This document shows positions 1 through 64,000 of a stretch of DNA of 64,000 nt, one piece after another (positions within the stretch are counted from its first letter, which is position 1; each line of letters begins with the position of its first letter). Below the pieces are notes generated by a model, which saw nothing but the letters and a program-made list of their open reading frames with translations, was not told the origin of the DNA and did no database searches. This stretch comes from Bacteroidota bacterium (lineage in GTDB: Bacteria > Bacteroidota > Bacteroidia > CAILMK01 > JACPUW01). Made by a program: the position numbers and the translations under genes. Where the stretch lies: the NCBI GenBank assembly GCA_016192035.1, contig JACPUW010000002.1, positions 1 through 64,000 on the forward strand. Direction: 5' to 3'.

Positions 1-202
1 ATCAGAGGCCGAGGCCTACACGGTGAAGGTGTTTGACCGCTGGGGCCAGCGCATGTGGGAGACCGACGACATGGAGGCCGCCTGGGACGGCACGCACAAC
101 GGGCTGCCCTGCACGCCCGACGTGTACCTGTACGTGGTACGCGTGCGCAATGCCGAAGGCACCGAGTACGAGTTCACAGGTACCATCACCTTGTTGCGTT
201 AA
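1..202 (+). CDS. C-terminal fragment of a T9SS type B secreted protein
   Basis: The reading frame enters from the left edge (first full codon at base 2) and stops at TAA 200-202. The 66 visible residues are a gliding-motility-associated / type B sorting domain: VKVFDRWGQRMWE, then AWDGTHNG, a YLYVVRVRN strand and a terminal TGTITLLR. The same block ends the three large proteins at 9.8-24 kb, so this is probably another large surface or secreted protein exported by the type IX system. Everything N-terminal of the sorting domain lies outside the window, so its function cannot be told. A hairpin and a promoter element follow at 228-267. Confidence 0.85.
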   Translation, partial: SEAEAYTVKVFDRWGQRMWETDDMEAAWDGTHNGLPCTPDVYLYVVRVRNAEGTEYEFTGTITLLR

Positions 203-227
203 GAAAAGACCACATAAGATTTACACA

Positions 228-235
228 TATATTTG
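228..235 (+). promoter_or_regulatory. Bacteroidota -7 promoter element for rimP-nusA-infB
   Basis: TATATTTG is an exact match to the Bacteroidota -7 consensus TAnnTTTG. The predicted transcript start is about base 240, 35 bases upstream of the rimP ATG. A weak TTG lies further upstream at 191-193, farther than the usual 19-21 bases. The element falls in the gap after the stop of the preceding gene. Confidence 0.6.
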
Positions 236-240
236 CACCG

Positions 241-267
241 AAATAGGGAGCGCGGCTCCCTATTTTT
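241..267 (+). terminator. Perfect 11-bp hairpin with T tail, at the predicted rimP transcript start
   Basis: Bases 241-251 and 255-265 are perfect inverted repeats (AAATAGGGAGC / GCTCCCTATTT) around a three-base loop, followed by more T. This is a good intrinsic terminator for the upstream type B gene. It also begins almost exactly where transcription from the -7 element at 228-235 should start, so the same sequence may form a 5' stem-loop on the rimP-nusA-infB messenger. Which role dominates cannot be decided from sequence. Confidence 0.6.
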
Positions 268-275
268 ATTGTCCT

Positions 276-692
276 ATGGTCACAATTGAACATATTGTCA
301 ATGATTTCCTTGCGGGGTCATCGGTCTTTTTGGTAACCTACAAGAAATCGGCGGATAAACTGCGCGTGGTGCTGGATGGCTTTAGTGGGGTGGATATAGA
401 AACCTGCACAAAACTTTCCAGACATTTACAATACCAGATTGACCAAGGTCTTTTAGAAAACATTTCCATAGAGGTCACATCCTTCGGGATAGGTTCTTTT
501 TTGATGAATACCAATCAGATAAAAGCAAACGTAGGCAGAAAGGTGGTGCTGTCAACTGACACGGACGGAAGCATGGAGACCAACTATAGATTGGCTGGTG
601 TGGACGGCAGATACGCGTATCTATTGCAGGGCCGCAACTTGGAACCCCATGCCTTAGAAGGACTTAAAATAAAAGTAGAAGTAGAATTTTAA
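276..692 (+). CDS. rimP: Ribosome maturation factor RimP
   Basis: A 138-residue protein starting MVTIEHIVNDFL. RimP binds the free 30S subunit and is needed for its maturation. The family pattern is visible: an N-terminal helix, a VVLDGFSGVDIETCTKLSR segment matching the conserved D-x3-GVxxxDCxxxSR block, then a small Sm-like beta barrel. The length is slightly below the usual 150. The frame is open further upstream, but that part lies inside the previous gene's frame-shifted shadow and crosses the hairpin, so the ATG at 276 is chosen. Its position directly before nusA and infB is the classic rimP-nusA-infB operon. Confidence 0.92.
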   Translation: MVTIEHIVNDFLAGSSVFLVTYKKSADKLRVVLDGFSGVDIETCTKLSRHLQYQIDQGLLENISIEVTSFGIGSFLMNTNQIKANVGRKVVLSTDTDGSMETNYRLAGVDGRYAYLLQGRNLEPHALEGLKIKVEVEF

Positions 693-705
693 GATAGGGA
701 AATTC

Positions 706-1944
706 ATGAATAGCAATGATTTAATCGAATCGTTTTCCGATTTTAAGGAATTCAAAAACGTTGACAGGGTAACCATGATGCGTATCCTGGAAGAAGTATT
801 CCGGGGAATCCTAAAAAAGAACCACGGGGATGATGCCAATTTTGACATCATCATTAATGCGGAAAAAGGCGACCTGGAAATCTGGAGGAACCGGGAGATA
901 GTGCCCGATGAGGAACTCGAAGATTCAAATACCCAAATTACACTTACCAAAGCCAGGCAAGTGGATGAGGATTTTGAAGTGGGTGAAGACTTTTCAGAAG
1001 AAGTGCCCTTGGAGACTTTTGGGAGACGGGCGGTGATAACAGCACGCCAAACCCTTATAGGTAAACTCCTTGAGCTCCAAAAGGAAGATGTAATCAAAAA
1101 GTACAAGGATCGCCTTGGAGAAATAGTAATTGGGGAGGTGTACCAGGTTTGGAAGAAAGAAATACTGGTGCTTGACGACGATGGCAATGAACTGATAATG
1201 CCAAAGACCGAACAGATACCCACCGATTTTTTCAAAAAAGGAGACGGTATCAGGGCAGTGGTGCTGAGGGTAGATATCAAGAACAACAATCCACAGATTA
1301 TCCTCTCACGCACCGCCCCCGAATTCCTAGAGCGTTTATTTGAACTTGAAGTTCCCGAAATAGCCGATGGCCTCATAAGCATAAGGCACATAGTGCGCGA
1401 GCCGGGCGAAAGGGCCAAGGTAGCCGTTGAGTCTTTTGATGACCGTATTGATCCCGTGGGCGCTTGTGTGGGCATGAAAGGAAGCAGGATTCACGGCATA
1501 GTCCGTGAGCTCAGAAATGAAAATATCGATGTAATTAATTACACCAACAATACCGCGCTCTACATATCCCGTTCACTAAGCCCGGCCAAAATCTCTACCA
1601 TTAAGATTGACGAAGACAAGAACCGGGTTTCGGTTTATTTAAGGCCTGACCAAGTGTCACTCGCCATAGGCAAAGGAGGCCTCAACATTAAATTGGCCGC
1701 TAAACTCACAGGTTATGAGATAGATGTGTTTAGAGAAAATGAAAAGGAAGAGGAGTTTGACATAGACCTGGATGAGTTTACCGACGAAATAGACAACTGG
1801 GTTATTGATGAACTGAAAGCCATTGGCCTAGATACCGCCAAAAGCGTGCTCACCCTTACCACCGAAGAATTGGTTAGGAGGACCGAGTTGGAAGAAGAGA
1901 CCATTAAGGAAGTTGTCAAAATTCTTAAATCCGAGTTTGAATAA
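706..1944 (+). CDS. nusA: Transcription termination/antitermination protein NusA
   Basis: A 412-residue protein, the usual size for Bacteroidota NusA. It binds RNA polymerase near the exit channel and modulates pausing, termination and antitermination. An N-terminal polymerase-binding domain with an acidic insert is followed by an S1 segment (residues about 135-200), then two KH modules: the GACVGMKGSRIHGIVREL stretch is typical of KH1 and AIGKGGLNIKLAAKLTG of KH2. The C-terminal acidic tail ends in a helix-hairpin-helix-like region. It lies 13 bases after rimP and 21 before infB, so the three are one transcription unit. Confidence 0.95.
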   Translation: MNSNDLIESFSDFKEFKNVDRVTMMRILEEVFRGILKKNHGDDANFDIIINAEKGDLEIWRNREIVPDEELEDSNTQITLTKARQVDEDFEVGEDFSEEVPLETFGRRAVITARQTLIGKLLELQKEDVIKKYKDRLGEIVIGEVYQVWKKEILVLDDDGNELIMPKTEQIPTDFFKKGDGIRAVVLRVDIKNNNPQIILSRTAPEFLERLFELEVPEIADGLISIRHIVREPGERAKVAVESFDDRIDPVGACVGMKGSRIHGIVRELRNENIDVINYTNNTALYISRSLSPAKISTIKIDEDKNRVSVYLRPDQVSLAIGKGGLNIKLAAKLTGYEIDVFRENEKEEEFDIDLDEFTDEIDNWVIDELKAIGLDTAKSVLTLTTEELVRRTELEEETIKEVVKILKSEFE

Positions 1945-1965
1945 CGGGAAGGACCTGAATATTTT

Positions 1966-4900
1966 ATGACAGAAGGAAAAGCTATACGACTTTCTAAGGT
2001 AGCTAAGGAACTCAACGTAGGTGTGTCCACCATCATTGATTTTTTGGCCACCAAAGGGCATACCATCGCCAACAATCCAAACGCTAAGATTGAGGATGAT
2101 CAATATAAGTTGTTACTTGATAAGTATCAACCAGATATACTCACCAAACAAAAAAAGGAGCAAGCTTTAATACAAGCCGAACGCGACAGGATAGAGCTAT
2201 TTGGCAGGGATACCATTGCTAAGGGAGCTGATAAAAAGGTAATCAGGGACGATGCTCCAGTGGATGAAACCCTGGTGGTTAAATCAAATATGGCTCCCAA
2301 ATCCATGGAGCGCAGCCACCAACACGTGGAACAAAAGCCCCAAGTGCCTTTGGAGAAACCCAAACCATCCGTGGTTGAAAAGGTTGAATCTCCAAAACCT
2401 GAGGCTACCATTGTTGCCGAAAGCCGCATAGAAGCGCCAGAAATACCGGCCGAAGCGCCCAAGGTAGAGGCTGAAGGGCCTACCGAAACCAACCTGCGTG
2501 AAGGTATTAATGAGCAGGCCAAAGAGATAGAAATACCATCGGAACCGAAACAAGGACCTCCTGCTGATGGAAAAACAGAACCAGAACCTCGTCTGGAACC
2601 AGCCGGTGAGGCGCCACAAGAATCTGAAAACAAGGGTATAAGAATTATTGGCAAGATTGATTTGCCGCAAAAAACACCACCTAAAGGAAAGGCAAAGCCA
2701 CTAGAGACTCCCTCTAGCACATCTAGCGCAGATGTGCCGGATGAAACAAAGGCCAATCCAGCTGTAGAGGCAGAAGCCCCTTCGGCACAGGTGAGCCCCA
2801 TATCTAATGAAGCATCCACTGACCTAACGGAGGTAGCGGCCCAAGTGGAGGGTGAAAAACCAACAGATGAGCCAACAGAGCACAAATGGGAAGACAATAG
2901 GATAAAACTTAGTGGGCTTACCGTAAAAGGTAAAGTGGACTTGGCCAGCTTTGAGGCCAAAAAGAAAAAACCTGACGAGAAGCTTGACGATAAGAAGAAA
3001 AGGCCCAGGAAACGCATTACGGCATCAAAAGCGGTATCGTCCACCGACGACAAGGAGAAATTGGTGAAGGCCGGCCGCGATTCCATTGATAAAACTGCTC
3101 CTGTAGGTCAAAACCGTCCGCCCCGAACAGGACAAGGCCCAACTCAAGGTGGAGGTCAACGGCCACCACAAGGAGGAGGCCAGAACCGTGGACGTACCCA
3201 GCAGCAATCAGCCGCACCAAACCGCAGAAAAGGCGCCCCGGAAGTTAAGGCACCCTTAGACGACAAGGCAATTCAAAACCAAGTAAAGGAAACACTTAAC
3301 CGTTTAACTAGCAAGGATGTAAGGGGTGCTAAAACCAAATTGAAGAAAAGGAAAAGGGATATTTTGCGCCAGCGTGCAGAAGAAGAAGAACTGGAGCGCG
3401 AATTGTCATCCAAGATACTGGAGGTAACCGAGTTCATCACGGCCAATGAACTGGCGAACTTGATGAACGTATCGGTAACCCAGGTGATCATGGCGTGTAT
3501 GGCATTGGGCTTAATGGTTTCTATAAACCAACGAATTGATGCGGAGACCATTGCTTTGGTGGCTGATGAGTTTGGCTTCCAAGTCAAGTTTAAGGGCATA
3601 GAAATGGACCAACCCTCGCTAGAGGAGCCAGACACCCAAGAACGCATCATGGAGCGCGCCCCTATAGTAACCATTATGGGCCACGTGGATCACGGTAAAA
3701 CATCACTGCTTGACTACATACGGAAAGCCAATGTGATAGCCGGCGAGGCCGGAGGCATTACCCAACACATAGGCGCATATGAGGTGGTCTTGGAAAACGG
3801 AAAACGCATTACTTTTTTGGATACCCCTGGCCACGAAGCCTTTACGGCCATGAGGGCAAGGGGGGCCAAAGTAACCGATATAGTAGTGGTAGTTGTGGCG
3901 GCTGACGACCGGGTGATGCCGCAAACAAAAGAAGCTATTGCACACGCGCAGGCAGCCGGTGTCCCCATAGTTTTTGCTATCAACAAGATAGACAGGGAAA
4001 ATGCTGCACCCGATGTCATCAAACAGCAATTGGCAGATGAAAACATGCTGGTAGAAGAATGGGGCGGTAAATACCAAAGCCAGGACATATCGGCAAAAAA
4101 GGGACTGTATGTAGATGAGCTACTGGAAAAAATACTCTTGGAAGCTGAAATGCTGGAGCTTAAGGCCGATGCGGGCAAACGCGGAGTGGGCACCGTGATA
4201 GAAGCAACACTTGACAAGGGCCGGGGTATTGTCACCACTGTGTTGGTGCAGGGCGGTACCCTTAGGATAGGCGACAATATTTTGGCCGGCGCCCACTATG
4301 GCAAGGTCAAGGCCATGTTTAACGAAAGGGGAAAACGTGTGGCCGAAGCAGGCCCATCAACCCCAGTCCAAGTACTCGGTTTTGATGGGGCGCCCTCATC
4401 GGGCGAACGCATCTATGTAACAAGAAATGAACAAGAAGCTAAAGAAATAGCCCTGGACAGGTCTCAGCTCATCAGAGAGCAGGGAATCAGGGCTACCAAG
4501 CACATAACCCTAGATGAAATAGGCCGAAGGATTGCCGTGGGCAGCTTTAAAGAGCTCAAAGTGATAGTGAAGGGCGACGTGGATGGATCCGTGGAGGCGC
4601 TATCTGATTCGTTGCTCAAGCTTTCTACCGAAGAAATTCAGGTAAGCGTGATCCACAAGGGCGTAGGCCAGATTTCAGAAACCGACGTCATGTTGGCATC
4701 CGCATCTGATGCGGTGATCATAGGATTCCAGGTTAGGCCTTCCCTTAACGCCCGTAACGTGGCCGATAGGGAGCAAATAGAAATCCGCTTGTATTCCATT
4801 ATTTATGATGCCATTAATGATCTGAAGGCGGCAATGGAAGGCATGCTTGAACCTACTAAGGAGGAAAAAGTGGTGGCCATGGCCGAGGTACGTGAAGTAT

Positions 4901-5163
4901 TTAAGATTACTAAAGTGGGTACCATTGCCGGATGTATGGTTACATCTGGAAAACTTCTGAGAAACAACAAGGTGCGCATCATCCGCGAAGGCGTGGTGAG
5001 GCACACGGGCGATATAAGCACCCTCAAACGGTTTAAGGATGACGTGAAAGAAGTAGCTAGCGGGTATGAGTGCGGCGTGCAAATAGCCAACTACAACGAT
5101 TTGGAGATTGGCGATTTGATTGAAGCCTTTGAAATGGTAGAAGTGAAACGGAAGTTGAAGTAG
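1966..5163 (+). CDS. infB: Translation initiation factor IF-2
   Basis: A 1065-residue GTPase that places initiator tRNA on the 30S subunit. The N-terminal IF2N-type helix bundle ([19 protein letters not shown]) is followed by a long charged, proline- and glutamate-rich linker up to about residue 480, including a glycine/glutamine-rich patch around residue 390. A second IF2N region and the GTP-binding domain follow: G1 GHVDHGKT at 572-579, DTPGHEAF at 619-626 and NKID at 673-676. Domains II, III and IV (formylmethionyl-tRNA binding) complete the protein. The long linker is normal for Bacteroidota. It is the last gene of the rimP operon and converges with the metallophosphoesterase. Confidence 0.97.
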
Positions 5164-5205
5164 GACCTCACTTTGCACATCAAAACCGGTAGCAAGGGCG
5201 TGTTT

Positions 5206-6465
5206 TTACCCCTTTACCAGTTCTATGATCGTTATCTCGGGCAAAATGCCCAGCCGGCCCGGATAACCTATATATCCGAAACCTCTGTTCACGTACAGAT
5301 ACTGATCACCCTCTTTGTACATATCCGCCCATTCTTGATACACCATGCTCACCGGGCTCCAGCGATAATTGCCCACCTCTACCCCAAGTTGAGCACCGTG
5401 TGTATGCCCAGATAAGGTAAGGTCAATTTTATCGCCGTAGGTAGGTATCACCTCGGCCCGCCAGTGGCTGGGGTCGTGCGACAACAATATCCTAACCGGC
5501 ACATCTTCGGTGCCTAGCAACGCTTTTTCCAAATTGCCATGACGGGGAAACCTAAGCTTGGCACTCCAGTTCTGTATGCCAATCAACGCCAAGGAATCGG
5601 CGCCCTGCCCCAGCATGATGTGTTCATCTATAAGCGGTTTCCACCCCATTTGCCTTTCTATCTCTATAAGATCCAGTAGGTTTTGCTGTTTGGCGCGGGC
5701 ATCTTTCCACTGTACATAGTCGCCGTAATCGTGGTTGCCCAGTATGGAATACACCCCAAGAGGGGCTTTAACACGCGAAAACACGTCCCCATAGTCTTGC
5801 ATTTCCGTGGCCTTGTCGTTTACCAAATCACCGGTAAATACCACCATGTCAGGTTTTTCGGCCAAGAGCATATCCACCCCTCCCTGCACTGCCCGCTTGT
5901 TCCAAAAACTCCCGGCGTGTATGTCGCTCAGTTGGGCTATGCGCAAACCGTGAAAGGCGGAGGGCAGGTGTTTCAGCACCACCGTCCTTTTCCTAACCCG
6001 GTAGTCATGGGCTCCGCTTAGTATGCCATATGAACCCGCTACCAGGGGTATGGAAGCGGCTACCATACCGGCCTGTGCAATAAATTCAGCACGGCCGATC
6101 CCCTTTTTTACAGGCGATTGTACAGTTTCGGCACCACTTGGGATCAGGGAAACGGCCCATCTTACCAGCCGCACCAAATCATCAACCAAGGCAAAAACAG
6201 CCAAGAAAACTTTTGGCAAGACCACAACAATGGTTATCCCTTGAAAAAAAGCCCTAACCCAACGCGGAGATGCCATAAGCACGCCCGTGCTAAAAAGTAT
6301 AAGCCCCAAAATGAGCAAAAAACTCCCCATCCAAAAACCCCACCTAATGGCTAGTGCCAGCTTGGCCGGATAGGCCGAGGTAGCGTGTTTTACTAGCTGA
6401 AAGGCGTAATAATCAAGCAATAAGTAAAGGACTATAATGACAATTAATAGCATGATTCTGGACAT
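5206..6465 (-). CDS. Membrane-anchored metallophosphoesterase (YkuE/YaeI-like)
   Basis: A 419-residue protein. The first 120 residues hold hydrophobic membrane helices, including one starting IMLLIVIIVLYLLLDYYAF and a second around residues 45-70, and then a further hydrophobic patch AGMVAASIPLVAGSYGIL. The rest is a calcineurin-like phosphoesterase: LSDIHAG, FTGDLVND, LGNHDYGDY, LLSHDP and SGHTHGAQ supply the two-metal ligand set. Family members of this layout act on phospholipid or pyrophosphate headgroups (the YaeI/UDP-diacylglucosamine-hydrolase-like branch), but the substrate here is unknown. It ends 43 bases from the converging infB. Confidence 0.88.
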   Translation of the reverse strand: MSRIMLLIVIIVLYLLLDYYAFQLVKHATSAYPAKLALAIRWGFWMGSFLLILGLILFSTGVLMASPRWVRAFFQGITIVVVLPKVFLAVFALVDDLVRLVRWAVSLIPSGAETVQSPVKKGIGRAEFIAQAGMVAASIPLVAGSYGILSGAHDYRVRKRTVVLKHLPSAFHGLRIAQLSDIHAGSFWNKRAVQGGVDMLLAEKPDMVVFTGDLVNDKATEMQDYGDVFSRVKAPLGVYSILGNHDYGDYVQWKDARAKQQNLLDLIEIERQMGWKPLIDEHIMLGQGADSLALIGIQNWSAKLRFPRHGNLEKALLGTEDVPVRILLSHDPSHWRAEVIPTYGDKIDLTLSGHTHGAQLGVEVGNYRWSPVSMVYQEWADMYKEGDQYLYVNRGFGYIGYPGRLGILPEITIIELVKG

Positions 6466-6570
6466 GTGGTATGTGGGTAACCTAGATTGCTGAAAGGCAA
6501 AGCGAAACGATTTTGTTTACGCACGCTGCAAAAAAGTGATGGTCGGGGGAAACAGGGTATGTTATGCGGC

Positions 6571-7110
6571 CTAACGGTACATGGATTTATTGCGCTTAAG
6601 GGGCCAATAGGCATTCAGCGTATAGCTTATCCTTCCTATTGCGGGTGGTGGTGGTGTGAGCGGTGGGTGAAGTTCCACTTGCAAGTTGTAACCTATGTGA
6701 AACGATAAAAACCAAATGTCTATTCCAAGAAAGGGTTCTATGTTGCCCTGCCAGGTCCTTACTATAAAGGGCACTTGCCTGATTACGTTTACGTGAACCC
6801 CGCCGGTAATTATATACGAGTAAGAACCGCTTATCTGTAAGCCATATAAGCTGCGTACAGGGTTTATTAGGGCAGAGGCCGCAAATCGCGAGTACCGATT
6901 GAAACGATAGAGCGAACCATGTTCAAAGAAGCGGGTATAGCCCAAGTTGGCAAATCCAACCGGTCCAAGCACATCCCTAAAGTAGCGCTGATAGCCCAGC
7001 AGCAGCGAGGGTTCGCCAGGTGGTTTCTGTGCCAAGCCGGCTGCCTGGCCCATCATGGAGATGGCCAAAGCTATTAAACAGATTTTCAAATTCCTTTGGA
7101 AACAAAGCAT
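6571..7110 (-). CDS. Exported protein of unknown function
   Basis: A 179-residue protein starting MLCFQRNLKICLIALAIS with a clear signal peptide that ends near GLAQ. The ATG at 7110 is preferred over an in-frame TTG 18 bases earlier. The mature part is rich in aromatic residues alternating with small polar ones (for example GYQRYFRDVLGPVGFANLGY, then SFHIGYNLQVEL), which looks like the strands of a small outer-membrane beta barrel. A proline run PPLTPPPP lies near the C-terminus. I do not recognise a family. It follows the phosphoesterase on the other side of a 100-base gap and shares its strand. Confidence 0.6.
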   Translation of the reverse strand: MLCFQRNLKICLIALAISMMGQAAGLAQKPPGEPSLLLGYQRYFRDVLGPVGFANLGYTRFFEHGSLYRFNRYSRFAASALINPVRSLYGLQISGSYSYIITGGVHVNVIRQVPFIVRTWQGNIEPFLGIDIWFLSFHIGYNLQVELHPPLTPPPPAIGRISYTLNAYWPLKRNKSMYR

Positions 7111-7268
7111 CTTATGGACAATGACCAAGACCTAGAGGTTAAGGGGTGGAAGGCTTCAACACCTGGTAAAGGAGCTGATATCAGGCTGCTAAATTCACTA
7201 TTTTGAGCGACAATGTCAAAAAAACCGGCCATTTGCGGTCATGCCCTAGGGCAATCCAGGTCCGGGGC

Positions 7269-7775
7269 TTAGTTCACAAACCGATCCGCACAGCTTGAAC
7301 TGGCAAATGCATCGGGCTTTGCCTTAAACTGGTATCCCATGCTAAGAATATAGCCCATGGCCTCTGACAAGGCACTGTTAGACTTAAACTTGGGGTCTGT
7401 GTTGATATCGGCATGGACTTCCAGCTCCACCCTGTGCCTATCCAGGAGGTTACACAATTTATAGGCTATGGTTATGCTCTTGGCCACTTCAGTGATCATG
7501 CGCTCCTTAATGGATATTTTACCCGTGGACCGGGTATTCTCTATGAGCATAAAGCCCCCGCTGCGCTCGCGCAGAAATACAATGACGGTAGCAAAATCAA
7601 CCCCGGTACGGTGCTCCTGTGAATCGGTGCCTATACACACTTTAAGCCGGTAGCCTTTGGCCTTTTCTTTTAGTATGATGGATTCTACCTCATCCAGGAT
7701 CTCTGCATGGATTCGTTCGCCTGATAGTTTTCGCCACATACGCGTGGGGTTTTTGCTTACATGATATATGGGCAC
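7269..7775 (-). CDS. RNase H-like protein of the YkuK family (DUF458)
   Basis: A 168-residue protein (GTG start at 7775; the ATG at 7739, starting MWRKLSGERI, is an alternative). The block VCIGTDSQEH followed by FATVIVFLRE is the signature of the YkuK/DUF458 family, which adopts an RNase H-like fold; acidic residues in IGTDSQ and in VHADIN are candidates for metal binding. No member has a firm physiological role that I can name. It stands alone between two unrelated minus-strand genes and is separated from the upstream gene by a strong terminator at 7836-7866. Confidence 0.75.
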   Translation of the reverse strand: MPIYHVSKNPTRMWRKLSGERIHAEILDEVESIILKEKAKGYRLKVCIGTDSQEHRTGVDFATVIVFLRERSGGFMLIENTRSTGKISIKERMITEVAKSITIAYKLCNLLDRHRVELEVHADINTDPKFKSNSALSEAMGYILSMGYQFKAKPDAFASSSCADRFVN

Positions 7776-7835
7776 AAGCTATGGATACCGTGTTACATAC
7801 ACATTATCCATTTGCCAACAATAGGTTAGCCACGG

Positions 7836-7866
7836 AAATAAAAAAGCCACGGCGCATTGCCGTGGC
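7836..7866 (-). terminator. Intrinsic terminator after the type A secreted protein gene
   Basis: On the minus strand GCCACGGC pairs with GCCGTGGC across a five-base loop and is followed by a run of T (TTTTTTATTT). It closes the transcript of the 7894-8964 gene 28 bases after its stop. Confidence 0.85.
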
Positions 7867-7893
7867 CTTATTTCATGGGAGCCCTGTGAGTGC

Positions 7894-8964
7894 TTATTCT
7901 GCCACGGTAAGTATATGTGCCACCGACGACCGGTCGCTTTCTATCACATACACGTAGTTTCCTGCCGCTAGGCCCGGTATATCTATGTTTATGAAATGTT
8001 TTCCCCTGGGCAGATAGCCAGTATTATGGGTGCTAATGATATGGCCCCCCATGGTTTGCACCTGTACCTTAAAGTTGTCTTGGCCTTCGGTTATGTCCAG
8101 GTCTATGGTAAAACGGTCTTTGGCCGGATTGGGAAAGTGTCCATTGAATGTGGCACCCTTCATATTGATATACCCCACACCAGCTTCCACGTCGAGTATG
8201 GGTACCATCATAATGTCATAGTCAAATTCATAATAACCTCCAGAACCTGAGACAAAGGCCTCATCCAAACGCACGTACTCGCCTCGGCTCGCTATAAGAG
8301 AACTGGCGTCCGTGCGCACCATGGCGGCTTTTTCGCCATTGCCATCGCCGCGCAGCGACGAGTACACCGACAGTTCATCGGTAGAATCGGCAAAAGGGGT
8401 AACATCTTGAAGGGCCACCGTGAGCAAAAACCCGTTTTTTACCTGGGTATAGTCGCTGGTCTTGAATTCTATAAGAGTAAAGGAATCGAGTATGGTGGCG
8501 GGTCGTATTTGATATCCATAAAATGATCGGGTGGCCAGTATTTCATCCGGTTTGGTCAACTTCTGTTCTGAGGCATGGTAGAGGTTCAGGTCATAGTTAT
8601 CGGCCTTTTCGTTTGCTTTCCATTTGGCATAGCCTATCCGGCAACTAAGCACGCGGGCCTCACCTTCAAATGGATACCAGTTTCCTATCTCCTTCCAAAA
8701 GAACTCATTGTTTGAAGTGGGTTTCAATACCACCTCATATTGGCCCACCTGTATCAAAAGGCTGTCCACCTGCATGCCCGAACGACGTGAATAGTATTGG
8801 TCAAAGAGCACCTTGTCGCCTTTTTTATAGCTGGCATTCCCGCCATCGTTATCGGTGCGCGGCACATAGTGGGTGGAGTGCTGCTCGAGCACCGTGATGG
8901 GCGCTTGGCCATAAGCGCCAATTACTGCGGTTAATGACATCAATAAGAGTACAAATGATTTCAT
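7894..8964 (-). CDS. T9SS type A sorting domain protein, otherwise unknown
   Basis: A 356-residue secreted protein. Residues 1-19 are a signal peptide (MKSFVLLLMSLTAVIGAYGQ). The middle has no family I recognise; it is a beta-rich region with a long run of alternating hydrophobic residues and a YGYQIRPATILDS-type core. The last 85 residues are a type A sorting domain: FPNPAKDRFTIDL, then MGGHIIS and a GNYVYVIESD strand. Type A domains direct passage through the T9SS outer-membrane translocon and attachment to the cell surface. It has its own promoter element (8996-9003) and terminator. Confidence 0.8.
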   Translation of the reverse strand: MKSFVLLLMSLTAVIGAYGQAPITVLEQHSTHYVPRTDNDGGNASYKKGDKVLFDQYYSRRSGMQVDSLLIQVGQYEVVLKPTSNNEFFWKEIGNWYPFEGEARVLSCRIGYAKWKANEKADNYDLNLYHASEQKLTKPDEILATRSFYGYQIRPATILDSFTLIEFKTSDYTQVKNGFLLTVALQDVTPFADSTDELSVYSSLRGDGNGEKAAMVRTDASSLIASRGEYVRLDEAFVSGSGGYYEFDYDIMMVPILDVEAGVGYINMKGATFNGHFPNPAKDRFTIDLDITEGQDNFKVQVQTMGGHIISTHNTGYLPRGKHFINIDIPGLAAGNYVYVIESDRSSVAHILTVAE

Positions 8965-8995
8965 GTGAGTTGTTTTTTATGAGAGGTGAAAGAGC

Positions 8996-9003
8996 CAAAG
9001 TTA
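8996..9003 (-). promoter_or_regulatory. -7 promoter element for the type A secreted protein gene
   Basis: On the minus strand the sequence reads TAACTTTG, an exact TAnnTTTG match, 31 bases before the ATG at 8964. A second near match (TACTTTGA) lies about 10 bases upstream. The element sits in the 67-base gap after the SixA-like gene. Confidence 0.5.
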
Positions 9004-9031
9004 AATCAAAGTATTGCTTGGGTTTGTTGCA

Positions 9032-9523
9032 TCACAATTTTTTAGGTTTTATAAGTTCTTCCACTTTGGCTTGCTTGGGCTTCCAGTCAGCCCAACTGGC
9101 ACACTTGGCCCGTACCATTGCCACGCCCAGGGTTGGTACATTGTCGTCGTCATACCCCAGGTCATCTAGCACTATTTCGTTTATGTCAGGATTGTGCAAC
9201 ACAAGAAAAAGGGTGCCCACCTCATTTGATGTTTCCCGTATGGCCCCGTACACGGCCTTTTTGCCGGCAAAGTACAGTTGGTCATTAACCAACACGCTTA
9301 ATTCAGGATGTAGCACGGCCACCAAACCACGGGCTGTGGTAAGCGCCCTAAGGGCCCCGCTGCTCACCACCAAATCGGGAATAAGGCCTCTCTTTTTCAT
9401 CTCATTGGCCACGCGTAGTATGTCTTGTTCACCCCGCTTTGCCACAGGGCGGTCATAGTCTGCCACATTTGGGGTATCCCAACTGCTTTTGGCATGTCGT
9501 ATGAAAACAACGGTTCTCAACAA
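9032..9523 (-). CDS. SixA-like histidine phosphatase
   Basis: A 163-residue phosphoglycerate-mutase-superfamily phosphatase. The N-terminus VVFIRHAKSSWDTP carries the catalytic RHA motif with the KSSW extension typical of SixA and its bacterial relatives; further blocks are DYDRPVAKRGEQD, VSSGALRALTTA (second arginine) and LVLHNPDINE (second histidine). SixA in E. coli dephosphorylates phosphohistidine in the ArcB/PTS systems; in Bacteroidota the substrate is unknown. There is no ATG at the N-terminus: translation must start at TTG 9523 or 9520. A perfect -7 element lies 26 bases upstream. Confidence 0.88.
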   Translation of the reverse strand: MLRTVVFIRHAKSSWDTPNVADYDRPVAKRGEQDILRVANEMKKRGLIPDLVVSSGALRALTTARGLVAVLHPELSVLVNDQLYFAGKKAVYGAIRETSNEVGTLFLVLHNPDINEIVLDDLGYDDDNVPTLGVAMVRAKCASWADWKPKQAKVEELIKPKKL

Positions 9524-9548
9524 ACCAACGTTTTAGAATTTCTAATGC

Positions 9549-9556
9549 CAAATGTA
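9549..9556 (-). promoter_or_regulatory. -7 promoter element for the SixA-like gene
   Basis: The minus strand reads TACATTTG, an exact TAnnTTTG match. The predicted transcript start near 9543 leaves a leader of about 20 bases before the TTG start, which supports initiation at TTG. Confidence 0.55.
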
Positions 9557-9705
9557 AAAAAGAATGTATCATGATGAAGAAGATGTTAAGGTATCTCGTT
9601 ATGGTTAATCTTTATGTAGTTGCGTTCTTAATTTGGACGCACGCCACCATAAAGAAAGGTGGCAAAACAACGCCCCCTGTATCTGATCGTGGGGTAAAAG
9701 ATTGA

Positions 9706-9740
9706 TTTGTAAACATTAAGGACAATAACTTTTACTTTAA
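9706..9740 (+). promoter_or_regulatory. Likely promoter of the first PKD protein gene
   Basis: TTTG at 9706-9709 is followed after 23 bases by TACTTTAA at 9733-9740, a one-mismatch version of the Bacteroidota TTTG / TAnnTTTG pair. The predicted start near 9746 excludes the in-frame TTG at 9741 as start codon and favours the ATG at 9795. Confidence 0.4.
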
Positions 9741-9794
9741 TTGAATTGGGCCTCCCATAGCTTCGCCACAAAGTACCTACTAGCAGTGCGTACC

Positions 9795-12700
9795 ATGAGT
9801 GTAAACTGGCCCAGGCCCTGGGTTTCCATATTCGTATATGTGTTTGTGCTACAAGCCATAAACGCACAAGGACAGTGTGGTTCTTTTATCGTTTCAGCCA
9901 CCGACACCCAAATCTGCCTCAACCAGGTAGTCACTTTCAAAGCCACCAATATTCCCGCCCTAAGCCAATACACCTGGTATTTGGGTCTTGATACCATAAA
10001 GGGCACCGATAAGGATACCGTTTCGGTAGCCTATTACAAGCTGGGCACCTTCGGTATCCGCTTGCTAATCAAGCTCAAAAATGGCGATACCTGTTCTGTG
10101 GTAAAACCAGGTTTTATCAAGGTGGGCCAGGCACCGCCAATACCCAAAGTAACCGCCAATTTTACAAGCCTTTGTGATGTTAACCAATCGGTTAAATTAT
10201 CAACCAATGCTGCCGGCATGGCCAAGTATGTGTGGAACGTTGGCCAGATCCTTTACAAGGACAGCACTACTACCATTACCCACAAATTCATAAGAAATGG
10301 ATTCTTTGATGTGGCCCTGAAGGTAGAAAATGCCTATGGTTGCGCCACCACTGTGGTGTATGACTCCCTCATACTGGTAGAACGAAAGCCGGCAATTGAC
10401 CTAGGTATAGGGTCGGCCTCCTTTTGCGACACCCACACACTCTTTCTGTCACCAGGGTACCACATGTTTAACCAGAAGGGTTTCAACTTTTCTTGGACCC
10501 TATCCGGAAGCCATATGGGTAGTTCTTCAAGTAAAGTGCCGGGAAAACTGTTTTATGCCAATAGGGGTGTATATACTTTTGGTTTAGATGTAGTAAGTAC
10601 AGGAAACTGTACCTATTCCTATCTGTTTCCCGACACGCTTTTTATAGGTAAATCTTCCAAACTGGCGCATACCAAATCCACTTCCGCTCCCTGCAATGAA
10701 CAAACATTTAAGATAGACCTAAACCAGCCGGGCGAGTTGATCAACCCACCCACTTGGAAGTTCGTTGGCGACTCCGTGAAAGTGACAAAAGGGGCCAATA
10801 GCGCAAAGGCAACCTATAAGAAGCTGGGAAACTACAAGTACACCATCTCGCATGACGACATGGGTTGCGTTAGTGAAGTGACCGGGACCAACACTGTGAC
10901 ACTGCGAAACCTCAATGCCCAATTTGTGCTCAGTGCCGATTGTTCCTGTAGGCCTCAAGATACATTCTTTGTAACAAATACTACCAAGGGCGCAACGCCA
11001 AGCACTTCCTACCTATGGCGGGTAACAGATGCATCGGACAACCTGATTTTTAGCGACAATAGCCTACAACCCAAGCTTATAATCAACGGTTACGGCACGT
11101 ACAACGTAGAGCTTAGGGCGGTGGACACCAGCGGCTGCCATGACTCCCTGTATGAAGAGGCAGCAATCAAAATAAGCCCGGCTACTCCCGGCATAGCCGC
11201 CGAGCCCAAGGTGGCCTGTGTGGGCCAGGACATAGAGTTTAGGGTTGACTCCATCTGCCAGGATGGGTTTGTTTCTGCCCAGTGGAATTTTTATGCTCCC
11301 GGCAACAAACTCGTGGCCACTTCCTACGACCGATTTCCCATACTTTCATTTGCCGATAAGGGCTTTTACAAGGCCACACTTACCTACACCACAGCAAAAT
11401 GCACCACCACTATCACTAGGCACAAGGTATTTGAGGTAGTGGGGCTTAAGTCTATCAATTTCACTTTGTCAGATACCACGCCTTGTGAGGGTGCAGTCAT
11501 CAATGCCGCCCTTAAGGTAGATCCGCCAACCATTGCCCCCAGGGTAAACTGGACAATTACCCATGTGAGCAAGCCGGGCATCGTTTTCAATGCCACCGCC
11601 GTACAAGCCCAGCCAAACGAATTCCTGCTAAAACCGAATACCACCGGTATATTCAATATGAAGTTGGTTGTCAATGGGGGTAGTGGCTGTAAGGATTCCA
11701 TTGAGCTGCCGTCTTTTGTCAGTGTTTCGGGGGTCAAGTTTGGGTTCAACGCCGATGAGGTAGTAGGCTGCCTTCCCTTTAAGACCACCCTGCGGGCTAC
11801 AATTACTAAAAACGAGCACTATAAAAACCCCAGCAACAATGCGCTGACATATGAATGGCAAGTGCAACCCAATAATACCGCCACAATCAAAGACCCAACT
11901 GGGGCCAAAACCGGTATAGACATTGCCAAAGTGGGCAACTACAATGTGTTTTTGAAAGTAACCAATAGTGATGGGTGCAGTGACGGTGTTTTAAAGGAAG
12001 ACCTGTTTGCCTTTGACTTCAAAGCGGCATTTGGCTTGGATACCAATGTGTGTCAAGGGATTCAAGTGCAACCCACAAACAATACACCGGGAACCAACAT
12101 AGCCTATCGCTGGTACTGTAATGATACCAATGCCTTTTTTCACACCAGACGCATCATTCCTCAGCCCAAGATCAGCTTTCTCAAGCCAGGCGTATATACC
12201 CTTTGGATGGTGGCCACCACCAAGTCGGGATGTAAGGATTCCGCATCTAAAACGATTGTAGTCCATCCCTTTGACTTCGATTTTATGGTGCTGAACAATA
12301 CGCCAAAGTGTACCCCGGCACAATATGAATTCAAAATTGCCCGACAAAACGTGGATACGTTTATCTGGAAGTTTGGCGATGGCAAAAAAGTGGTTACCGA
12401 CCAAAGTGGAATAGCGCATGTGTTTGACCTATCCACCGTAAAACCCTTTCGCAACGAATTTGATGTGGCCTTGATAGGGTTCAACCAACTGGGATGCAGG
12501 GATACCATTAGCTATGCCGATTTAATCAAGGTACTAGGCCCTAATCCCACCTTTGGGTATAAAGTATCCAGGGGATGTGACCCCATGGAGGTAGAGTTTA
12601 TTGACTCTACTGACCAGGTGGTGAAATTCTACTTCAACTATGGCGATGGCAGTTCCGTTGATAGCATCAGTTTTACCCGGCACACCTACTCCAAGCGCGA

Positions 12701-14699
12701 CACCAACCGCACTTTTGAGGTGTTCAAGCCATTTATCATAGCCTCAGACAAGAACAACTGCTTTGTTTACTACCAGCCTACCGATAGCATAGTGGTATAT
12801 GCCAACCCTATAACCCGATTTTGGCTGCCATCCACGCGGGTTTGCGCACCTCATGCCGCTGTTTTTGCCAACCAATCTAAATTCTCCGTGGCCTACCAGT
12901 GGGACTACACCAACAATGGCTCCATAGACCACACCACGGCACAGGGAAAATTTACCTACAAGAATGGCACCTACAGCGTGAGACTGGTTGCCGAGAACAA
13001 GTTGGGCTGTACCGATACCTTGACCAAGGTGCGCTACCTTACCGTATTTGAAAAACCCACAGCGGTGTTTAATGAGAGCGACACCATACTCTGTCCCAAG
13101 AGATTAATCGAGTTTAAAGACCAAACCAATGCCCAGGCGCCCATCGTATCTTGGTTATGGCGTTTTACGGGAAATTCCCTTCATGATTCGGCATTTGGTC
13201 AGCACCAATTAAAGGCGTTTAAGGATACGGGCTATTTCAGTGTGTCACTAGAGGTATTGGATGCCAATGGTTGTGCCGATACCTTGATTAAGGTCAATAA
13301 ATATCATATCGTCAACCGTTTGCCCATCACTTCACCCATTTTGCACTATGCTTCGGTAAGCGAAAACAATGCAGTGGCACTACAGTGGAACAGGCTAGAA
13401 GCCAAAGGATTTGATGAGCTATTGGTCATTTTGAATGACGACGATGACAATCCCGTGCGTAGGATAACCGACTATAGGGCCGTGAATATTGTGTTGCCAA
13501 ACGCCGATGTGGTGAACGCCCCGCAGCGGTACCGCCTACAGCTTATAGACAGGTGTGCCGATCCAAACAGGAATACTGCTACCCACCAGACCATCCACCT
13601 CAGCGTTACCAGAAACCATAAGCCTTTTGCCAGGCTTAAGTGGACCAAGTACCAGGGCTGGGACAACCTGGATGAATACGTGGTGTACCGCGCTGCCATG
13701 GGGGGCGACTATGAAGAATTGATACGGACCAAACCGGGCGACACGGCCTATGTGGACTATACGGTATGCAACCAGAAATACAGCTACTTAGTGGGTAGCG
13801 TGAACCCTGAAACCGGTAAGGTCACCTATTCCAATGTGGTGGTTTTTGATCCGCAATATGGCAGGCCCAATGACACAGTGGAAGTATCTCTGGCCACGGT
13901 GGTGGGCGATAAGATACTGGTAACCTGGAAAGCCAACGATAACCTGAACGTTAAGGATTTTTTTGTGGATAGGTATGACGAGTACAACGGGTGGATTGAG
14001 CGGTACCGCCAGACCAATGATACTTTTATTATAGACCAAGCGGTGGAATCCAATAGGCTCTCATACAAATACCGGGTGTGGTACCGCGACTATTGCAACA
14101 ATCCCAACCCGGCCAGCAATGAAGCATCTACCCTTTTGTTGCTGGGCTGGGCCTCCAATACCGATTTTGTGTACAGCTGGAATCCCTACCAAGAATGGAG
14201 CAATGGGGTAGCTGCCTACATCATAGAAAAAACATTTAACCTGGATATGCCCTTTGAGGAAGTGGCCATTCTGGGCCCAGAAGCCTCTACCATGATTGAC
14301 AACAAAAAGGCCATTCGCAGTGATAGCGCTTTTTATGTGCGTGTCAAGGCCGTGGAAATGGGCCCTGACCCTGACACGAGTATTTCAAACATCATACAGG
14401 TACACCCGGAACCATTGATTTTTTTACCCAATGCGTTTAGCCCAAATGGCGACAATGTGAACGACCTTCTACACTATGATGGCATAGGCATACAGAAACT
14501 GAGCGATGAGGCTTTTCTTTTTGAAGTGTATAACCGTTGGGGCGAGAAAGTATTTGAAAGCAAGTCGTTTAACATAAGATGGGACGGCAGCTATCAAGGC
14601 AAGGATTGTGAAATGGGCAACTACACTTACTACGTACGTTTCAGGGGGGTCAACGGCACAACGTATGTTTATACAGGCGATGTAGTTCTTTTTAGGTAA
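9795..14699 (+). CDS. Giant PKD-repeat surface protein with T9SS type B sorting domain
   Basis: A 1634-residue protein. The signal peptide is in MSVNWPRPWVSIFVYVFVLQ and ends at AQG. The body, to about residue 1130, is a chain of PKD/Ig-like beta sandwiches: repeated units with FxWxFGDG-type turns (IWKFGDGK, FNYGDGSS, WDYTNNGS) and GC-x-D motifs, giving many paired cysteines that suggest disulfides in an extracellular protein. Residues about 1180-1530 resemble fibronectin type III modules (WKANDNLNVKDFFVDRYDE). From about 1540 comes the type B domain: LPNAFSPNGDNVNDLL, VYNRWGEKVFE, IRWDGSYQG and a final GDVVLFR. Such proteins are adhesin-like cargo of the T9SS. It is the upstream member of a tandem pair with the next gene, 47 bases away. 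Confidence 0.88.
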   Translation: MSVNWPRPWVSIFVYVFVLQAINAQGQCGSFIVSATDTQICLNQVVTFKATNIPALSQYTWYLGLDTIKGTDKDTVSVAYYKLGTFGIRLLIKLKNGDTCSVVKPGFIKVGQAPPIPKVTANFTSLCDVNQSVKLSTNAAGMAKYVWNVGQILYKDSTTTITHKFIRNGFFDVALKVENAYGCATTVVYDSLILVERKPAIDLGIGSASFCDTHTLFLSPGYHMFNQKGFNFSWTLSGSHMGSSSSKVPGKLFYANRGVYTFGLDVVSTGNCTYSYLFPDTLFIGKSSKLAHTKSTSAPCNEQTFKIDLNQPGELINPPTWKFVGDSVKVTKGANSAKATYKKLGNYKYTISHDDMGCVSEVTGTNTVTLRNLNAQFVLSADCSCRPQDTFFVTNTTKGATPSTSYLWRVTDASDNLIFSDNSLQPKLIINGYGTYNVELRAVDTSGCHDSLYEEAAIKISPATPGIAAEPKVACVGQDIEFRVDSICQDGFVSAQWNFYAPGNKLVATSYDRFPILSFADKGFYKATLTYTTAKCTTTITRHKVFEVVGLKSINFTLSDTTPCEGAVINAALKVDPPTIAPRVNWTITHVSKPGIVFNATAVQAQPNEFLLKPNTTGIFNMKLVVNGGSGCKDSIELPSFVSVSGVKFGFNADEVVGCLPFKTTLRATITKNEHYKNPSNNALTYEWQVQPNNTATIKDPTGAKTGIDIAKVGNYNVFLKVTNSDGCSDGVLKEDLFAFDFKAAFGLDTNVCQGIQVQPTNNTPGTNIAYRWYCNDTNAFFHTRRIIPQPKISFLKPGVYTLWMVATTKSGCKDSASKTIVVHPFDFDFMVLNNTPKCTPAQYEFKIARQNVDTFIWKFGDGKKVVTDQSGIAHVFDLSTVKPFRNEFDVALIGFNQLGCRDTISYADLIKVLGPNPTFGYKVSRGCDPMEVEFIDSTDQVVKFYFNYGDGSSVDSISFTRHTYSKRDTNRTFEVFKPFIIASDKNNCFVYYQPTDSIVVYANPITRFWLPSTRVCAPHAAVFANQSKFSVAYQWDYTNNGSIDHTTAQGKFTYKNGTYSVRLVAENKLGCTDTLTKVRYLTVFEKPTAVFNESDTILCPKRLIEFKDQTNAQAPIVSWLWRFTGNSLHDSAFGQHQLKAFKDTGYFSVSLEVLDANGCADTLIKVNKYHIVNRLPITSPILHYASVSENNAVALQWNRLEAKGFDELLVILNDDDDNPVRRITDYRAVNIVLPNADVVNAPQRYRLQLIDRCADPNRNTATHQTIHLSVTRNHKPFARLKWTKYQGWDNLDEYVVYRAAMGGDYEELIRTKPGDTAYVDYTVCNQKYSYLVGSVNPETGKVTYSNVVVFDPQYGRPNDTVEVSLATVVGDKILVTWKANDNLNVKDFFVDRYDEYNGWIERYRQTNDTFIIDQAVESNRLSYKYRVWYRDYCNNPNPASNEASTLLLLGWASNTDFVYSWNPYQEWSNGVAAYIIEKTFNLDMPFEEVAILGPEASTMIDNKKAIRSDSAFYVRVKAVEMGPDPDTSISNIIQVHPEPLIFLPNAFSPNGDNVNDLLHYDGIGIQKLSDEAFLFEVYNRWGEKVFESKSFNIRWDGSYQGKDCEMGNYTYYVRFRGVNGTTYVYTGDVVLFR

Positions 14700-14718
14700 T
14701 TCCTATCACCTGCCTTTG

Positions 14719-14726
14719 TACTTTTC
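14719..14726 (+). promoter_or_regulatory. Possible -7 element between the two PKD genes
   Basis: TACTTTTC differs from TAnnTTTG only in the last base. It lies 20 bases before the ATG at 14747, so the second PKD gene may have its own promoter in the short gap. Confidence 0.3.
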
Positions 14727-14746
14727 ACACCGTATTGCGCAACAGT

Positions 14747-17700
14747 ATGAGATGGATGTGTCTGATAATGGCCTTGGTGGCAGGGGTATGCACGCCCTCA
14801 AGTACCTTGGCCCAGTGCCCCGGATATGCTTTTTTCGCTTCAGATTCTATGGGCTGCGAAAACGATATTTTCTCATTCTACACAGTCCCCAAGGCACCTA
14901 AGGCCGCCCTGCTCAACTGGGATTTTGAAACCAAACAGGTAAGCAACAATCCCAATCCATCGGTGGCTTTTACCACCGCCGACACCATCAGCGTAACATT
15001 ATACTTGGCCCTTCCGGGGGGAAATTCTTGTACCCTCAAAAAGGCAGATTACATAACCATAGGACAGAACCCAAAGATCAATTCCCTGACCGTTTCGCAT
15101 AAGGAGCTGTGCGATATAGGAAAAGAGGCGATGTTGACCATTTCATCGCCCGCCGCCAAGAGAATTACCTGGGCCCTCGAGGGCAGCTCTTACGGCGGTT
15201 CGGCCAAGTCTATCAAGCATACGTTTACCAAACCCGGATATGCCACCCTGCAACTTGTGGTAGAAGGTCAATTTGGCTGTAGCACTAAAAAGATCTATGA
15301 TTCCATATTGTTTGTTGACCGCAAGCCCTTGGTAACCTTTCCATTTACCGATACCACCCTTTGTGGGGCTACCCGGTTTCGTTGCAACCCAAAAGTGGTC
15401 TTTTACGGGCATAAACAGTTTGATTTCAACTGGGGTATGCAAGGGGCCACACCCAACTCTAGCACCGTATCCCCGCCATTTAAAGTTGATTATCCCAATA
15501 CCAATAGTGCACATGACATAAGCCTGACACTCTCCAGCAAGGCATCTTCTTGCACCTTTAACTATCTGTATCCTGATGTGATAAAGGTAGTTTCGGCACC
15601 CAGCCTACAGGTGGACGCACAGCCCCTCAATGGGCCTGGATGTAAAAATGCCAAATTCAGCATGGTGCTAAAGAACCCAGGTATTGATGCCGATAAGGTG
15701 GTCTGGAGCCATACGCATGGCGATTCGCTGGAGCTGAGCAAAAAAGGTGGCGACTCCATAATTGCCACCGGCAAATACACTGGCAAGTACACGGTAAAAG
15801 TATCTTATCCCTTTGCCAATTGTACCAAATCGGCCACCGTAAGCATAGCAACAGAGAACAACCCTGTGGCGGCCCGCATGGACCGCAACCTCTCGTGTAT
15901 ATGCAAGGTGCCTTCACAAATTACCGTGCTGAACCGCAGCAGCCATGCCGGCGCCGTGCCCATGACCTACCTATGGACCCTCACCAATGCAAAAGGAAAA
16001 TTCATTGCCAGCAGCACGGACACCCACTTTAGGTGGCGGGCTGATAGGTATGGCAATTTTACCCTAAACATCAAGGCTACCGATACTGACGGTTGCTATG
16101 ACATTGGTAGCTTTGCTTTTAAGGCCAGACCGCTGCTTCCATGGTTTGTGGTATCGCCCAGCGTGGCCTGCCCAGGCACCGAGGTGGCATATGAACTGGA
16201 TGATACCCTTTGCGTGGGCACCATTGACACACTTACATGGACGTTTTTCCAAACCGACAAATCAATAAAAGACACCAAGAAAGGCAAGGAGGTACAGGAA
16301 AAGTACCAAGATACAGGCTGGTATGCCACCAGGGTAACCGTTAAAACACAAGAAGGCTGTCTGGCATCTACCACCATAGATTCTTGCCTCCATATCACGG
16401 AACTCAACCAACTACAAGCCGATATACCTAAGGGCCCATTTTGCGTGGGTGATGAGGTAAAACTTTCGTATCAGGCATTTCCGGCAGAAATGGTGGGCGA
16501 GTGGTACGGTGTTTTTACCCATGATGATACCACGGTGTATTCAAAATTGGGTGATTCCATCAAGTTCAACCCGCCGCTACCAGGATGGTATGATGTGAAG
16601 GTGGTCTTTGTTACCGACGAGTGCTCCGACTCCCTTGTTTTTAACCAAGCGCTTGAAATAGGAGGGGTTACATTTGATTTTACCCCCTTGCAGCTTTCAG
16701 GTTGCATTCCCTTTACCACCACGCTGAAACCTATGGTGGGCCTAAATGTGCTGGTAGGTACCACCGACAAATCCCTGGCGTACACCTGGACAATTGACCC
16801 TCTTTCCCGAGGAAATATAGCGGATGCCAATGCCAGGGATGCCGAAGTGACCGTGAGCAAAGCGGGAAACATTGATATAGGGCTTACCATCTCCAATGCC
16901 CAAGGATGTTCGGCCACGGTAGAAAAGAAGGGCCTGTTCAATATTGGCTTATCGGCGGGCTTCTCCCTGCCAAACGACAGCTTGTGCCGTGGGTTGGAGT
17001 ACCACATAAGCAATACTTCCACGGGTTTTGCTTCGGTAAAATGGGAAAGCAACGATCCGGCTACTGTCTTTTTACCCTCCGACACCTCTTCACAGCCCGT
17101 GGTCATTTTTGGTTCAACAGGCATCAACCATATACAAATCAGGGCAATAGATATGGGTGGTTGTAAGGATTCGCTCTCCTATGCATACCAAATCATGGAC
17201 TTTGACTTGGGGTTTGACGTGGACGATACCAGCGCCCAGTGTTCGCCCGCACAATACCTTTTTACCGCCCGGGCCACCAACGTGGATACTTTTATATGGA
17301 ATTTTGACGACGACCGGGGCCCTGTTTCTACTACCCTTCTTGATTATCTCAAAATCTTTGATTTAACGCGGATATACCCCTACAGGAACGCTTTTCATGT
17401 AGCCCTGCTGGGCAAGAACAAGATGGGTTGCCAAGATTCCGTGTTCCTGCCACAACCCCTCAAGGTATTGGGGCCTGTGCCCAAGTTTTTCATCAAGCAA
17501 AACATGGGTTGTGCGCCATTTACAGCACAGTTTATTGATAGCAGTATTAATGCACACAAGGTATATGTTGATTTCGGTGACAATACCAGCATCGATTCAA
17601 TAAACTACCTGTCCCATACCTATGTGCTACCTGATTCACTGGAAGAATATGCAGCCTACCGCCCTTTTATTATAGTAAAGGACAAGAATGACTGCAAATT

Positions 17701-19648
17701 GAGTTACCGCACGCCAGATACCCTATTTGTATATGCGCCACCCAGGGCCAGGTTTAGGGCCCAGCCGCACACCGCTTGTGCCCCGGCCAGGCTGCGGTTC
17801 TCTGATACTTCGCGGTTTGCCTATTCCTGGAAATGGCTCTGGGATGACGGCAAGGAGTTACTGGGCAACTATCCATTGGCAGAGCATACCTATGGCACGG
17901 GTACTTACCAACCTACCTTAGTGGCATTCAATAAGGTAGGCTGTGCCGATTCTTTTTCCCTTTCCAGATCTATTGAATTGCTCCAGCCTCCTGCTGCCCT
18001 GTTTAACCCTTTTGACACCATAGCCTGTGTAGGTCAGGGCATAGATTTTAGGGATTCTACTACTTCTATATACCCCTTGCGCTCCTGGATGTGGGAATTT
18101 GGGCTTGGTGGAAATGCCGATACTTCCTACCGCCAACATCCAACTTTTGTGTATGGGGCACCTGGCACTTACCATGTTACACTGGTGGCCACCGATTCCA
18201 ACGGTTGCAGCGACACCCTAATTCAGTCTGAACTTATGGATGTCTATGATAAACTGCCCATAGCCCCCCCTTTGATACACCAAGTGGGCGTGGTGGACGA
18301 TAGGGCAGTAGAGGTAAGCTTCTTGGCCACGGAGCGATTTGCCTTTTCGTCTTATGCGCTTTTTGAGCTGGGCACCAATACCAAGGTGTATGAAACCACC
18401 CGCCGTACCGATACCACTGTATTGGTACACCAACCCAATTGGTTGTTTCCCGACTCCAATACCTATTGTTTTAGGCTTCAAGTCACTGATAAATGTGAAT
18501 TTACACATGGCAGCGATACCCACTGCACCATATGGCTGGGCATAGATACCAGCGACAAACAGGTGGGCCAGCTGCACTGGACACCCTATAATGGATGGAA
18601 AGATGACCTGCAGCACTACCAGGTACTGCGTACCATCAATGATGGTTCGGCTACCGATCTCATTGCCATTGTACCTCCATCCACCCGGTTTTATTCAGAT
18701 TCTACCGTGTGCAACAAGGATTATCGCTATGAAGTGCGGGCGGCTCACACCAACAATCGCTGGGTTTCGCTGAGCAACGACCGGATATATACGCCAGAAT
18801 ATGTTTTTCAGAGCAAGCCCCTAGGCATGCACCTGGCTACGGTAGAAGGGGAGGGCGTGAGGGTAATATGGCAGCGGGGCATACAGCGAAACGTGTTATA
18901 CTATACCCTGGATAGGCGGCAACCCGGATACGCTTGGGCCAGGGATTGGCGGGTGGTAACCGATACCACCTACCTGGACACGAACGCCCAGGTGCTCCAG
19001 CAATACTACCAGTATAGGGTTAGGGCCGTGGACGAATGCGGGTATGTTAGCAAGCCCAGTAAGTTGGCCAACAGCATATTGCTTCAGGCCCGCCCTACCA
19101 CGCGCGACTTTGGGCTGGCCTGGAATGCCTACCGCGATTGGCCACAAGGGGTTGAAAAATATGCGGTCTTGCGCCGGGGGCCTAACGATAGCCTGTTCTA
19201 TCTTCTGGCCGTTTTGGCTGGCACTGACACTGCCTTCTTGGACACCAGCGCTTTCTTGCTTTTTGACCAACCCTTTGCTTACCAAGTGGTGGCCCATGAA
19301 AAAGGAGGCCAGAGGCAGGCGAGCTACGCCAACCAGGTAATGGTGGCCCCGCTACCCAGTATGTTTGTGCCCACAGCTTTTACCCCAAACGGTGACGGCA
19401 CCAATGACCTATTTGTGATTAAAGGCTTTGGCTTGATTGACCCGGAGGCTAACAATGATGGATTTCAGGTGCTCCTATACAACCGTTGGGGCGAAAGGGT
19501 TTATCAATCAAATGATTGGAATGATGGTTGGGATGGGCTGTTCAAGGGCTCCCCTTGCCCAGCGGGCCATTACCTATGCGTAGTGTCGGCCCAGGGCATC
19601 AACGGCCAACTCTTATTCTCCACATCTACCGTCTTGCTTATCAGGTAG
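14747..19648 (+). CDS. Second giant PKD-repeat surface protein with T9SS type B sorting domain
   Basis: A 1633-residue paralogue of the preceding protein, with the same architecture and almost the same length. ATG 14747 (MRWMCLIMALVAGVCTP) starts a signal peptide ending at TLAQ; a TTG 12 bases upstream is less likely. Collinear blocks shared with the first copy include VDTFIWNFDDDR against VDTFIWKFGDGK, ALLGKNKMGCQD against ALIGFNQLGCRD, and KVLGPVPKF against KVLGPNPTF. The PKD chain carries the same cysteine pattern, then fibronectin-like modules, and a type B domain from about residue 1540 (VPTAFTPNGDGTNDLF, YNRWGERVYQ, GWDGLFKG). The pair looks like an old duplication, well diverged. No enzymatic motif is visible. 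Confidence 0.88.
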   Translation: MRWMCLIMALVAGVCTPSSTLAQCPGYAFFASDSMGCENDIFSFYTVPKAPKAALLNWDFETKQVSNNPNPSVAFTTADTISVTLYLALPGGNSCTLKKADYITIGQNPKINSLTVSHKELCDIGKEAMLTISSPAAKRITWALEGSSYGGSAKSIKHTFTKPGYATLQLVVEGQFGCSTKKIYDSILFVDRKPLVTFPFTDTTLCGATRFRCNPKVVFYGHKQFDFNWGMQGATPNSSTVSPPFKVDYPNTNSAHDISLTLSSKASSCTFNYLYPDVIKVVSAPSLQVDAQPLNGPGCKNAKFSMVLKNPGIDADKVVWSHTHGDSLELSKKGGDSIIATGKYTGKYTVKVSYPFANCTKSATVSIATENNPVAARMDRNLSCICKVPSQITVLNRSSHAGAVPMTYLWTLTNAKGKFIASSTDTHFRWRADRYGNFTLNIKATDTDGCYDIGSFAFKARPLLPWFVVSPSVACPGTEVAYELDDTLCVGTIDTLTWTFFQTDKSIKDTKKGKEVQEKYQDTGWYATRVTVKTQEGCLASTTIDSCLHITELNQLQADIPKGPFCVGDEVKLSYQAFPAEMVGEWYGVFTHDDTTVYSKLGDSIKFNPPLPGWYDVKVVFVTDECSDSLVFNQALEIGGVTFDFTPLQLSGCIPFTTTLKPMVGLNVLVGTTDKSLAYTWTIDPLSRGNIADANARDAEVTVSKAGNIDIGLTISNAQGCSATVEKKGLFNIGLSAGFSLPNDSLCRGLEYHISNTSTGFASVKWESNDPATVFLPSDTSSQPVVIFGSTGINHIQIRAIDMGGCKDSLSYAYQIMDFDLGFDVDDTSAQCSPAQYLFTARATNVDTFIWNFDDDRGPVSTTLLDYLKIFDLTRIYPYRNAFHVALLGKNKMGCQDSVFLPQPLKVLGPVPKFFIKQNMGCAPFTAQFIDSSINAHKVYVDFGDNTSIDSINYLSHTYVLPDSLEEYAAYRPFIIVKDKNDCKLSYRTPDTLFVYAPPRARFRAQPHTACAPARLRFSDTSRFAYSWKWLWDDGKELLGNYPLAEHTYGTGTYQPTLVAFNKVGCADSFSLSRSIELLQPPAALFNPFDTIACVGQGIDFRDSTTSIYPLRSWMWEFGLGGNADTSYRQHPTFVYGAPGTYHVTLVATDSNGCSDTLIQSELMDVYDKLPIAPPLIHQVGVVDDRAVEVSFLATERFAFSSYALFELGTNTKVYETTRRTDTTVLVHQPNWLFPDSNTYCFRLQVTDKCEFTHGSDTHCTIWLGIDTSDKQVGQLHWTPYNGWKDDLQHYQVLRTINDGSATDLIAIVPPSTRFYSDSTVCNKDYRYEVRAAHTNNRWVSLSNDRIYTPEYVFQSKPLGMHLATVEGEGVRVIWQRGIQRNVLYYTLDRRQPGYAWARDWRVVTDTTYLDTNAQVLQQYYQYRVRAVDECGYVSKPSKLANSILLQARPTTRDFGLAWNAYRDWPQGVEKYAVLRRGPNDSLFYLLAVLAGTDTAFLDTSAFLLFDQPFAYQVVAHEKGGQRQASYANQVMVAPLPSMFVPTAFTPNGDGTNDLFVIKGFGLIDPEANNDGFQVLLYNRWGERVYQSNDWNDGWDGLFKGSPCPAGHYLCVVSAQGINGQLLFSTSTVLLIR

Positions 19649-19669
19649 TAAGCAGCGATTGCCGGCTAC

Positions 19670-20641
19670 CTAATATCCATCACCGGCAAGCAGATGCTGG
19701 TTGTAGTAATCAAATACCCCTTCTTGTATGTTGAGGAAAGGCTCCGTATAGCCTGCCGCCCTAAGTTTGGCCATATTGGCTTGGGTATAGTACTGGTAAG
19801 TTTCCCTTATGTCCTGTGGGGTATCTATATACGCTATCTGCGCCGGTAGGCCGGCACTGTCAAAGAGGGCGTGCGCCAATTCCTTAAATGTTTGTGCATG
19901 GCCCGTTCCCAGGTTGTATAAACCATTGTGGAGAGGGTTTCTGTCTTCCATAAAGTGGCAAATCACCTTCACCACGTCTTTCACATAGATAAAGTCCCTC
20001 TTCTGCTCGCCATGGCCTACACCGGTGCGGTGTGACCTAAACAGTTTTACCACACCGCTTTCCTTCATCTGCCCATAGGCATGATACACCACACTGGCCA
20101 TGCGCCCTTTGTGGCCCTCATTGGGGCCATATACGTTAAAGAACTTAAATCCCGCCCAGAAATATGGTTTATCTGCTTGAGATAAAGCCCATTGGTCAAA
20201 ATCATTTTTACTTACGCCATAAGGATTGAGCGGGCGCAAGTGGGGCACCAGTTCATGTCGGTCGTCATACCCCAGTTCTCCCAGGCCATAGGTAGCCGCC
20301 GATGAGGCATACAGCAGGGGCAGTCCATATTCCGTACACGCCAGCCAAAGCCTTTGGGTATAGCCTAGGTTCAGCCTATTGAATACCTCAGGGTCTTGCT
20401 CGGTGGTATCGGTGCGGGCACCCAGGTGAACAACCATCTGTACCTGAATCCAATTATCGGATAACCAATGGAATAAATGGTCCCGATTCACCTTAGTGAG
20501 ATGTTCCAAGCCCATCAGGTTATGTTGTTTGTCGGCCCGCGAAAAGTCGTCCACCAACACCAAATCGCGGTAGCCCTGGCGGTAGAGGTGCTGGGCAGTG
20601 CAACTGCCTATGAAACCCGCTGCCCCGGTAACTACGATCAT
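19670..20641 (-). CDS. hldD: ADP-L-glycero-D-manno-heptose 6-epimerase
   Basis: A 323-residue short-chain dehydrogenase/reductase-type epimerase that makes ADP-L-glycero-D-manno-heptose for lipopolysaccharide core. The NAD(P) motif TGAAGFIG is at residues 5-12, SSAATYG at 113-119, and the catalytic Y141-x3-K145 lies in NPYGVSK. FKFFNVYGPNE and a KRDFIYVKDV block match the HldD family. The open frame reaches five codons further, but that part is the -7 promoter element itself (20646-20653), so ATG 20641 is the start and the messenger may be leaderless. It converges with the second PKD gene and is the only sugar-nucleotide gene here. Confidence 0.9.
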   Translation of the reverse strand: MIVVTGAAGFIGSCTAQHLYRQGYRDLVLVDDFSRADKQHNLMGLEHLTKVNRDHLFHWLSDNWIQVQMVVHLGARTDTTEQDPEVFNRLNLGYTQRLWLACTEYGLPLLYASSAATYGLGELGYDDRHELVPHLRPLNPYGVSKNDFDQWALSQADKPYFWAGFKFFNVYGPNEGHKGRMASVVYHAYGQMKESGVVKLFRSHRTGVGHGEQKRDFIYVKDVVKVICHFMEDRNPLHNGLYNLGTGHAQTFKELAHALFDSAGLPAQIAYIDTPQDIRETYQYYTQANMAKLRAAGYTEPFLNIQEGVFDYYNQHLLAGDGY

Positions 20642-20645
20642 GCCA

Positions 20646-20653
20646 CAAAAGTA
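20646..20653 (-). promoter_or_regulatory. -7 element of hldD, four bases before the start codon
   Basis: The minus strand reads TACTTTTG (exact TAnnTTTG), then TGGC, then ATG. With the usual 5-7 bases from this element to the transcript start, the RNA would begin at or next to the start codon. That rules out the longer frame. Confidence 0.55.
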
Positions 20654-20656
20654 CAA

Positions 20657-20964
20657 GCACCGGGGAAGGGGCTAAACCCGGACAACACAGCTATCGTATG
20701 GCGCGCAACCGTAATTGGGCCTACTCTGGTAAAGAAGAAAACAGATGTTAACCGCCTTTTTTTGAATGAAACGCTATAGCAGGAATAGTTATGGGCCACT
20801 AAACCGTTACCGCGCACCAAGTATGGACGTTGCGGCTAGACAACTCGAGATCATGGCAATTTGGCCCTGACCTTAGTATAGGGGATAGTCTTGGCCCGGG
20901 TCTATGTGCCACACCAACCCACCTGCCCATGGTTGCAAATAAAACCAGTCCATCCACGTCCCCT
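20657..20964. other. Intergenic gap between hldD and the lectin gene
   Basis: About 300 bases between divergent genes. I see no open reading frame with coding character, no tRNA, no strong hairpin and no repeat. Apart from the -7 elements at each end it holds nothing I can name. Confidence 0.5.
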
Positions 20965-20972
20965 TACTTTGC
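20965..20972 (+). promoter_or_regulatory. -7 element of the lectin gene
   Basis: TACTTTGC includes a TACTTTG core, a one-base-shorter relative of TAnnTTTG, 18 bases before the ATG at 20991. The leader would be about 13 bases, typical of the other genes in this window. Confidence 0.4.
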
Positions 20973-20990
20973 ACACCCTTTCACTGCCCC

Positions 20991-23900
20991 ATGCCCTTAT
21001 CCTTCCGCAGCACCACCACCATCATGGCCGCCCTATGCTGGCTATTATCCCCTGTGCATGCGCAGTTTAGCATGAACGGCGCGGCGGTAAAAAAGGGCGA
21101 CTCACTCTACCAGCTTACCCCAGCCGTGGCTTCACGTGCCGGGTCAATTTGGGATTCCACCAAACTCGACATTTCCACCAGTTTCGACATCAGTTTTAAC
21201 CTCAGGTTTGGCTGCAACAACCCCGGTGGAAAAGGGATAGCCTTCGTGCTCCAAAACGACAACGCGGGCCTAAAAGCCTTGTCAACCAATAGTGGCGGCA
21301 TGGGCTACCAACCTTCCATACTCAAGTCTATGGCCATAGAATTTGATACCCAAAATGATGGCACCAATGATGTGGCAAATGACCATATAGCCATACACCA
21401 AAATGGGTCGCAAAACCTATTGCTGGCCGGCCCCACCTCCATATATCTCGACTACAAAAACGTGGAAGACTGCGGATTGCACAGGGTAAGGGTGCAGTAC
21501 ACCGCCGCTACCAATCAACTGGTGGTGTACGTGGACTGCCAGCAACGCCTACTCGCGAAAATCGATTTGGAGAACGACATTTTTGGGGGAAATAAAAAGG
21601 TTTATTTGGGGTTTACGGCCAGCAACGGCAGCAGCGCTACACCCCACCTGGTGCAGTACTTAGGTAGCACACCCGATCTCAATTTTACCCTTGACCTAGC
21701 GCCCATTTGTCCAGACAGCCTGGACCTAAAGGCTGATATAGTGCGCCGAGAATATGCCAACTATCTGTGGACGGCAAACTATGCCGGAAACCAGGTATAT
21801 ACGGGCGTGGGTTTTCGCAAGAAATGGAAGGCCCCGCAGTTGGGCAACTACACCGTAACCCTCGAGTTGCTTAGACTGTGCGATAGCGTGACCATTCGGC
21901 GCACCAGTTTGGTTACCGCCATTGACCAAACCGATATTCAGTTAAACCACACCACCGATACATTCTGCAACAGGTTTGAGCTTACCATAAACACATCCTG
22001 CACCAATTGTAAGGAGCTTAAGTGGAAGTTTGACGACCGGGGGGCTGCCTGGGGCTGGCCGTACCAAAGCCTAAAACTTACCAAAACAACCGATTATACG
22101 GGATACTTTGTGGCTACTACCCGGCTTAACAGTTGCACCGCTTCCGACTCCATCTTCTTTGACCTGAATATCTTGGGGAGTACCGCACCGGCACCCTGGC
22201 TCAGCGCCGATTCCCTTTGTGCAGGCGATAGCCTACAAGTGATTGACCCCAACCGATTGGCCGATTCAGTGGTTTTTTCATTTGGCCCATCTAGCGGTCT
22301 CAGCCCCCTCTCTTTGCGCAATTTTTGGCTCAAGCCCAGTGGGTTTGGCCCTTTTGCCATTTATAGGAACACGTACTATTCCAGGTTTGGATGTGAAGTA
22401 AAAGACACCCATGTGGTACAGGTAGATACCCTGCCCATTGCCGCTTTTTCTGCGCTTGATTCAGCCAAATCATGTGGAAGGGTGGTCTATGATTTCCAGA
22501 ACAATAGCCTGTATGCCAATATGGCTAAGTGGAAAACCGAGAAGGGAAACTATACCACTAAAAATCTGGACTATGGCACCAAAACCAGTGCCCGGCAAAC
22601 CGTGGTCTTGGTAGCCCGCAACGGTGCTTGCACTGACACGGCATCGTCCCGCTTTTTCGCTCAAATCTTTAGAAAACCCACCATAGACCTCAGCACCGAT
22701 ACGGCCCAGGGTTGTGCCCCTTTTAGGGCCAACTTTATTTGGGTGGGCAGCCCGGTTGACACATTTGCCCTGGACCTGGGCAACGGGCAGGTAGAGGGGG
22801 GAGCCGGGAGGACTGGTTTTTTTGCATCTATTTATAAACCAGGAACATATGATGTGTCATATACCACATCAAGCGGCAACGGGGCTTGCCAGGACACGGT
22901 TTTGTTCCCCGGCTATATCATGGTGCTTGATTCGGTCTTTGCACAGATTTCTTTTGCCCAAACCGGTGGATGCGCCCCCCACCTTATGAACATTGAGAAC
23001 CAAAGTGTGATGGGAAATGCCGCAGTGCGGAAATATTTTTTGGGAGTGGGAAGCACCAACACGCCCAAGGCCAAAGAGATATATTTCCTAAATGATGAGG
23101 ACACCCTGCTCACAAAAGAAGGTATATACAAGGTGGTTTTTGTGGCCAGCAATGGGCTATGCGCCGATACCGCCAACTACCAGATAGAGGTAAAGAGCCT
23201 GTCCAAGAATACCCCGGTGGACATGGCGGGGGCCACAGTAGATTCCCTGGGGCAGGTATGGGTGAGCTGGGAGCGTGAACGGGTGGCTACACACTACCAC
23301 CTATACCGCACCGACGATATGGGCTCACAGCGCTCATTCCCCTTGATTAAGGACACGGTGTTTGCCGATAAATGGGCTGAGACCCAGCGTGCACAATATA
23401 CCTATCAGGTAGTGGCGGTGGACGACTGCGGAAACATCTCAGGCCCATCACGCCCTGCTACCAATGTGCTGTTATCCGGGGCCGTGGGCCAAAACCAGAT
23501 AGCCCAACTCAACTGGACCGCGTACCGGGAGTTTGCCGGCGGGGTGATAAACTACACACTTCAACCCATAGGCAATGAGCCAATTACCACCAATGGACTG
23601 CAATACTTGGATGAAGGATTCTTGAACGAAAGCCAGCCAGACTCCGGTAGGTGCTATGTGGTAATGGCGGTAGAGAACGGCGGAAGGGGATTTGTGGGCC
23701 AGAGCAATAGGATTTGCCTTGACCCACTGCCCGTGGTTTACTGGCCTACGGCCTTTACTCCCGGGTCATCATCGGGCAATGATACCTTTAATTGGAATGG
23801 CGTAGGTATCAAAAAAGCTACCCTGTCGGTATATAGCCGCTGGGGGGCCCTTATTTACCAGGGCCAAGAAGGCTGGGACGGAAAATTCCAAGAGTCCGAC

Positions 23901-23993
23901 TCCCCTGCCGATTTATACTATTATACTTGCCATATGTTGGCAACCAACAAACAGGAACTGTTATTTTCTGGTAGGTTTTACCTAATGCGTTGA
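20991..23993 (+). CDS. L-type lectin domain protein with T9SS type B sorting domain
   Basis: A 1000-residue secreted protein. After a signal peptide ending at HAQ, residues about 25-225 form an L-type (legume-like) lectin domain: FDISFNLRFGCNNPGGKGIA, AIEFDTQNDGTNDV (the metal- and sugar-site region with conserved D and N), DHIAIHQNG, and HRVRVQYTAATNQLVVYVDC. PKD/Ig-like and fibronectin-like units follow, with the same GC and CxD cysteine habit as the two giant proteins. The type B domain at the end reads WPTAFTPGSSSGNDTFNW, VYSRWGALIYQ, GWDGKFQ and FYLMR. Likely a carbohydrate-binding surface protein exported by T9SS; the ligand is unknown. It stops one base before pepE. Confidence 0.88.
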   Translation: MPLSFRSTTTIMAALCWLLSPVHAQFSMNGAAVKKGDSLYQLTPAVASRAGSIWDSTKLDISTSFDISFNLRFGCNNPGGKGIAFVLQNDNAGLKALSTNSGGMGYQPSILKSMAIEFDTQNDGTNDVANDHIAIHQNGSQNLLLAGPTSIYLDYKNVEDCGLHRVRVQYTAATNQLVVYVDCQQRLLAKIDLENDIFGGNKKVYLGFTASNGSSATPHLVQYLGSTPDLNFTLDLAPICPDSLDLKADIVRREYANYLWTANYAGNQVYTGVGFRKKWKAPQLGNYTVTLELLRLCDSVTIRRTSLVTAIDQTDIQLNHTTDTFCNRFELTINTSCTNCKELKWKFDDRGAAWGWPYQSLKLTKTTDYTGYFVATTRLNSCTASDSIFFDLNILGSTAPAPWLSADSLCAGDSLQVIDPNRLADSVVFSFGPSSGLSPLSLRNFWLKPSGFGPFAIYRNTYYSRFGCEVKDTHVVQVDTLPIAAFSALDSAKSCGRVVYDFQNNSLYANMAKWKTEKGNYTTKNLDYGTKTSARQTVVLVARNGACTDTASSRFFAQIFRKPTIDLSTDTAQGCAPFRANFIWVGSPVDTFALDLGNGQVEGGAGRTGFFASIYKPGTYDVSYTTSSGNGACQDTVLFPGYIMVLDSVFAQISFAQTGGCAPHLMNIENQSVMGNAAVRKYFLGVGSTNTPKAKEIYFLNDEDTLLTKEGIYKVVFVASNGLCADTANYQIEVKSLSKNTPVDMAGATVDSLGQVWVSWERERVATHYHLYRTDDMGSQRSFPLIKDTVFADKWAETQRAQYTYQVVAVDDCGNISGPSRPATNVLLSGAVGQNQIAQLNWTAYREFAGGVINYTLQPIGNEPITTNGLQYLDEGFLNESQPDSGRCYVVMAVENGGRGFVGQSNRICLDPLPVVYWPTAFTPGSSSGNDTFNWNGVGIKKATLSVYSRWGALIYQGQEGWDGKFQESDSPADLYYYTCHMLATNKQELLFSGRFYLMR

Positions 23994-23994
23994 T

Positions 23995-24699
23995 ATGCGT
24001 AACTTACTTTTAATCAGTAATTCCACCATGCCGGGTGAACCATACTTTGCCTGGCCTAGGCCCTATGTGGAAGCCTTTGCAATCCAATATGGCATACGCA
24101 AACTTGCCTTTGTGCCATTTGCCGCCGTGGACTTTGGGTATGACCAATATGAGGAAAAATTCGCCAATGCCCTGCGCCCCTTGGGTATAGAGGTGATAAG
24201 TGTGCACCGGGACTGCCACGCCATAGAAACCGCCGATGCCATAGCCGTGGGCGGTGGCAACACCTTTGCCCTACTATCGCGCTGCTATGAACAGGGGCTT
24301 TTGCCGCGCATCCGCCTGGCCGTCACAAACGGCAAGCCCTATATGGGATGGAGTGCCGGGGCCAACTTGGCATGTCCTTACATATTCACTACCAATGACA
24401 TGCCCATTGTCCAGCCACCTTCATTTGAGGCCCTGGGGCTGGTTTCTTTTCAAATTAATCCCCACTATACACCGCTCACCGTCCCCGGCCACGGGGGAGA
24501 ATCACGCGATGCCCGCCTACGCGAGTGCCTGGCCATAAATCCCGGCCTTTCCATTGCCGCTTTGCCTGAAGGCACCCTACTCAAGGTAAACGGTACCAGC
24601 GTGGAGCTGTTTGGATCGGGTTACCTTACGGTTTTTCAGCACGGCCAATTGCCCCAGCGCAAACACCCCGGAGATAACCTTTCAAAACTATGCTCATGA
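23995..24699 (+). CDS. pepE: Dipeptidase E (alpha-aspartyl dipeptidase)
   Basis: A 234-residue peptidase of family S51, which removes N-terminal aspartate from dipeptides. The nucleophile serine is in GWSAGANLACPYI; ALPEGTLLKVNG and INPHYTPL (probable catalytic histidine) match PepE. The start MRNLLLISNSTMPGEPYF is the usual PepE N-terminus. No signal peptide, so it is cytoplasmic. It starts one base after the lectin gene's stop and overlaps pssA, so it is probably translated from the same messenger as a secreted lectin, a curious pairing. Confidence 0.9.
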   Translation: MRNLLLISNSTMPGEPYFAWPRPYVEAFAIQYGIRKLAFVPFAAVDFGYDQYEEKFANALRPLGIEVISVHRDCHAIETADAIAVGGGNTFALLSRCYEQGLLPRIRLAVTNGKPYMGWSAGANLACPYIFTTNDMPIVQPPSFEALGLVSFQINPHYTPLTVPGHGGESRDARLRECLAINPGLSIAALPEGTLLKVNGTSVELFGSGYLTVFQHGQLPQRKHPGDNLSKLCS

Positions 24700-25439
24700 T
24701 AAAATTTATTCCCAATGCACTCACCCTGGCCAACCTAGCAGCGGGCAGCATGGGTATGGCCTTTGCCCATGTGGGCAGCTACCGCTTGGCAGTTTTCATG
24801 CTGCTTGCCGCCCTGGTCTTCGATTTTCTCGATGGATTTTTGGCGCGCTTGCTACATGCCAAGAGTCCTTTGGGGGCTCAACTCGATTCCCTTGCCGACA
24901 TGGTGAGCTTTGGTCTTTTTCCCGCCTTCCTCCTTCACGATTTTTTTGCCCTGGCAGCCCATGACCATGAATATGCAGGTTTATTTACCATAGGCGGCGT
25001 AAATGCTTGGTCTATACCCATTTTTGTCTATGTGTTGGCTGTTGCCCTGCGCCTGGCCAATTTTAATGTTTCCCATGATCAGGGCCATTCATTTAAGGGC
25101 CTCCCTTCACCGGCTGCTGCCATGTTTTTGGTAGGCTTCCCGGCCCTGTACTCCCTTGGCATTCATTTCAACCCTTTTGAACACCCTTGGGTGGACTCCT
25201 ATGCCACCAGCGTGGAAGCCATGTTGGCTGCCGTGGTCTTGGTTTCGGCCCTTATGTTGGTCCCCATACCCTTACTCTCCCTAAAGTTTCAGGGCATGTC
25301 ATTTTCTGTCAATCGGTTTCGGTACTTTTTGATCATACTCTCACTGCCCGTGATTTTCTTCCTGGGCTTTTTGGCCTTGCAGGCGCTCGTAGTTTTGTAC
25401 CTTCTGTTGTCCATCATTCACTTAAGCATAAAATCATGA
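24690..25439 (+). CDS. pssA: CDP-diacylglycerol-serine O-phosphatidyltransferase
   Basis: A 249-residue membrane enzyme that makes phosphatidylserine, the precursor of phosphatidylethanolamine. The CDP-alcohol phosphotransferase motif DG-x2-AR-x8-G-x3-D-x3-D is complete: FLDGFLARLLHAKSPLGAQL followed by DSLAD. Several hydrophobic helices follow (for example VLVSALMLVPIPLLSL and FLGFLALQALVVLYLLL). Start either at 24690 or at the ATG 24696, which overlaps the pepE stop as ATGA. It overlaps purS by four bases in the same way. The order pepE-pssA-purS-M28 is a tight run. Confidence 0.93.
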   Translation: MLMIKFIPNALTLANLAAGSMGMAFAHVGSYRLAVFMLLAALVFDFLDGFLARLLHAKSPLGAQLDSLADMVSFGLFPAFLLHDFFALAAHDHEYAGLFTIGGVNAWSIPIFVYVLAVALRLANFNVSHDQGHSFKGLPSPAAAMFLVGFPALYSLGIHFNPFEHPWVDSYATSVEAMLAAVVLVSALMLVPIPLLSLKFQGMSFSVNRFRYFLIILSLPVIFFLGFLALQALVVLYLLLSIIHLSIKS

Positions 25440-25699
25440 AGTTCTTGGCAAAAGTTTCCATTATGCCACTTGAAGAGTTGTTAGACCCTCAAGGAAAGGT
25501 TGTAAACCGCAGCTTGACCAATTTGGGATTGGCAGAAATGGAAAACGTACGGATAGGTAAACATATCCGGTTTACCTTATCGGCAAATGATGAAGCCATC
25601 GCGAGGTCCATGGTGGAACTGGCCTGCACGAAACTGCTGGCCAATCTAATTATGGAGTCGTATGAATTTGAAATTGAACCTATTGCCGATGAAGTGTAG
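25436..25699 (+). CDS. purS: Phosphoribosylformylglycinamidine synthase, PurS subunit
   Basis: An 87-residue protein, the normal size for PurS, the small subunit that bridges PurL and PurQ in purine synthesis. The signs are KVSIMPLEELLDPQGKVVNR (the family's P-x-x-x-L-DPQG-x-V block), then LGLAEMENVRIGKHI, and a C-terminal ESYEFEIEPI. The ATG overlaps the pssA stop as ATGA. No purL or purQ is near, so the partners must be elsewhere. It overlaps the peptidase downstream by 11 bases. Confidence 0.88.
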   Translation: MKFLAKVSIMPLEELLDPQGKVVNRSLTNLGLAEMENVRIGKHIRFTLSANDEAIARSMVELACTKLLANLIMESYEFEIEPIADEV

Positions 25700-26960
25700 C
25701 TGGTTCTTTGCACTGGCCGCATGGCTTCCTATTGCCGTACAGTCACAAGACCTAGCCTACGCCAAACAATTGGTAGATACCCTGGCCGGCGATGCCTATC
25801 ACGGCAGGGGGTATGTGGACCGGGGCGGAGAAAAAGCGGCGGCTTTCATCTTTGGTGAATTTGAACGGGTGGGCCTCAAACAGGTGCAGTACCAAGAGTT
25901 TACCCACCCAGTAAACACATTTCCGGGCAGCATGGAAGTGGAGGTGGATGGCGCTCACCTGCAGCCGGGACTTGACTATATCGTGGCGCCCAATTCTGCG
26001 GGCAGTCCAGGGTGCAAACTCGTGCTCGTGCGGCTGCAAGCCAAGGATGTGGAAAGTGAAAGATTGTTTAAGAGATTCATATCCAAACATCAATGGGGTA
26101 AATCTGCCCTGGTTATTGAGAAAGGCTTGTTTGCCTTAATTGGTAGCGATGAAGTGGGCAAAGCCATATCTGGCAACACTTTTGGGGCAGCTGCGCACCT
26201 TATTCTCACCAATGACAAACTCACCTGGTCTGTAAGGGACAACGTGTTGCCCTACATTCAGTTGGAAATGCTTACTACCGCACTGCCCCACTCCGCCACC
26301 AACATTTCCCTGCGCATGGATCAGGTTTTGGTACCTCTTTTCAACAACCAAAATGTGCTGGGCCTACTCCCAGGGCTGCGCACCGATTCTTTTATCGTTT
26401 TTACCGCCCACTATGACCACCTGGGGCAAATGGGCATCGATGCCTGCTTCAACGGAACCAATGACAATGCCGGTGGGGTGGCCATGCTCTGCGACCTGGC
26501 AAGGCACTATGCAGCCAAGGATTCACCTCCGCCTTACTCCGTGCTCTTTATAGCCTTTGGCGCTGAAGAAGCCGGATTGATAGGTTCTAAATACTATGTG
26601 GAACATCCTGTGTTTCCATTAGGGCAAATAAGCCTTCTTATAAACCTTGACCTGGTAACCAATGGACAGGACGGCGCCACAGTGGTGAATGGCAGTGTTT
26701 TTAAGCAGCTGTTCAAGTTGTTGAAACGCTTAAACGAAGAGCAGGGATACCTAAGCGCCATAAAGGTGAGGGGCAAGGCGGCCAATAGTGACCACTACCA
26801 CTTTAGCGAACGCGGCATTAGGGCCATTTTTATTTACCTGCTGGGTGAATACCCGTATTATCATGATGTGATGGATACACCTGATAAACCCAGTTGGGCG
26901 GGCTACGAAGGGTTTTTTAGGTTGATAAACGAGCTTGTGGGGCATACCGCCATTTACTAG
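25689..26960 (+). CDS. Exported M28 family zinc peptidase
   Basis: A 423-residue aminopeptidase-like protein. Start at ATG 25689 gives a clean signal peptide (MKCSWFFALAAWLPIAVQSQ); an ATG 27 bases earlier would put charged residues in front of it. The zinc ligand set of family M28 is present: TAHYDHLGQ, TNDNAGGVAM, FGAEEAGLIGS (catalytic and ligand glutamates), INLDLV and SDHYHF. A PA-like insert precedes the catalytic domain. It probably acts in the periplasm or at the surface on peptides. It is the last gene of the overlapping run and is followed by a new promoter at 27004. Confidence 0.88.
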   Translation: MKCSWFFALAAWLPIAVQSQDLAYAKQLVDTLAGDAYHGRGYVDRGGEKAAAFIFGEFERVGLKQVQYQEFTHPVNTFPGSMEVEVDGAHLQPGLDYIVAPNSAGSPGCKLVLVRLQAKDVESERLFKRFISKHQWGKSALVIEKGLFALIGSDEVGKAISGNTFGAAAHLILTNDKLTWSVRDNVLPYIQLEMLTTALPHSATNISLRMDQVLVPLFNNQNVLGLLPGLRTDSFIVFTAHYDHLGQMGIDACFNGTNDNAGGVAMLCDLARHYAAKDSPPPYSVLFIAFGAEEAGLIGSKYYVEHPVFPLGQISLLINLDLVTNGQDGATVVNGSVFKQLFKLLKRLNEEQGYLSAIKVRGKAANSDHYHFSERGIRAIFIYLLGEYPYYHDVMDTPDKPSWAGYEGFFRLINELVGHTAIY

Positions 26961-27003
26961 GCGCCGATAACCCTTTAGTAAATAGTGCCTATGGGCTTTA
27001 GCC

Positions 27004-27011
27004 TACCTTTG
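27004..27011 (+). promoter_or_regulatory. -7 element of maeB
   Basis: TACCTTTG is an exact TAnnTTTG match, 24 bases before the maeB ATG at 27035. It separates maeB from the peptidase transcript upstream. Confidence 0.55.
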
Positions 27012-27034
27012 AGGCCTTATTTCTAACCACGCAT

Positions 27035-29317
27035 ATGGCTAAAATCATTCGACCCAAAGACGCACTGGACTACCATGAACAGGGCAGACCGGGTAAGATA
27101 GAGGTAATATCGTCAAAGCCCACCAACAACCAACGCGACTTGGCCTTGGCCTATTCACCTGGTGTGGCCGAACCCTGCAAAGCCATAGCAAACAATCCCG
27201 AGGATGTGTATAGATACACCGCCAAGGGCAACCTGGTGGCAGTGATTACCAATGGCACTGCCGTGCTGGGATTGGGTGATATAGGGCCAGAGGCATCAAA
27301 ACCGGTAATGGAAGGCAAAGCGGTGTTGTTTAAGGTCTTTGCCGATATTGATGTGTATGACATTGAATTGAACTCTAGGGATATAGACCATTTTGTATCG
27401 GTGGTCAAAGCACTTGAGCCCACATTTGGGGGCATTAACCTTGAAGACATAGCCGCCCCTGAATGCTTTGAAATTGAAGAGCGGCTCAAGAAAGAACTGC
27501 GCATACCAATCATGCATGACGACCAGCACGGTACAGCCATTATTACTGCAGCTGGACTGCTCAACGCGCTGGAGGTAACGGGTAAGGACATAAAAAAAAT
27601 AAGGGTGGTGGTAAACGGGGCCGGGGCGAGTGCCGTGTCGTGCACCAGGCTCATCATCTCGCTGGGCGTGCATCCTCAAAATGTCCTTATGCTGGACAGC
27701 AAGGGCATTATACATGACAAGAGGAAAGACCTCAATGGGCTTAAGGGCCTGTTTGCCGCCAATACTGATAAGAGAAGCCTGGAGGAGGCCTTGGATGGTG
27801 CCGATTTCTTTCTTGGCCTGAGCAGGGGCAACATACTCAAACCGGCACTCTTGGAGCGCATGGCACCCAACCCCATTGTATTTGCACTGGCCAACCCCGA
27901 CCCTGAGATAAGCTATGACCTGGCTACCAAAACCCGAAAGGACGTGATAGTGGCCACTGGCAGGTCTGACCACCCCAACCAAGTAAATAATGTATTGGGC
28001 TTTCCTTTCATATTCAGGGGGGCGCTTGACGTGCGCGCTACCGCTATTAATGAGGCCATGAAGCTGGCTGCAGTGAGGGCCTTAGCCGATTTGGCCAAAA
28101 AGCCCGTACCCGACATAGTGAAACTGGCCTATAATATGCCCGCCTTATGTTTTGGCCCTGAATATATTATACCTAAACCGCTCGATCCCCGGCTTATTAG
28201 TACGGTAGCCCCGGCAGTGGCCAAGGCCGCCGTGGATTCTGGCGTGGCCAAAAACCCAATACTAGACTGGGAACGCTATGAGATAAGCCTACAGCAGCGC
28301 ATGGGGCATGAAAATCAACTTATGCGCGTGGTGTTCAACCGCGCCCGTAAAAATGTGAAGCGGATCGTATTTCCTGACGGGGATTCTTTGCAGGTGCTTA
28401 TGGCCGCCCAAACCCTGAGCGACGAGGGTTTGGCCAAACCGGTTCTCCTGGGCAACATAAAGAAAATGAAAAGGCTAATAAAAGAAAACGGCCTTGACCT
28501 GGAGGGTTTGGAAATGATAGACCCCATGGACCAGGAGACCATGCGGCACAAATACGGCAAAGTATTGTTTGACAAGCGAAACCGAAAAGGATATACGCTT
28601 GAGGAAGCCCGCAGGACCATGAAAACCCGAAACTATTTTGCCATGGCCATGGTAGAGGCGGGCGATGTGGATGCGGTGGTGGCCGGCCATAGCCGCAAGT
28701 ATGCCGACGTGCTCAGGGCGGGTTTTCACCTGGTGGGCACCGAGCCCGGCTGCAACAATGTGTCTGGCATGTATATCATGCTCACCAAGAGGGGCATCAT
28801 GTTTTTTGCCGATACCACCGTAAACGTGAACCCCGATGTGGAAACCATAGTACACACCGGCGAGATACTGGCACGCGCCATTAGGCACTTTGATATGGTG
28901 CCGCGCATGGCCCTGCTGTCCTATAGCAACTTTGGCAGTACACCTACGGGCAGCAGCGAAAAAATGGCCAAAGCAGCCGAACTGTTGCGCAAGCGAAACC
29001 CCGACTTGGTAGTAGATGGTGAGATGCAGGCCAATTTTGCACTCAACAGCGAACTCTTGCAAACCCATTTTCCATTTTCCACCCTCGTGGACCAGAAAGT
29101 GAACGCGCTCTTGTTCCCCAGCCTTTCGGCGGGCAACATAGCGTATAAACTCTTACAGGAACTTGGTGGTATAGAAGCTATTGGCCCTATTCTGCTGGGC
29201 ATGGCCAAGTCGGTACACATAGTGCAGCGGGGCTGCTCCGTGCGCGAAATAGTGAATGTGGCAGCGGTGGCCGCCATGGACGCCCAGATTATCCAATCAA
29301 AGAACCAAATGTCATAA
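27035..29317 (+). CDS. maeB: NADP-dependent malic enzyme with phosphotransacetylase-like domain
   Basis: A 760-residue enzyme that decarboxylates malate to pyruvate with NADP. Residues 1 to about 430 are the malic enzyme: [31 protein letters not shown], the metal-binding HDDQHGTAI from residue 161, and the Rossmann [13 protein letters not shown]. Residues about 430-760 form a phosphate acetyl/butyryltransferase-like domain ([20 protein letters not shown]), which in this family is regulatory rather than catalytic. The length fits MaeB exactly. ruvA follows after three bases. Confidence 0.95.
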
Positions 29318-29320
29318 CTT

Positions 29321-29911
29321 ATGTATGCGTTCCTAAAAGGTGAAATAACCGAATGCAGCCCCACCCATGTGGTGCTACAGGTGCACGGTGTGGGCTATTT
29401 CCTCTCCATTTCGCTACATACCTATGAAAAGGTATCGTCACTACGCGAAACCTTGTTATACACCTATTTATGGGTCAAAGAAGACGCGCTTTCCCTCTTT
29501 GGCTTTGCCGACAAGGAGGAGAAGGCCATTTTTGAAATGCTGATAACGGTATCTGGCGTGGGCCCCAATACCGCCCGCACCGTGCTATCCACCCTATCAC
29601 CTGCCGAGGTGGCCGGTGCAATAAGCAAGGCCAACGTGCCGTTACTCCAATCCGTTAAAGGAATCGGTGCAAAAACCGCTCAAAGAATGGTTTTGGAGTT
29701 GCAAGACAAAGTAATGAAAACTGCCTCTGGCCCCGTGCATGGCATAGTGGGGCAAGACCACCAACAGCGAGAGGAGGCCCTGGCAGCCCTGGTGATGCTG
29801 GGTTTTAACCGCACCGCTGCCGAGAAGGCACTGGCCCAGGTGCTCAAAACCAACCCATCTACAGACCTTACTGTAGAACAACTCATTAAACTTACCTTAA
29901 AGGCCATATAG
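29321..29911 (+). CDS. ruvA: Holliday junction branch migration protein RuvA
   Basis: A 196-residue protein that binds four-way DNA junctions and loads RuvB. The OB-fold N-terminus YAFLKGEITECSPTHVVLQ, the helix-hairpin-helix motifs ITVSGVGPNTARTVL and VKGIGAKTAQRMVLEL, and the C-terminal RuvB-binding helix bundle (EEALAALVMLGFNRTAAEKA) are all present. It lies between maeB and sprA; ruvA directly before sprA is a conserved arrangement in flavobacteria. Confidence 0.96.
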   Translation: MYAFLKGEITECSPTHVVLQVHGVGYFLSISLHTYEKVSSLRETLLYTYLWVKEDALSLFGFADKEEKAIFEMLITVSGVGPNTARTVLSTLSPAEVAGAISKANVPLLQSVKGIGAKTAQRMVLELQDKVMKTASGPVHGIVGQDHQQREEALAALVMLGFNRTAAEKALAQVLKTNPSTDLTVEQLIKLTLKAI

Positions 29912-29923
29912 GGACTCATTGCT

Positions 29924-32900
29924 GTGACATTAGCTAAGCCTTACATCAGGTCGCTGGCCATTTTGGTTTCTTTTTCGGCTTTTGCCCAAGTGGCACAGGT
30001 GCATGATTCAATGCCTGGCAACCAGGCCCAGGTGCCTTTCTTCTCAAGCCTGGCCAATGACGATCCTGACACCACAAAGAAAAAGCTCAGGTTTCCCCTA
30101 AAGAAAGACCATAAACCGGGTGATGGAAAAGACCACCCGCTAGACCTTGACGATTCCAAGCTCATAACAAAAAGTACGGACTACGATACATCCACGGGGG
30201 AGTTTGTGGTGAACAGACGCTTGGGCGACTCCACCGAACTGGGTGGCAACGAACGTTATACCCTGGATGAGTACATGCGCAAGTCAAATGACGAGTACAT
30301 GAAAAACTACTTCAGGGGCAGGAGCATGGCCCACAATTTCACGGCCAATTCCAATTCCCTGCTCAATTTCAAAATCAAATCGGACGTGCTGAAGGATGTG
30401 CTGGGTGAGGAATTTGTGGACATAAAACCTCAGGGAAGTGCCGAGCTCATTTTCATGTATGAAATCAACAAGGTGGAGAACCCAGCCTGGCCCGTGAGGG
30501 TGCAGCGGCAGGGCCAATTTAAGTTTGACCAAAAGATACGGCTTAGCGTGGCAGGCAAGATTGGCGACAAGATTAACCTGAACCTCAATTTTGATACGGA
30601 AACCAATTTTGAATTTGACAACCAAATCAAACTCAATTTCCAGGGCAAGGAAGACGATATAATCAAGAACCTGGAGGCCGGCAATGTGTCCATGCCGGTA
30701 AACGGCTCATTGATCACGGGCAGCACCAACCTCTTTGGCCTAAAGTCCACCCTGCAATTTGGAAGGATGACAGTGACTACCGTGCTATCCAGGCAACAAA
30801 CAGAGCGCAAGGAGATAACAGTGGACGGTGGGGCACAGAAAACGGCCTTTCGCATTCCGGCCAACGAGTACGATGCCAACAAGCACTTTTTTCTAAGCCA
30901 ATACTTTAGAAACAACTACAATGACTGGGCCAGCAACTCTCCACTGGTCATGTCGCCGGTACAGATTACCCGTGTGGAAGTGTGGGTAACCAATTTCAAC
31001 GGCAGGCCGCAAGAAACGCGCAACATGGTGGCGTTTATGGACATGGGCGAAAAGGGCCAAGATGAATATGGCGAATCGAATATGCACTACACCAACGGGG
31101 AGGTGTTTGGAGAGAATGTAACCAACCTGTTTGAAGGACCTGCCAATGATGCAAACACCCTATTTGAGGATGTGCTGTATGCCAATGGCAAAGCCGAAAG
31201 GGCGCGAAGCCTCACCACGGTAGGCTCCGTATTGTCCGACGAGAGTTTTGCAGATCCTGCCTTTGCCAAAGGGGTGGACTACACCATCATAGCCAATGTG
31301 CGCAAACTGGACCCAAGTGAATTTAAGCTGCACGACCGTATGGGCTACATATCACTGCGCTCGCCCCTGCCCGACAATGCTGTGCTGGCAGTGGCCTTTG
31401 AATATACGCTCAACGGTGAAACCCGCCAGGTAGGGGAATTTTCACGCGACATACCCTCCAACCCATCTGACCCCAACGTGCTATTTCTCAAAATGCTCAA
31501 GTCTGAACAGATACGCACGGACCTGCCCGTGTGGGACCTGATGATGAAAAACGTGTATGCCCTGGGATCAAACAGGATTGAGGAACAAGATTTTAGGCTT
31601 GACGTGGTATATGCCCATGACGAGAGCGCGACCGACGTGCCCTACATACCCGAACCCAATGAACCCAAACTGAACGGCAAACAGCTCATTAGGGTCATGG
31701 GGGTGGACAAGATCAACCGCCAGCAGCAGCCCTCACCCGATGGGGTATTTGACTTTGTGCCCAACCTGACCATTGACGTGGAAAATGGGTTTGTGTATCT
31801 CCCGGTGCTGGAGCCATTTGGCACCCACCTAGAGGCGCAATTTGCCGATAAGGACCTGGCCAAGGATTATGTGTATCGCGCCCTATATGACTCCATCCAA
31901 CAGATAGCCCTGCAAGACGCTTATTACAACAAGTTTTTCTTGAAGGGCTTTTTCAAGGGTACTTCGGGTGATGAAATTCCACTCAACGCTTTCAATATTC
32001 AGCAAGGATCGGTAAAAGTGACTGCGGGAGGCGTGGAATTAGTAGAAAACCAGGACTATAGGGTGGACTACGCCCTGGGTAGGGTGAAGATATTAAATGA
32101 ATCCATCCTAAGTTCTGGCCAGCAAATCACCGTGTCGCATGAGAGTACCCCCTTTATGGCCATGCAGAAATCGCTTATGGGTACGCGGCTAGACTACAAG
32201 ATAAGTGAGGATTTTGGCTTGGGAGGCACCTTGCTCCACCTGCGCGAAAGGCCCATGACCCAAAAAGTGAACCTGGGCGATGAACCCATACGAAACACCA
32301 TATACGGACTTGACGGTCGCTACCGCACCGACTCGCGAATGCTCACCCGCTGGGTAAACCGGCTTCCGTTTATTGATACCAAAGAAAAATCGGAAATCAG
32401 CCTGAGTGGTGAATTCGCGCACCTAATACCGGGCTACCCCAAAATATTGGGGCCTACGGGCACCTCATATATTGATGATTTTGAAGGGAGCGAAATACCA
32501 TATGACCTGCGGTTGGGCGTGATAAACTGGACCTTGGCCTCTACTCCACAAGGCCAGCCTCAAATATTCCCCCAAGCCACTACCCTGGACGCTGACCTGC
32601 GCAACAACTATAAAAGGGGCAAACTGACCTGGTATATCCTAGACCCTTTGTTCTATGATGACCGCTCACAAACCCCCGCCCACATAAGCCGTGACATAGC
32701 GCAACGCAGCAACCATTATGTGCGCCAGGTGCGTCAAACGGAGGTATTCCCACAGCTCGACCTGCCCATCACGGCCATACCCACCCAGCCCACCTTAGAC
32801 CTGGCCTATTTCCCCAGGGAGCGCGGCCCCTACAACTATGACCATGCCGCTATGGACGAAAATGGCTTCCTGCGCAACCCACAGGGCAACTGGGCCGGTA

Positions 32901-35900
32901 TCATGCGCAAGATTGAAACCATAAACTTTGAGGCTGCCAACATAGAGTACCTGGAGTTTTGGCTACTGGATCCTTTTATCTATGACCCTAATGCGGCAGG
33001 CGGTGATTTCTACCTACACCTGGGCCAAGTATCTGAAGACGTGCTGCAAGACGGGCGCAAGTCATTTGAACAGGGGCTTCCACCGGATGGCACCACCAAC
33101 AACACCGTGACAAACAGCTACGGACGTACCGCCACCATACCCAATATAAACCATGCTTTTTCTAATGACCCGGCGGCCAGGGAATTTCAGGACCTGGGCC
33201 TGGATGGGCTCAACGATGTGGACGAGTCGGGCCAGTTTGACTCAGTGTTCCTGGCAAAGATCAAGGCAGCCCATGGCGAAGGCTCCAGGGCATACAAAAG
33301 GGCACTCAAAGACCCATCGGCCGACAACTACCGGTACTTTAGGGGAACGGCCCTGGATGAGGCCGAGATGAGCATACTGGACCGATACAAGGAATTTAGC
33401 CATCCACAGGGCAACTCCCCCACGGCTGGCGAGAGTGGCGACTGGCCAGAGGGTTTCCCTACTTCGGCCAAGCTGAGCCCCGACGATGAGGATATTAACA
33501 GGGACTTCACGCTCAATACAACAGAAGCCTACTATCAGTACAAGGTGTCACTCAGGCCTGAAGACATGGTGGTGGGCCAGAACTACCTCACCGATATACT
33601 TGAGGCCCGCGTGACCCTGCTCAATGGCAAGACAGAAACCGTGAAATGGTACCAATTCAAGGTTCCCATTACCCAGTACCAGCGAAAGGTGGGGCCTATT
33701 TCAGGATTTAAATCCATACAGTTTATGCGCATGGCACTCACTGGGTTCCAAGATTCGGTGGTATGCCGGTTTGCCCAGCTCCAGTTGGTTCGGGCTGACT
33801 GGCGGCGCTATTTGTTTGACCTTACCCAGCCGGGTGAAGTGGTGACCACCGACCCTTCGAGCAACACGGTATTTGACATATCAACCGTGAACATAGAAGA
33901 AAACAGCCGACGGAGCCCCGTGGTCTATACCGTACCCCCAGGCATACTACGTGAACTCACTGCCACCAATATTCAGCAGACCCAAATGAACGAACAGTCA
34001 CTGGCACTGAGGGTTTGCAACTTGGAGGACGGCGATGCACGGGCAGTGTTTAAGACTACGCAGTTTGACGTGCGGCAGTTCAAGCGCTTGCGCATGTTTG
34101 TCCATGCCGAAGGCGAAAACCTGCGCGACAATGAGCTGACCCTGTTTCTACGCCTGGGCACCGACCTCACCGGCCATTACTATGAATATGAATTCCCACT
34201 AAAGGTGACACCCTATGGCACAATAGACCCCGAATCTATTTGGCCCCTGGAAAACGAAATCAACCTACTGCTAGAAGAGCTGTACAATGCCAAGATAGCC
34301 CGTGACGCAGCGGGACATCCTTTTAATCAGCTATATACCCAGTATGACAGTGAGGGTCGGGGCATCATCACGGTGCTGGGCAACCCCAACCTGAGCAACC
34401 TGCGCACCCTAATGATAGGCATACGTAACCCCAGGGCATCAAATAACCCCTTTGACCCGGAGGATGACGGCATGCCCAAATGCGGGGAAGTGTGGGCCAA
34501 CGAGCTGCGCTTGACCGATTTTGACCAACAAGGTGGATGGGCAGCCAATGCACGAATAAAGGCCACGCTGGCCGATTTTGCACAGGTGGACGTGGTGGGG
34601 CACCGCAAGACCATAGGGTTTGGCGGCATAGAGCAAACCCTACTTGAGCGCAGCCAAGAAGATGAACGGGGCATTGACCTGCGTTCCAGTTTTGCACTTG
34701 ACAAGTTTTTCCCTGATAAATCAGGTATAAAACTGCCCATGTATTTTGACTATTCGCAGAAAAATATCCGGCCACGGTTTAACCCCTTGCAGCCCGACGT
34801 GCTCCTGGAGGCCACGCTGGCATCTATGGTGGGCGATGCGCGGCGCGACCTGCTTGACAGGGTGGAAACCGTGGAGATGCGGCGCAGCTTAAATTTTGTG
34901 AACGTGCAAAAAAGCCGCACCAACCCCACGTCAAAGCCCATGCCCTGGGACATTTCAAACTTTACCGGTACCTATAAGTTTACCGAGGTGGTAAAACATG
35001 ATATTTTTACTACCTATGACAGCACCCGGAGCTACACGGGCATCATAGGGTATAGCTATAACTTTAAGCAAAACAACTGGAAACCACTGAAGAAACTGGC
35101 AAAATACAAATGGCTACAGTTGGTATCAGACTTTAACCTGAACTACGTCCCTACCAGTTTTTCATTTCAGGGCACCCTCGACCGAAGATATAACACGCTG
35201 CTATTCAGAAACAATGACAATATAGAATCACTCATTCCGCCCAACTATAACAAAACGTTCAAATTTGACCGCAACTATAATTTTAGGTATAACCTGACCC
35301 AGGGGCTGAAACTTGCCTATACGGCACAGGCACAATCTATAATAGACGAACCTGAAGGGCCACTGAATACCAGGTCAAAACGAGATACGGTTTGGGACAA
35401 CCTGGCCAGCTTGGGCAGGCCCCAGCAGTTTAGCCAGAGCGTAAACCTGAACTATGCCATACCCATCAACAAACTTCCCTTGATGGATTTCGTAAATGCG
35501 TCGGCTGACTACAAGGGTGGATACGCGTGGCGTGCCGCCCCGCCGGTGGCCGATAGTTTGGGCAATACCATTTCAAACTCTGCGGCTTACGGACTCAATA
35601 CTTCCTTGAATTTTGTTACCCTGTACAACAAGTCGGTGTTTCTGCGCACCATAAATTCTGACCGCAGCAATGCCGAACGGCTGCAGCGCGAGCGGGAGAA
35701 AAAACAAAAGGACAAGGATGAGGAAGAAAGCATAGACGTCAATGAGGAAACCGAGGATGAGGACAGCGAAGACGAGTTTCCGCTAGTAAACCAGGGATTG
35801 CTCAAGTTGCTGGAAAAATCATTGCGCATTGGCATGATGGCCCGCAGTTTTAACATGAACTACCAGGTGAACGAGGGCACCGAATTGCCGGGTTTTATGC

Positions 35901-37243
35901 CCAATCCGGGCCCTGGCGGAAATGACCTGGGCCTAAATGCGCCTGGATGGGGTTTTGTATTTGGCTCACAGGCCGATATACGGCCAAAGGCCGCCACAAA
36001 TGGCTGGATGACCCTGCAAGAAAACCAATTAAATTTCTATAGGAAAACCTACACCGACAACATTACCGGCAATGCGGTGCTGGAGCCATTCAAGGCATTC
36101 AGGATCACGGTTGACTTTAACCGCAGGTTTGCCAGTTCGCTGCAAGAGAATTTTAGAAACCAGCCAAATCCTGATGGAACACCCAATTTTCTTGGCCTGG
36201 GCACACTGGAAACCGGTAGCCTGAGCATGTCGTTCAACACGATACGGACGGCGTTTGACAAGCCCGAGTTACTGGAAGGCAACACCATGAAGTACGCCAG
36301 CCACCCACTCATGGAGCAGTTTGAAGACAATCGATATGCCATTTCGCAGCGGATAGCTCAGGAAAGGGGCATCACCTCGGTGGACGACTCTACGGGATAT
36401 ACCAAAGGGTACGGGCCGTTTTCGCAAGATGTGTTGGTGCCTTCGTTCTTGGCCGCCGTGACCGGAAAAACAGCCGGCGAGGTGCAACTAAGTCCATTTT
36501 GGAGCATTCCCATGCCTAACTGGAGGCTCACGTACAGCGGGTTGGCACAGCTTGACTGGGCAAAGAAGTTTCTTCGGTCGGCCAACATAAACCACTCATA
36601 CCGATCTACCTATGCGGTGTCCAACTACACGTCGTCGCTAGAATATGAGCGCAGCATAGGCACACACCCCGATGCCCTGGAAACCGGCCAGGATTACCTG
36701 TCAGAAGTACAGATACAGCAGGTAAGCATCACCGAACAGTTTGCCCCGTTTATAGGAGTGGACGTGACCTGGAAAAACAACTGGAGTACCAAAGTGGAAT
36801 ACCAAAAATCTAGGACCATAGCCTTCAATTTCATCAACTTCCAAATGCAGGAGATGACCCAGAGCAGTTTTGTGATAGGAATAGGCTACCGCACCCGCGA
36901 ACTGGTGATGCCCGTAAAGTACCAGGGCAAAAAATGGGTGCTCGAAAACGATTTCAACTTTAGGTGTGACATATCCATACGCGATAACCGCCAGTCACTC
37001 TGGATGCTGGACAAGGATGTGGAGCAAAGCCCTAACCTACAGGACGAAGAGGAAAACAGCAATGTGACAGTGGCCGGCAACCGCTTGATAAACATAGCGC
37101 CGACCATAGATTACGCCATTGATAAAAACCTGAACCTAAGGATATTCTATACACGCAACGTAACGGTGCCCTATATCCTGGATTCGTTTCCCCGAAAAAA
37201 CACCACTTTTGGGTTTAGCCTGCGCTATACCCTTGGAGGATAG
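29924..37243 (+). CDS. sprA: T9SS translocon outer-membrane protein SprA
   Basis: A 2439-residue protein, the usual size for SprA/Sov, the giant beta barrel that is the conducting pore of the type IX secretion system and is needed for gliding in flavobacteria. A GTG start (29924) gives a signal-peptide-like region with ILVSFSAFAQ. Typical blocks include GQFKFDQKIRLSVAGKIGDK, FDTETNFEFDNQIKLNF, EAGNVSMPVNGSLITGS, and the barrel-closing aromatic C-terminus FGFSLRYTLGG. An acidic stretch rich in E, D and K sits near residue 1925. The gene follows ruvA by 12 bases. It exports the type A and type B proteins found elsewhere in this window. Confidence 0.95.
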   Translation: MTLAKPYIRSLAILVSFSAFAQVAQVHDSMPGNQAQVPFFSSLANDDPDTTKKKLRFPLKKDHKPGDGKDHPLDLDDSKLITKSTDYDTSTGEFVVNRRLGDSTELGGNERYTLDEYMRKSNDEYMKNYFRGRSMAHNFTANSNSLLNFKIKSDVLKDVLGEEFVDIKPQGSAELIFMYEINKVENPAWPVRVQRQGQFKFDQKIRLSVAGKIGDKINLNLNFDTETNFEFDNQIKLNFQGKEDDIIKNLEAGNVSMPVNGSLITGSTNLFGLKSTLQFGRMTVTTVLSRQQTERKEITVDGGAQKTAFRIPANEYDANKHFFLSQYFRNNYNDWASNSPLVMSPVQITRVEVWVTNFNGRPQETRNMVAFMDMGEKGQDEYGESNMHYTNGEVFGENVTNLFEGPANDANTLFEDVLYANGKAERARSLTTVGSVLSDESFADPAFAKGVDYTIIANVRKLDPSEFKLHDRMGYISLRSPLPDNAVLAVAFEYTLNGETRQVGEFSRDIPSNPSDPNVLFLKMLKSEQIRTDLPVWDLMMKNVYALGSNRIEEQDFRLDVVYAHDESATDVPYIPEPNEPKLNGKQLIRVMGVDKINRQQQPSPDGVFDFVPNLTIDVENGFVYLPVLEPFGTHLEAQFADKDLAKDYVYRALYDSIQQIALQDAYYNKFFLKGFFKGTSGDEIPLNAFNIQQGSVKVTAGGVELVENQDYRVDYALGRVKILNESILSSGQQITVSHESTPFMAMQKSLMGTRLDYKISEDFGLGGTLLHLRERPMTQKVNLGDEPIRNTIYGLDGRYRTDSRMLTRWVNRLPFIDTKEKSEISLSGEFAHLIPGYPKILGPTGTSYIDDFEGSEIPYDLRLGVINWTLASTPQGQPQIFPQATTLDADLRNNYKRGKLTWYILDPLFYDDRSQTPAHISRDIAQRSNHYVRQVRQTEVFPQLDLPITAIPTQPTLDLAYFPRERGPYNYDHAAMDENGFLRNPQGNWAGIMRKIETINFEAANIEYLEFWLLDPFIYDPNAAGGDFYLHLGQVSEDVLQDGRKSFEQGLPPDGTTNNTVTNSYGRTATIPNINHAFSNDPAAREFQDLGLDGLNDVDESGQFDSVFLAKIKAAHGEGSRAYKRALKDPSADNYRYFRGTALDEAEMSILDRYKEFSHPQGNSPTAGESGDWPEGFPTSAKLSPDDEDINRDFTLNTTEAYYQYKVSLRPEDMVVGQNYLTDILEARVTLLNGKTETVKWYQFKVPITQYQRKVGPISGFKSIQFMRMALTGFQDSVVCRFAQLQLVRADWRRYLFDLTQPGEVVTTDPSSNTVFDISTVNIEENSRRSPVVYTVPPGILRELTATNIQQTQMNEQSLALRVCNLEDGDARAVFKTTQFDVRQFKRLRMFVHAEGENLRDNELTLFLRLGTDLTGHYYEYEFPLKVTPYGTIDPESIWPLENEINLLLEELYNAKIARDAAGHPFNQLYTQYDSEGRGIITVLGNPNLSNLRTLMIGIRNPRASNNPFDPEDDGMPKCGEVWANELRLTDFDQQGGWAANARIKATLADFAQVDVVGHRKTIGFGGIEQTLLERSQEDERGIDLRSSFALDKFFPDKSGIKLPMYFDYSQKNIRPRFNPLQPDVLLEATLASMVGDARRDLLDRVETVEMRRSLNFVNVQKSRTNPTSKPMPWDISNFTGTYKFTEVVKHDIFTTYDSTRSYTGIIGYSYNFKQNNWKPLKKLAKYKWLQLVSDFNLNYVPTSFSFQGTLDRRYNTLLFRNNDNIESLIPPNYNKTFKFDRNYNFRYNLTQGLKLAYTAQAQSIIDEPEGPLNTRSKRDTVWDNLASLGRPQQFSQSVNLNYAIPINKLPLMDFVNASADYKGGYAWRAAPPVADSLGNTISNSAAYGLNTSLNFVTLYNKSVFLRTINSDRSNAERLQREREKKQKDKDEEESIDVNEETEDEDSEDEFPLVNQGLLKLLEKSLRIGMMARSFNMNYQVNEGTELPGFMPNPGPGGNDLGLNAPGWGFVFGSQADIRPKAATNGWMTLQENQLNFYRKTYTDNITGNAVLEPFKAFRITVDFNRRFASSLQENFRNQPNPDGTPNFLGLGTLETGSLSMSFNTIRTAFDKPELLEGNTMKYASHPLMEQFEDNRYAISQRIAQERGITSVDDSTGYTKGYGPFSQDVLVPSFLAAVTGKTAGEVQLSPFWSIPMPNWRLTYSGLAQLDWAKKFLRSANINHSYRSTYAVSNYTSSLEYERSIGTHPDALETGQDYLSEVQIQQVSITEQFAPFIGVDVTWKNNWSTKVEYQKSRTIAFNFINFQMQEMTQSSFVIGIGYRTRELVMPVKYQGKKWVLENDFNFRCDISIRDNRQSLWMLDKDVEQSPNLQDEEENSNVTVAGNRLINIAPTIDYAIDKNLNLRIFYTRNVTVPYILDSFPRKNTTFGFSLRYTLGG

Positions 37244-37256
37244 GTACATGTGCCGC

Positions 37257-37720
37257 CTATGGCTTGTCCTTTTCCTCACGATTTCTGAATTTTAACACCC
37301 AAACCGGGCAGGGTTGGCCTCCATAAGGAAATTCGTCAGGTGTAATAATTGTTTCCAATCTATCTGTACGGTATTGTTCTATAATCGCAAATAGAGATGA
37401 TTGCATCAAGGTTGTAAAATCTCTGCTGCATTTTAACATTTCGCGCACCTTTATCCTGAAATACCGAGAATAGCTCGGCTGTTCGGGATCCGGTCAATTC
37501 TTGCCCGGCATATATATTTTTAAGGTGCAGGTCTATGGTATCGCTCTCCTTAACAAACAACTCCCCCCATTTGCTTTTGCGTAAGCCATACGGTTTGCCC
37601 GTCCATATACACATCAAGCCGTGCCTGCCCCTCGGGGCTATGGCAGATAATGATTCCACTCAATTGCCTATCTCGTTTTGACCGCTTGTCCCAGGTTTTC
37701 CATAGTCAAAGATTGTTGTG
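37257..37720 (-). pseudogene. Frameshifted remnant of a RhuM-family (virulence-associated) gene
   Basis: On the minus strand one frame reads SGIIICHSPEGQARLDVYMD followed by GQTVWLTQKQM, a clear RhuM N-terminus. A run of six G at about 37563-37569 breaks it; with five G the frame continues as MGELFVKESDTIDLHLKNIY and then AGQEL, FQDKGARNVKMQQRFYNLDA and IISI, again RhuM. After that the similarity stops: the expected GYRV region is missing and a stop follows. A further open stretch (EQYRTDRLETIITPDEFPYG to the stop at 37257) is in another frame and I do not recognise it. There is no start codon upstream of the first block before a stop. RhuM proteins are common cargo of accessory islands, often next to restriction or toxin genes. 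Confidence 0.75.
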
Positions 37721-37966
37721 CTCTACCTGCCAGTCTTTTTATAAAGTATTCTGGCGTTTCCCTTTAAGTCCATTAACCGTCAGAAATACAACCGAATATA
37801 AGGAAGAGCGCCCAGCGGTTTACCACTTACACCCCTCTTGGGCTACTGCTGCCAAAGAAGCTGACGAGTGGCCTTGGATAGGGGCCTTTGGGCCAGTGCC
37901 GTTTGGTTTACACATCATGGCAAGGCATAAAACCTTGTTGGGCAACATGCGAAAAACGACCGTAAC
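37721..37966. other. Gap between the RhuM remnant and the restriction endonuclease gene
   Basis: About 250 bases with short open frames that have no coding character and no similarity I recognise. No transposase or attachment-site repeat is seen. It borders a drop in GC content that begins at the endonuclease promoter. Confidence 0.4.
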
Positions 37967-37996
37967 TTGAAAAATGACAACTAAGGTTTAACTTTA
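37967..37996 (+). promoter_or_regulatory. Promoter of the restriction endonuclease gene
   Basis: TTG at 37967-37969 is followed after 19 bases by TAACTTTA (37989-37996), one mismatch from TAnnTTTG. The spacing is the Bacteroidota optimum. The ATG is 19 bases downstream. Confidence 0.5.
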
Positions 37997-38015
37997 CGAC
38001 CTTTCTAAAAAGCAT

Positions 38016-38777
38016 ATGGCAAATAGGTACTTGGACTTTATATCGGACGAACATCTTTTAAGTTGTATCAAAAACCTTCATGACTCCTACGTGAAAGCAA
38101 AGGAAAACGTGAGTAAGAAGAAGTTTTACAACAACAAAATCGACACTTTCAAACTGACTTTTGACGCTCATTTCAACAATCTAAGCGAGAAAAGTGTGAT
38201 TGAGACTGAGATTCTTCGACAGATTGACAAATCCATTAACAACTCAATTGGGACATTTCATGAACAAGTACTAGGCGGAATTAAAGGTTATGAAAGGGGA
38301 AACCTAAGTGGCTTTGATATTAAAGCAAAAGACGACACACTTTTTGCCGACATTAAGAATAAGCACAATACAATGAACAGTAGTGCCGCAGAAGCATTGT
38401 TTCAAAAACTAGCCCGTTACGCAGACGACTACAAAAAAGCAAAGTGTTATTGGGTGCAAATTTTAGCCAAGGGAAGTTTCAATGAACCTTGGACAGGCGA
38501 CATAAATGGTAAGGAGTACAGTCATAGCAGAGTTTTCAAAATTTCAGGCGACCAATTTTATTACCTATTAACAGGTAAAGAAACAGCCTTCTTTGAATTG
38601 TACCAGGCACTCCCAAATGCCATAAAGGACTTCTTGAGTGAGCAGAAAAAACAGAAAGCAACTGAAAACTCAGCACTATCTGAAATAGAATCACAAATAA
38701 CAGATAGCGGTCGCTCAATTTTCAATGAAATAACATTTGAAAATTTTAGCTACTACTTAGGCTTTGATAAGCTATAA
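38016..38777 (+). CDS. Type II restriction endonuclease, Eco47II/Sau96I-like
   Basis: A 253-residue protein. The segment GNLSGFDIKAKDDTLFADIK followed by NKHNTMNSSAAEALFQKLAR matches the catalytic core of the Eco47II family: the D of FDIKAKDD, the D of FADIK and its K form a PD-(D/E)xK-like site. KAKCYWVQILAKGSFNEPW follows as in that family. Relatives cut GGWCC or GGNCC sites; the exact site here is inferred. It converges with the methyltransferase gene and overlaps it by 25 bases at the 3' ends. The coding sequence is clearly AT-rich compared with sprA and murI, which suggests recent acquisition. Confidence 0.75.
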   Translation: MANRYLDFISDEHLLSCIKNLHDSYVKAKENVSKKKFYNNKIDTFKLTFDAHFNNLSEKSVIETEILRQIDKSINNSIGTFHEQVLGGIKGYERGNLSGFDIKAKDDTLFADIKNKHNTMNSSAAEALFQKLARYADDYKKAKCYWVQILAKGSFNEPWTGDINGKEYSHSRVFKISGDQFYYLLTGKETAFFELYQALPNAIKDFLSEQKKQKATENSALSEIESQITDSGRSIFNEITFENFSYYLGFDKL

Positions 38778-39991
38778 TACTCATTCAGAAATTTCACAAC
38801 AGAATATCCTAATTCCTGTCCAAGATTGACAGGCACAGCGTTTCCTATTTGCTTGTATTGTTGTGCTGTAGAACCTACAAACTTCCATTCATCAGGAAAG
38901 GTTTGTATTCTAGCATATTCCCTAACTGTAAATGGTCTAGTATGGTCAGGGTGACATCTTTCTGTTTGTTTTTGAGCAGGACTGCAAGTAAGAGTTAGTG
39001 AAGGTTCGTCCCAACCAATTCTTCTTGCCATTCCAGTTTTTCCTCCTCCGAGATAAAAACTGCCGCCCATGTATTCCTTCTGTACGTCAATTGGTAAATC
39101 TCTCCAATAGCCTTTAGGTGGAACCATGTCAAGCACTCTTTTCTTGTATTCAGGATAAGTAGCTCCCTTTGACTTAGGAACATCGCAATCAAATAGCTCA
39201 CCCTTTTTAAGAGCATCCTTCAGGTTATAAATTTTCTTGTGTGGTTTTGGGTAATTGAAGTCAATATCAACATCCTTTCTAACTCCAACCAAAATCAAAC
39301 GTTCACGTTTTTGCGGAACTCTGTAATGGATTGCTTTTAAGACTTCCACAGGAACAACTCGGTATCCGATTTCGTCTAAAATGGAAATCATCCCAGCCAA
39401 GGTTTTTCCCTTTTCATGACTTAAAAGCCCTCTTACATTTTCACCAATGCAAATAACAGGATTCACTTCTTGGACAACTCGGGCGAACTCGTAAAATAAG
39501 GTACCTCTTGCATCATTTAACCCTAGTTTTTTTCCCGCATAACTAAAAGATTGACAAGGAAATCCACCAGTTACAACATCTACTTTGTCTTTATATTCAG
39601 TAAATGAGTAATCTTTAATATCGCCTTCTAACACTTTCCAATTTGGACGGTTATAACGAAGAGTTTGACAAGCCCATTTATCAATTTCATTGAGTGCTAC
39701 ACATTTTAGACCTGACTTTTCTAACCCAACAGCAAGGCCTCCTGCGCCTGCAAATAATTCTAGCACACTATATTCATGATTCGGCTCTACACAGTTAGAA
39801 ATATCATCATCGAAATTCTCGTCAAACAGAGATCCAAGAAGTGTTTGAACATCTTGTTTACGGTAAACTCTATAATTTGAAACAGGCTCTCGAACTGCAT
39901 TTAAGATGCCTTCTCTATCCCATCTTCTGAGAGTTTCTTTACTTTTACCTACGAGTTCAGAAGTTTCTGACAATGAATAATAGTCGCTCAT
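38753..39991 (-). CDS. C5 cytosine DNA methyltransferase with N-terminal MerR-like helix-turn-helix
   Basis: A 412-residue enzyme. Residues 1-50 form a winged-helix/MerR-type DNA-binding domain (YSLSETSELVGKSKETLRRW, then YRVYRKQDV), and the catalytic part follows: motif I LELFAGAGG at 77-85, motif IV GGFPCQS with the catalytic C146, ENVRG, QKRERLILVG and motif X KQIGNAVPVNLG. The target-recognition region (GGSFYLGGGKTGMARRIGWD, then LTLTCSPAQKQTERCHPD) resembles methylases of GGWCC/GGNCC systems, in agreement with the neighbouring endonuclease. The N-terminal helix-turn-helix probably lets it repress its own promoter or that of the endonuclease, replacing a separate controller protein. AT-rich like its partner. 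Confidence 0.88.
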   Translation of the reverse strand: MSDYYSLSETSELVGKSKETLRRWDREGILNAVREPVSNYRVYRKQDVQTLLGSLFDENFDDDISNCVEPNHEYSVLELFAGAGGLAVGLEKSGLKCVALNEIDKWACQTLRYNRPNWKVLEGDIKDYSFTEYKDKVDVVTGGFPCQSFSYAGKKLGLNDARGTLFYEFARVVQEVNPVICIGENVRGLLSHEKGKTLAGMISILDEIGYRVVPVEVLKAIHYRVPQKRERLILVGVRKDVDIDFNYPKPHKKIYNLKDALKKGELFDCDVPKSKGATYPEYKKRVLDMVPPKGYWRDLPIDVQKEYMGGSFYLGGGKTGMARRIGWDEPSLTLTCSPAQKQTERCHPDHTRPFTVREYARIQTFPDEWKFVGSTAQQYKQIGNAVPVNLGQELGYSVVKFLNEYYSLSKPK

Positions 39992-40024
39992 ATAACCAAG
40001 TTATCAAACCTTACACAATGGTTA

Positions 40025-40056
40025 CAAATATAACGGACATTTTTGAAAGAAAACAA
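40025..40056 (-). promoter_or_regulatory. Promoter of the methyltransferase gene
   Basis: On the minus strand TTG (40056-40054) is followed after 21 bases by TATATTTG (40032-40025), an exact -7 match. The ATG at 39991 is 33 bases further. If the MerR-like domain is an operator-binding repressor, its site should be within or next to this stretch. Confidence 0.6.
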
Positions 40057-40209
40057 CTCGAAAAAGAAAAAATGCATGATTGCCCAACATTGATTTTGCG
40101 TAAAGCAGGTGAAAGTGCTGATATGAAACGAATTGCAGTAAACTAATTTTTCGTTTGGCAGACAGTGAAGTGACATATAATCCCGCACCACGCATAGCCG
40201 GGTCCGTTG

Positions 40210-41046
40210 TTACCCCAATGACAAACCTTGCGACCGAACCGGACGGCCCATAAATAGCGTAGCCTTTTCATCAAACACCGAGGGCTCATCGGTGGTGAAA
40301 TAGGCACGGTGGCCGTTTTTGGAGCAAATCATATCCATATGAGGGTGGCGGTGCAGGTAGCGGGCCAAGGCTTCGGCTATCAGGGGGCCCTGGGTCACCA
40401 CCCGCGTTCCTTCCGGAAGGTGTTGGGCTATGGAAGGGGCTAGAAGGGGGTAGTGGGTGCAGGCAAGGAGCACGGCATCTATCATGGGGTCTTGCTCCAT
40501 GAGCGCCTGGCAGTATTTCTCCACAAAGTAATGTGTACCATCACCTTGCAGTTCACCGGCTTCTACCAGGGGAACCCATAGGGGGCAGGCTTGTTGGCTT
40601 AGTTGCACGCCAGGAAAAAACCGGGCAATTTCCAGCGGATAAGACAGGGAGCGCACGGTGCCTTCGGTAGCAAACAAACCCAGATGGCCGCTGCGGGTAA
40701 GGCTGCCTGCCTGTTCGGTACTTGGCCGCAGTACGCCCAGTACCCTTCGGTGGCTTGGCCCCATGGGCAAGTCTAGCTGCTGGATACTTCGCAACGCTTT
40801 GGCACTGGCTGTGTTGCACGCTAAAATCACGAGATGGCAACCCATATCGAATAGTGCCTCCACACATTGCCTAGTAAAGCGATAAACCGTGGAAAAAGAC
40901 CGGTTGCCATAGGGCACCCTTGCGTTATCGCCCAGATAAACAAAGTCATAGTTGGGCAGCGTTTGTTCCAGTTCCCTACATACGGTAAGTCCGCCATAGC
41001 CAGAATCAAAAACCCCAATGGGGCCGGGTAGGAGGGGGGGCGACAT
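40210..41046 (-). CDS. murI: Glutamate racemase
   Basis: A 278-residue cofactor-independent racemase that makes D-glutamate for peptidoglycan. GVFDSGYGGLTV starts at residue 11, the first catalytic cysteine is C77 in LACNTASA, the second lies in LLACTHYPLL, and YLGDNARVPYG is the substrate loop. ATG 41046 (MSPPLLPGPIG) is chosen: the longer open frame reads through a region with no family similarity, and a near -7 element GACATTTG lies immediately upstream of this ATG. Confidence 0.93.
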   Translation of the reverse strand: MSPPLLPGPIGVFDSGYGGLTVCRELEQTLPNYDFVYLGDNARVPYGNRSFSTVYRFTRQCVEALFDMGCHLVILACNTASAKALRSIQQLDLPMGPSHRRVLGVLRPSTEQAGSLTRSGHLGLFATEGTVRSLSYPLEIARFFPGVQLSQQACPLWVPLVEAGELQGDGTHYFVEKYCQALMEQDPMIDAVLLACTHYPLLAPSIAQHLPEGTRVVTQGPLIAEALARYLHRHPHMDMICSKNGHRAYFTTDEPSVFDEKATLFMGRPVRSQGLSLG

Positions 41047-41193
41047 ACTTGGGCAAATGTCGCTAGCCAGGTGCAAATGGCCAGTATCACCGCAGGTACT
41101 GTACCCAAGTTTAATTGCCTGCCGGCAAAGGAATACCTGGGGGCATAAGGCTGGCTGGCTGAGGCACCGGCCCAGGGCCCTGCTTCCCCGTGA

Positions 41194-41223
41194 CAACAAA
41201 AAAGCCCTGTCAAACAGGGCTTT
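41194..41223 (-). terminator. Intrinsic terminator after the M36 protease gene
   Basis: On the minus strand AAAGCCCTG pairs with CAGGGCTTT over a five-base loop and runs into TTTTTTGTTGT. It lies 25 bases after the stop at 41249 and upstream of murI. Confidence 0.88.
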
Positions 41224-41248
41224 ATGATATTTAAATTGGGCTGCTTGG

Positions 41249-44200
41249 TTAGTACACCATCAGGGGCTGTATTTCGCGGTACCCGTTGTCAAATACCATT
41301 TTCAATAGGTAGGTACCCTTCATTATCTCTCGGAGATCTAGTGCGTTGAGCCCTTCTCCAATCCGTACCGAGTAGAGTTCCCTTCCGTTTATGTCCACCA
41401 GGGTACAGCTGCCCTGGCCCAGTGCGCCGGAAACTTGCAGGCTGGTAAACGCGCTGCCGGGGTTGGGATACACCAATACCTGATGGTAGGGCCGATCCTG
41501 GGAGGCTATGCCGTTGTCCAGCACGTCATATATCACTGTGGTAACCTCACTGCCCATCGTTTTGTCGCTTTGGGTGGCATAGGCCTTATTGGTCACCGCT
41601 GCATAGTGCAGCACCTTCACATCGTCCACATACCAGCCCAGCCCGCTAAAAAACCTGTCAGAGGCAAACCTAAACCGCACCAGGATGTCTTTCCCAACAA
41701 AAGCTTTTAGGTCTATGTGGCTCTCCACAAACCCGTTGCTGTTGCCACTGAATAATGCCCTCCCGTTGAGTGGCGTGTTGGGGTTATTGCTTATTTCTGC
41801 ATTGTAGCCATGCCGGGTGAAATAGGGCTCGGCGTCAAACCAGTTGATCCCGTCTTCGGTAAACTCTATTACGCCACCATCTCGATCGGTATTGGTGTTG
41901 TAGGCGTGCCAAAAGTGGAGGGAGGCCCCGGGTTCTATCAAGCCTATGTCAAACATCAAACTTTGGTCTGACTGTGCAAACGGATTGGGCACAAACCAGC
42001 ATGAATCGCCCTGGGACACAAAACCCGATTGGAGTATCCAGCCCTCGGTTCCTATGTCTGACACCGTACTCCAGCGCCCGCCAGGGGCCTCAGCACCGTC
42101 TTCCACATATACCGTGGTGTATGGCCCTGGTTTGGGCTTGGCATTGTAGCTACAGGTAACTGTAGCGCCGGGGGCCAATTCCGGTATGTTGAGTACCATG
42201 ATATTGCCATTTATTGCCCAATCGCAGTCGGCACTGCCTTTCACCAGTTCCAGGGCACTGGGCAGGGTATCTGTTACCACCACTTGCCGGTAGGTTTCCT
42301 CCGATCCGTTTTCTATTTCAATTTTATAGGTAATGGTCTCGTCTTCATTGGCTACCGTCACGGCCAATTTGGTTATGCCCACATAACCACGGTACTTGGG
42401 TGGCATTTCAAACCCGTTTTTGCCATCTGTGCGGTTGTTTGGGTCTCCACCATCGGCATCCCAGCCCAAACCTCTGTCAGTGAAAGCCTTCCAAATCAAC
42501 TTTTCATTCTTCCCTCCATTGTTTAGCTTGTCGGCCAGGAGAATAGCGTCACGCGCATCGGTAAACCCTGGATTGCAGGGCTGCAGTTTCATACCGTCGA
42601 TCACCAGTTGGAGTGCCATGTTGTTGCCACCGGTACCATCATATAAATCAGGGTCATAGCCATAGGTTTCTATAAACGCCCAGTACATATCCCAGAGCAT
42701 GGCACACCACACGGCGCCCACGCCGTGGGGTATCGATAGGGTAGCAATATTTTCATAGGCGTAGGGGCTCTTTGACGCATCGGTAGAGTAGGGGTAGGGC
42801 CTAATGCCACCCCCGGTAATGGGTTGATTTTGTAGAAAGGTACCTATGCCCCTGAGGTCTCCTCCCTTGTCATCAGGTTGTTGGGTCATTACCAGTGCAA
42901 AGAAATCGCTCCATCCCTCGCCCATTTGTTCTTGGTTTCGCAAGCAATTGGAGTTCATGGCGCCGCCCGTGAGCCGGGTAGATATGCCGTGGCCATATTC
43001 GTGTGATATGACCCCGTTGTCAAAATCAGAATCAAAACCTGAAGAGCCAGATGTGTTGTACAGCGATACCTCAAAGGAACGGTTAGCCAATTCGCCCGCC
43101 AGGGTAAGGCCCAGGCTGCGCTGGATCATAATACTTGGTATGGTTATGTCGCCCTGTGTGCCATCGCCGCCCATTTCTATCACGGGCCTATTGTCGCTGT
43201 AGATCACCACGGCTATGGCGCCGGCCATCTGGGCGTGGCGCACCTTGCTCACAAACGTGCAGGTACCGCGCTCAATAAGGGCAATTTTTCCCTTTATGTC
43301 CTGTGGGTTGAGCAGCGGGGAATCACAGGCCAGGGTGGGGCTTGCCGAACCGTCGCGCACCACTACAAGTTCTGCTTTTATTGGTGTGCTGCCCAGCCTG
43401 GGGCCAAAGGCGGCCCCGGAGGCGGTGTACTTGCCCTCGTTGGCCGAGGGGGCGTGTACATCCAGGGTCAAGGCACCGGCCACTCCCCAAAGAAACATCT
43501 GCATACGGGGGTTCATACCGTCTTCGGGGGTGGCAAAATTGGCGTTGTTGGTACCTGAACCGTCTTGGGCATCGGCAAAGACAAAATCGCCCGCCCCTTC
43601 ATTGGCGCGGCCATAGTGGTTGAGCTGAAAATTCCCGCTTTCTTCATCAAAACCATATTGGTACCACACGTCGTGCATAAAGTTGTTCCACACAAAGAGG
43701 TTGGTTATGGCGGCGCTTAGGTTGGAATCTGGCCCCGCATCTTGGGCAAAAGGGAAATCGAATTCCAGGTTTGTGCCACCGTCGGGGCTGTAGCCGTCTA
43801 TGTTGTTGTCGTCGCGGTCTTCGCGGGCCCATACATTATTCCCAAAGGTGATGGCGAGTTCGGCACCGCTCACGCCGTCGGTATCATGCCACCCATAGGG
43901 CGATGCAGTGGGGTTGGCCGGGCTCTCAAGCAGTTGGCGTTCGCCGTGGCTGGGGCTTTCTATACCCAGTCCAAATGCCGTATAGCTACCGTCATTGGCT
44001 TTTCGCGGCCTACTGCTTGATTTGCCGGGGTGAACCGTGCCTGCATTGTGGGTGGCGGCGTGCCAGTGACCTTCACGGCAGCTTAACATCCAGTCGTTTA
44101 TGTCAAGCAAATTGCCATTGCGTGCATCTATTACCGCGTAGTACCAGTGGCTCTGGTCGGGCAGCAATATGCTGATTGACCAAGAAGGTACCAAGCCTGT

Positions 44201-44692
44201 TTGTGCCAAGAAATAGGTTTTTTTGGCCCTGATGCGCTCGGGCGAAAGGCCTGGCCATGAGAGCTCAAAGTGTTGGTCGTTGAGTGTTGTCCATCGCCAT
44301 TCTGCAGGTTGGCCGGGGTTTGAAAAATGGGCCGATAGCTTGTGTACAAGGTAATCAAGCGCCTGGCCTTGGCCCAAGGAATGGGCTTGAGGTGTAGGAA
44401 CTAGATAGGCCGGTTCTACAAACTGTTGGTGGAAAGCCACCACCGCCCCGTGCTGGGCATGGGCACTAAATACCGCCCCTTCTATGGGCAATCCTTGGTA
44501 GGTTTGGTGTCCGTAGGCATGCCAAACTTGGCTGTGCTTGTCCAGTATCTGTTTGGTAACCATAAAATTGCCGCTGGCAATAACAGGATGGTCTATGGTT
44601 TGGATGAGTTCTGGAAATCCTGGAGGAGCGTACTGCGCCCTAAGGCCAGTGAGCATGGCCAGGAGGGCTAAAAAGGTGGTAAGTGTCCGCAT
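41249..44692 (-). CDS. Secreted fungalysin-type M36 metalloprotease with T9SS type A sorting domain
   Basis: An 1147-residue extracellular protease. A signal peptide (MRTLTTFLALLAMLTGLRAQ) is followed by an FTP-type propeptide, then the M36 catalytic domain with the zinc motif HEYGH at 564-568 and the third ligand region EGWSDFFALV. A PA domain (GKIALIERGTCTFVSKVRHA) is inserted before the active site. After the protease come a DUF11-like segment (EIENGSEETYRQVVVTDTLP), a beta-sandwich (FWHAYNTNTDRDGGVIEF) and the type A sorting domain VYPNPGSAFTSLQVSG to the end. Most likely a surface-exposed or released protease exported by T9SS. A single transcript closed by the terminator at 41194. Confidence 0.93.
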   Translation of the reverse strand: MRTLTTFLALLAMLTGLRAQYAPPGFPELIQTIDHPVIASGNFMVTKQILDKHSQVWHAYGHQTYQGLPIEGAVFSAHAQHGAVVAFHQQFVEPAYLVPTPQAHSLGQGQALDYLVHKLSAHFSNPGQPAEWRWTTLNDQHFELSWPGLSPERIRAKKTYFLAQTGLVPSWSISILLPDQSHWYYAVIDARNGNLLDINDWMLSCREGHWHAATHNAGTVHPGKSSSRPRKANDGSYTAFGLGIESPSHGERQLLESPANPTASPYGWHDTDGVSGAELAITFGNNVWAREDRDDNNIDGYSPDGGTNLEFDFPFAQDAGPDSNLSAAITNLFVWNNFMHDVWYQYGFDEESGNFQLNHYGRANEGAGDFVFADAQDGSGTNNANFATPEDGMNPRMQMFLWGVAGALTLDVHAPSANEGKYTASGAAFGPRLGSTPIKAELVVVRDGSASPTLACDSPLLNPQDIKGKIALIERGTCTFVSKVRHAQMAGAIAVVIYSDNRPVIEMGGDGTQGDITIPSIMIQRSLGLTLAGELANRSFEVSLYNTSGSSGFDSDFDNGVISHEYGHGISTRLTGGAMNSNCLRNQEQMGEGWSDFFALVMTQQPDDKGGDLRGIGTFLQNQPITGGGIRPYPYSTDASKSPYAYENIATLSIPHGVGAVWCAMLWDMYWAFIETYGYDPDLYDGTGGNNMALQLVIDGMKLQPCNPGFTDARDAILLADKLNNGGKNEKLIWKAFTDRGLGWDADGGDPNNRTDGKNGFEMPPKYRGYVGITKLAVTVANEDETITYKIEIENGSEETYRQVVVTDTLPSALELVKGSADCDWAINGNIMVLNIPELAPGATVTCSYNAKPKPGPYTTVYVEDGAEAPGGRWSTVSDIGTEGWILQSGFVSQGDSCWFVPNPFAQSDQSLMFDIGLIEPGASLHFWHAYNTNTDRDGGVIEFTEDGINWFDAEPYFTRHGYNAEISNNPNTPLNGRALFSGNSNGFVESHIDLKAFVGKDILVRFRFASDRFFSGLGWYVDDVKVLHYAAVTNKAYATQSDKTMGSEVTTVIYDVLDNGIASQDRPYHQVLVYPNPGSAFTSLQVSGALGQGSCTLVDINGRELYSVRIGEGLNALDLREIMKGTYLLKMVFDNGYREIQPLMVY

Positions 44693-44712
44693 ATGTGCTT
44701 GCTTAATACGGG

Positions 44713-44720
44713 CAATATTA
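44713..44720 (-). promoter_or_regulatory. Probable -7 element of the M36 protease gene
   Basis: The minus strand reads TAATATTG, one mismatch from TAnnTTTG, 20 bases before the ATG at 44692. Confidence 0.35.
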
Positions 44721-44805
44721 AGACAGTGTGTAGGGGTATAGGTGAAGGCCTATGCTTAATAAAGCCAACGGATAGATAGGGTGTGCTAGGGGTAAATCAA
44801 GCGAT

Positions 44806-44843
44806 AAAAAAACCGGGGGTTTTAGTAGCCCATTTGCCCCGGG
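44806..44843 (-). terminator. Intrinsic terminator after the OLD-like ATPase gene
   Basis: On the minus strand CCGGGG pairs with CCCCGG around an 18-base loop that may itself fold, followed by TTTTTTTA. It begins nine bases after the ATPase stop. Confidence 0.7.
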
Positions 44844-44851
44844 ACTGGCAT

Positions 44852-46600
44852 TTATTGAGAGTAAGGCTTTATCACCTCATACAGCGCGTCCAACTTTTCA
44901 ATAATTTCTGCATCTACTTCCTGAGGGAGTAGAAATACAATCAACTCATGAAAATTGGATTTACGCATGGCCAGGGGTTGATGGGTCCGGGCAGAAAACT
45001 CCCATAACACGTCCAGCGCCCAATCACCCAGCTTTTCGTCGTTCCACCACGCGTGGTTTGGGTTATTTAGGTAAATTGGAGGAGTAAGTTCCTTTATACA
45101 ATTTTCCATGATTTGGCCATAATTGGCCGTAAAAAGGGAGTTTTCCTGAGATATGGCCCATCGGGTAAGGACCGTAATGGTACAGAAGTAATTTTCGATT
45201 TCCCTTTTTTTCCATTGCAACACGGGCATGGGGGCGTCAACAGGAACGCTGTGGTTTAACCTGTCAAACAAGCAAATACCGGATAAATTGGGTTCGATAA
45301 GTTTTAGGGCACTGAAACGAGAAAAAGCCTCGCCCGGAATATTGCCTTCCACGGGGTCGATGTTGGCCTCCTGGAGCAATCCTTGAACGGGGTGCCGTAA
45401 AATTTTTGCAAAGGCATCAAGGTTTTCTATATCGCTCCTGCCTTCCACATAGATGCAGTGTTTTTTCAATTTAGCCAAATAGTATTTGTCCCAACCAAAA
45501 TCCGTGAGTGACTTCCTGAAGTGCTTAATTACCTTAGGGTCATTTAATTTGATTGCCGAATCTTGAAGAATGGCAATGATGTCATTATCCTTGAGGGCGG
45601 CTTCCCTAAGCACCACCTCTGAATGGGAAGCCATGACCAACTGTGACCCCAATTTTCGGGCTGTGTCGGCAATTAAGTTGTAGATTTCTTTTTGGCGAAG
45701 CACTTCTAAGTGAGCATCAGGTTCGTCCATAAGTATTACCTTGCCCGGATTGGAATATAAAAAACAAAGAAGCAACAAGGTTTGCTGAAATCCCCTTCCG
45801 CCATTGGATAAATCGTATTCTATTCCGTTTTCCAAGTAGGCCATATCCAGCAATCCATTGTCAGGGTTGAAATTGGGTGGCATTATCTGAATGCCAAACC
45901 TAAACCTAAGGGAATTGACAATATTGGCCCAGCGGTCTTTAATTTCTTTGTCTGGCGGGGCATCTATGGCCCTTTCGGGGTGGAGTAGCTGATAAGCAAT
46001 GTTTCTGATCACATCGGCCGTTTTACCCTCACCAATCTTTCGGTCTATGGAGCCTGGGGTCAACCTGTCTTCAAATGATGCAAGTCCGCTCATAGGCTGT
46101 AAGTATGCTACCCGGGTTTTTAGTGCTTCGGGTGATACGGAAAACCCATCGATGTCGGCATCTTCCATCCGTATTGGCCTACAATAGAATGATTCATCGT
46201 TGGCATAGTAAAATTCAAAGGCGGCCATCCAATTGCTGCCGTTGTCATGGCCTTCAACCTTTATTTCAATAAACACATACTTGGTATCCGGTTTTCCGCC
46301 GTTGCGGGTTACGATATGTGTGTTTAGGTTATGCCAGAGCATTTTGGCCGAAGGGACAGGCAATGAAATCAAATCTTTCCTATTTATCGAAATCCCTATT
46401 CGCTTTCCGGTATTGCCCTTTGCGGCTTTCTGAACTTTATTGGCCGACCATTTTCTCAATGCTATATCCCATAGCGTTAGGGCTTGAAGAATGGAGGTTT
46501 TACCACTGTTGTTTGGCCCGATTAGTACTAGCGGCGAGTTTACGTCAAAAGAAATAGACGATATTTTTTTGAAATTATTTATTGTTACCTTGGTAATCAT
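44852..46600 (-). CDS. OLD-like ABC ATPase with degenerate TOPRIM-like tail
   Basis: A 582-residue protein. SMC/RecF-type ATPase: Walker A GPNNSGKTS at 28-36, signature-like DLSNGGRGFQQTLLLL near residue 270, Walker B KVILMDEPDAHLE near 290 and H-loop MASHSEVVL. From about 380 a TOPRIM-like part begins: CIYVEGRSDIENL has the conserved glutamate, and GICLFDRLNHS stands where a DxD would be, so metal catalysis is uncertain. OLD-family proteins cut or sense foreign DNA and several belong to antiphage systems (GajA, PARIS AriA). Here no partner gene is adjacent: 577 bases upstream and 150 downstream hold nothing recognised. Whether it acts alone or with a distant partner is open. Confidence 0.75.
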   Translation of the reverse strand: MITKVTINNFKKISSISFDVNSPLVLIGPNNSGKTSILQALTLWDIALRKWSANKVQKAAKGNTGKRIGISINRKDLISLPVPSAKMLWHNLNTHIVTRNGGKPDTKYVFIEIKVEGHDNGSNWMAAFEFYYANDESFYCRPIRMEDADIDGFSVSPEALKTRVAYLQPMSGLASFEDRLTPGSIDRKIGEGKTADVIRNIAYQLLHPERAIDAPPDKEIKDRWANIVNSLRFRFGIQIMPPNFNPDNGLLDMAYLENGIEYDLSNGGRGFQQTLLLLCFLYSNPGKVILMDEPDAHLEVLRQKEIYNLIADTARKLGSQLVMASHSEVVLREAALKDNDIIAILQDSAIKLNDPKVIKHFRKSLTDFGWDKYYLAKLKKHCIYVEGRSDIENLDAFAKILRHPVQGLLQEANIDPVEGNIPGEAFSRFSALKLIEPNLSGICLFDRLNHSVPVDAPMPVLQWKKREIENYFCTITVLTRWAISQENSLFTANYGQIMENCIKELTPPIYLNNPNHAWWNDEKLGDWALDVLWEFSARTHQPLAMRKSNFHELIVFLLPQEVDAEIIEKLDALYEVIKPYSQ

Positions 46601-47177
46601 TCCATTGTGGGATTTTCTACAGGATGTTTGATACCATTGGGCGCCCCTACCATCATAAAGCCAGGAGCAAGGGTGAAATAGGACGACATCTTACCTCTTG
46701 TAGGGCTCAGGTTTGACTTTATTGCCTGCCGATTGACCTGCCAATTTATCCATTTATTTATCCCATTGGCACATGTAGTATTGTCTCGGATTTTGCCGCT
46801 GTAGAGTATATGAGGTGTGACATGCATACAAAACCGGTGGGCCATGAAACGGCAAGGCCCAGCAGGCACAGCAGATAAGGGCGACGGGACTACAAGGGCA
46901 CTTTGTTTTCTAAATTGTGGCACAAAAACAGAATATCGGCAAAGGTAGGCGGGTTTTCACTACTTGCCTATTTGATGTCCCATTAGCGGCTCACTTGGCG
47001 GTCTTCGCGCATATTACCATCGTTTCCAAAAATTGCACATACATGGGTAAACAACCTGGAGGATCATCATTTCCTCTACGGATAAGGAAACCCGGGACAG
47101 GCCCTAAGTAAGCACCCAAAACAAGAAACTGGTGAAAAAAAAATGCATGCTCACCTAAGCAAATAAGTCACCCCCCC
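46601..47177. other. 577-base region upstream of the OLD-like ATPase with no recognised gene
   Basis: Minus- and plus-strand open frames exist, including one ending in an ATGA overlap with the ATPase start, but their sequences have no coding character I trust. No tRNA, no CRISPR-like repeat and no strong hairpin are seen. It is the longest apparently empty stretch in the second half of the window and lies next to a possible defence gene. Confidence 0.45.
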
Positions 47178-47807
47178 CTACACCAACATTTCCCTCAATT
47201 CACACAGTATCATGGCAGTGGCTCCCCAAACTATCTCATTTTCCAGCAGGTAGCAGGGCGTCTCGGCGTTCATGCCCTGGGCCAGCCGCACCCTTTGCCG
47301 GTTGCCATTGCCCTGTTGCAGCAGGTGCGCCAGGGGTGTTTCCAGCAGCTTGGCCACCTCCCTATCATCTTTCACCATGGCCGGGCGCCACTCCATAAAT
47401 CCCACATAGGGGTGCACATGAAAGTTGGACGGCGGTATGTACAAATCGGTCAGTGGGCCCAGTATCTGCACATCCTGCGGCATCACGCCTATTTCTTCCC
47501 ATGTTTCCCTTAGGGCAGTAGCCTCCAGGCTAGGGTCGCCAGGGTCGTGGCTGCCGCCCGGCAAACCCACCTGCCCACTGTGTACCCCCGGGTACTGGTG
47601 GCGTAGCAAAAGCGGGAAATAGGCCCTGCCTTCAAGTGGATAGAGCAACACCAACACGGCCCCCAACCGGTGCGGCTTGGTGCCAAAAAGCTGCGCATAT
47701 TCCCGGTTTCTTTGGGAGTGTCCCATAAGCAGTTGCGCATCTCGTCCGGGCAAATCGCCCCGGCCCAGCCGCTGCCCCAACCGGTCTATCACCTCATCAA
47801 ACTCCAT
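47178..47807 (-). CDS. NUDIX hydrolase, CoA pyrophosphatase type
   Basis: A 209-residue protein. The NUDIX box is GGSHDPGDPSLEATALRETW followed by EEIGV, and the stretch just before it, LLLRHQYPGVHSGQVGLPGG, matches the extra motif of CoA pyrophosphatases (NudL/PCD1). Such enzymes hydrolyse CoA or its derivatives to phosphopantetheine and 3',5'-ADP. No signal peptide. Start MEFDEVIDRLGQRLGRG. It is divergent to lgt with about 80 bases between. Confidence 0.85.
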   Translation of the reverse strand: MEFDEVIDRLGQRLGRGDLPGRDAQLLMGHSQRNREYAQLFGTKPHRLGAVLVLLYPLEGRAYFPLLLRHQYPGVHSGQVGLPGGSHDPGDPSLEATALRETWEEIGVMPQDVQILGPLTDLYIPPSNFHVHPYVGFMEWRPAMVKDDREVAKLLETPLAHLLQQGNGNRQRVRLAQGMNAETPCYLLENEIVWGATAMILCELREMLV

Positions 47808-47889
47808 GATACTTGCTCCGTTAAGCTTTGCAAAACTCTTCCCCCTTCGGCTATTCTACCTAAACTTTGCATAAACAGCCCAAACCCCT

Positions 47890-48723
47890 ATGCACCCCAT
47901 ACTGTTCACTTGGCAGCTTCCCGAATGGCTTAGCAACCTGCTTCCCTTTTTGCCCCAGGCCATTAGCCCCCGCAGCTATGGCACCCTTATAGCACTGGGC
48001 ATTTTAGCATCATGGGCTTACGGCACCCGCGAGGCAAAAAAACTTGGCATTCATAAAGATACCATCACAGATATGTTCCTCTATCTCATATTGGCCGGCT
48101 TTGTGGGCGGCAAGGTGCTCTTTTACCTTGAAGACCCTTCCTACTATTTTAGTAACGGCAACTGGTACCGCAACCTGGGCAGCGGATTCGTATTCTATGG
48201 CTCTTTCTTGTTTGCCCTGCCCACACTGTGGTGGTTTTTCAGAAAGCATAAGCTGCCCACCCTGCCCATGATTGACATCATAGCCATAGGCGGTGCAATG
48301 GTCCATATGTTTGGGCGCATGGGTTGTTTTATGGCCGGTTGCTGCCACGGCATCCCCACCAACTCCTGGCTCGGCGTCACCTTTACCAACCCCGCCTGCA
48401 GTGCCAAACCACTGGGTACACCCCTGCACCCCACCCAGTTGTACTCGGTGGGTATGTTGGTCATCATCATTGCCATTCTCTTTATTGTCAAAAAACACAA
48501 GAAATTCCCCGGCCAACTTTTCCCCGTTTACCTAGCCCTGTACTCCGCTGGCCGTTTTATCATAGAATTCTTTAGGGGCGACGACGAAAGGGGCTATGTA
48601 CTTGACGGTGGATGGCTCACCCACTCCCAGCTCATCAGCTTGGTTTTGTTTCCCTTAGCCATGATTTTTTATTTTTGGTTAAAGAGGAAATCCCAATCAA
48701 ATACGGCTGCCAGCCCCCAATAG
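47890..48723 (+). CDS. lgt: Prolipoprotein diacylglyceryl transferase
   Basis: A 277-residue membrane enzyme that attaches diacylglycerol to the lipobox cysteine of prolipoproteins. HMFGRMGCFMAGCCHGIPT is the Lgt signature, with seven hydrophobic helices around it. AGRFIIEFFRGDDERG near the C-terminus is also typical. An AAACTTTG element (47862-47869), a weak -7 variant, lies 20 bases upstream of the ATG. The window encodes several lipoproteins that need this enzyme. Confidence 0.95.
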   Translation: MHPILFTWQLPEWLSNLLPFLPQAISPRSYGTLIALGILASWAYGTREAKKLGIHKDTITDMFLYLILAGFVGGKVLFYLEDPSYYFSNGNWYRNLGSGFVFYGSFLFALPTLWWFFRKHKLPTLPMIDIIAIGGAMVHMFGRMGCFMAGCCHGIPTNSWLGVTFTNPACSAKPLGTPLHPTQLYSVGMLVIIIAILFIVKKHKKFPGQLFPVYLALYSAGRFIIEFFRGDDERGYVLDGGWLTHSQLISLVLFPLAMIFYFWLKRKSQSNTAASPQ

Positions 48724-48768
48724 GGCATCCTGCCCAGATTGAGGCAGTAGGTAGGCCAAGCTGCCCAC

Positions 48769-49650
48769 TCACCACCTCAGCCATAGGTTATGCGGTGCCA
48801 GGCCTATCTCAAAGTTGCTGCCCCGCAGCAACTCCCCGTCCAGGTGGGCCTCTACCGGGTGCGCCGTATGAATCACCACCTTATGGCCAGTGCCGTAGTG
48901 CACCTTGTGTAGTCCCAAGTGTTTGCCAGCCATGAGCAGGGGTAGCCGCCATATGCGCCCCGGCACCGTAAGCCGTTCCACCGCGCAAAAGTCCAGTTGG
49001 CCATCGTCTATGGCTGCCCTGGGGCATACGGGCACCCCACCGCCAAAAGCTTTGCCATTGCCCACCGTTACCATAAACAGCCTATGTACATCCAGGGCCG
49101 TGGAATCATGGCGCATAGTGGCTTCAAAGGGTTGATAGCCAACTATTCCACGGGCTATGGCGCGGTAGTAAGCCCAAACCCCAGGCACTCCCGCTGTCCA
49201 TAGCTCAGCCGCCCGGTGCGCTACCCAACCGTCAAAACCTATGCCCACCCCATTGGCAAAATACCGCCCATTGCATACCCCCATGTCCACAGGTCGAGGC
49301 GGGGCCAGGAGCGCCCGTTCTATCTGTGCCCCTATGCCTAGTTTTTCGCCCATGGCCTTTGAAAAATCGTTGCCCGTGCCGGTCTGCACCACGCCTATGG
49401 GTATATCAAACCGGGGCATTCCGTTTAGCGCCTGGTGCAGGGTGCCATCTCCACCCACCACCACCAAATCGCTATAGCCGTGGCATACATGGTCTTTCAC
49501 CAGGGTTTCCGCTCCATATTTAGATTCTGTGAGCATGATGGTGTGGGGCCAGCCCAGCCCTTCCAGCCGCTTGCGCACCTGGGGTAGGCTGCGTGCCGTA
49601 AACCCATGGCCAGCCACCGGGTTGGCTACTACAAGTACATTTTTTTCCAA
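48769..49650 (-). CDS. Diacylglycerol/lipid kinase family protein
   Basis: A 293-residue kinase of the DagK/YegS family: VVANPVAGHGFTARSLPQVR, the nucleotide-binding VVGGDGTLHQALNG and GVVQTGTGNDFSKAMG are the conserved blocks. It phosphorylates diacylglycerol or a related lipid and recycles membrane lipids. The start must be TTG at 49650 (MEKNVLVVANPV): no ATG occurs upstream in frame. It converges with lgt and lies divergent to the Kazal gene. Confidence 0.88.
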   Translation of the reverse strand: MEKNVLVVANPVAGHGFTARSLPQVRKRLEGLGWPHTIMLTESKYGAETLVKDHVCHGYSDLVVVGGDGTLHQALNGMPRFDIPIGVVQTGTGNDFSKAMGEKLGIGAQIERALLAPPRPVDMGVCNGRYFANGVGIGFDGWVAHRAAELWTAGVPGVWAYYRAIARGIVGYQPFEATMRHDSTALDVHRLFMVTVGNGKAFGGGVPVCPRAAIDDGQLDFCAVERLTVPGRIWRLPLLMAGKHLGLHKVHYGTGHKVVIHTAHPVEAHLDGELLRGSNFEIGLAPHNLWLRW

Positions 49651-49687
49651 GTGATCAACTGTTAGGCGGGGCTAAGGTAAATACAAG

Positions 49688-49695
49688 TACATTTG
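49688..49695 (+). promoter_or_regulatory. -7 element of the Kazal lipoprotein gene
   Basis: TACATTTG is an exact match. It excludes the in-frame start at 49693, which lies inside the element, and leaves a leader of about 12 bases before ATG 49714. Confidence 0.6.
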
Positions 49696-49713
49696 GCTTA
49701 TCAAAGCATTGGC

Positions 49714-49995
49714 ATGAGGAGCAAAATCGTCAATCTCACTTGTTTGTCGGTACTTATTATCGGCCTAATGGCGGCCAGCGCTTGCCGCCAGGGCGCTGAG
49801 CCTGATGAAGTGCGCCGGATAAGGCAGCGCGGCACCAAGTGCCTGGACCGCAGCTTGGTGGGCGACAACAGTGCCTGCGAAAAAGTGCGCCGCCCCGTTT
49901 GCGGCTGCAACGGAAAGACCTATCCCAATGCCTGCTATGCCGAAAAGGCAGGCGTGGCCCATTATGGCGCCGGCACCTGTGAGGAACAGCGGTAA
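49714..49995 (+). CDS. Kazal-type protease-inhibitor domain lipoprotein
   Basis: A 93-residue protein with a signal peptide and a possible lipobox ending at LMAASAC (residues about 18-24). The mature part is one Kazal domain: six cysteines, with the core VCGCNGKTYPNACYAEKAGV. Kazal domains inhibit serine proteases; bacterial versions are uncommon and mostly periplasmic or surface-located. Its target cannot be named. Several exported proteases are encoded in this window, so self-protection or predation-related inhibition are both conceivable. Confidence 0.8.
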   Translation: MRSKIVNLTCLSVLIIGLMAASACRQGAEPDEVRRIRQRGTKCLDRSLVGDNSACEKVRRPVCGCNGKTYPNACYAEKAGVAHYGAGTCEEQR

Positions 49996-50022
49996 GCCAG
50001 ATTGCCAGCGGTTTTCTTCTTA

Positions 50023-50460
50023 TTAATTCAGGAGCGTTACCCTGTGTCGGGTATCTGACTTAAGCTCAAAGGCGCATTCATCAAATGCCGGTGCCTTGTA
50101 CCACGGGCGCACATTGTTGCTAAACGCATAGGGTTCTTTGGGGTAACCTACCAAATTCTTATCCGTGAATTGGTTACCATTAAAATCATGCAGTACCGAA
50201 TAGGCGTAGCGCCCAGCGGGCAGTGCATCAAATTGTATTACCGTATTGGGAATCTTTGGGTTGGCCAATTTATAGGCATAAATCATCTTGGTATTTTCCG
50301 GAAAGCCAGACGCGCTCCCTTCAGCAAACAAGGCCACCAGCAGGTCGCCCTGGCTTTGGGCCACACCCAAAATTTCAACGGTAAGCCGCCAGGTACTTGT
50401 TGACTTGGTAGTCCATGAGGTGAGCATGACCCCAAGCAGGAACATAAGCGAAGTTTTCAT
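50023..50460 (-). CDS. DUF2141 family exported protein
   Basis: A 145-residue protein with a signal peptide MKTSLMFLLGVMLTSWT. The mature part LTVEILGVAQSQGDLLVALF, then GRYAYSVLHDFNGNQFTDKN and GYPKEPYAFSNN, is the DUF2141 signature, a small beta-sandwich of unknown role common in Bacteroidota. ATG 50460 is chosen because it gives the signal peptide; the longer frame overlaps the histidine kinase. It follows that kinase by 41 bases on the same strand. Confidence 0.85.
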   Translation of the reverse strand: MKTSLMFLLGVMLTSWTTKSTSTWRLTVEILGVAQSQGDLLVALFAEGSASGFPENTKMIYAYKLANPKIPNTVIQFDALPAGRYAYSVLHDFNGNQFTDKNLVGYPKEPYAFSNNVRPWYKAPAFDECAFELKSDTRHRVTLLN

Positions 50461-50501
50461 GGGGCGGTCAACAAAGATGGCGGCAAATGGTTGGCGCCAA
50501 A

Positions 50502-51416
50502 CTATCGGGCATAGGGTGGCAGCGGAAGGGTGATGCATACTTCTGTGCCCTGGTTTTCCTTAGAATCTATCCACATCCTTCCACCAAAATTTTTCGTCAC
50601 CACGGCTGCCTTGGTAAGTCCAAAACCGCCGCCTCTGGTAGCCATGGCACTGGCGTTGCTGGCCCTATAGCCAAATGCTATCACGCTGGGCAACTCCGAC
50701 CAGGGTATGCCAATACCTGTATCACTTACTGAAATACTAAGATTTTCAGCGTCCTGCGCCACATTTATATCAATCTGTCCTCCTGGCAGTGTGTATTTGC
50801 GGGCATTGGCCGCCAGGTCGCGGATAGTATCCTTTACTATTAGGGGCATCCACATGTCCTGTTCGGCATTTCCCCTAAAGTACAGGTTGATTAGGTAGTC
50901 GGTTGCCCCTTTTTCAGCTTGGTTAAACACAATACCGTATTTACCCTTTGCATTGCGCAGCACGGCCAGGAAGAATTCTTTCAGGTCGTTTTCTAAAAAT
51001 CGGCAAGTAAAACGCAGCCACGCATCTGGACACGCACCGCGTTCCACTATTTCTGCCGCCCGCACCTCCAGTACGTCAAGTACGTTGCGTATGTTTTCAA
51101 AATCCTGCGCCAGCAGGTTTTCTTTGGCCAACCCGGGCTGCTTTTCCAGCACTTTGCCCAGTAGGGTTTCTATTGTTTGGCGGTCGTGGGCATAGGCCTT
51201 TGCCCGGTTTAATGATAAGCTCCTGTCCATCAATTCATTCTTTATTTTATCACAAAGATCTATCGCCGGTTTTAACAGTTCGTGGTCGCCCAGCTCAAGT
51301 GAAAGGTAGTAGAGCTCTCCTATGAGCACATTCATGATATTTAAAAAACTATGGTTTTCCACCAGGGCTATTTGGGCTTCGCTTTCTAAGGCCGGCGCCT
51401 GCAATTCCAATTTCAT
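50502..51416 (-). CDS. Soluble histidine kinase without a visible sensor domain
   Basis: A 304-residue protein. The C-terminal half is a HATPase_c domain: N-box DLAANARKYTLPGGQIDINV, G1 DTGIGIPWSELP, G2 RGGGFGLTKA and KENQGTEVCITLPL. The N-terminal half is a long helical bundle; the likely phospho-acceptor histidine is in VENHSFLNIMNVL near residue 20. There is no membrane segment, PAS or GAF domain. No response regulator is adjacent. Its signal and output are therefore unknown. Confidence 0.78.
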   Translation of the reverse strand: MKLELQAPALESEAQIALVENHSFLNIMNVLIGELYYLSLELGDHELLKPAIDLCDKIKNELMDRSLSLNRAKAYAHDRQTIETLLGKVLEKQPGLAKENLLAQDFENIRNVLDVLEVRAAEIVERGACPDAWLRFTCRFLENDLKEFFLAVLRNAKGKYGIVFNQAEKGATDYLINLYFRGNAEQDMWMPLIVKDTIRDLAANARKYTLPGGQIDINVAQDAENLSISVSDTGIGIPWSELPSVIAFGYRASNASAMATRGGGFGLTKAAVVTKNFGGRMWIDSKENQGTEVCITLPLPPYAR

Positions 51417-51516
51417 ACGTATTTGTCTTTTATTACCTGGGCAAATGTGGCAACCTGTTATGTACTATAAGTATGATTGGTCGAAAACAAATAGGCCTTT
51501 AGCTTATTCCCGAAGC

Positions 51517-51524
51517 TACATTTG
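51517..51524 (+). promoter_or_regulatory. -7 element of a small lipoprotein gene
   Basis: TACATTTG is an exact match. The in-frame ATG at 51526 lies only one base behind it, so it would not be on the transcript; ATG 51541 is the start. Confidence 0.55.
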
Positions 51525-51540
51525 TATGAAACAATCAAGC

Positions 51541-52023
51541 ATGAACCGTATTATCTTATTTATTTTCTTGTCGATGGGCGCATTAGGCCTTCAATCCTGC
51601 CTGCTAGACGCTATTTTACCAAACAAGGACCACGTCAAAGCCAACATAGGCGACGATAAGGTAAAGGTCACCAATGTGTCATACGCACCCGATTCCCTTT
51701 GGGTAATAGTGACCGGTGCCGGCAATGAAGGCCTCAATGCCGTAACCCTTACGCTCACTATCACCGAACCTGACCGCGTGGGCACCCATGAACTCGATTC
51801 ATTCAACATGCGCAACGCGTTCACCTATATGCTGGTAGGGGTTGACGGGGCTAAGTCATACCGTTCGTTTGAAGGGAGCATAGAAGTGACCAAAAGCGAT
51901 GATGAGGGCATGGAAGGCACTTTTTCTGGCAAGGTTACCAGTGCGCTGATTACCCAAACAGTGGGCGTTGACGACGAGATACTTGAGGTAAAGGACGGGA
52001 GTTTTAAGGTATCCTACGAATAG
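51541..52023 (+). CDS. Lipoprotein of unknown function
   Basis: A 160-residue protein with the signal MNRIILFIFLSMGALGLQSC, whose final LQSC is a good lipobox. The mature part is acidic and beta-rich (KVTNVSYAPDSLWVIVTGAG, then AVTLTLTITEP), probably one Ig-like sandwich. I do not recognise a family. It is divergent to the histidine kinase and converges with another small lipoprotein 11 bases away. Confidence 0.7.
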   Translation: MNRIILFIFLSMGALGLQSCLLDAILPNKDHVKANIGDDKVKVTNVSYAPDSLWVIVTGAGNEGLNAVTLTLTITEPDRVGTHELDSFNMRNAFTYMLVGVDGAKSYRSFEGSIEVTKSDDEGMEGTFSGKVTSALITQTVGVDDEILEVKDGSFKVSYE

Positions 52024-52034
52024 TCCAATTAGGG

Positions 52035-52445
52035 TTATTCGATTTTATCTTTCAGCAGCGATACTTCAACCGGTATGTCGGGGTTGCAGCTTCCGCTCAA
52101 TAGCCTCATTTTCTCAAGGTATATGGGGGTTTTTAGGTTTATCAGCGAGTCAAAGCCCAGTTTGTCACAGTACCTGTAATGGGTAGCATCACAAAATTCC
52201 GTGGCGGCAAGCACCATTTTTTGGGCTGTGTCCGCTGTAGTAGTATCTAAGCGCTCGGTGAAAGTGAGGCCATATACCGTGTCATCTTCCATATGGTATT
52301 GGCTCAAGATGAAAACGCCTTTGGTAGTGTGGTAACTGCATGGCCCCCCATCGGGCTCTTGGATTGGTTTGTTTGGGCAACCCATCAATAATCCGCTGGC
52401 TATTAATAGCGTAGCGACAAAGGGATTTATATCCATATAGCGCAT
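52035..52445 (-). CDS. Small lipoprotein of unknown function
   Basis: A 136-residue protein starting MRYMDINPFVATLLIASGLL, with a lipobox ending at MGC. Four further cysteines follow in the mature part (CSYHTTKG, EFCDATHYRYCDKLG, SGSCNPD), which may form two disulfides. No family recognised. ATG 52445 or 52436 could be the start; the TTG at 52454 is unlikely. It lies downstream of the MMPL exporter on the same strand. Confidence 0.6.
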   Translation of the reverse strand: MRYMDINPFVATLLIASGLLMGCPNKPIQEPDGGPCSYHTTKGVFILSQYHMEDDTVYGLTFTERLDTTTADTAQKMVLAATEFCDATHYRYCDKLGFDSLINLKTPIYLEKMRLLSGSCNPDIPVEVSLLKDKIE

Positions 52446-52498
52446 TTGATACAAAACACGAAAATAGAAAAACCCGGCGGTCTTCTGCGTATAGCCAC

Positions 52499-54784
52499 TT
52501 AATTCTGCGTATTGGGGCGCGGCAATGGCCTTCGCAGCCGCTTGCGGTTGATATAATAGAGCAACTGTGGCAGGAGGAATAAGTCGGCCAGCAGGGCGGT
52601 GAAAAGGGTAATGCTCATGAGCACCCCTATGTAGAAAGTGCCGTTGAAATTGGAAAACATAAGGGTTGAAAACGCCACGATCAGGATGAGGGAGGTTAGG
52701 ATCATGGCCTTGCCGCTGATTTTGGTGGTATCGAGCATGGCCTTGTCCACTGTTTTCCCCTTTTTGCGCTCCAATTTGTAGCGGGTTAAAAAGTGTATGG
52801 TATCGTCAACGGCTATGCCGAACGATATGGCAAAAAAAATGGAGGTGATGGATTGTAGCTTGATATTGAGAAAACCCATGGCCGCCGCCGCAAACAATAA
52901 AGGAACAATATTGGGTAACATGCTCACAATTACCATTCTATAGTCCCTAAAAATCAGTGCAAAAAGCACCCCCACTATAAGCAGTGCCAATCCCAGGGTC
53001 CTAAAAAGGCTTTGTCGTAAGTATTCGTGGTTCCGGTCATAAAGAAGGGTAGTGCCCACCGGGACAAAGGAGACCAAATCGGGGTCAATATGGCTTTTCA
53101 TCCAACGGTTAAATTTGGCCAATTGCACTTCATTAAGGTCAGACCCTAAATCGGCCATCCTGCCACTTACCCTGCCCATGGTCCCATCTTTATTTTCAAG
53201 GTTTTTTACCTGCGCCCTACTGGCCAGGCTACCCATGGCAATGTACCGTTTCACAGAGGGAGTATCGGTGGGAAAGGCATATTGGCTCCTTCCCCGGGTA
53301 TAGGCGTGGTGTATAAACCGAATAGGAAGGGTAGGTGACACGATATTTTTTACTCCGATACTATCGGTTAAATAGCCCTCTACCTGGGCCACCGAAAAGA
53401 GTACGTCTGGATGGCGAAGGGTGTGGCCAGGCGTGGGGAGCACTGCCAATTCAAAGGATCGGACACCGCCAAATACCCTTTCGAAATATTCAAAGTCCAG
53501 TTTCAATTTTTCGCGGTTGGGAATATCACCCTTGATGTAGGTGTTGGTATTCACCTGCATGATGCCGCTAATGGAGAGTAGGCACGCGGCCAAAAACAAC
53601 CCCAATATAAGTTTATGCTTTGATTTATTTGTTTGGTACAGCCACTGCATGGCGGCGGCCCAGCCATCATCCCGATGCTTCACCGTCTCCGTTTTTTTCT
53701 TGAAAAACAACAGGAAGGCTACAGAAAAAACCACCGTTACCACAAAGGCAATGACCACGCCTATGGCCGCGTTGATGCCAAACTGCCGGACTGCGGCAAT
53801 GCGCGAAGTGGAGAGGGTAGCAAAGCCCACTGCCGTGGTAAATGAGGTAAGCAGTAGGGCAAAACCTATTTCGCGCAGCGTGGACTCCATGGCAACAAGT
53901 GGATTATTGCCCTTGCCCAATTGGTCAAAATAGTGGGTTTGAAGGTGTACCACATCTGATATGGAGAAAATCAGCATGAGTATGGGAAACAGGGAGCTCA
54001 TGAGGTCAAGGGTTTGACCGCTCAGCGATAGGTAAGCAAAAAAAATGGAAAAGGTCGCTATCAGGGTAAGCATGGGTACCAACAGGCCCCTGAGGCTGCG
54101 GTAAACCACCAATAGAATGATAACCAGTAGAATGCCGGATAGTGCCGTGTAGAAAAATAGTTCGCCGTGTAGCCGCGCCACCGTAACGCTCTGAATAATG
54201 GGAAAACCGGCCAGATGGTAGGTGAAACCGCTACGCTCTATCTTAGAGAGGATGGCCGCGTACAGCGCATCGGCTTTTTCTTGGTGGTCTAGCTTAAATG
54301 ATTTGAGTATGATATTGGTGGCGGTATAGTCACGTGAAACCAAATTGCCCAGTACATAGGGGTTTTCTGCAATCCTTAGGCTGTCGGATTCACGGTTGCG
54401 GCTGCCAAATGGGCTTATGAGCCTGGCGGCATATACGCTTGGGCCAGCCTTCTTCAGGTATTGGAAGTTTGTAACCGAAAGGGCCTTGTCCACCAAGGGT
54501 ATTTCTTCTAGTTGACCAACCAGTTGTTCTATGCGGACCAAATTGGTAGAATCAAGTACGCTGCCATTCAATTCCAGTCCCAGCAAAACAATGATGTCGT
54601 CTTGCTCTATTTCATCAAAAAACTTGGTGGTAAGCTCCAGGTCCATATTGTCGGCGGGAAAAAACCGCCTCCGGTCGTGGTCAAACTTAAGGGTACTCGC
54701 CAGCCATAACCCCGTGAGGACCAATATGGTAAAAATTCCAGCTACCGGGTATCTATGCCCTATGATGCGTAAGTAGGTCTTCAC
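52499..54784 (-). CDS. MMPL/RND-family membrane exporter
   Basis: A protein of about 760 residues with twelve predicted membrane helices in two halves. Each half has a large periplasmic loop after the first helix; the cores ILLVIILLVVYRSLRGLLVP and ALLIVGVLFALIFRDYRMVI mark the sterol-sensing/MMPL domains, and SFGIAVDDTIHFLTRYKLE is the conserved TM motif with acidic residues for proton coupling. Family members export lipids or hydrophobic compounds. The GTG at 54784 (MKTYLRIIGHRYPV) is preferred because a near -7 element TTAATTTG precedes it; ATG 54814 is possible. No adaptor or outer-membrane factor gene is adjacent. Confidence 0.85.
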   Translation of the reverse strand: MKTYLRIIGHRYPVAGIFTILVLTGLWLASTLKFDHDRRRFFPADNMDLELTTKFFDEIEQDDIIVLLGLELNGSVLDSTNLVRIEQLVGQLEEIPLVDKALSVTNFQYLKKAGPSVYAARLISPFGSRNRESDSLRIAENPYVLGNLVSRDYTATNIILKSFKLDHQEKADALYAAILSKIERSGFTYHLAGFPIIQSVTVARLHGELFFYTALSGILLVIILLVVYRSLRGLLVPMLTLIATFSIFFAYLSLSGQTLDLMSSLFPILMLIFSISDVVHLQTHYFDQLGKGNNPLVAMESTLREIGFALLLTSFTTAVGFATLSTSRIAAVRQFGINAAIGVVIAFVVTVVFSVAFLLFFKKKTETVKHRDDGWAAAMQWLYQTNKSKHKLILGLFLAACLLSISGIMQVNTNTYIKGDIPNREKLKLDFEYFERVFGGVRSFELAVLPTPGHTLRHPDVLFSVAQVEGYLTDSIGVKNIVSPTLPIRFIHHAYTRGRSQYAFPTDTPSVKRYIAMGSLASRAQVKNLENKDGTMGRVSGRMADLGSDLNEVQLAKFNRWMKSHIDPDLVSFVPVGTTLLYDRNHEYLRQSLFRTLGLALLIVGVLFALIFRDYRMVIVSMLPNIVPLLFAAAAMGFLNIKLQSITSIFFAISFGIAVDDTIHFLTRYKLERKKGKTVDKAMLDTTKISGKAMILTSLILIVAFSTLMFSNFNGTFYIGVLMSITLFTALLADLFLLPQLLYYINRKRLRRPLPRPNTQN

Positions 54785-54852
54785 GTGGTTGCTGGTGCCG
54801 CAAATTAAGTACATGCACCGTGTAGGGTAGGCAAGCAACCATGGTAATAGGG

Positions 54853-57075
54853 CTAATACACCAGGAGTTTTTGAGAAAAGGCGTGGGTTTCAGTGTGGCC
54901 AATAAGCAGGTAAAAACCCGGGCCGAGCCAAATGGTTTGGGTGGAGGCGCCAGCAACCCGTACTTGGCCCAAGCGCACCCCCCCTGTGTGGTATATGTCC
55001 ATAAGTACCGGGCAATCAAATCCATTGCGCAAGACCACCTGGCCAGTAGATGGATTTGGATATGCATCACATACAGGCATTTCCTGGGGCACAGGGCGCA
55101 GGCCTACGGGCACGGAGTCCATTTTGTACATTTCAATTCCGCCATTGTGGGTGCCAACCAACAATTCTGGGACACCGTCACCATCTAAGTCGGCCAAATG
55201 TGGGCGACAGTATCTGCCCAGGCCTGTTGACAGGTTTTCTTGGAGGTAGCTGTTGTGCCACCATTCCGTGGCCTGATCATAAGGGGCATCTATACCATGG
55301 CCTTGGGGATTGGGGTAGAAATAGACCCGGCCCCATGCCGAACCTACCACCAGGTGCCTGGTTTTGCTGGGGCCACTTGTGGCAATGGCCGGATGCGCAT
55401 TGCCAATGGATAGATACTGGCGTACGCTGTCCACTACCTTGCCATTTTTGTCGCGTACCGGCTGCCAGTAGTAGGTGTTGGTCTTTATTCCGCCCCAAGT
55501 ATCATCGGCCAATTCAAATTTCAAATTGCCTAATCCGTTGTACAGGTTTAGGTTACCGTTTAATTCCCCAATAATCAAATCCTGTATGCCGTCTAAATTC
55601 AGGTCATGGACAGCGGCAGCGGCATTTGACCCAATGTCGGGAATGGAGGCGATCAAAACAGGGGTAGCCCAAGATGGGGGATTTCCCAAGGCGGCCGTGT
55701 TTTCGGCCAGCAATAGCCTACCCTCTGGGGTTCCCAGCACCAAGTCCATATCTCCGTCGTTGTCCAAGTCGCCAGCGGCAGGGTTCAGGTGTTCGTAGGC
55801 GTTGGCCATTAGGCCCAAGAAATCGGTGTTCCACAGTTTATACGTGGGTTCTTGAGGGGTTCCCGTGTTTTCATACAGCACCAGCCGCGCTATTTGTGGA
55901 CTAAATATATTGTCGGTTTCGTGGTTTTTCCCACCGATGAGCAAATCGAGGTCCCCATCACCGTCCACATCCAGGGCACAGGGCGAAGCCTCTAGCCCAA
56001 CATCTATCATCCATTCTTGTAAAAAGTTCTTTGTCTTTAGTTTAAGGGCAAACCCTTTGTTGGCAGTATTTTCATAAAGCCAGATTAGGCCCTCTCCAAT
56101 GGGCGATTGGGTAGAACCGGCGCAAACAAGGTCCATTCGGCCATCGCGGTTGTAATCTATAAGGCTAATGGCCGGGAAGTAAGGCACGTCCATTGGGTCA
56201 GGGTTGGGAAAGTCCTTTCTCAATTCAATTATGCTATCGCGCTGGGAATTAAACTCTACCCTACCGTTTATTAAGAGGTACACCTTGGGGCTTGACAAAT
56301 CGGACAGCAAGAGGTCCAGGTCATCATCGCCGTCTATGTCTATGGCCACCAGTTTGCTACCTGGATGTGCCTTGCCCTGGCCAAGCTCAATTTCAAAGTT
56401 CAATCCTGATTCCTTAAAGTATCCCCAGCGGTCGGTTTCCAGTCCAAAGGCAGCCAAAGAATTGCCAACCTTTATGTTGCGGTAGTACAGCACCCGCTCG
56501 CCATTGGCATCAAAAAGGAGTATGTCAGGCTTGCCGTCGCCGTCCACATCGGTTATATAGGGCTGTTCGCCCAATTGAAACCGAAGGCCTATGGTATCGA
56601 CATCCAGTATTTGCTTACAAACCAATGGCCCAGGCCCAAACGGCTTTCCTTTGGTGCCCGTGTGTAGGTACACCTTGATACGGTCATCGCCGGTAAGCAG
56701 GTCTTCAAAACCATCTCCGTTTAAATCAACAAATTGAAAATAACCACCCAAGGGCGGCAACAGCGCTTCAAGGTTTCGGTTGGGTATGGAAATTATCTCA
56801 TTGGGTGGTAGCAGTTTTCGCTGCATCACCAGGACCCTACCGCCGTAACCGTCTTTTATCACCCAATCTTGTTCGCCATCACCGTCCAGGTCCATATCAT
56901 CCATCTTGGGGGCATGTAGCCCGCCCGAAAAACCTAACCCTGAAGTATAACCGGCCCCATCTAAGCCATACCCGGCAAATGGAACAAAACGGGGTTTGGG
57001 CAACTGGGCAAGGACTATGGTAACCGTGCCCAGTAGGAGGCCCATGAGCGTCAGGCCCATATAAAAGTGGCGCAT
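54853..57075 (-). CDS. FG-GAP/VCBS repeat protein with T9SS type A sorting domain
   Basis: A 740-residue secreted protein. A signal peptide (MRHFYMGLTLMGLLLGTVTI) is followed by at least nine FG-GAP-type calcium loops of the pattern DxDxDGxxD: DLDGDGEQDW, DLNGDGFEDLL, DVDGDGKPDIL, DIDGDDDLDLL, DYNRDGRMDLV, DVDGDGDLDLL, DLDNDGDMDLV, DLNLDGIQDLI and DLDGDGVPELL. These build an integrin-like beta-propeller. The C-terminal type A sorting domain begins at DAYPNPSTGQVVLRNG. ATG 57075 is seven bases after the stop of the upstream lipoprotein gene, so the two form an operon; a longer frame overlapping that gene is spurious. Confidence 0.88.
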   Translation of the reverse strand: MRHFYMGLTLMGLLLGTVTIVLAQLPKPRFVPFAGYGLDGAGYTSGLGFSGGLHAPKMDDMDLDGDGEQDWVIKDGYGGRVLVMQRKLLPPNEIISIPNRNLEALLPPLGGYFQFVDLNGDGFEDLLTGDDRIKVYLHTGTKGKPFGPGPLVCKQILDVDTIGLRFQLGEQPYITDVDGDGKPDILLFDANGERVLYYRNIKVGNSLAAFGLETDRWGYFKESGLNFEIELGQGKAHPGSKLVAIDIDGDDDLDLLLSDLSSPKVYLLINGRVEFNSQRDSIIELRKDFPNPDPMDVPYFPAISLIDYNRDGRMDLVCAGSTQSPIGEGLIWLYENTANKGFALKLKTKNFLQEWMIDVGLEASPCALDVDGDGDLDLLIGGKNHETDNIFSPQIARLVLYENTGTPQEPTYKLWNTDFLGLMANAYEHLNPAAGDLDNDGDMDLVLGTPEGRLLLAENTAALGNPPSWATPVLIASIPDIGSNAAAAVHDLNLDGIQDLIIGELNGNLNLYNGLGNLKFELADDTWGGIKTNTYYWQPVRDKNGKVVDSVRQYLSIGNAHPAIATSGPSKTRHLVVGSAWGRVYFYPNPQGHGIDAPYDQATEWWHNSYLQENLSTGLGRYCRPHLADLDGDGVPELLVGTHNGGIEMYKMDSVPVGLRPVPQEMPVCDAYPNPSTGQVVLRNGFDCPVLMDIYHTGGVRLGQVRVAGASTQTIWLGPGFYLLIGHTETHAFSQKLLVY

Positions 57076-57082
57076 AATTCCG

Positions 57083-58270
57083 TCAGGGCAGCACCACAGG
57101 TGCGGGATCCAAGCGGAGAAGTTTGTTTTCCAGGGCATTGACAAACCACAGTTTGCCATCAGGCCCCACCTCAAGTCCGGCAATACCCGGTGTTTTGCTG
57201 TCATAACTGCCCAATTTTTCATGGGATGATTTATCCAAGCAATGTATGGCGCCGGTGTTAAAATCTGAAACAAAAAGGCGGTTAGCTATCAAGGCTATAC
57301 CTGATGGGGAATCGAATCCTTGGTCAGAAACTACCTCCCATGTAGCGCCTACCATTTCTTGATAAAGCGCCAAGGGTTCACCATGAAGGAGGTTTACCCC
57401 TGGCGTGCCCAGCCGGGCACGGGCAGAGCCTATATCCACTTTTATTACCCGTTTGTTGCCCGTATCACAGATGTATAAAATGCCCGTTTCCTTGTCCAGC
57501 ACCATATGGCTTGGTATGCTCGTGTTGCCCGACATTTTAACCACCGGCTCGCTGAAGCGCCACACCTTGCCATCGCTATGGTCATAACCACCGGGATAAT
57601 GCGGTTCGGCAAAATCGTAGCGGCAAAGGGTGGAGTGAAAGCCATCAAAAACCCAATAAATATTGTCAATTTCATGGGCTATGCCCATGCCCATAGGGCT
57701 TTGGTGGATCATATCGAGGTGGCTACCATTTACTTGTGAGGTGGGTCTTTCGCCTACCCTGGCGTAAATAGCCATATCTGATGACCAAAGAGAAGGCCCA
57801 GTGAAGAACATTCCCATTCTGTTGGCATCCGGTATGCCCTGTGAGGTGGCCCAGTTGCCGTTTTCACCAAAAGCCAGCCCGGTGGACAAAGCCATAAAAT
57901 GCCAGGCATTGCCGTCACGGCGCCACTCGTAGTTGTCAGGATCGGTCAAGGGGTCAAAGAATGTTACAGTGTGCCCACCGGTTTGATCGCTGCCCGGACA
58001 GAGTACCCAGAGTTCATTCTCCCTATCGGCAAAGGGGTGGAATTCAAGATCATTTGGAAAATTTAAGCCGGCGCTTTCATTGGCTATCTCGGTCATTTCT
58101 GGCGGTATTTGCCCATAAAGGGATTCTTTGTTGGGTGCGTAGAATTCAGGAATTGCGTCCACCATCCTTTCCTCTACTGTGTCGGGTTTTTTGTCATCTT
58201 CGGGTTCTTTACAAGATGAAGCTGCGGTAAGTACAAGAAGGACAATGGAGAAAAGGAATTTACCTGTCAT
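57083..58270 (-). CDS. Six-bladed beta-propeller (NHL-like) lipoprotein
   Basis: A 395-residue lipoprotein: MTGKFLFSIVLLVLTAASSC ends in a lipobox. The mature part has NHL-like blades: GILYICDTGNKRVIKVDIGS, GFDSPSGIALIANRLFVSDF and PGIAGLEVGPDGKLWFVNAL. Such propellers bind ligands or act as sugar- or nucleic-acid-related lyases; no active-site motif is visible. It is the first gene of an operon with the secreted FG-GAP protein, so a cell-surface pair is likely. The N-terminal region contains many acidic residues and the pattern HPFADRENELWVL. Confidence 0.75.
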   Translation of the reverse strand: MTGKFLFSIVLLVLTAASSCKEPEDDKKPDTVEERMVDAIPEFYAPNKESLYGQIPPEMTEIANESAGLNFPNDLEFHPFADRENELWVLCPGSDQTGGHTVTFFDPLTDPDNYEWRRDGNAWHFMALSTGLAFGENGNWATSQGIPDANRMGMFFTGPSLWSSDMAIYARVGERPTSQVNGSHLDMIHQSPMGMGIAHEIDNIYWVFDGFHSTLCRYDFAEPHYPGGYDHSDGKVWRFSEPVVKMSGNTSIPSHMVLDKETGILYICDTGNKRVIKVDIGSARARLGTPGVNLLHGEPLALYQEMVGATWEVVSDQGFDSPSGIALIANRLFVSDFNTGAIHCLDKSSHEKLGSYDSKTPGIAGLEVGPDGKLWFVNALENKLLRLDPAPVVLP

Positions 58271-58369
58271 AACACGTATTATTGGGGCAACAATAAGCCC
58301 ACCGGGACAAGAAAAGTTTGGATTAGGCCCTAAAGAAAACCAAACTTTGCCAAGACAAGACCCCTACCC

Positions 58370-59164
58370 ATGGCCAGCGGCGTACTCCACAAAATGAAGA
58401 CCCAACATACACAGCCTATAAGCTACGTATTGGAAATGAACGGAGAGGAGTTTGACATGAATGCCCTACTGGGCAAACAACTGTCAATTAAATACCTACA
58501 AGAAATCTATTGTGTGGCCTGCGGAAAGCGCACCAAAAAATCCTTTGGCCAAGGCTTTTGCTACCCTTGTTTTCTTACCAGCCCCATGAATGCGGAGTGC
58601 ATCATACGCCCGGAGTTGTGCCAGGCCCACCTGGGCCAGGGGCGTGATCCAGAGTGGGAGCGGGAGCACCACCTGGGGCCACATGCAGTGTACCTGGCCT
58701 TTACCGATGTGGCCAAAGTGGGGGTGACCAGGCTTGAGCAAATACCTACCCGCTGGATAGACCAGGGTGCATCAAAGGCCGTGGTATTGGCCCAAGCGCC
58801 TTACCGTCAGATTGCCGGTGAAATAGAGGTGGCCCTAAAGGCCCACTTTGCCGACAAGACAAACTGGCGCCACATGCTTACCGACAAAACAGACAACCAA
58901 CCCGATCCTTTAGAAGCCAAACAGGCGGCATATGACGTGTTTCCGGAGGAATACGAAGATTTGTTCAGCCATGACAATAAAGTATTTTCCTTTGTGTATC
59001 CCGTTCTTCAATACCCGGCCACGGTAAATTCCCTTTCCCTTGATAAACAACCCGTAATAGATGGCAAACTCCTGGGGATTAGAGGGCAATACCTCATGTT
59101 TGACAAGGCTAGGGTACTCAACCTGCGGAATCACAGCGGCTATTTGGTAGAACTGAACGGGTAA
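58370..59164 (+). CDS. DUF2797 family protein with zinc-finger-like cysteines
   Basis: A 264-residue protein. CVACGKRTKKSFGQGFCYPC is a four-cysteine block that probably binds zinc, followed by CIIRPELCQAHLGQGRDPEW, AVYLAFTDVAKVGVTR and RWIDQGA, the DUF2797 signature (a GIY-YIG-nuclease-like fold has been proposed for this family; not demonstrated here). ATG 58370 is used; ATG 58394 is an alternative. An AAACTTTG -7 variant lies at 58342-58349. The phosphatase gene begins four bases after its stop. Confidence 0.82.
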   Translation: MASGVLHKMKTQHTQPISYVLEMNGEEFDMNALLGKQLSIKYLQEIYCVACGKRTKKSFGQGFCYPCFLTSPMNAECIIRPELCQAHLGQGRDPEWEREHHLGPHAVYLAFTDVAKVGVTRLEQIPTRWIDQGASKAVVLAQAPYRQIAGEIEVALKAHFADKTNWRHMLTDKTDNQPDPLEAKQAAYDVFPEEYEDLFSHDNKVFSFVYPVLQYPATVNSLSLDKQPVIDGKLLGIRGQYLMFDKARVLNLRNHSGYLVELNG

Positions 59165-59168
59165 TCAA

Positions 59169-59930
59169 ATGGAAGTAAGGTCAAAGAAACTCCCAAACAT
59201 CACCGGCAACAACTGGGTGATAGGTGATATACACGGCTATGTAAACACCTTTAAATCACTGGTGCAGAAAATTGCCCCCGGCCCTGATGACAGGGTGATA
59301 CTGCTCGGCGATTTGGTGGACCGCGGGCCGGATGTGAAGGGGGTGCTGGATGCGATTATACAGTATAGGCAAGAGGGCATAGATATGCCCAGTCTTCGGG
59401 GCAACCACGATGACCTTATGTACAAGTCATGGGCCAGTTCAAAGGGGCGAAAGGGTCTGTTTCAGAAGTTGCGGCCAAATGAGGCACACAAGGGTTGGGA
59501 GCGCATGGGCGGCAAGAGTACCCTCATGAGTTTTGGGGCAGGGAAGGTTACGCAAATTGGGGAGGAATACTTTCGCTTGATAGAGGAGATGTACCACTAC
59601 CTGGAAGACGATGATTTTCTGTACGTACACGCCGGATTCGACTTCAAGAGGGAGAATCCTTTTGAGAATGTGGAGGATATGATGTGGATTCGCGACTTTC
59701 AAGTAGATTTTGACAAATCGGGCGGGCGAAAGGTGGTACATGGCCATACCCCCCTTGACATAGAGTTTATCCAAGACGTGGTAGCCCACCCCGAACGGGA
59801 CAGGTTTATTGCCCTGGACAACGGGATATCTTTTGTGAACATGCCCAATAAGGGACGTCTCTTGGCCTATGAAACCAAATCGGGCCGACTCGTGATACAA
59901 GGAAAACAGGATCCTGATACGCCCTTTTAG
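59169..59930 (+). CDS. PPP-type metallophosphatase (serine/threonine phosphatase or Ap4A hydrolase family)
   Basis: A 253-residue enzyme with the full PPP motif set: VIGDIHGYV, LLGDLVDRGPDV, LRGNHDDLMY and HGHTPLDI, and YVHAGFDFKRENP. These bind two metal ions. Relatives include bacterial PrpA/B/E phosphatases and ApaH; the substrate cannot be chosen from sequence. It is translationally close to the DUF2797 gene (four bases) and overlaps the 3' end of a converging lipoprotein gene by four bases. Confidence 0.88.
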   Translation: MEVRSKKLPNITGNNWVIGDIHGYVNTFKSLVQKIAPGPDDRVILLGDLVDRGPDVKGVLDAIIQYRQEGIDMPSLRGNHDDLMYKSWASSKGRKGLFQKLRPNEAHKGWERMGGKSTLMSFGAGKVTQIGEEYFRLIEEMYHYLEDDDFLYVHAGFDFKRENPFENVEDMMWIRDFQVDFDKSGGRKVVHGHTPLDIEFIQDVVAHPERDRFIALDNGISFVNMPNKGRLLAYETKSGRLVIQGKQDPDTPF

Positions 59931-60496
59931 CGGTTTTCTTTTATATGGGCCAGCAATTGTTCTTGAAATTGCAGGGCATATGCCTTGGCGGCACGGTCCA
60001 GCACTGCCAGCACGGGGTCGGCATTTGGATCCTCCCTTATCAGCGTAGCCAATTCTTGGTGCGGCAGGTCATAGGAAAAGTGGTCACGAAAGGAAATTGG
60101 TTCTCCCTTTTTGTCATAGCTATTGAACCCTCCCATCATCATAAGTTGTATGGCAGGTCCTGGCAATGCGGTGGACATTCCCCCAGGTTCAAGGGGAGGC
60201 CGGTTGTCTTGTACATGAATGCCAGCTACTTCCATTTGTATATAAGTCGGTTCCTTGACAGTATTGCCTGCGTTGGTAGGGGAAACTTGTATGCCCAATT
60301 GTCCAATTTCAAAAAGCAAGGCTTTTTGAAAGTAGCTGCTAAAGTGTACCGGATCATTGGCCGCTGGGTCAACAATAGGCCCACCCATAACCTGAATGGG
60401 CGGAATGGGGCCAATGGTGGCCACTACTTTTTCTAAGTGGCGCAGGGGGCTGCACGATATGCCCAGCGCTATAAAAATGATGAGTCCTTGTTTCAT
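59927..60496 (-). CDS. Lipoprotein of unknown function
   Basis: A 189-residue protein with a short signal MKQGLIIFIALGISC whose last cysteine fits a lipobox. The mature part has no family I recognise; it contains HFSSYFQKALLFEIGQLGIQ and ends in a lysine- and glutamine-rich helix (AKAYALQFQEQLLAHIKENR). ATG 60496 is seven bases after the paaD stop, so the two are probably cotranscribed. Confidence 0.65.
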   Translation of the reverse strand: MKQGLIIFIALGISCSPLRHLEKVVATIGPIPPIQVMGGPIVDPAANDPVHFSSYFQKALLFEIGQLGIQVSPTNAGNTVKEPTYIQMEVAGIHVQDNRPPLEPGGMSTALPGPAIQLMMMGGFNSYDKKGEPISFRDHFSYDLPHQELATLIREDPNADPVLAVLDRAAKAYALQFQEQLLAHIKENR

Positions 60497-60503
60497 GAAT
60501 GGT

Positions 60504-61022
60504 TTATATAGGTTTGAATTGTTCAAAAGTGCCTTCACAATCATTGCAGTAATACACCGCACGGCAAAGGGTAGGGCCAAAAGGGCTTACCAGTAAGGTT
60601 TTATCACTATGGCAGGTAGGGCACTTGGCCGTCGGTAATTGGGCCAGGTCAAGCGCTCCGCAGTACCGGCCCGGTGCCGAAAGGCCAATTTTTTCAATGT
60701 CCTTCAATCCCTGTTCGGTTATCATGTTGGTGTTCCAAGCTATTTCATTGTCAATCTCCACCCCAACTTTTTGCACTCCCAGGCGTTCAAGCCTCTCGCG
60801 CACTTGGTCTTTCATATGGCGCAGGGCTGGGCAGCCGGTAAAGGTGGGCACCATTTTTACCAACAAACCACCACTACTTGGATAGAGGATTTGGGTAATC
60901 AAACCCAAGTCCACCAGCGAAACGGTCGGTATTTCAGGATCTTTTACTTCCCGTAGCGCTTCCATTACTTCTTCTGGGCTGGGGTATTGGTCAGTGGGCG
61001 GCGGGGTAGGTAATACAGACAT
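60504..61022 (-). CDS. paaD: PaaD-like protein (DUF59/MIP18 plus zinc ribbon)
   Basis: A 172-residue protein. The N-terminal MIP18/DUF59 domain reads EEVMEALREVKDPEIPTVSL and VDLGLITQI, with the TFTGCPALRHM block; the C-terminal part is a zinc ribbon CPTCHSDKTLLVSPFGPTLC with YYCNDCEGTFEQFKPI. This layout is that of PaaD (PaaJ), which helps mature or regulate the phenylacetyl-CoA epoxidase PaaABCE. No paaA, paaB, paaC or paaE is near. ATG 61022 is chosen; the longer frame has no family similarity and runs into the promoter region. Confidence 0.85.
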   Translation of the reverse strand: MSVLPTPPPTDQYPSPEEVMEALREVKDPEIPTVSLVDLGLITQILYPSSGGLLVKMVPTFTGCPALRHMKDQVRERLERLGVQKVGVEIDNEIAWNTNMITEQGLKDIEKIGLSAPGRYCGALDLAQLPTAKCPTCHSDKTLLVSPFGPTLCRAVYYCNDCEGTFEQFKPI

Positions 61023-61069
61023 GTGGTGTAGTGATAGGTAGTGGTAACCACCGGTGCTATGCGGAGGTT

Positions 61070-61077
61070 CAAAAGTA
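61070..61077 (-). promoter_or_regulatory. -7 element of paaD
   Basis: The minus strand reads TACTTTTG, an exact TAnnTTTG match. The leader to ATG 61022 would be about 42 bases, longer than for the other genes here. Confidence 0.5.
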
Positions 61078-61235
61078 GTTTTTACCAATAATGAAACCTT
61101 GAGGCGGCAAAACAAGGCTTAGTCCCGGCACATACATTGAGTGGTTCTAAGGGAGTTGGTTTTCAAAAATTTGGGCTGGGGCTGTAGGTACACCTTGATC
61201 TGGTCATGGCTAAGTGCCATATTGGGTAATTGGGC

Positions 61236-61268
61236 AAAAAAAAAGAGTTGCAAATCCTTGCAACTCTT
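61236..61268 (-). terminator. Intrinsic terminator after the CAU tRNA
   Basis: On the minus strand AAGAGTTGCAA pairs with TTGCAACTCTT around a four-base loop, followed by a run of nine T. It starts 13 bases after the tRNA 3' end. Confidence 0.88.
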
Positions 61269-61280
61269 AGTGATAAACCG

Positions 61281-61355
61281 TGGGCCCAGCAGGGCTCGAA
61301 CCTGCGACCCCCTGATTATGAGTCAGGTGCTACTAACCGGCTGAGCTATAGGCCC
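61281..61355 (-). tRNA. tRNA with anticodon CAU (elongator Met or Ile2)
   Basis: A 75-base cloverleaf on the minus strand: acceptor GGGCCTA / TGGGCCC, D arm with GCTCAGCCGGTTAGTAGC, anticodon stem CCTGA/TCAGG with loop CTCATAA (anticodon CAU), T arm GCAGG-TTCGAGC-CCTGC. The CCA end is not encoded. CAU tRNAs can be elongator methionine or, after lysidine modification, isoleucine (AUA). The GGGCC acceptor resembles tRNA-Ile, but this does not decide it. Confidence 0.93.
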
Positions 61356-61466
61356 GTCCATAAGGCGTAATACCAAATGGGAGCGCAAAGGTATTCCTCT
61401 GACTTTATTTTTTCATGCTCCCCGTGCAAATTTTGGCCTTCAATAGCCAAAGGCCATCTTTGGCAC

Positions 61467-62084
61467 ATGGTTCTACACCTGCTATTCGACCTAGGAGGGG
61501 TAATTCTCCAAATAGATCCAGGGGCATTCACCCGCCATCTTTCTATTGACCCAGCTTCCACGCACAGTGTGCGGCAAAGGGCGGCATTTCAACAGGTACT
61601 GCTGGACTATGAAAGGGGCTATTTTACAGAAAATGAGTTTATTGATAGGATTTCTAAACTTTTGCCCTATGCTATTCAGGAGGGCGAGATAAAGAAAGCT
61701 TGGAACAGCATATTACAGATCCCTTTTCCAGATTCAAAGGAGTTTTTGGGGCGCTTGGGCCAAACCTACACACTGGCCCTGCTGAGCAATACCAATGAAA
61801 CACATAGAAGGAAATTTGATGAGATTTTTGACAATCAATGGGGTAGTCAAAGGTTTTATGATCTGTTTCAACAAGTGTTTTACTCGTATGAACTTAGAAT
61901 GGCCAAACCGCAAGAAGAGATATTTCAATCCGTGCTGTCAGCCCTGAAATGGAGCCCAGAAAACACCCTATTTATAGATGATAACCAGGAAAATGTGGAG
62001 GCGGCAGCACACATGGGCATGAGTACCTGGGAGTTTGCGGGGCCTAAGGATTGGCCAGCCATCATGCAGATGTTGGGTCTATGA
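61467..62084 (+). CDS. HAD-family phosphatase, YihX-like
   Basis: A 205-residue haloacid-dehalogenase-like hydrolase. Motif I LLFDLGGVIL has the first aspartate but a glycine in the second place, as in the YihX (glucose-1-phosphatase) branch; motif II ALLSNTNETH, motif III AKPQEEIF and motif IV FIDDNQENVEAA complete the site. ATG 61467 (MVLHLLFDLGG) gives the usual N-terminus; the longer open frame has no similarity. Upstream CATCTTTG is a one-mismatch -7 element. The substrate is unknown. Confidence 0.83.
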   Translation: MVLHLLFDLGGVILQIDPGAFTRHLSIDPASTHSVRQRAAFQQVLLDYERGYFTENEFIDRISKLLPYAIQEGEIKKAWNSILQIPFPDSKEFLGRLGQTYTLALLSNTNETHRRKFDEIFDNQWGSQRFYDLFQQVFYSYELRMAKPQEEIFQSVLSALKWSPENTLFIDDNQENVEAAAHMGMSTWEFAGPKDWPAIMQMLGL

Positions 62085-62123
62085 AAGTGAATCCTGCCGT
62101 ACTAATACCGCTATTTTTGGCAA

Positions 62124-62429
62124 ATGGTAATTTATAGCGTCACGGTTTCCATAGACGAGGAGGCCAAGCAGCCTTGGCTAGAATACATGCAGCAACACCA
62201 CATTCCAGATGTTATGGCAAGCGGTTGTTTTACCGGGTTTAGGTTTACTAGGGTTATAGGTACTTCCGAAGAGCGTGAAAATTCATTTAACATACAATAC
62301 TATGCCAACTCCATGAAGGACATGCACCGGTATCAGGCGCACTATGCACAAGCCTTGCAAAAGGAACATGCCGAACGGTTTGGCAGCAAGACCGTGGGAT
62401 TTAGGACCATACTTGAAGACGTGGTATGA
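62124..62429 (+). CDS. DUF4286 family protein
   Basis: A 101-residue protein, MVIYSVTVSIDEEAKQPWLE followed by YMQQHHIPDVMASGCFTGFR, NIQYYANSMKDMHRYQAHYA and GFRTILEDV, the DUF4286 signature common in Bacteroidota. The family resembles small ferredoxin-like (dimeric alpha-beta barrel) proteins; its function is not known. Its stop overlaps the start of the M1 peptidase as ATGA. Confidence 0.85.
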   Translation: MVIYSVTVSIDEEAKQPWLEYMQQHHIPDVMASGCFTGFRFTRVIGTSEERENSFNIQYYANSMKDMHRYQAHYAQALQKEHAERFGSKTVGFRTILEDVV

Positions 62430-64000
62430 AATACGGGTATGTATTGCTACTGGCCCTTGGACTATGGCAGGTTCCCGTACTGGGCAATTACTGGCAACAG
62501 CGCGTGGAATACCGAATGGAAGTGAATATGGATGAAGAAAACCATAGGTTTTCGGGGTACCAGCACCTAAGGTATTTCAACTACAGCCCCGACACCCTTT
62601 TTAAGGTGTATTACCATTTGTATTTCAATGCATTCATGCCAGGTAGCGCCATGGATATCAGGTCTAGGCAAATGCCCGACCCTGATAGGCGGATAGGCTC
62701 ACGGATAGCCGCGCTCAAAACCTACGAGCAAGGCTACCAGCGGATAAGGGGCATACGGCAGAATGGCCAGGAAGTGGCCTGGGAGGTAAGGGGTACAATT
62801 ATGGAGGTCATACTCTTAGAACCACTTTTGCCTGGCATGGCCACTGTGCTGGAAATGGATTTTGAAGCGCAGGTGCCGCTTCAGATTCGCAGATGTGGAA
62901 GGTTTAATGCGGAGGGAATAGATTATAGCATGGCACAGTGGTATCCTAAAATGGCTGAATATGATGAGGATGGATGGCATTTGGATCCTTATGTTTCCCG
63001 TGAGTTTTATGGTGTTTGGGGGAGTTTTGATGTAAAGATTACCATCGATTCTTCCTATGTGGTGGCTTCTACCGGTTACCTGAAAAACCCCCGGGAAGTG
63101 GGCCACGGTTACTGCCAGGCCGACAAATGGAAAAGAAAACCAGGACGGGATATTACCTGGCACTTTGTGGCCGACAGTATCCATGATTTTGCATGGGCTG
63201 CAGATCCTGACTATGTACATACGCACATTCAAATGCCAAATGGCCCACTGCTTCGATTTTTTCACGTGGCAAATGACACGTTTACAGATTCATGGGAAAA
63301 ACTACCCGAGTTGACTGCCAATGGATTCAATTACCTCAGCACCCGTTTTGGCAAATATCCCTATGGCCAGTACTCGGTAGTACAGGCGGGCGATGGCGGA
63401 ATGGAATATCCCATGGCCACCTTTATTACGGGCCGCCGTTACCTCGGCAGCCTTTTTGGGGTGGTGATGCATGAAGCTGCCCACTCGTGGTACCAGCTCA
63501 TATTGGGCACCAATGAGGCCAGGCACCACTGGATGGACGAGGGGTTCACCAATTATGCTGGCAATGTGACGTTTCATAAAGTAATGTATCCCAATGGAAA
63601 GGGCAATCCTCATGAGCGTTCAATGGCTTCCTACCTACATGCCCAGGCGGAGTTTGACATACTGGAGCCCCTATGCACACACGCCGATCACTTTGTCACC
63701 AACGCCGGGTATGGCAACGCCGCCTATTCTAAAGGGGAGTTGTTTCTGGTGCAACTAGAATATGTGGTGGGGGAGGCGGCATTTAATAGAACCATGAAGG
63801 ATTATTTCAACAAATGGGGATTTCGCCACCCCAGGCCTGAGGATTTCCTGAGAATAGCTGAAAATAGGTCGGGCTTAATACTGGATTGGTTTCTTGAATA
63901 CTGGATTCATTCTACCAAACATATTGACTATGCGGTGGTTGGGTTAAAACGGACACAGGGAAAAAGCTACGTGGTGCTAGAACGAAAAGGGCCTATGCCC
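62426..64000 (+). CDS. M1 family metallopeptidase, 3' end outside the window
   Basis: An exported zinc aminopeptidase-like protein; 525 residues are visible and the frame runs off the right edge. MKYGYVLLLALGLWQVPVLG is a signal peptide. The zinc motif HEAAH lies at 349-353 and the third ligand E372 in WMDEGFTNYAG; QAGDGGMEYPMATF takes the place of the family's GxMEN/GGMEY substrate motif. The N-terminal beta-domain (EENHRFSGYQHLRY) is typical. The start overlaps the DUF4286 stop by four bases. Confidence 0.9.
   Translation, partial: MKYGYVLLLALGLWQVPVLGNYWQQRVEYRMEVNMDEENHRFSGYQHLRYFNYSPDTLFKVYYHLYFNAFMPGSAMDIRSRQMPDPDRRIGSRIAALKTYEQGYQRIRGIRQNGQEVAWEVRGTIMEVILLEPLLPGMATVLEMDFEAQVPLQIRRCGRFNAEGIDYSMAQWYPKMAEYDEDGWHLDPYVSREFYGVWGSFDVKITIDSSYVVASTGYLKNPREVGHGYCQADKWKRKPGRDITWHFVADSIHDFAWAADPDYVHTHIQMPNGPLLRFFHVANDTFTDSWEKLPELTANGFNYLSTRFGKYPYGQYSVVQAGDGGMEYPMATFITGRRYLGSLFGVVMHEAAHSWYQLILGTNEARHHWMDEGFTNYAGNVTFHKVMYPNGKGNPHERSMASYLHAQAEFDILEPLCTHADHFVTNAGYGNAAYSKGELFLVQLEYVVGEAAFNRTMKDYFNKWGFRHPRPEDFLRIAENRSGLILDWFLEYWIHSTKHIDYAVVGLKRTQGKSYVVLERKGPMP

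Follow-up and report, generated by a model that had tools for sequence, protein, structure and literature searches.

Proteins with a type B sorting domain are exported by the type IX secretion system (T9SS) and taken out of the SprA translocon by PorP/SprF-like shuttles (PMC12618676). In Flavobacterium johnsoniae, one common shuttle serves three orphan type B proteins, and type B domains target their cargo for static anchoring or for the gliding track (PMC12618676). SprB has a cognate carrier, SprF (PMC12635249), and RemA has a lectin domain (PMC11205867). The latter source, a review, describes GhpA as a T9SS-exported heptamer. Giant PKD surface proteins are usually taken as free-form repeat stalks.

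We analysed a window of 64,000 nucleotides, positions 1-64000 of contig C39 of a draft genome of 2.98 Mb in 44 contigs (labelled G000). A preliminary description of this window had singled out two adjacent genes, A and B, encoding cysteine-rich PKD proteins of almost equal length, and had joined them with a nearby lectin gene, C, and perhaps with a fragment at the left edge, into one surface-adhesion set. We find that A and B are an ordinary type of protein, but that they belong to a family whose architecture is unusually fixed: rather than a free-form stalk, it holds 18 distinct positions.

Two collinear genes of the same build

Gene A (9795-14699, plus strand) starts at the ATG at 9795 and encodes 1634 residues, arranged as 13 PKD-like units, four fibronectin-III-like units, and a type B sorting domain. 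Gene B (14747-19648, plus strand), its collinear paralogue, lies on the same strand after a spacing of 47 bases and encodes 1633 residues from the ATG at 14747, or 1637 from an alternative TTG upstream at 14735. The open reading frames, strands, and lengths are those initially reported. The PKD-like units of A span residues 27-1175 (9873-13319, plus strand) and were delimited by the conserved cysteine pair present in each. AlphaFold predicts residues 25-845 as a succession of units made entirely of beta structure (pLDDT 80); its model of residues 822-1634, which covers units 10-11, is poor (pLDDT 59). The four fibronectin-III-like units occupy residues 1178-1541 (13326-14417, plus strand); their boundaries come from the alignment, and their likeness to fibronectin III was judged by eye and from generic fold matches. 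The sorting domain closes the protein at residues 1542-1634 in A (14418-14696, plus strand) and at about residues 1539-1633 in B (19361-19645, plus strand). The type B assignment of all three proteins is confirmed by scores above the cut-offs of both TIGR04131 (39.4 bits for A, 46.6 for B, and 38.6 for C; cut-off 35) and CHU_C (PF13585; 58.5, 57.4, and 30.3 bits; cut-off 27). At the other end, A and B have a signal-peptide-like N-terminus, read by eye as a hydrophobic stretch followed by a conserved AQC/GQC start. The label 'cysteine-rich' is accurate in absolute terms (34 and 40 cysteines, i.e. 2.1-2.5%), but this content is unremarkable for CHU_C proteins of this genome, which span 0.7-3.2%.

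The alignment of A and B by BLASTP runs end to end, with 767 bits, 480 identities in 1632 positions (29%), and 43 gaps (3%). As a control, we compared all 29 CHU_C proteins of the genome with each other. Nine of the resulting 406 pairs cover more than 90% of both partners, and A-B is third by score. Five of the other eight involve A or B with two dispersed paralogues, or those two together; the remaining three represent other equal-length families (L046/L047, L033/L035, and L049/L051). Two of these are likewise made of dispersed, collinear CHU_C paralogues: proteins of 1444 and 1452 residues with 36% identity (L046:1501-5835 and L047:1107-5465), and proteins of 1515 and 1478 residues with 35% identity (L033:1559-6106 and L035:2340-6776). 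When the PKD-like units of A were cut by their cysteine pairs and each was scored against every unit of B, the positional counterpart was the top match in 10 of 13 rows and 11 of 13 columns, against a chance expectation of one, and the mean score was 112 on the diagonal and 15 off it. The common unit order and collinear motifs noticed at first are thus clearly beyond what random PKD proteins share. That units at equal positions in A and B mostly match each other best indicates that the array is old and that its units have retained their identities.

TAnnTTTG-like boxes with one mismatch are found at 14711-14718 and 20964-20971, 36 and 27 bases 5' of the starts of B and C, and B may have its own promoter. 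A scan for sigma-70-type promoters gave sites no more frequent than in shuffled sequence.

A family with fixed positions

We found no description of the A/B family, and neither the Pfam nor the NCBIfam scan produced a model spanning its full length. A 15-member profile retrieved 17 proteins, mostly its own seeds, at 1830-2046 bits and as one unbroken domain of ~1630 positions; a non-seed protein from another family of the class (in G108) scores 1181 bits over its full length. A and B are among the seeds, and the BLASTP and unit-scoring tests above are independent of the profile. All 18 positions (13 cysteine-paired PKD-like units, four fibronectin-like units, and the sorting domain) recur across the family, whose length is steady at ~1630-1680 residues although identity drops to 24-30%. 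The near-equal length of A and B, true as it is, is therefore a family-wide trait and not special to the pair. Each of the 13 PKD units retains its cysteine pair in 12-15 of at most 15 members, and for most units the length differs by only a few residues among members. A longer class (1681-1757 and 2066 residues) aligns in collinear blocks, with additional PKD units.

The best-conserved stretch of the family comprises units 10-11 (residues 825-1002 of A; 12267-12800, plus strand), with a mean identity of 37-39%, compared with 38% in the sorting domain and 20-32% in the rest. The IWKFGDGK/IWNFDDDR and KVLGP blocks that had first drawn attention to the pair fall within these two units. That conservation is highest mid-rod, and not at the N-terminal tip, suggests a structural or assembly contact there. 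Together with distinct positions of near-constant length at ~25% identity, it points to a defined assembly over a simple spacer, and it makes units 10-11 a concrete place to seek a contact.

The window genome encodes two further full-length members, both dispersed (C23:85362-90260 and C35:60955-65883). The family is present in nine of the 12 genomes examined in the order and, with a strict threshold, in eight of the 119 genomes of a class sample. A search for related loci with a three-member profile matched only the genomes RI_201 and HKST-UBA117, and a search of plasmids with the family returned C-terminal matches only. The neighbours of the other members are housekeeping genes only: feoB and genes for aconitase, chorismate-binding and TPP enzymes, BrkB, and a symporter.

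An old pair, and recurrent pairing

Two genomes retain the arrangement of the window. The metagenome-assembled genome RI_201 (G001), of the same genus, has adjacent orthologues in the same order, with 61% identity to A and 48% to B. HKST-UBA117 (G002), another such genome, from a different genus of the same family, has an orthologue of A (40%) followed by the start of one of B (31%), cut by the contig end. In the tree, the three A sequences group with a support of 100, as do B and its orthologue in RI_201, and the B sequence of HKST-UBA117 branches next (87). Gene order and tree grouping together indicate that the pair arose before these genera diverged. A and B are not exclusive sisters, since the copies on C23 and on contig C112 of G001 branch with B, and exclusive sisterhood is rejected (p 0.0017).

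Head-to-tail pairs of family members are found in eight of the nine family-carrying genomes of the order, i.e. in the three above and in G004, G005, G007, G009, and G011. The AU test rejects descent of them all from one ancestral pair (p 2e-52), so pairing is recurrent and arose more than once. In G005 and G009, the partners are mutual nearest relatives (79% and 50% identity), which reflects recent duplication or gene conversion. Recurrent pairing may reflect a joint function or just the ease of tandem duplication. The long-class pairs of G004, G005, G009, and G011 (L093, L094, L096, and L097) are flanked by feoB, and in G005 a stretch of about 2.5 kb that includes gcvH separates the pair from the end of sprA.

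The lectin gene and the surroundings of the pair

Gene C (20991-23993, plus strand) encodes a T9SS protein of 1000 residues and is separated from B by hldD (19670-20656, minus strand), which encodes an ADP-glyceromanno-heptose 6-epimerase (TIGR02197, 340 bits). Its N-terminal L-type lectin domain, at residues 23-216 (21057-21638, plus strand), is above the cut-off of PF18483 (105 bits) and matches PDB 7elv (E 1.8e-16), as expected from the preliminary description; within it, EFDTQNDGTNDVANDH is similar to the metal site of legume lectins. The C-terminal stalk and sorting domain (23097-23990, plus strand) have homologous counterparts at the ends of A and B, with 30% identity to B over 322 residues. 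C nevertheless falls outside the A/B family: its best match to A and B is limited to the C-terminal ~300 residues, and its orthologue in RI_201 scores 253 bits with the family profile, versus 1830-2046 for members.

The genes to the left of A have the layout rimP-nusA-infB, in which rimP and nusA are named by layout alone; a reading of these genes as an efflux operon is ruled out by Pfam, which shows infB. To the right, sprA/sov, encoding the outer-membrane translocon of the T9SS, lies at 29924-37243 (plus strand; 2474 bits). In RI_201, contig C50 carries the A-B pair at a distance of about 2.6 kb from infB, in the orientation opposite to that of the window, whereas the lectin orthologue (45% identity) is on contig C60, in the block order that it has in the window: hldD, lectin, S51 peptidase, CDP-alcohol transferase, M28 peptidase, maeB, ruvA, and sprA. 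The 14.8 kb upstream of hldD on C60 lack A and B. A PKD protein of at least 3466 residues (L110:1-10401 of this genome) lies upstream of hldD, where the window has A and B. HKST-UBA117 has the pair but lacks a comparable lectin homologue, its best match being limited to the common C-terminal stalk. C was found in the genus of the window only. The pair is thus near infB, and the lectin gene near hldD and sprA, in both the window and RI_201, which makes them two adjoining units and not one set; draft contig ends leave some room for doubt on this linkage. C is a separate, younger, genus-level neighbour that has the same export route as A and B.

The lectin gene heads a same-strand run (20991-37243) that ends in sprA and is kept in RI_201, and it stops one base before the next gene. 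It is possible that this cargo is co-expressed with its translocon, SprA. Immediately after sprA, G+C content is 37-38% (38001-40000), against 45-54% in the preceding 38 kb.

The fragment at the left edge represents the 3' part of a further CHU_C gene interrupted by a break in the assembly, and we saw no link between it and the A-B pair. The first 141 bases of the contig (in the region 1-201 of the window) coincide exactly with those at the beginning of contig C44 and fall within the 3'-terminal part of a CHU_C gene. These identical starts resemble an assembly-graph overlap, so this gene is probably repeated or branched. Pieces of CHU_C genes are also found at the start of C23 and at the end of C11.

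Predicted export and possible roles

The genome encodes a T9SS with SprA and GldL (217 bits), and a GldJ-like protein below the cut-off. It has four PorP/SprF genes for 32 CHU_C matches above the cut-off; none of the four is near A, B, or C, contig C39 has no match, and no dedicated SprF partner was found. With so few PorP/SprF genes and none beside the three, A and B would depend, as orphan cargo, on a common shuttle. The sequences support the placement of A and B as tandem paralogues in the type IX export class, and that of the locus as having an adhesin-like PKD, fibronectin, and lectin architecture. We consider it fairly probable that A and B are disulfide-stapled surface stalks, likely adhesive, exported by SprA and anchored through a shared PorP/SprF-like shuttle. 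They would derive from an old duplication in a family that keeps the identity of each unit. Each would cross the inner membrane by Sec, form its disulfides in the periplasm, be threaded through SprA, and be passed to one of the few shuttles. A shuttle serving many orphan type B proteins would leave them attached through the C-terminus, with the N-terminus facing outward. Immunoglobulin-like and fibronectin III units measure about 4 nm each, and the 17 units might thus form a rod of roughly 65-70 nm. Its job would most likely be adhesion or spacing at the cell surface; adhesion is proposed by analogy, since we recognised no ligand-binding domain in A or B.

The two genes could instead encode the two chains of a hetero-oligomeric appendage of GhpA-like build, joined at units 10-11. 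The conservation of these units fits this idea, as do the adjacency of the old pair in three genera, the several origins of head-to-tail pairs in the order, and the closest solved structure, GhpA, a T9SS-exported heptamer (PMC11205867). Yet single dispersed members share the identical architecture, tandem duplication is common, and some partners are 79% alike, and we regard this reading as unlikely. Its fuller form makes A and B the paired components of a T9SS appendage not described before, with its joint at units 10-11, and takes pairing to have recurred because the chains cooperate; it appears quite doubtful.

A different account sees no distinct joint function in the two genes: as redundant paralogues, A and B would be maintained through dosage or through antigenic or phage-driven diversification of the surface. 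The genome does encode four members of full length, along with further CHU_C families of equal-length proteins, and identities between G000 and G001 are lower for B (48%), the C23 copy (38%), and C (45%) than for A (61%). However, divergence extends along the whole rod instead of focusing at the tip, and unit order and cysteines are strictly retained; we think this account improbable too. The co-inherited adhesion set of A, B, and C, with or without the left-edge fragment, is highly improbable. All are type B within about 14 kb, and the stalk of C is akin to B, but the separate neighbourhoods in RI_201, the pair without a lectin in HKST-UBA117, and the origin of the fragment in another, broken gene all speak against the set. 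The stalk reading, with A and B as shared-shuttle cargo, is the one we retain.

Comparison with known systems

The locus resembles several described systems in part. The CHU_C proteins of TIGR04131 and PF13585 have in common with A, B, and C the C-terminal sorting domain, but these models cover no more than the final ~85 residues; in A and B, the 17 units before them make up the fixed-architecture family. SprB (type B) and RemA of F. johnsoniae are T9SS surface proteins, as is predicted for A, B, and C, and C has a lectin domain as RemA does. Unlike SprB, none of the three has an adjacent PorP/SprF gene; this comparison with SprB and RemA is by description. The likeness to L-type lectins (PF18483; PDB 7elv) concerns only the N-terminal domain of C, embedded in a T9SS protein of 1000 residues.

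GhpA of Aureispira sp. CCB-QB1 (PDB 9flp, 9fly, and others) is, like A and B, a T9SS-exported extracellular array of PKD/Ig-like units with a CHU_C-like end, but has 5898 residues versus 1634 in A. VipB, the sheath protein of the T6SS, was sought in the window genome as a sign of ixotrophy and was not found, although a divergent T6SS of Bacteroidota could escape this search. Among solved structures, the model of the N-terminal half of A is matched best by the neck and base of GhpA, with low TM-scores, and unrelated animal immunoglobulin chains also match the model. GhpA is also the best match of the family profile (E 2.6e-98). We rejected it as a true relative: the match breaks up into ten stretches, none above 75 bits, which are scattered, overlap in part, and are not collinear, and the single sequence of A matches nothing in the PDB. 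Given such a scattered and generic match, we claim likeness of build and not membership. If the paired A and B chains do cooperate, they would constitute, beside GhpA, another defined surface structure exported by the T9SS.
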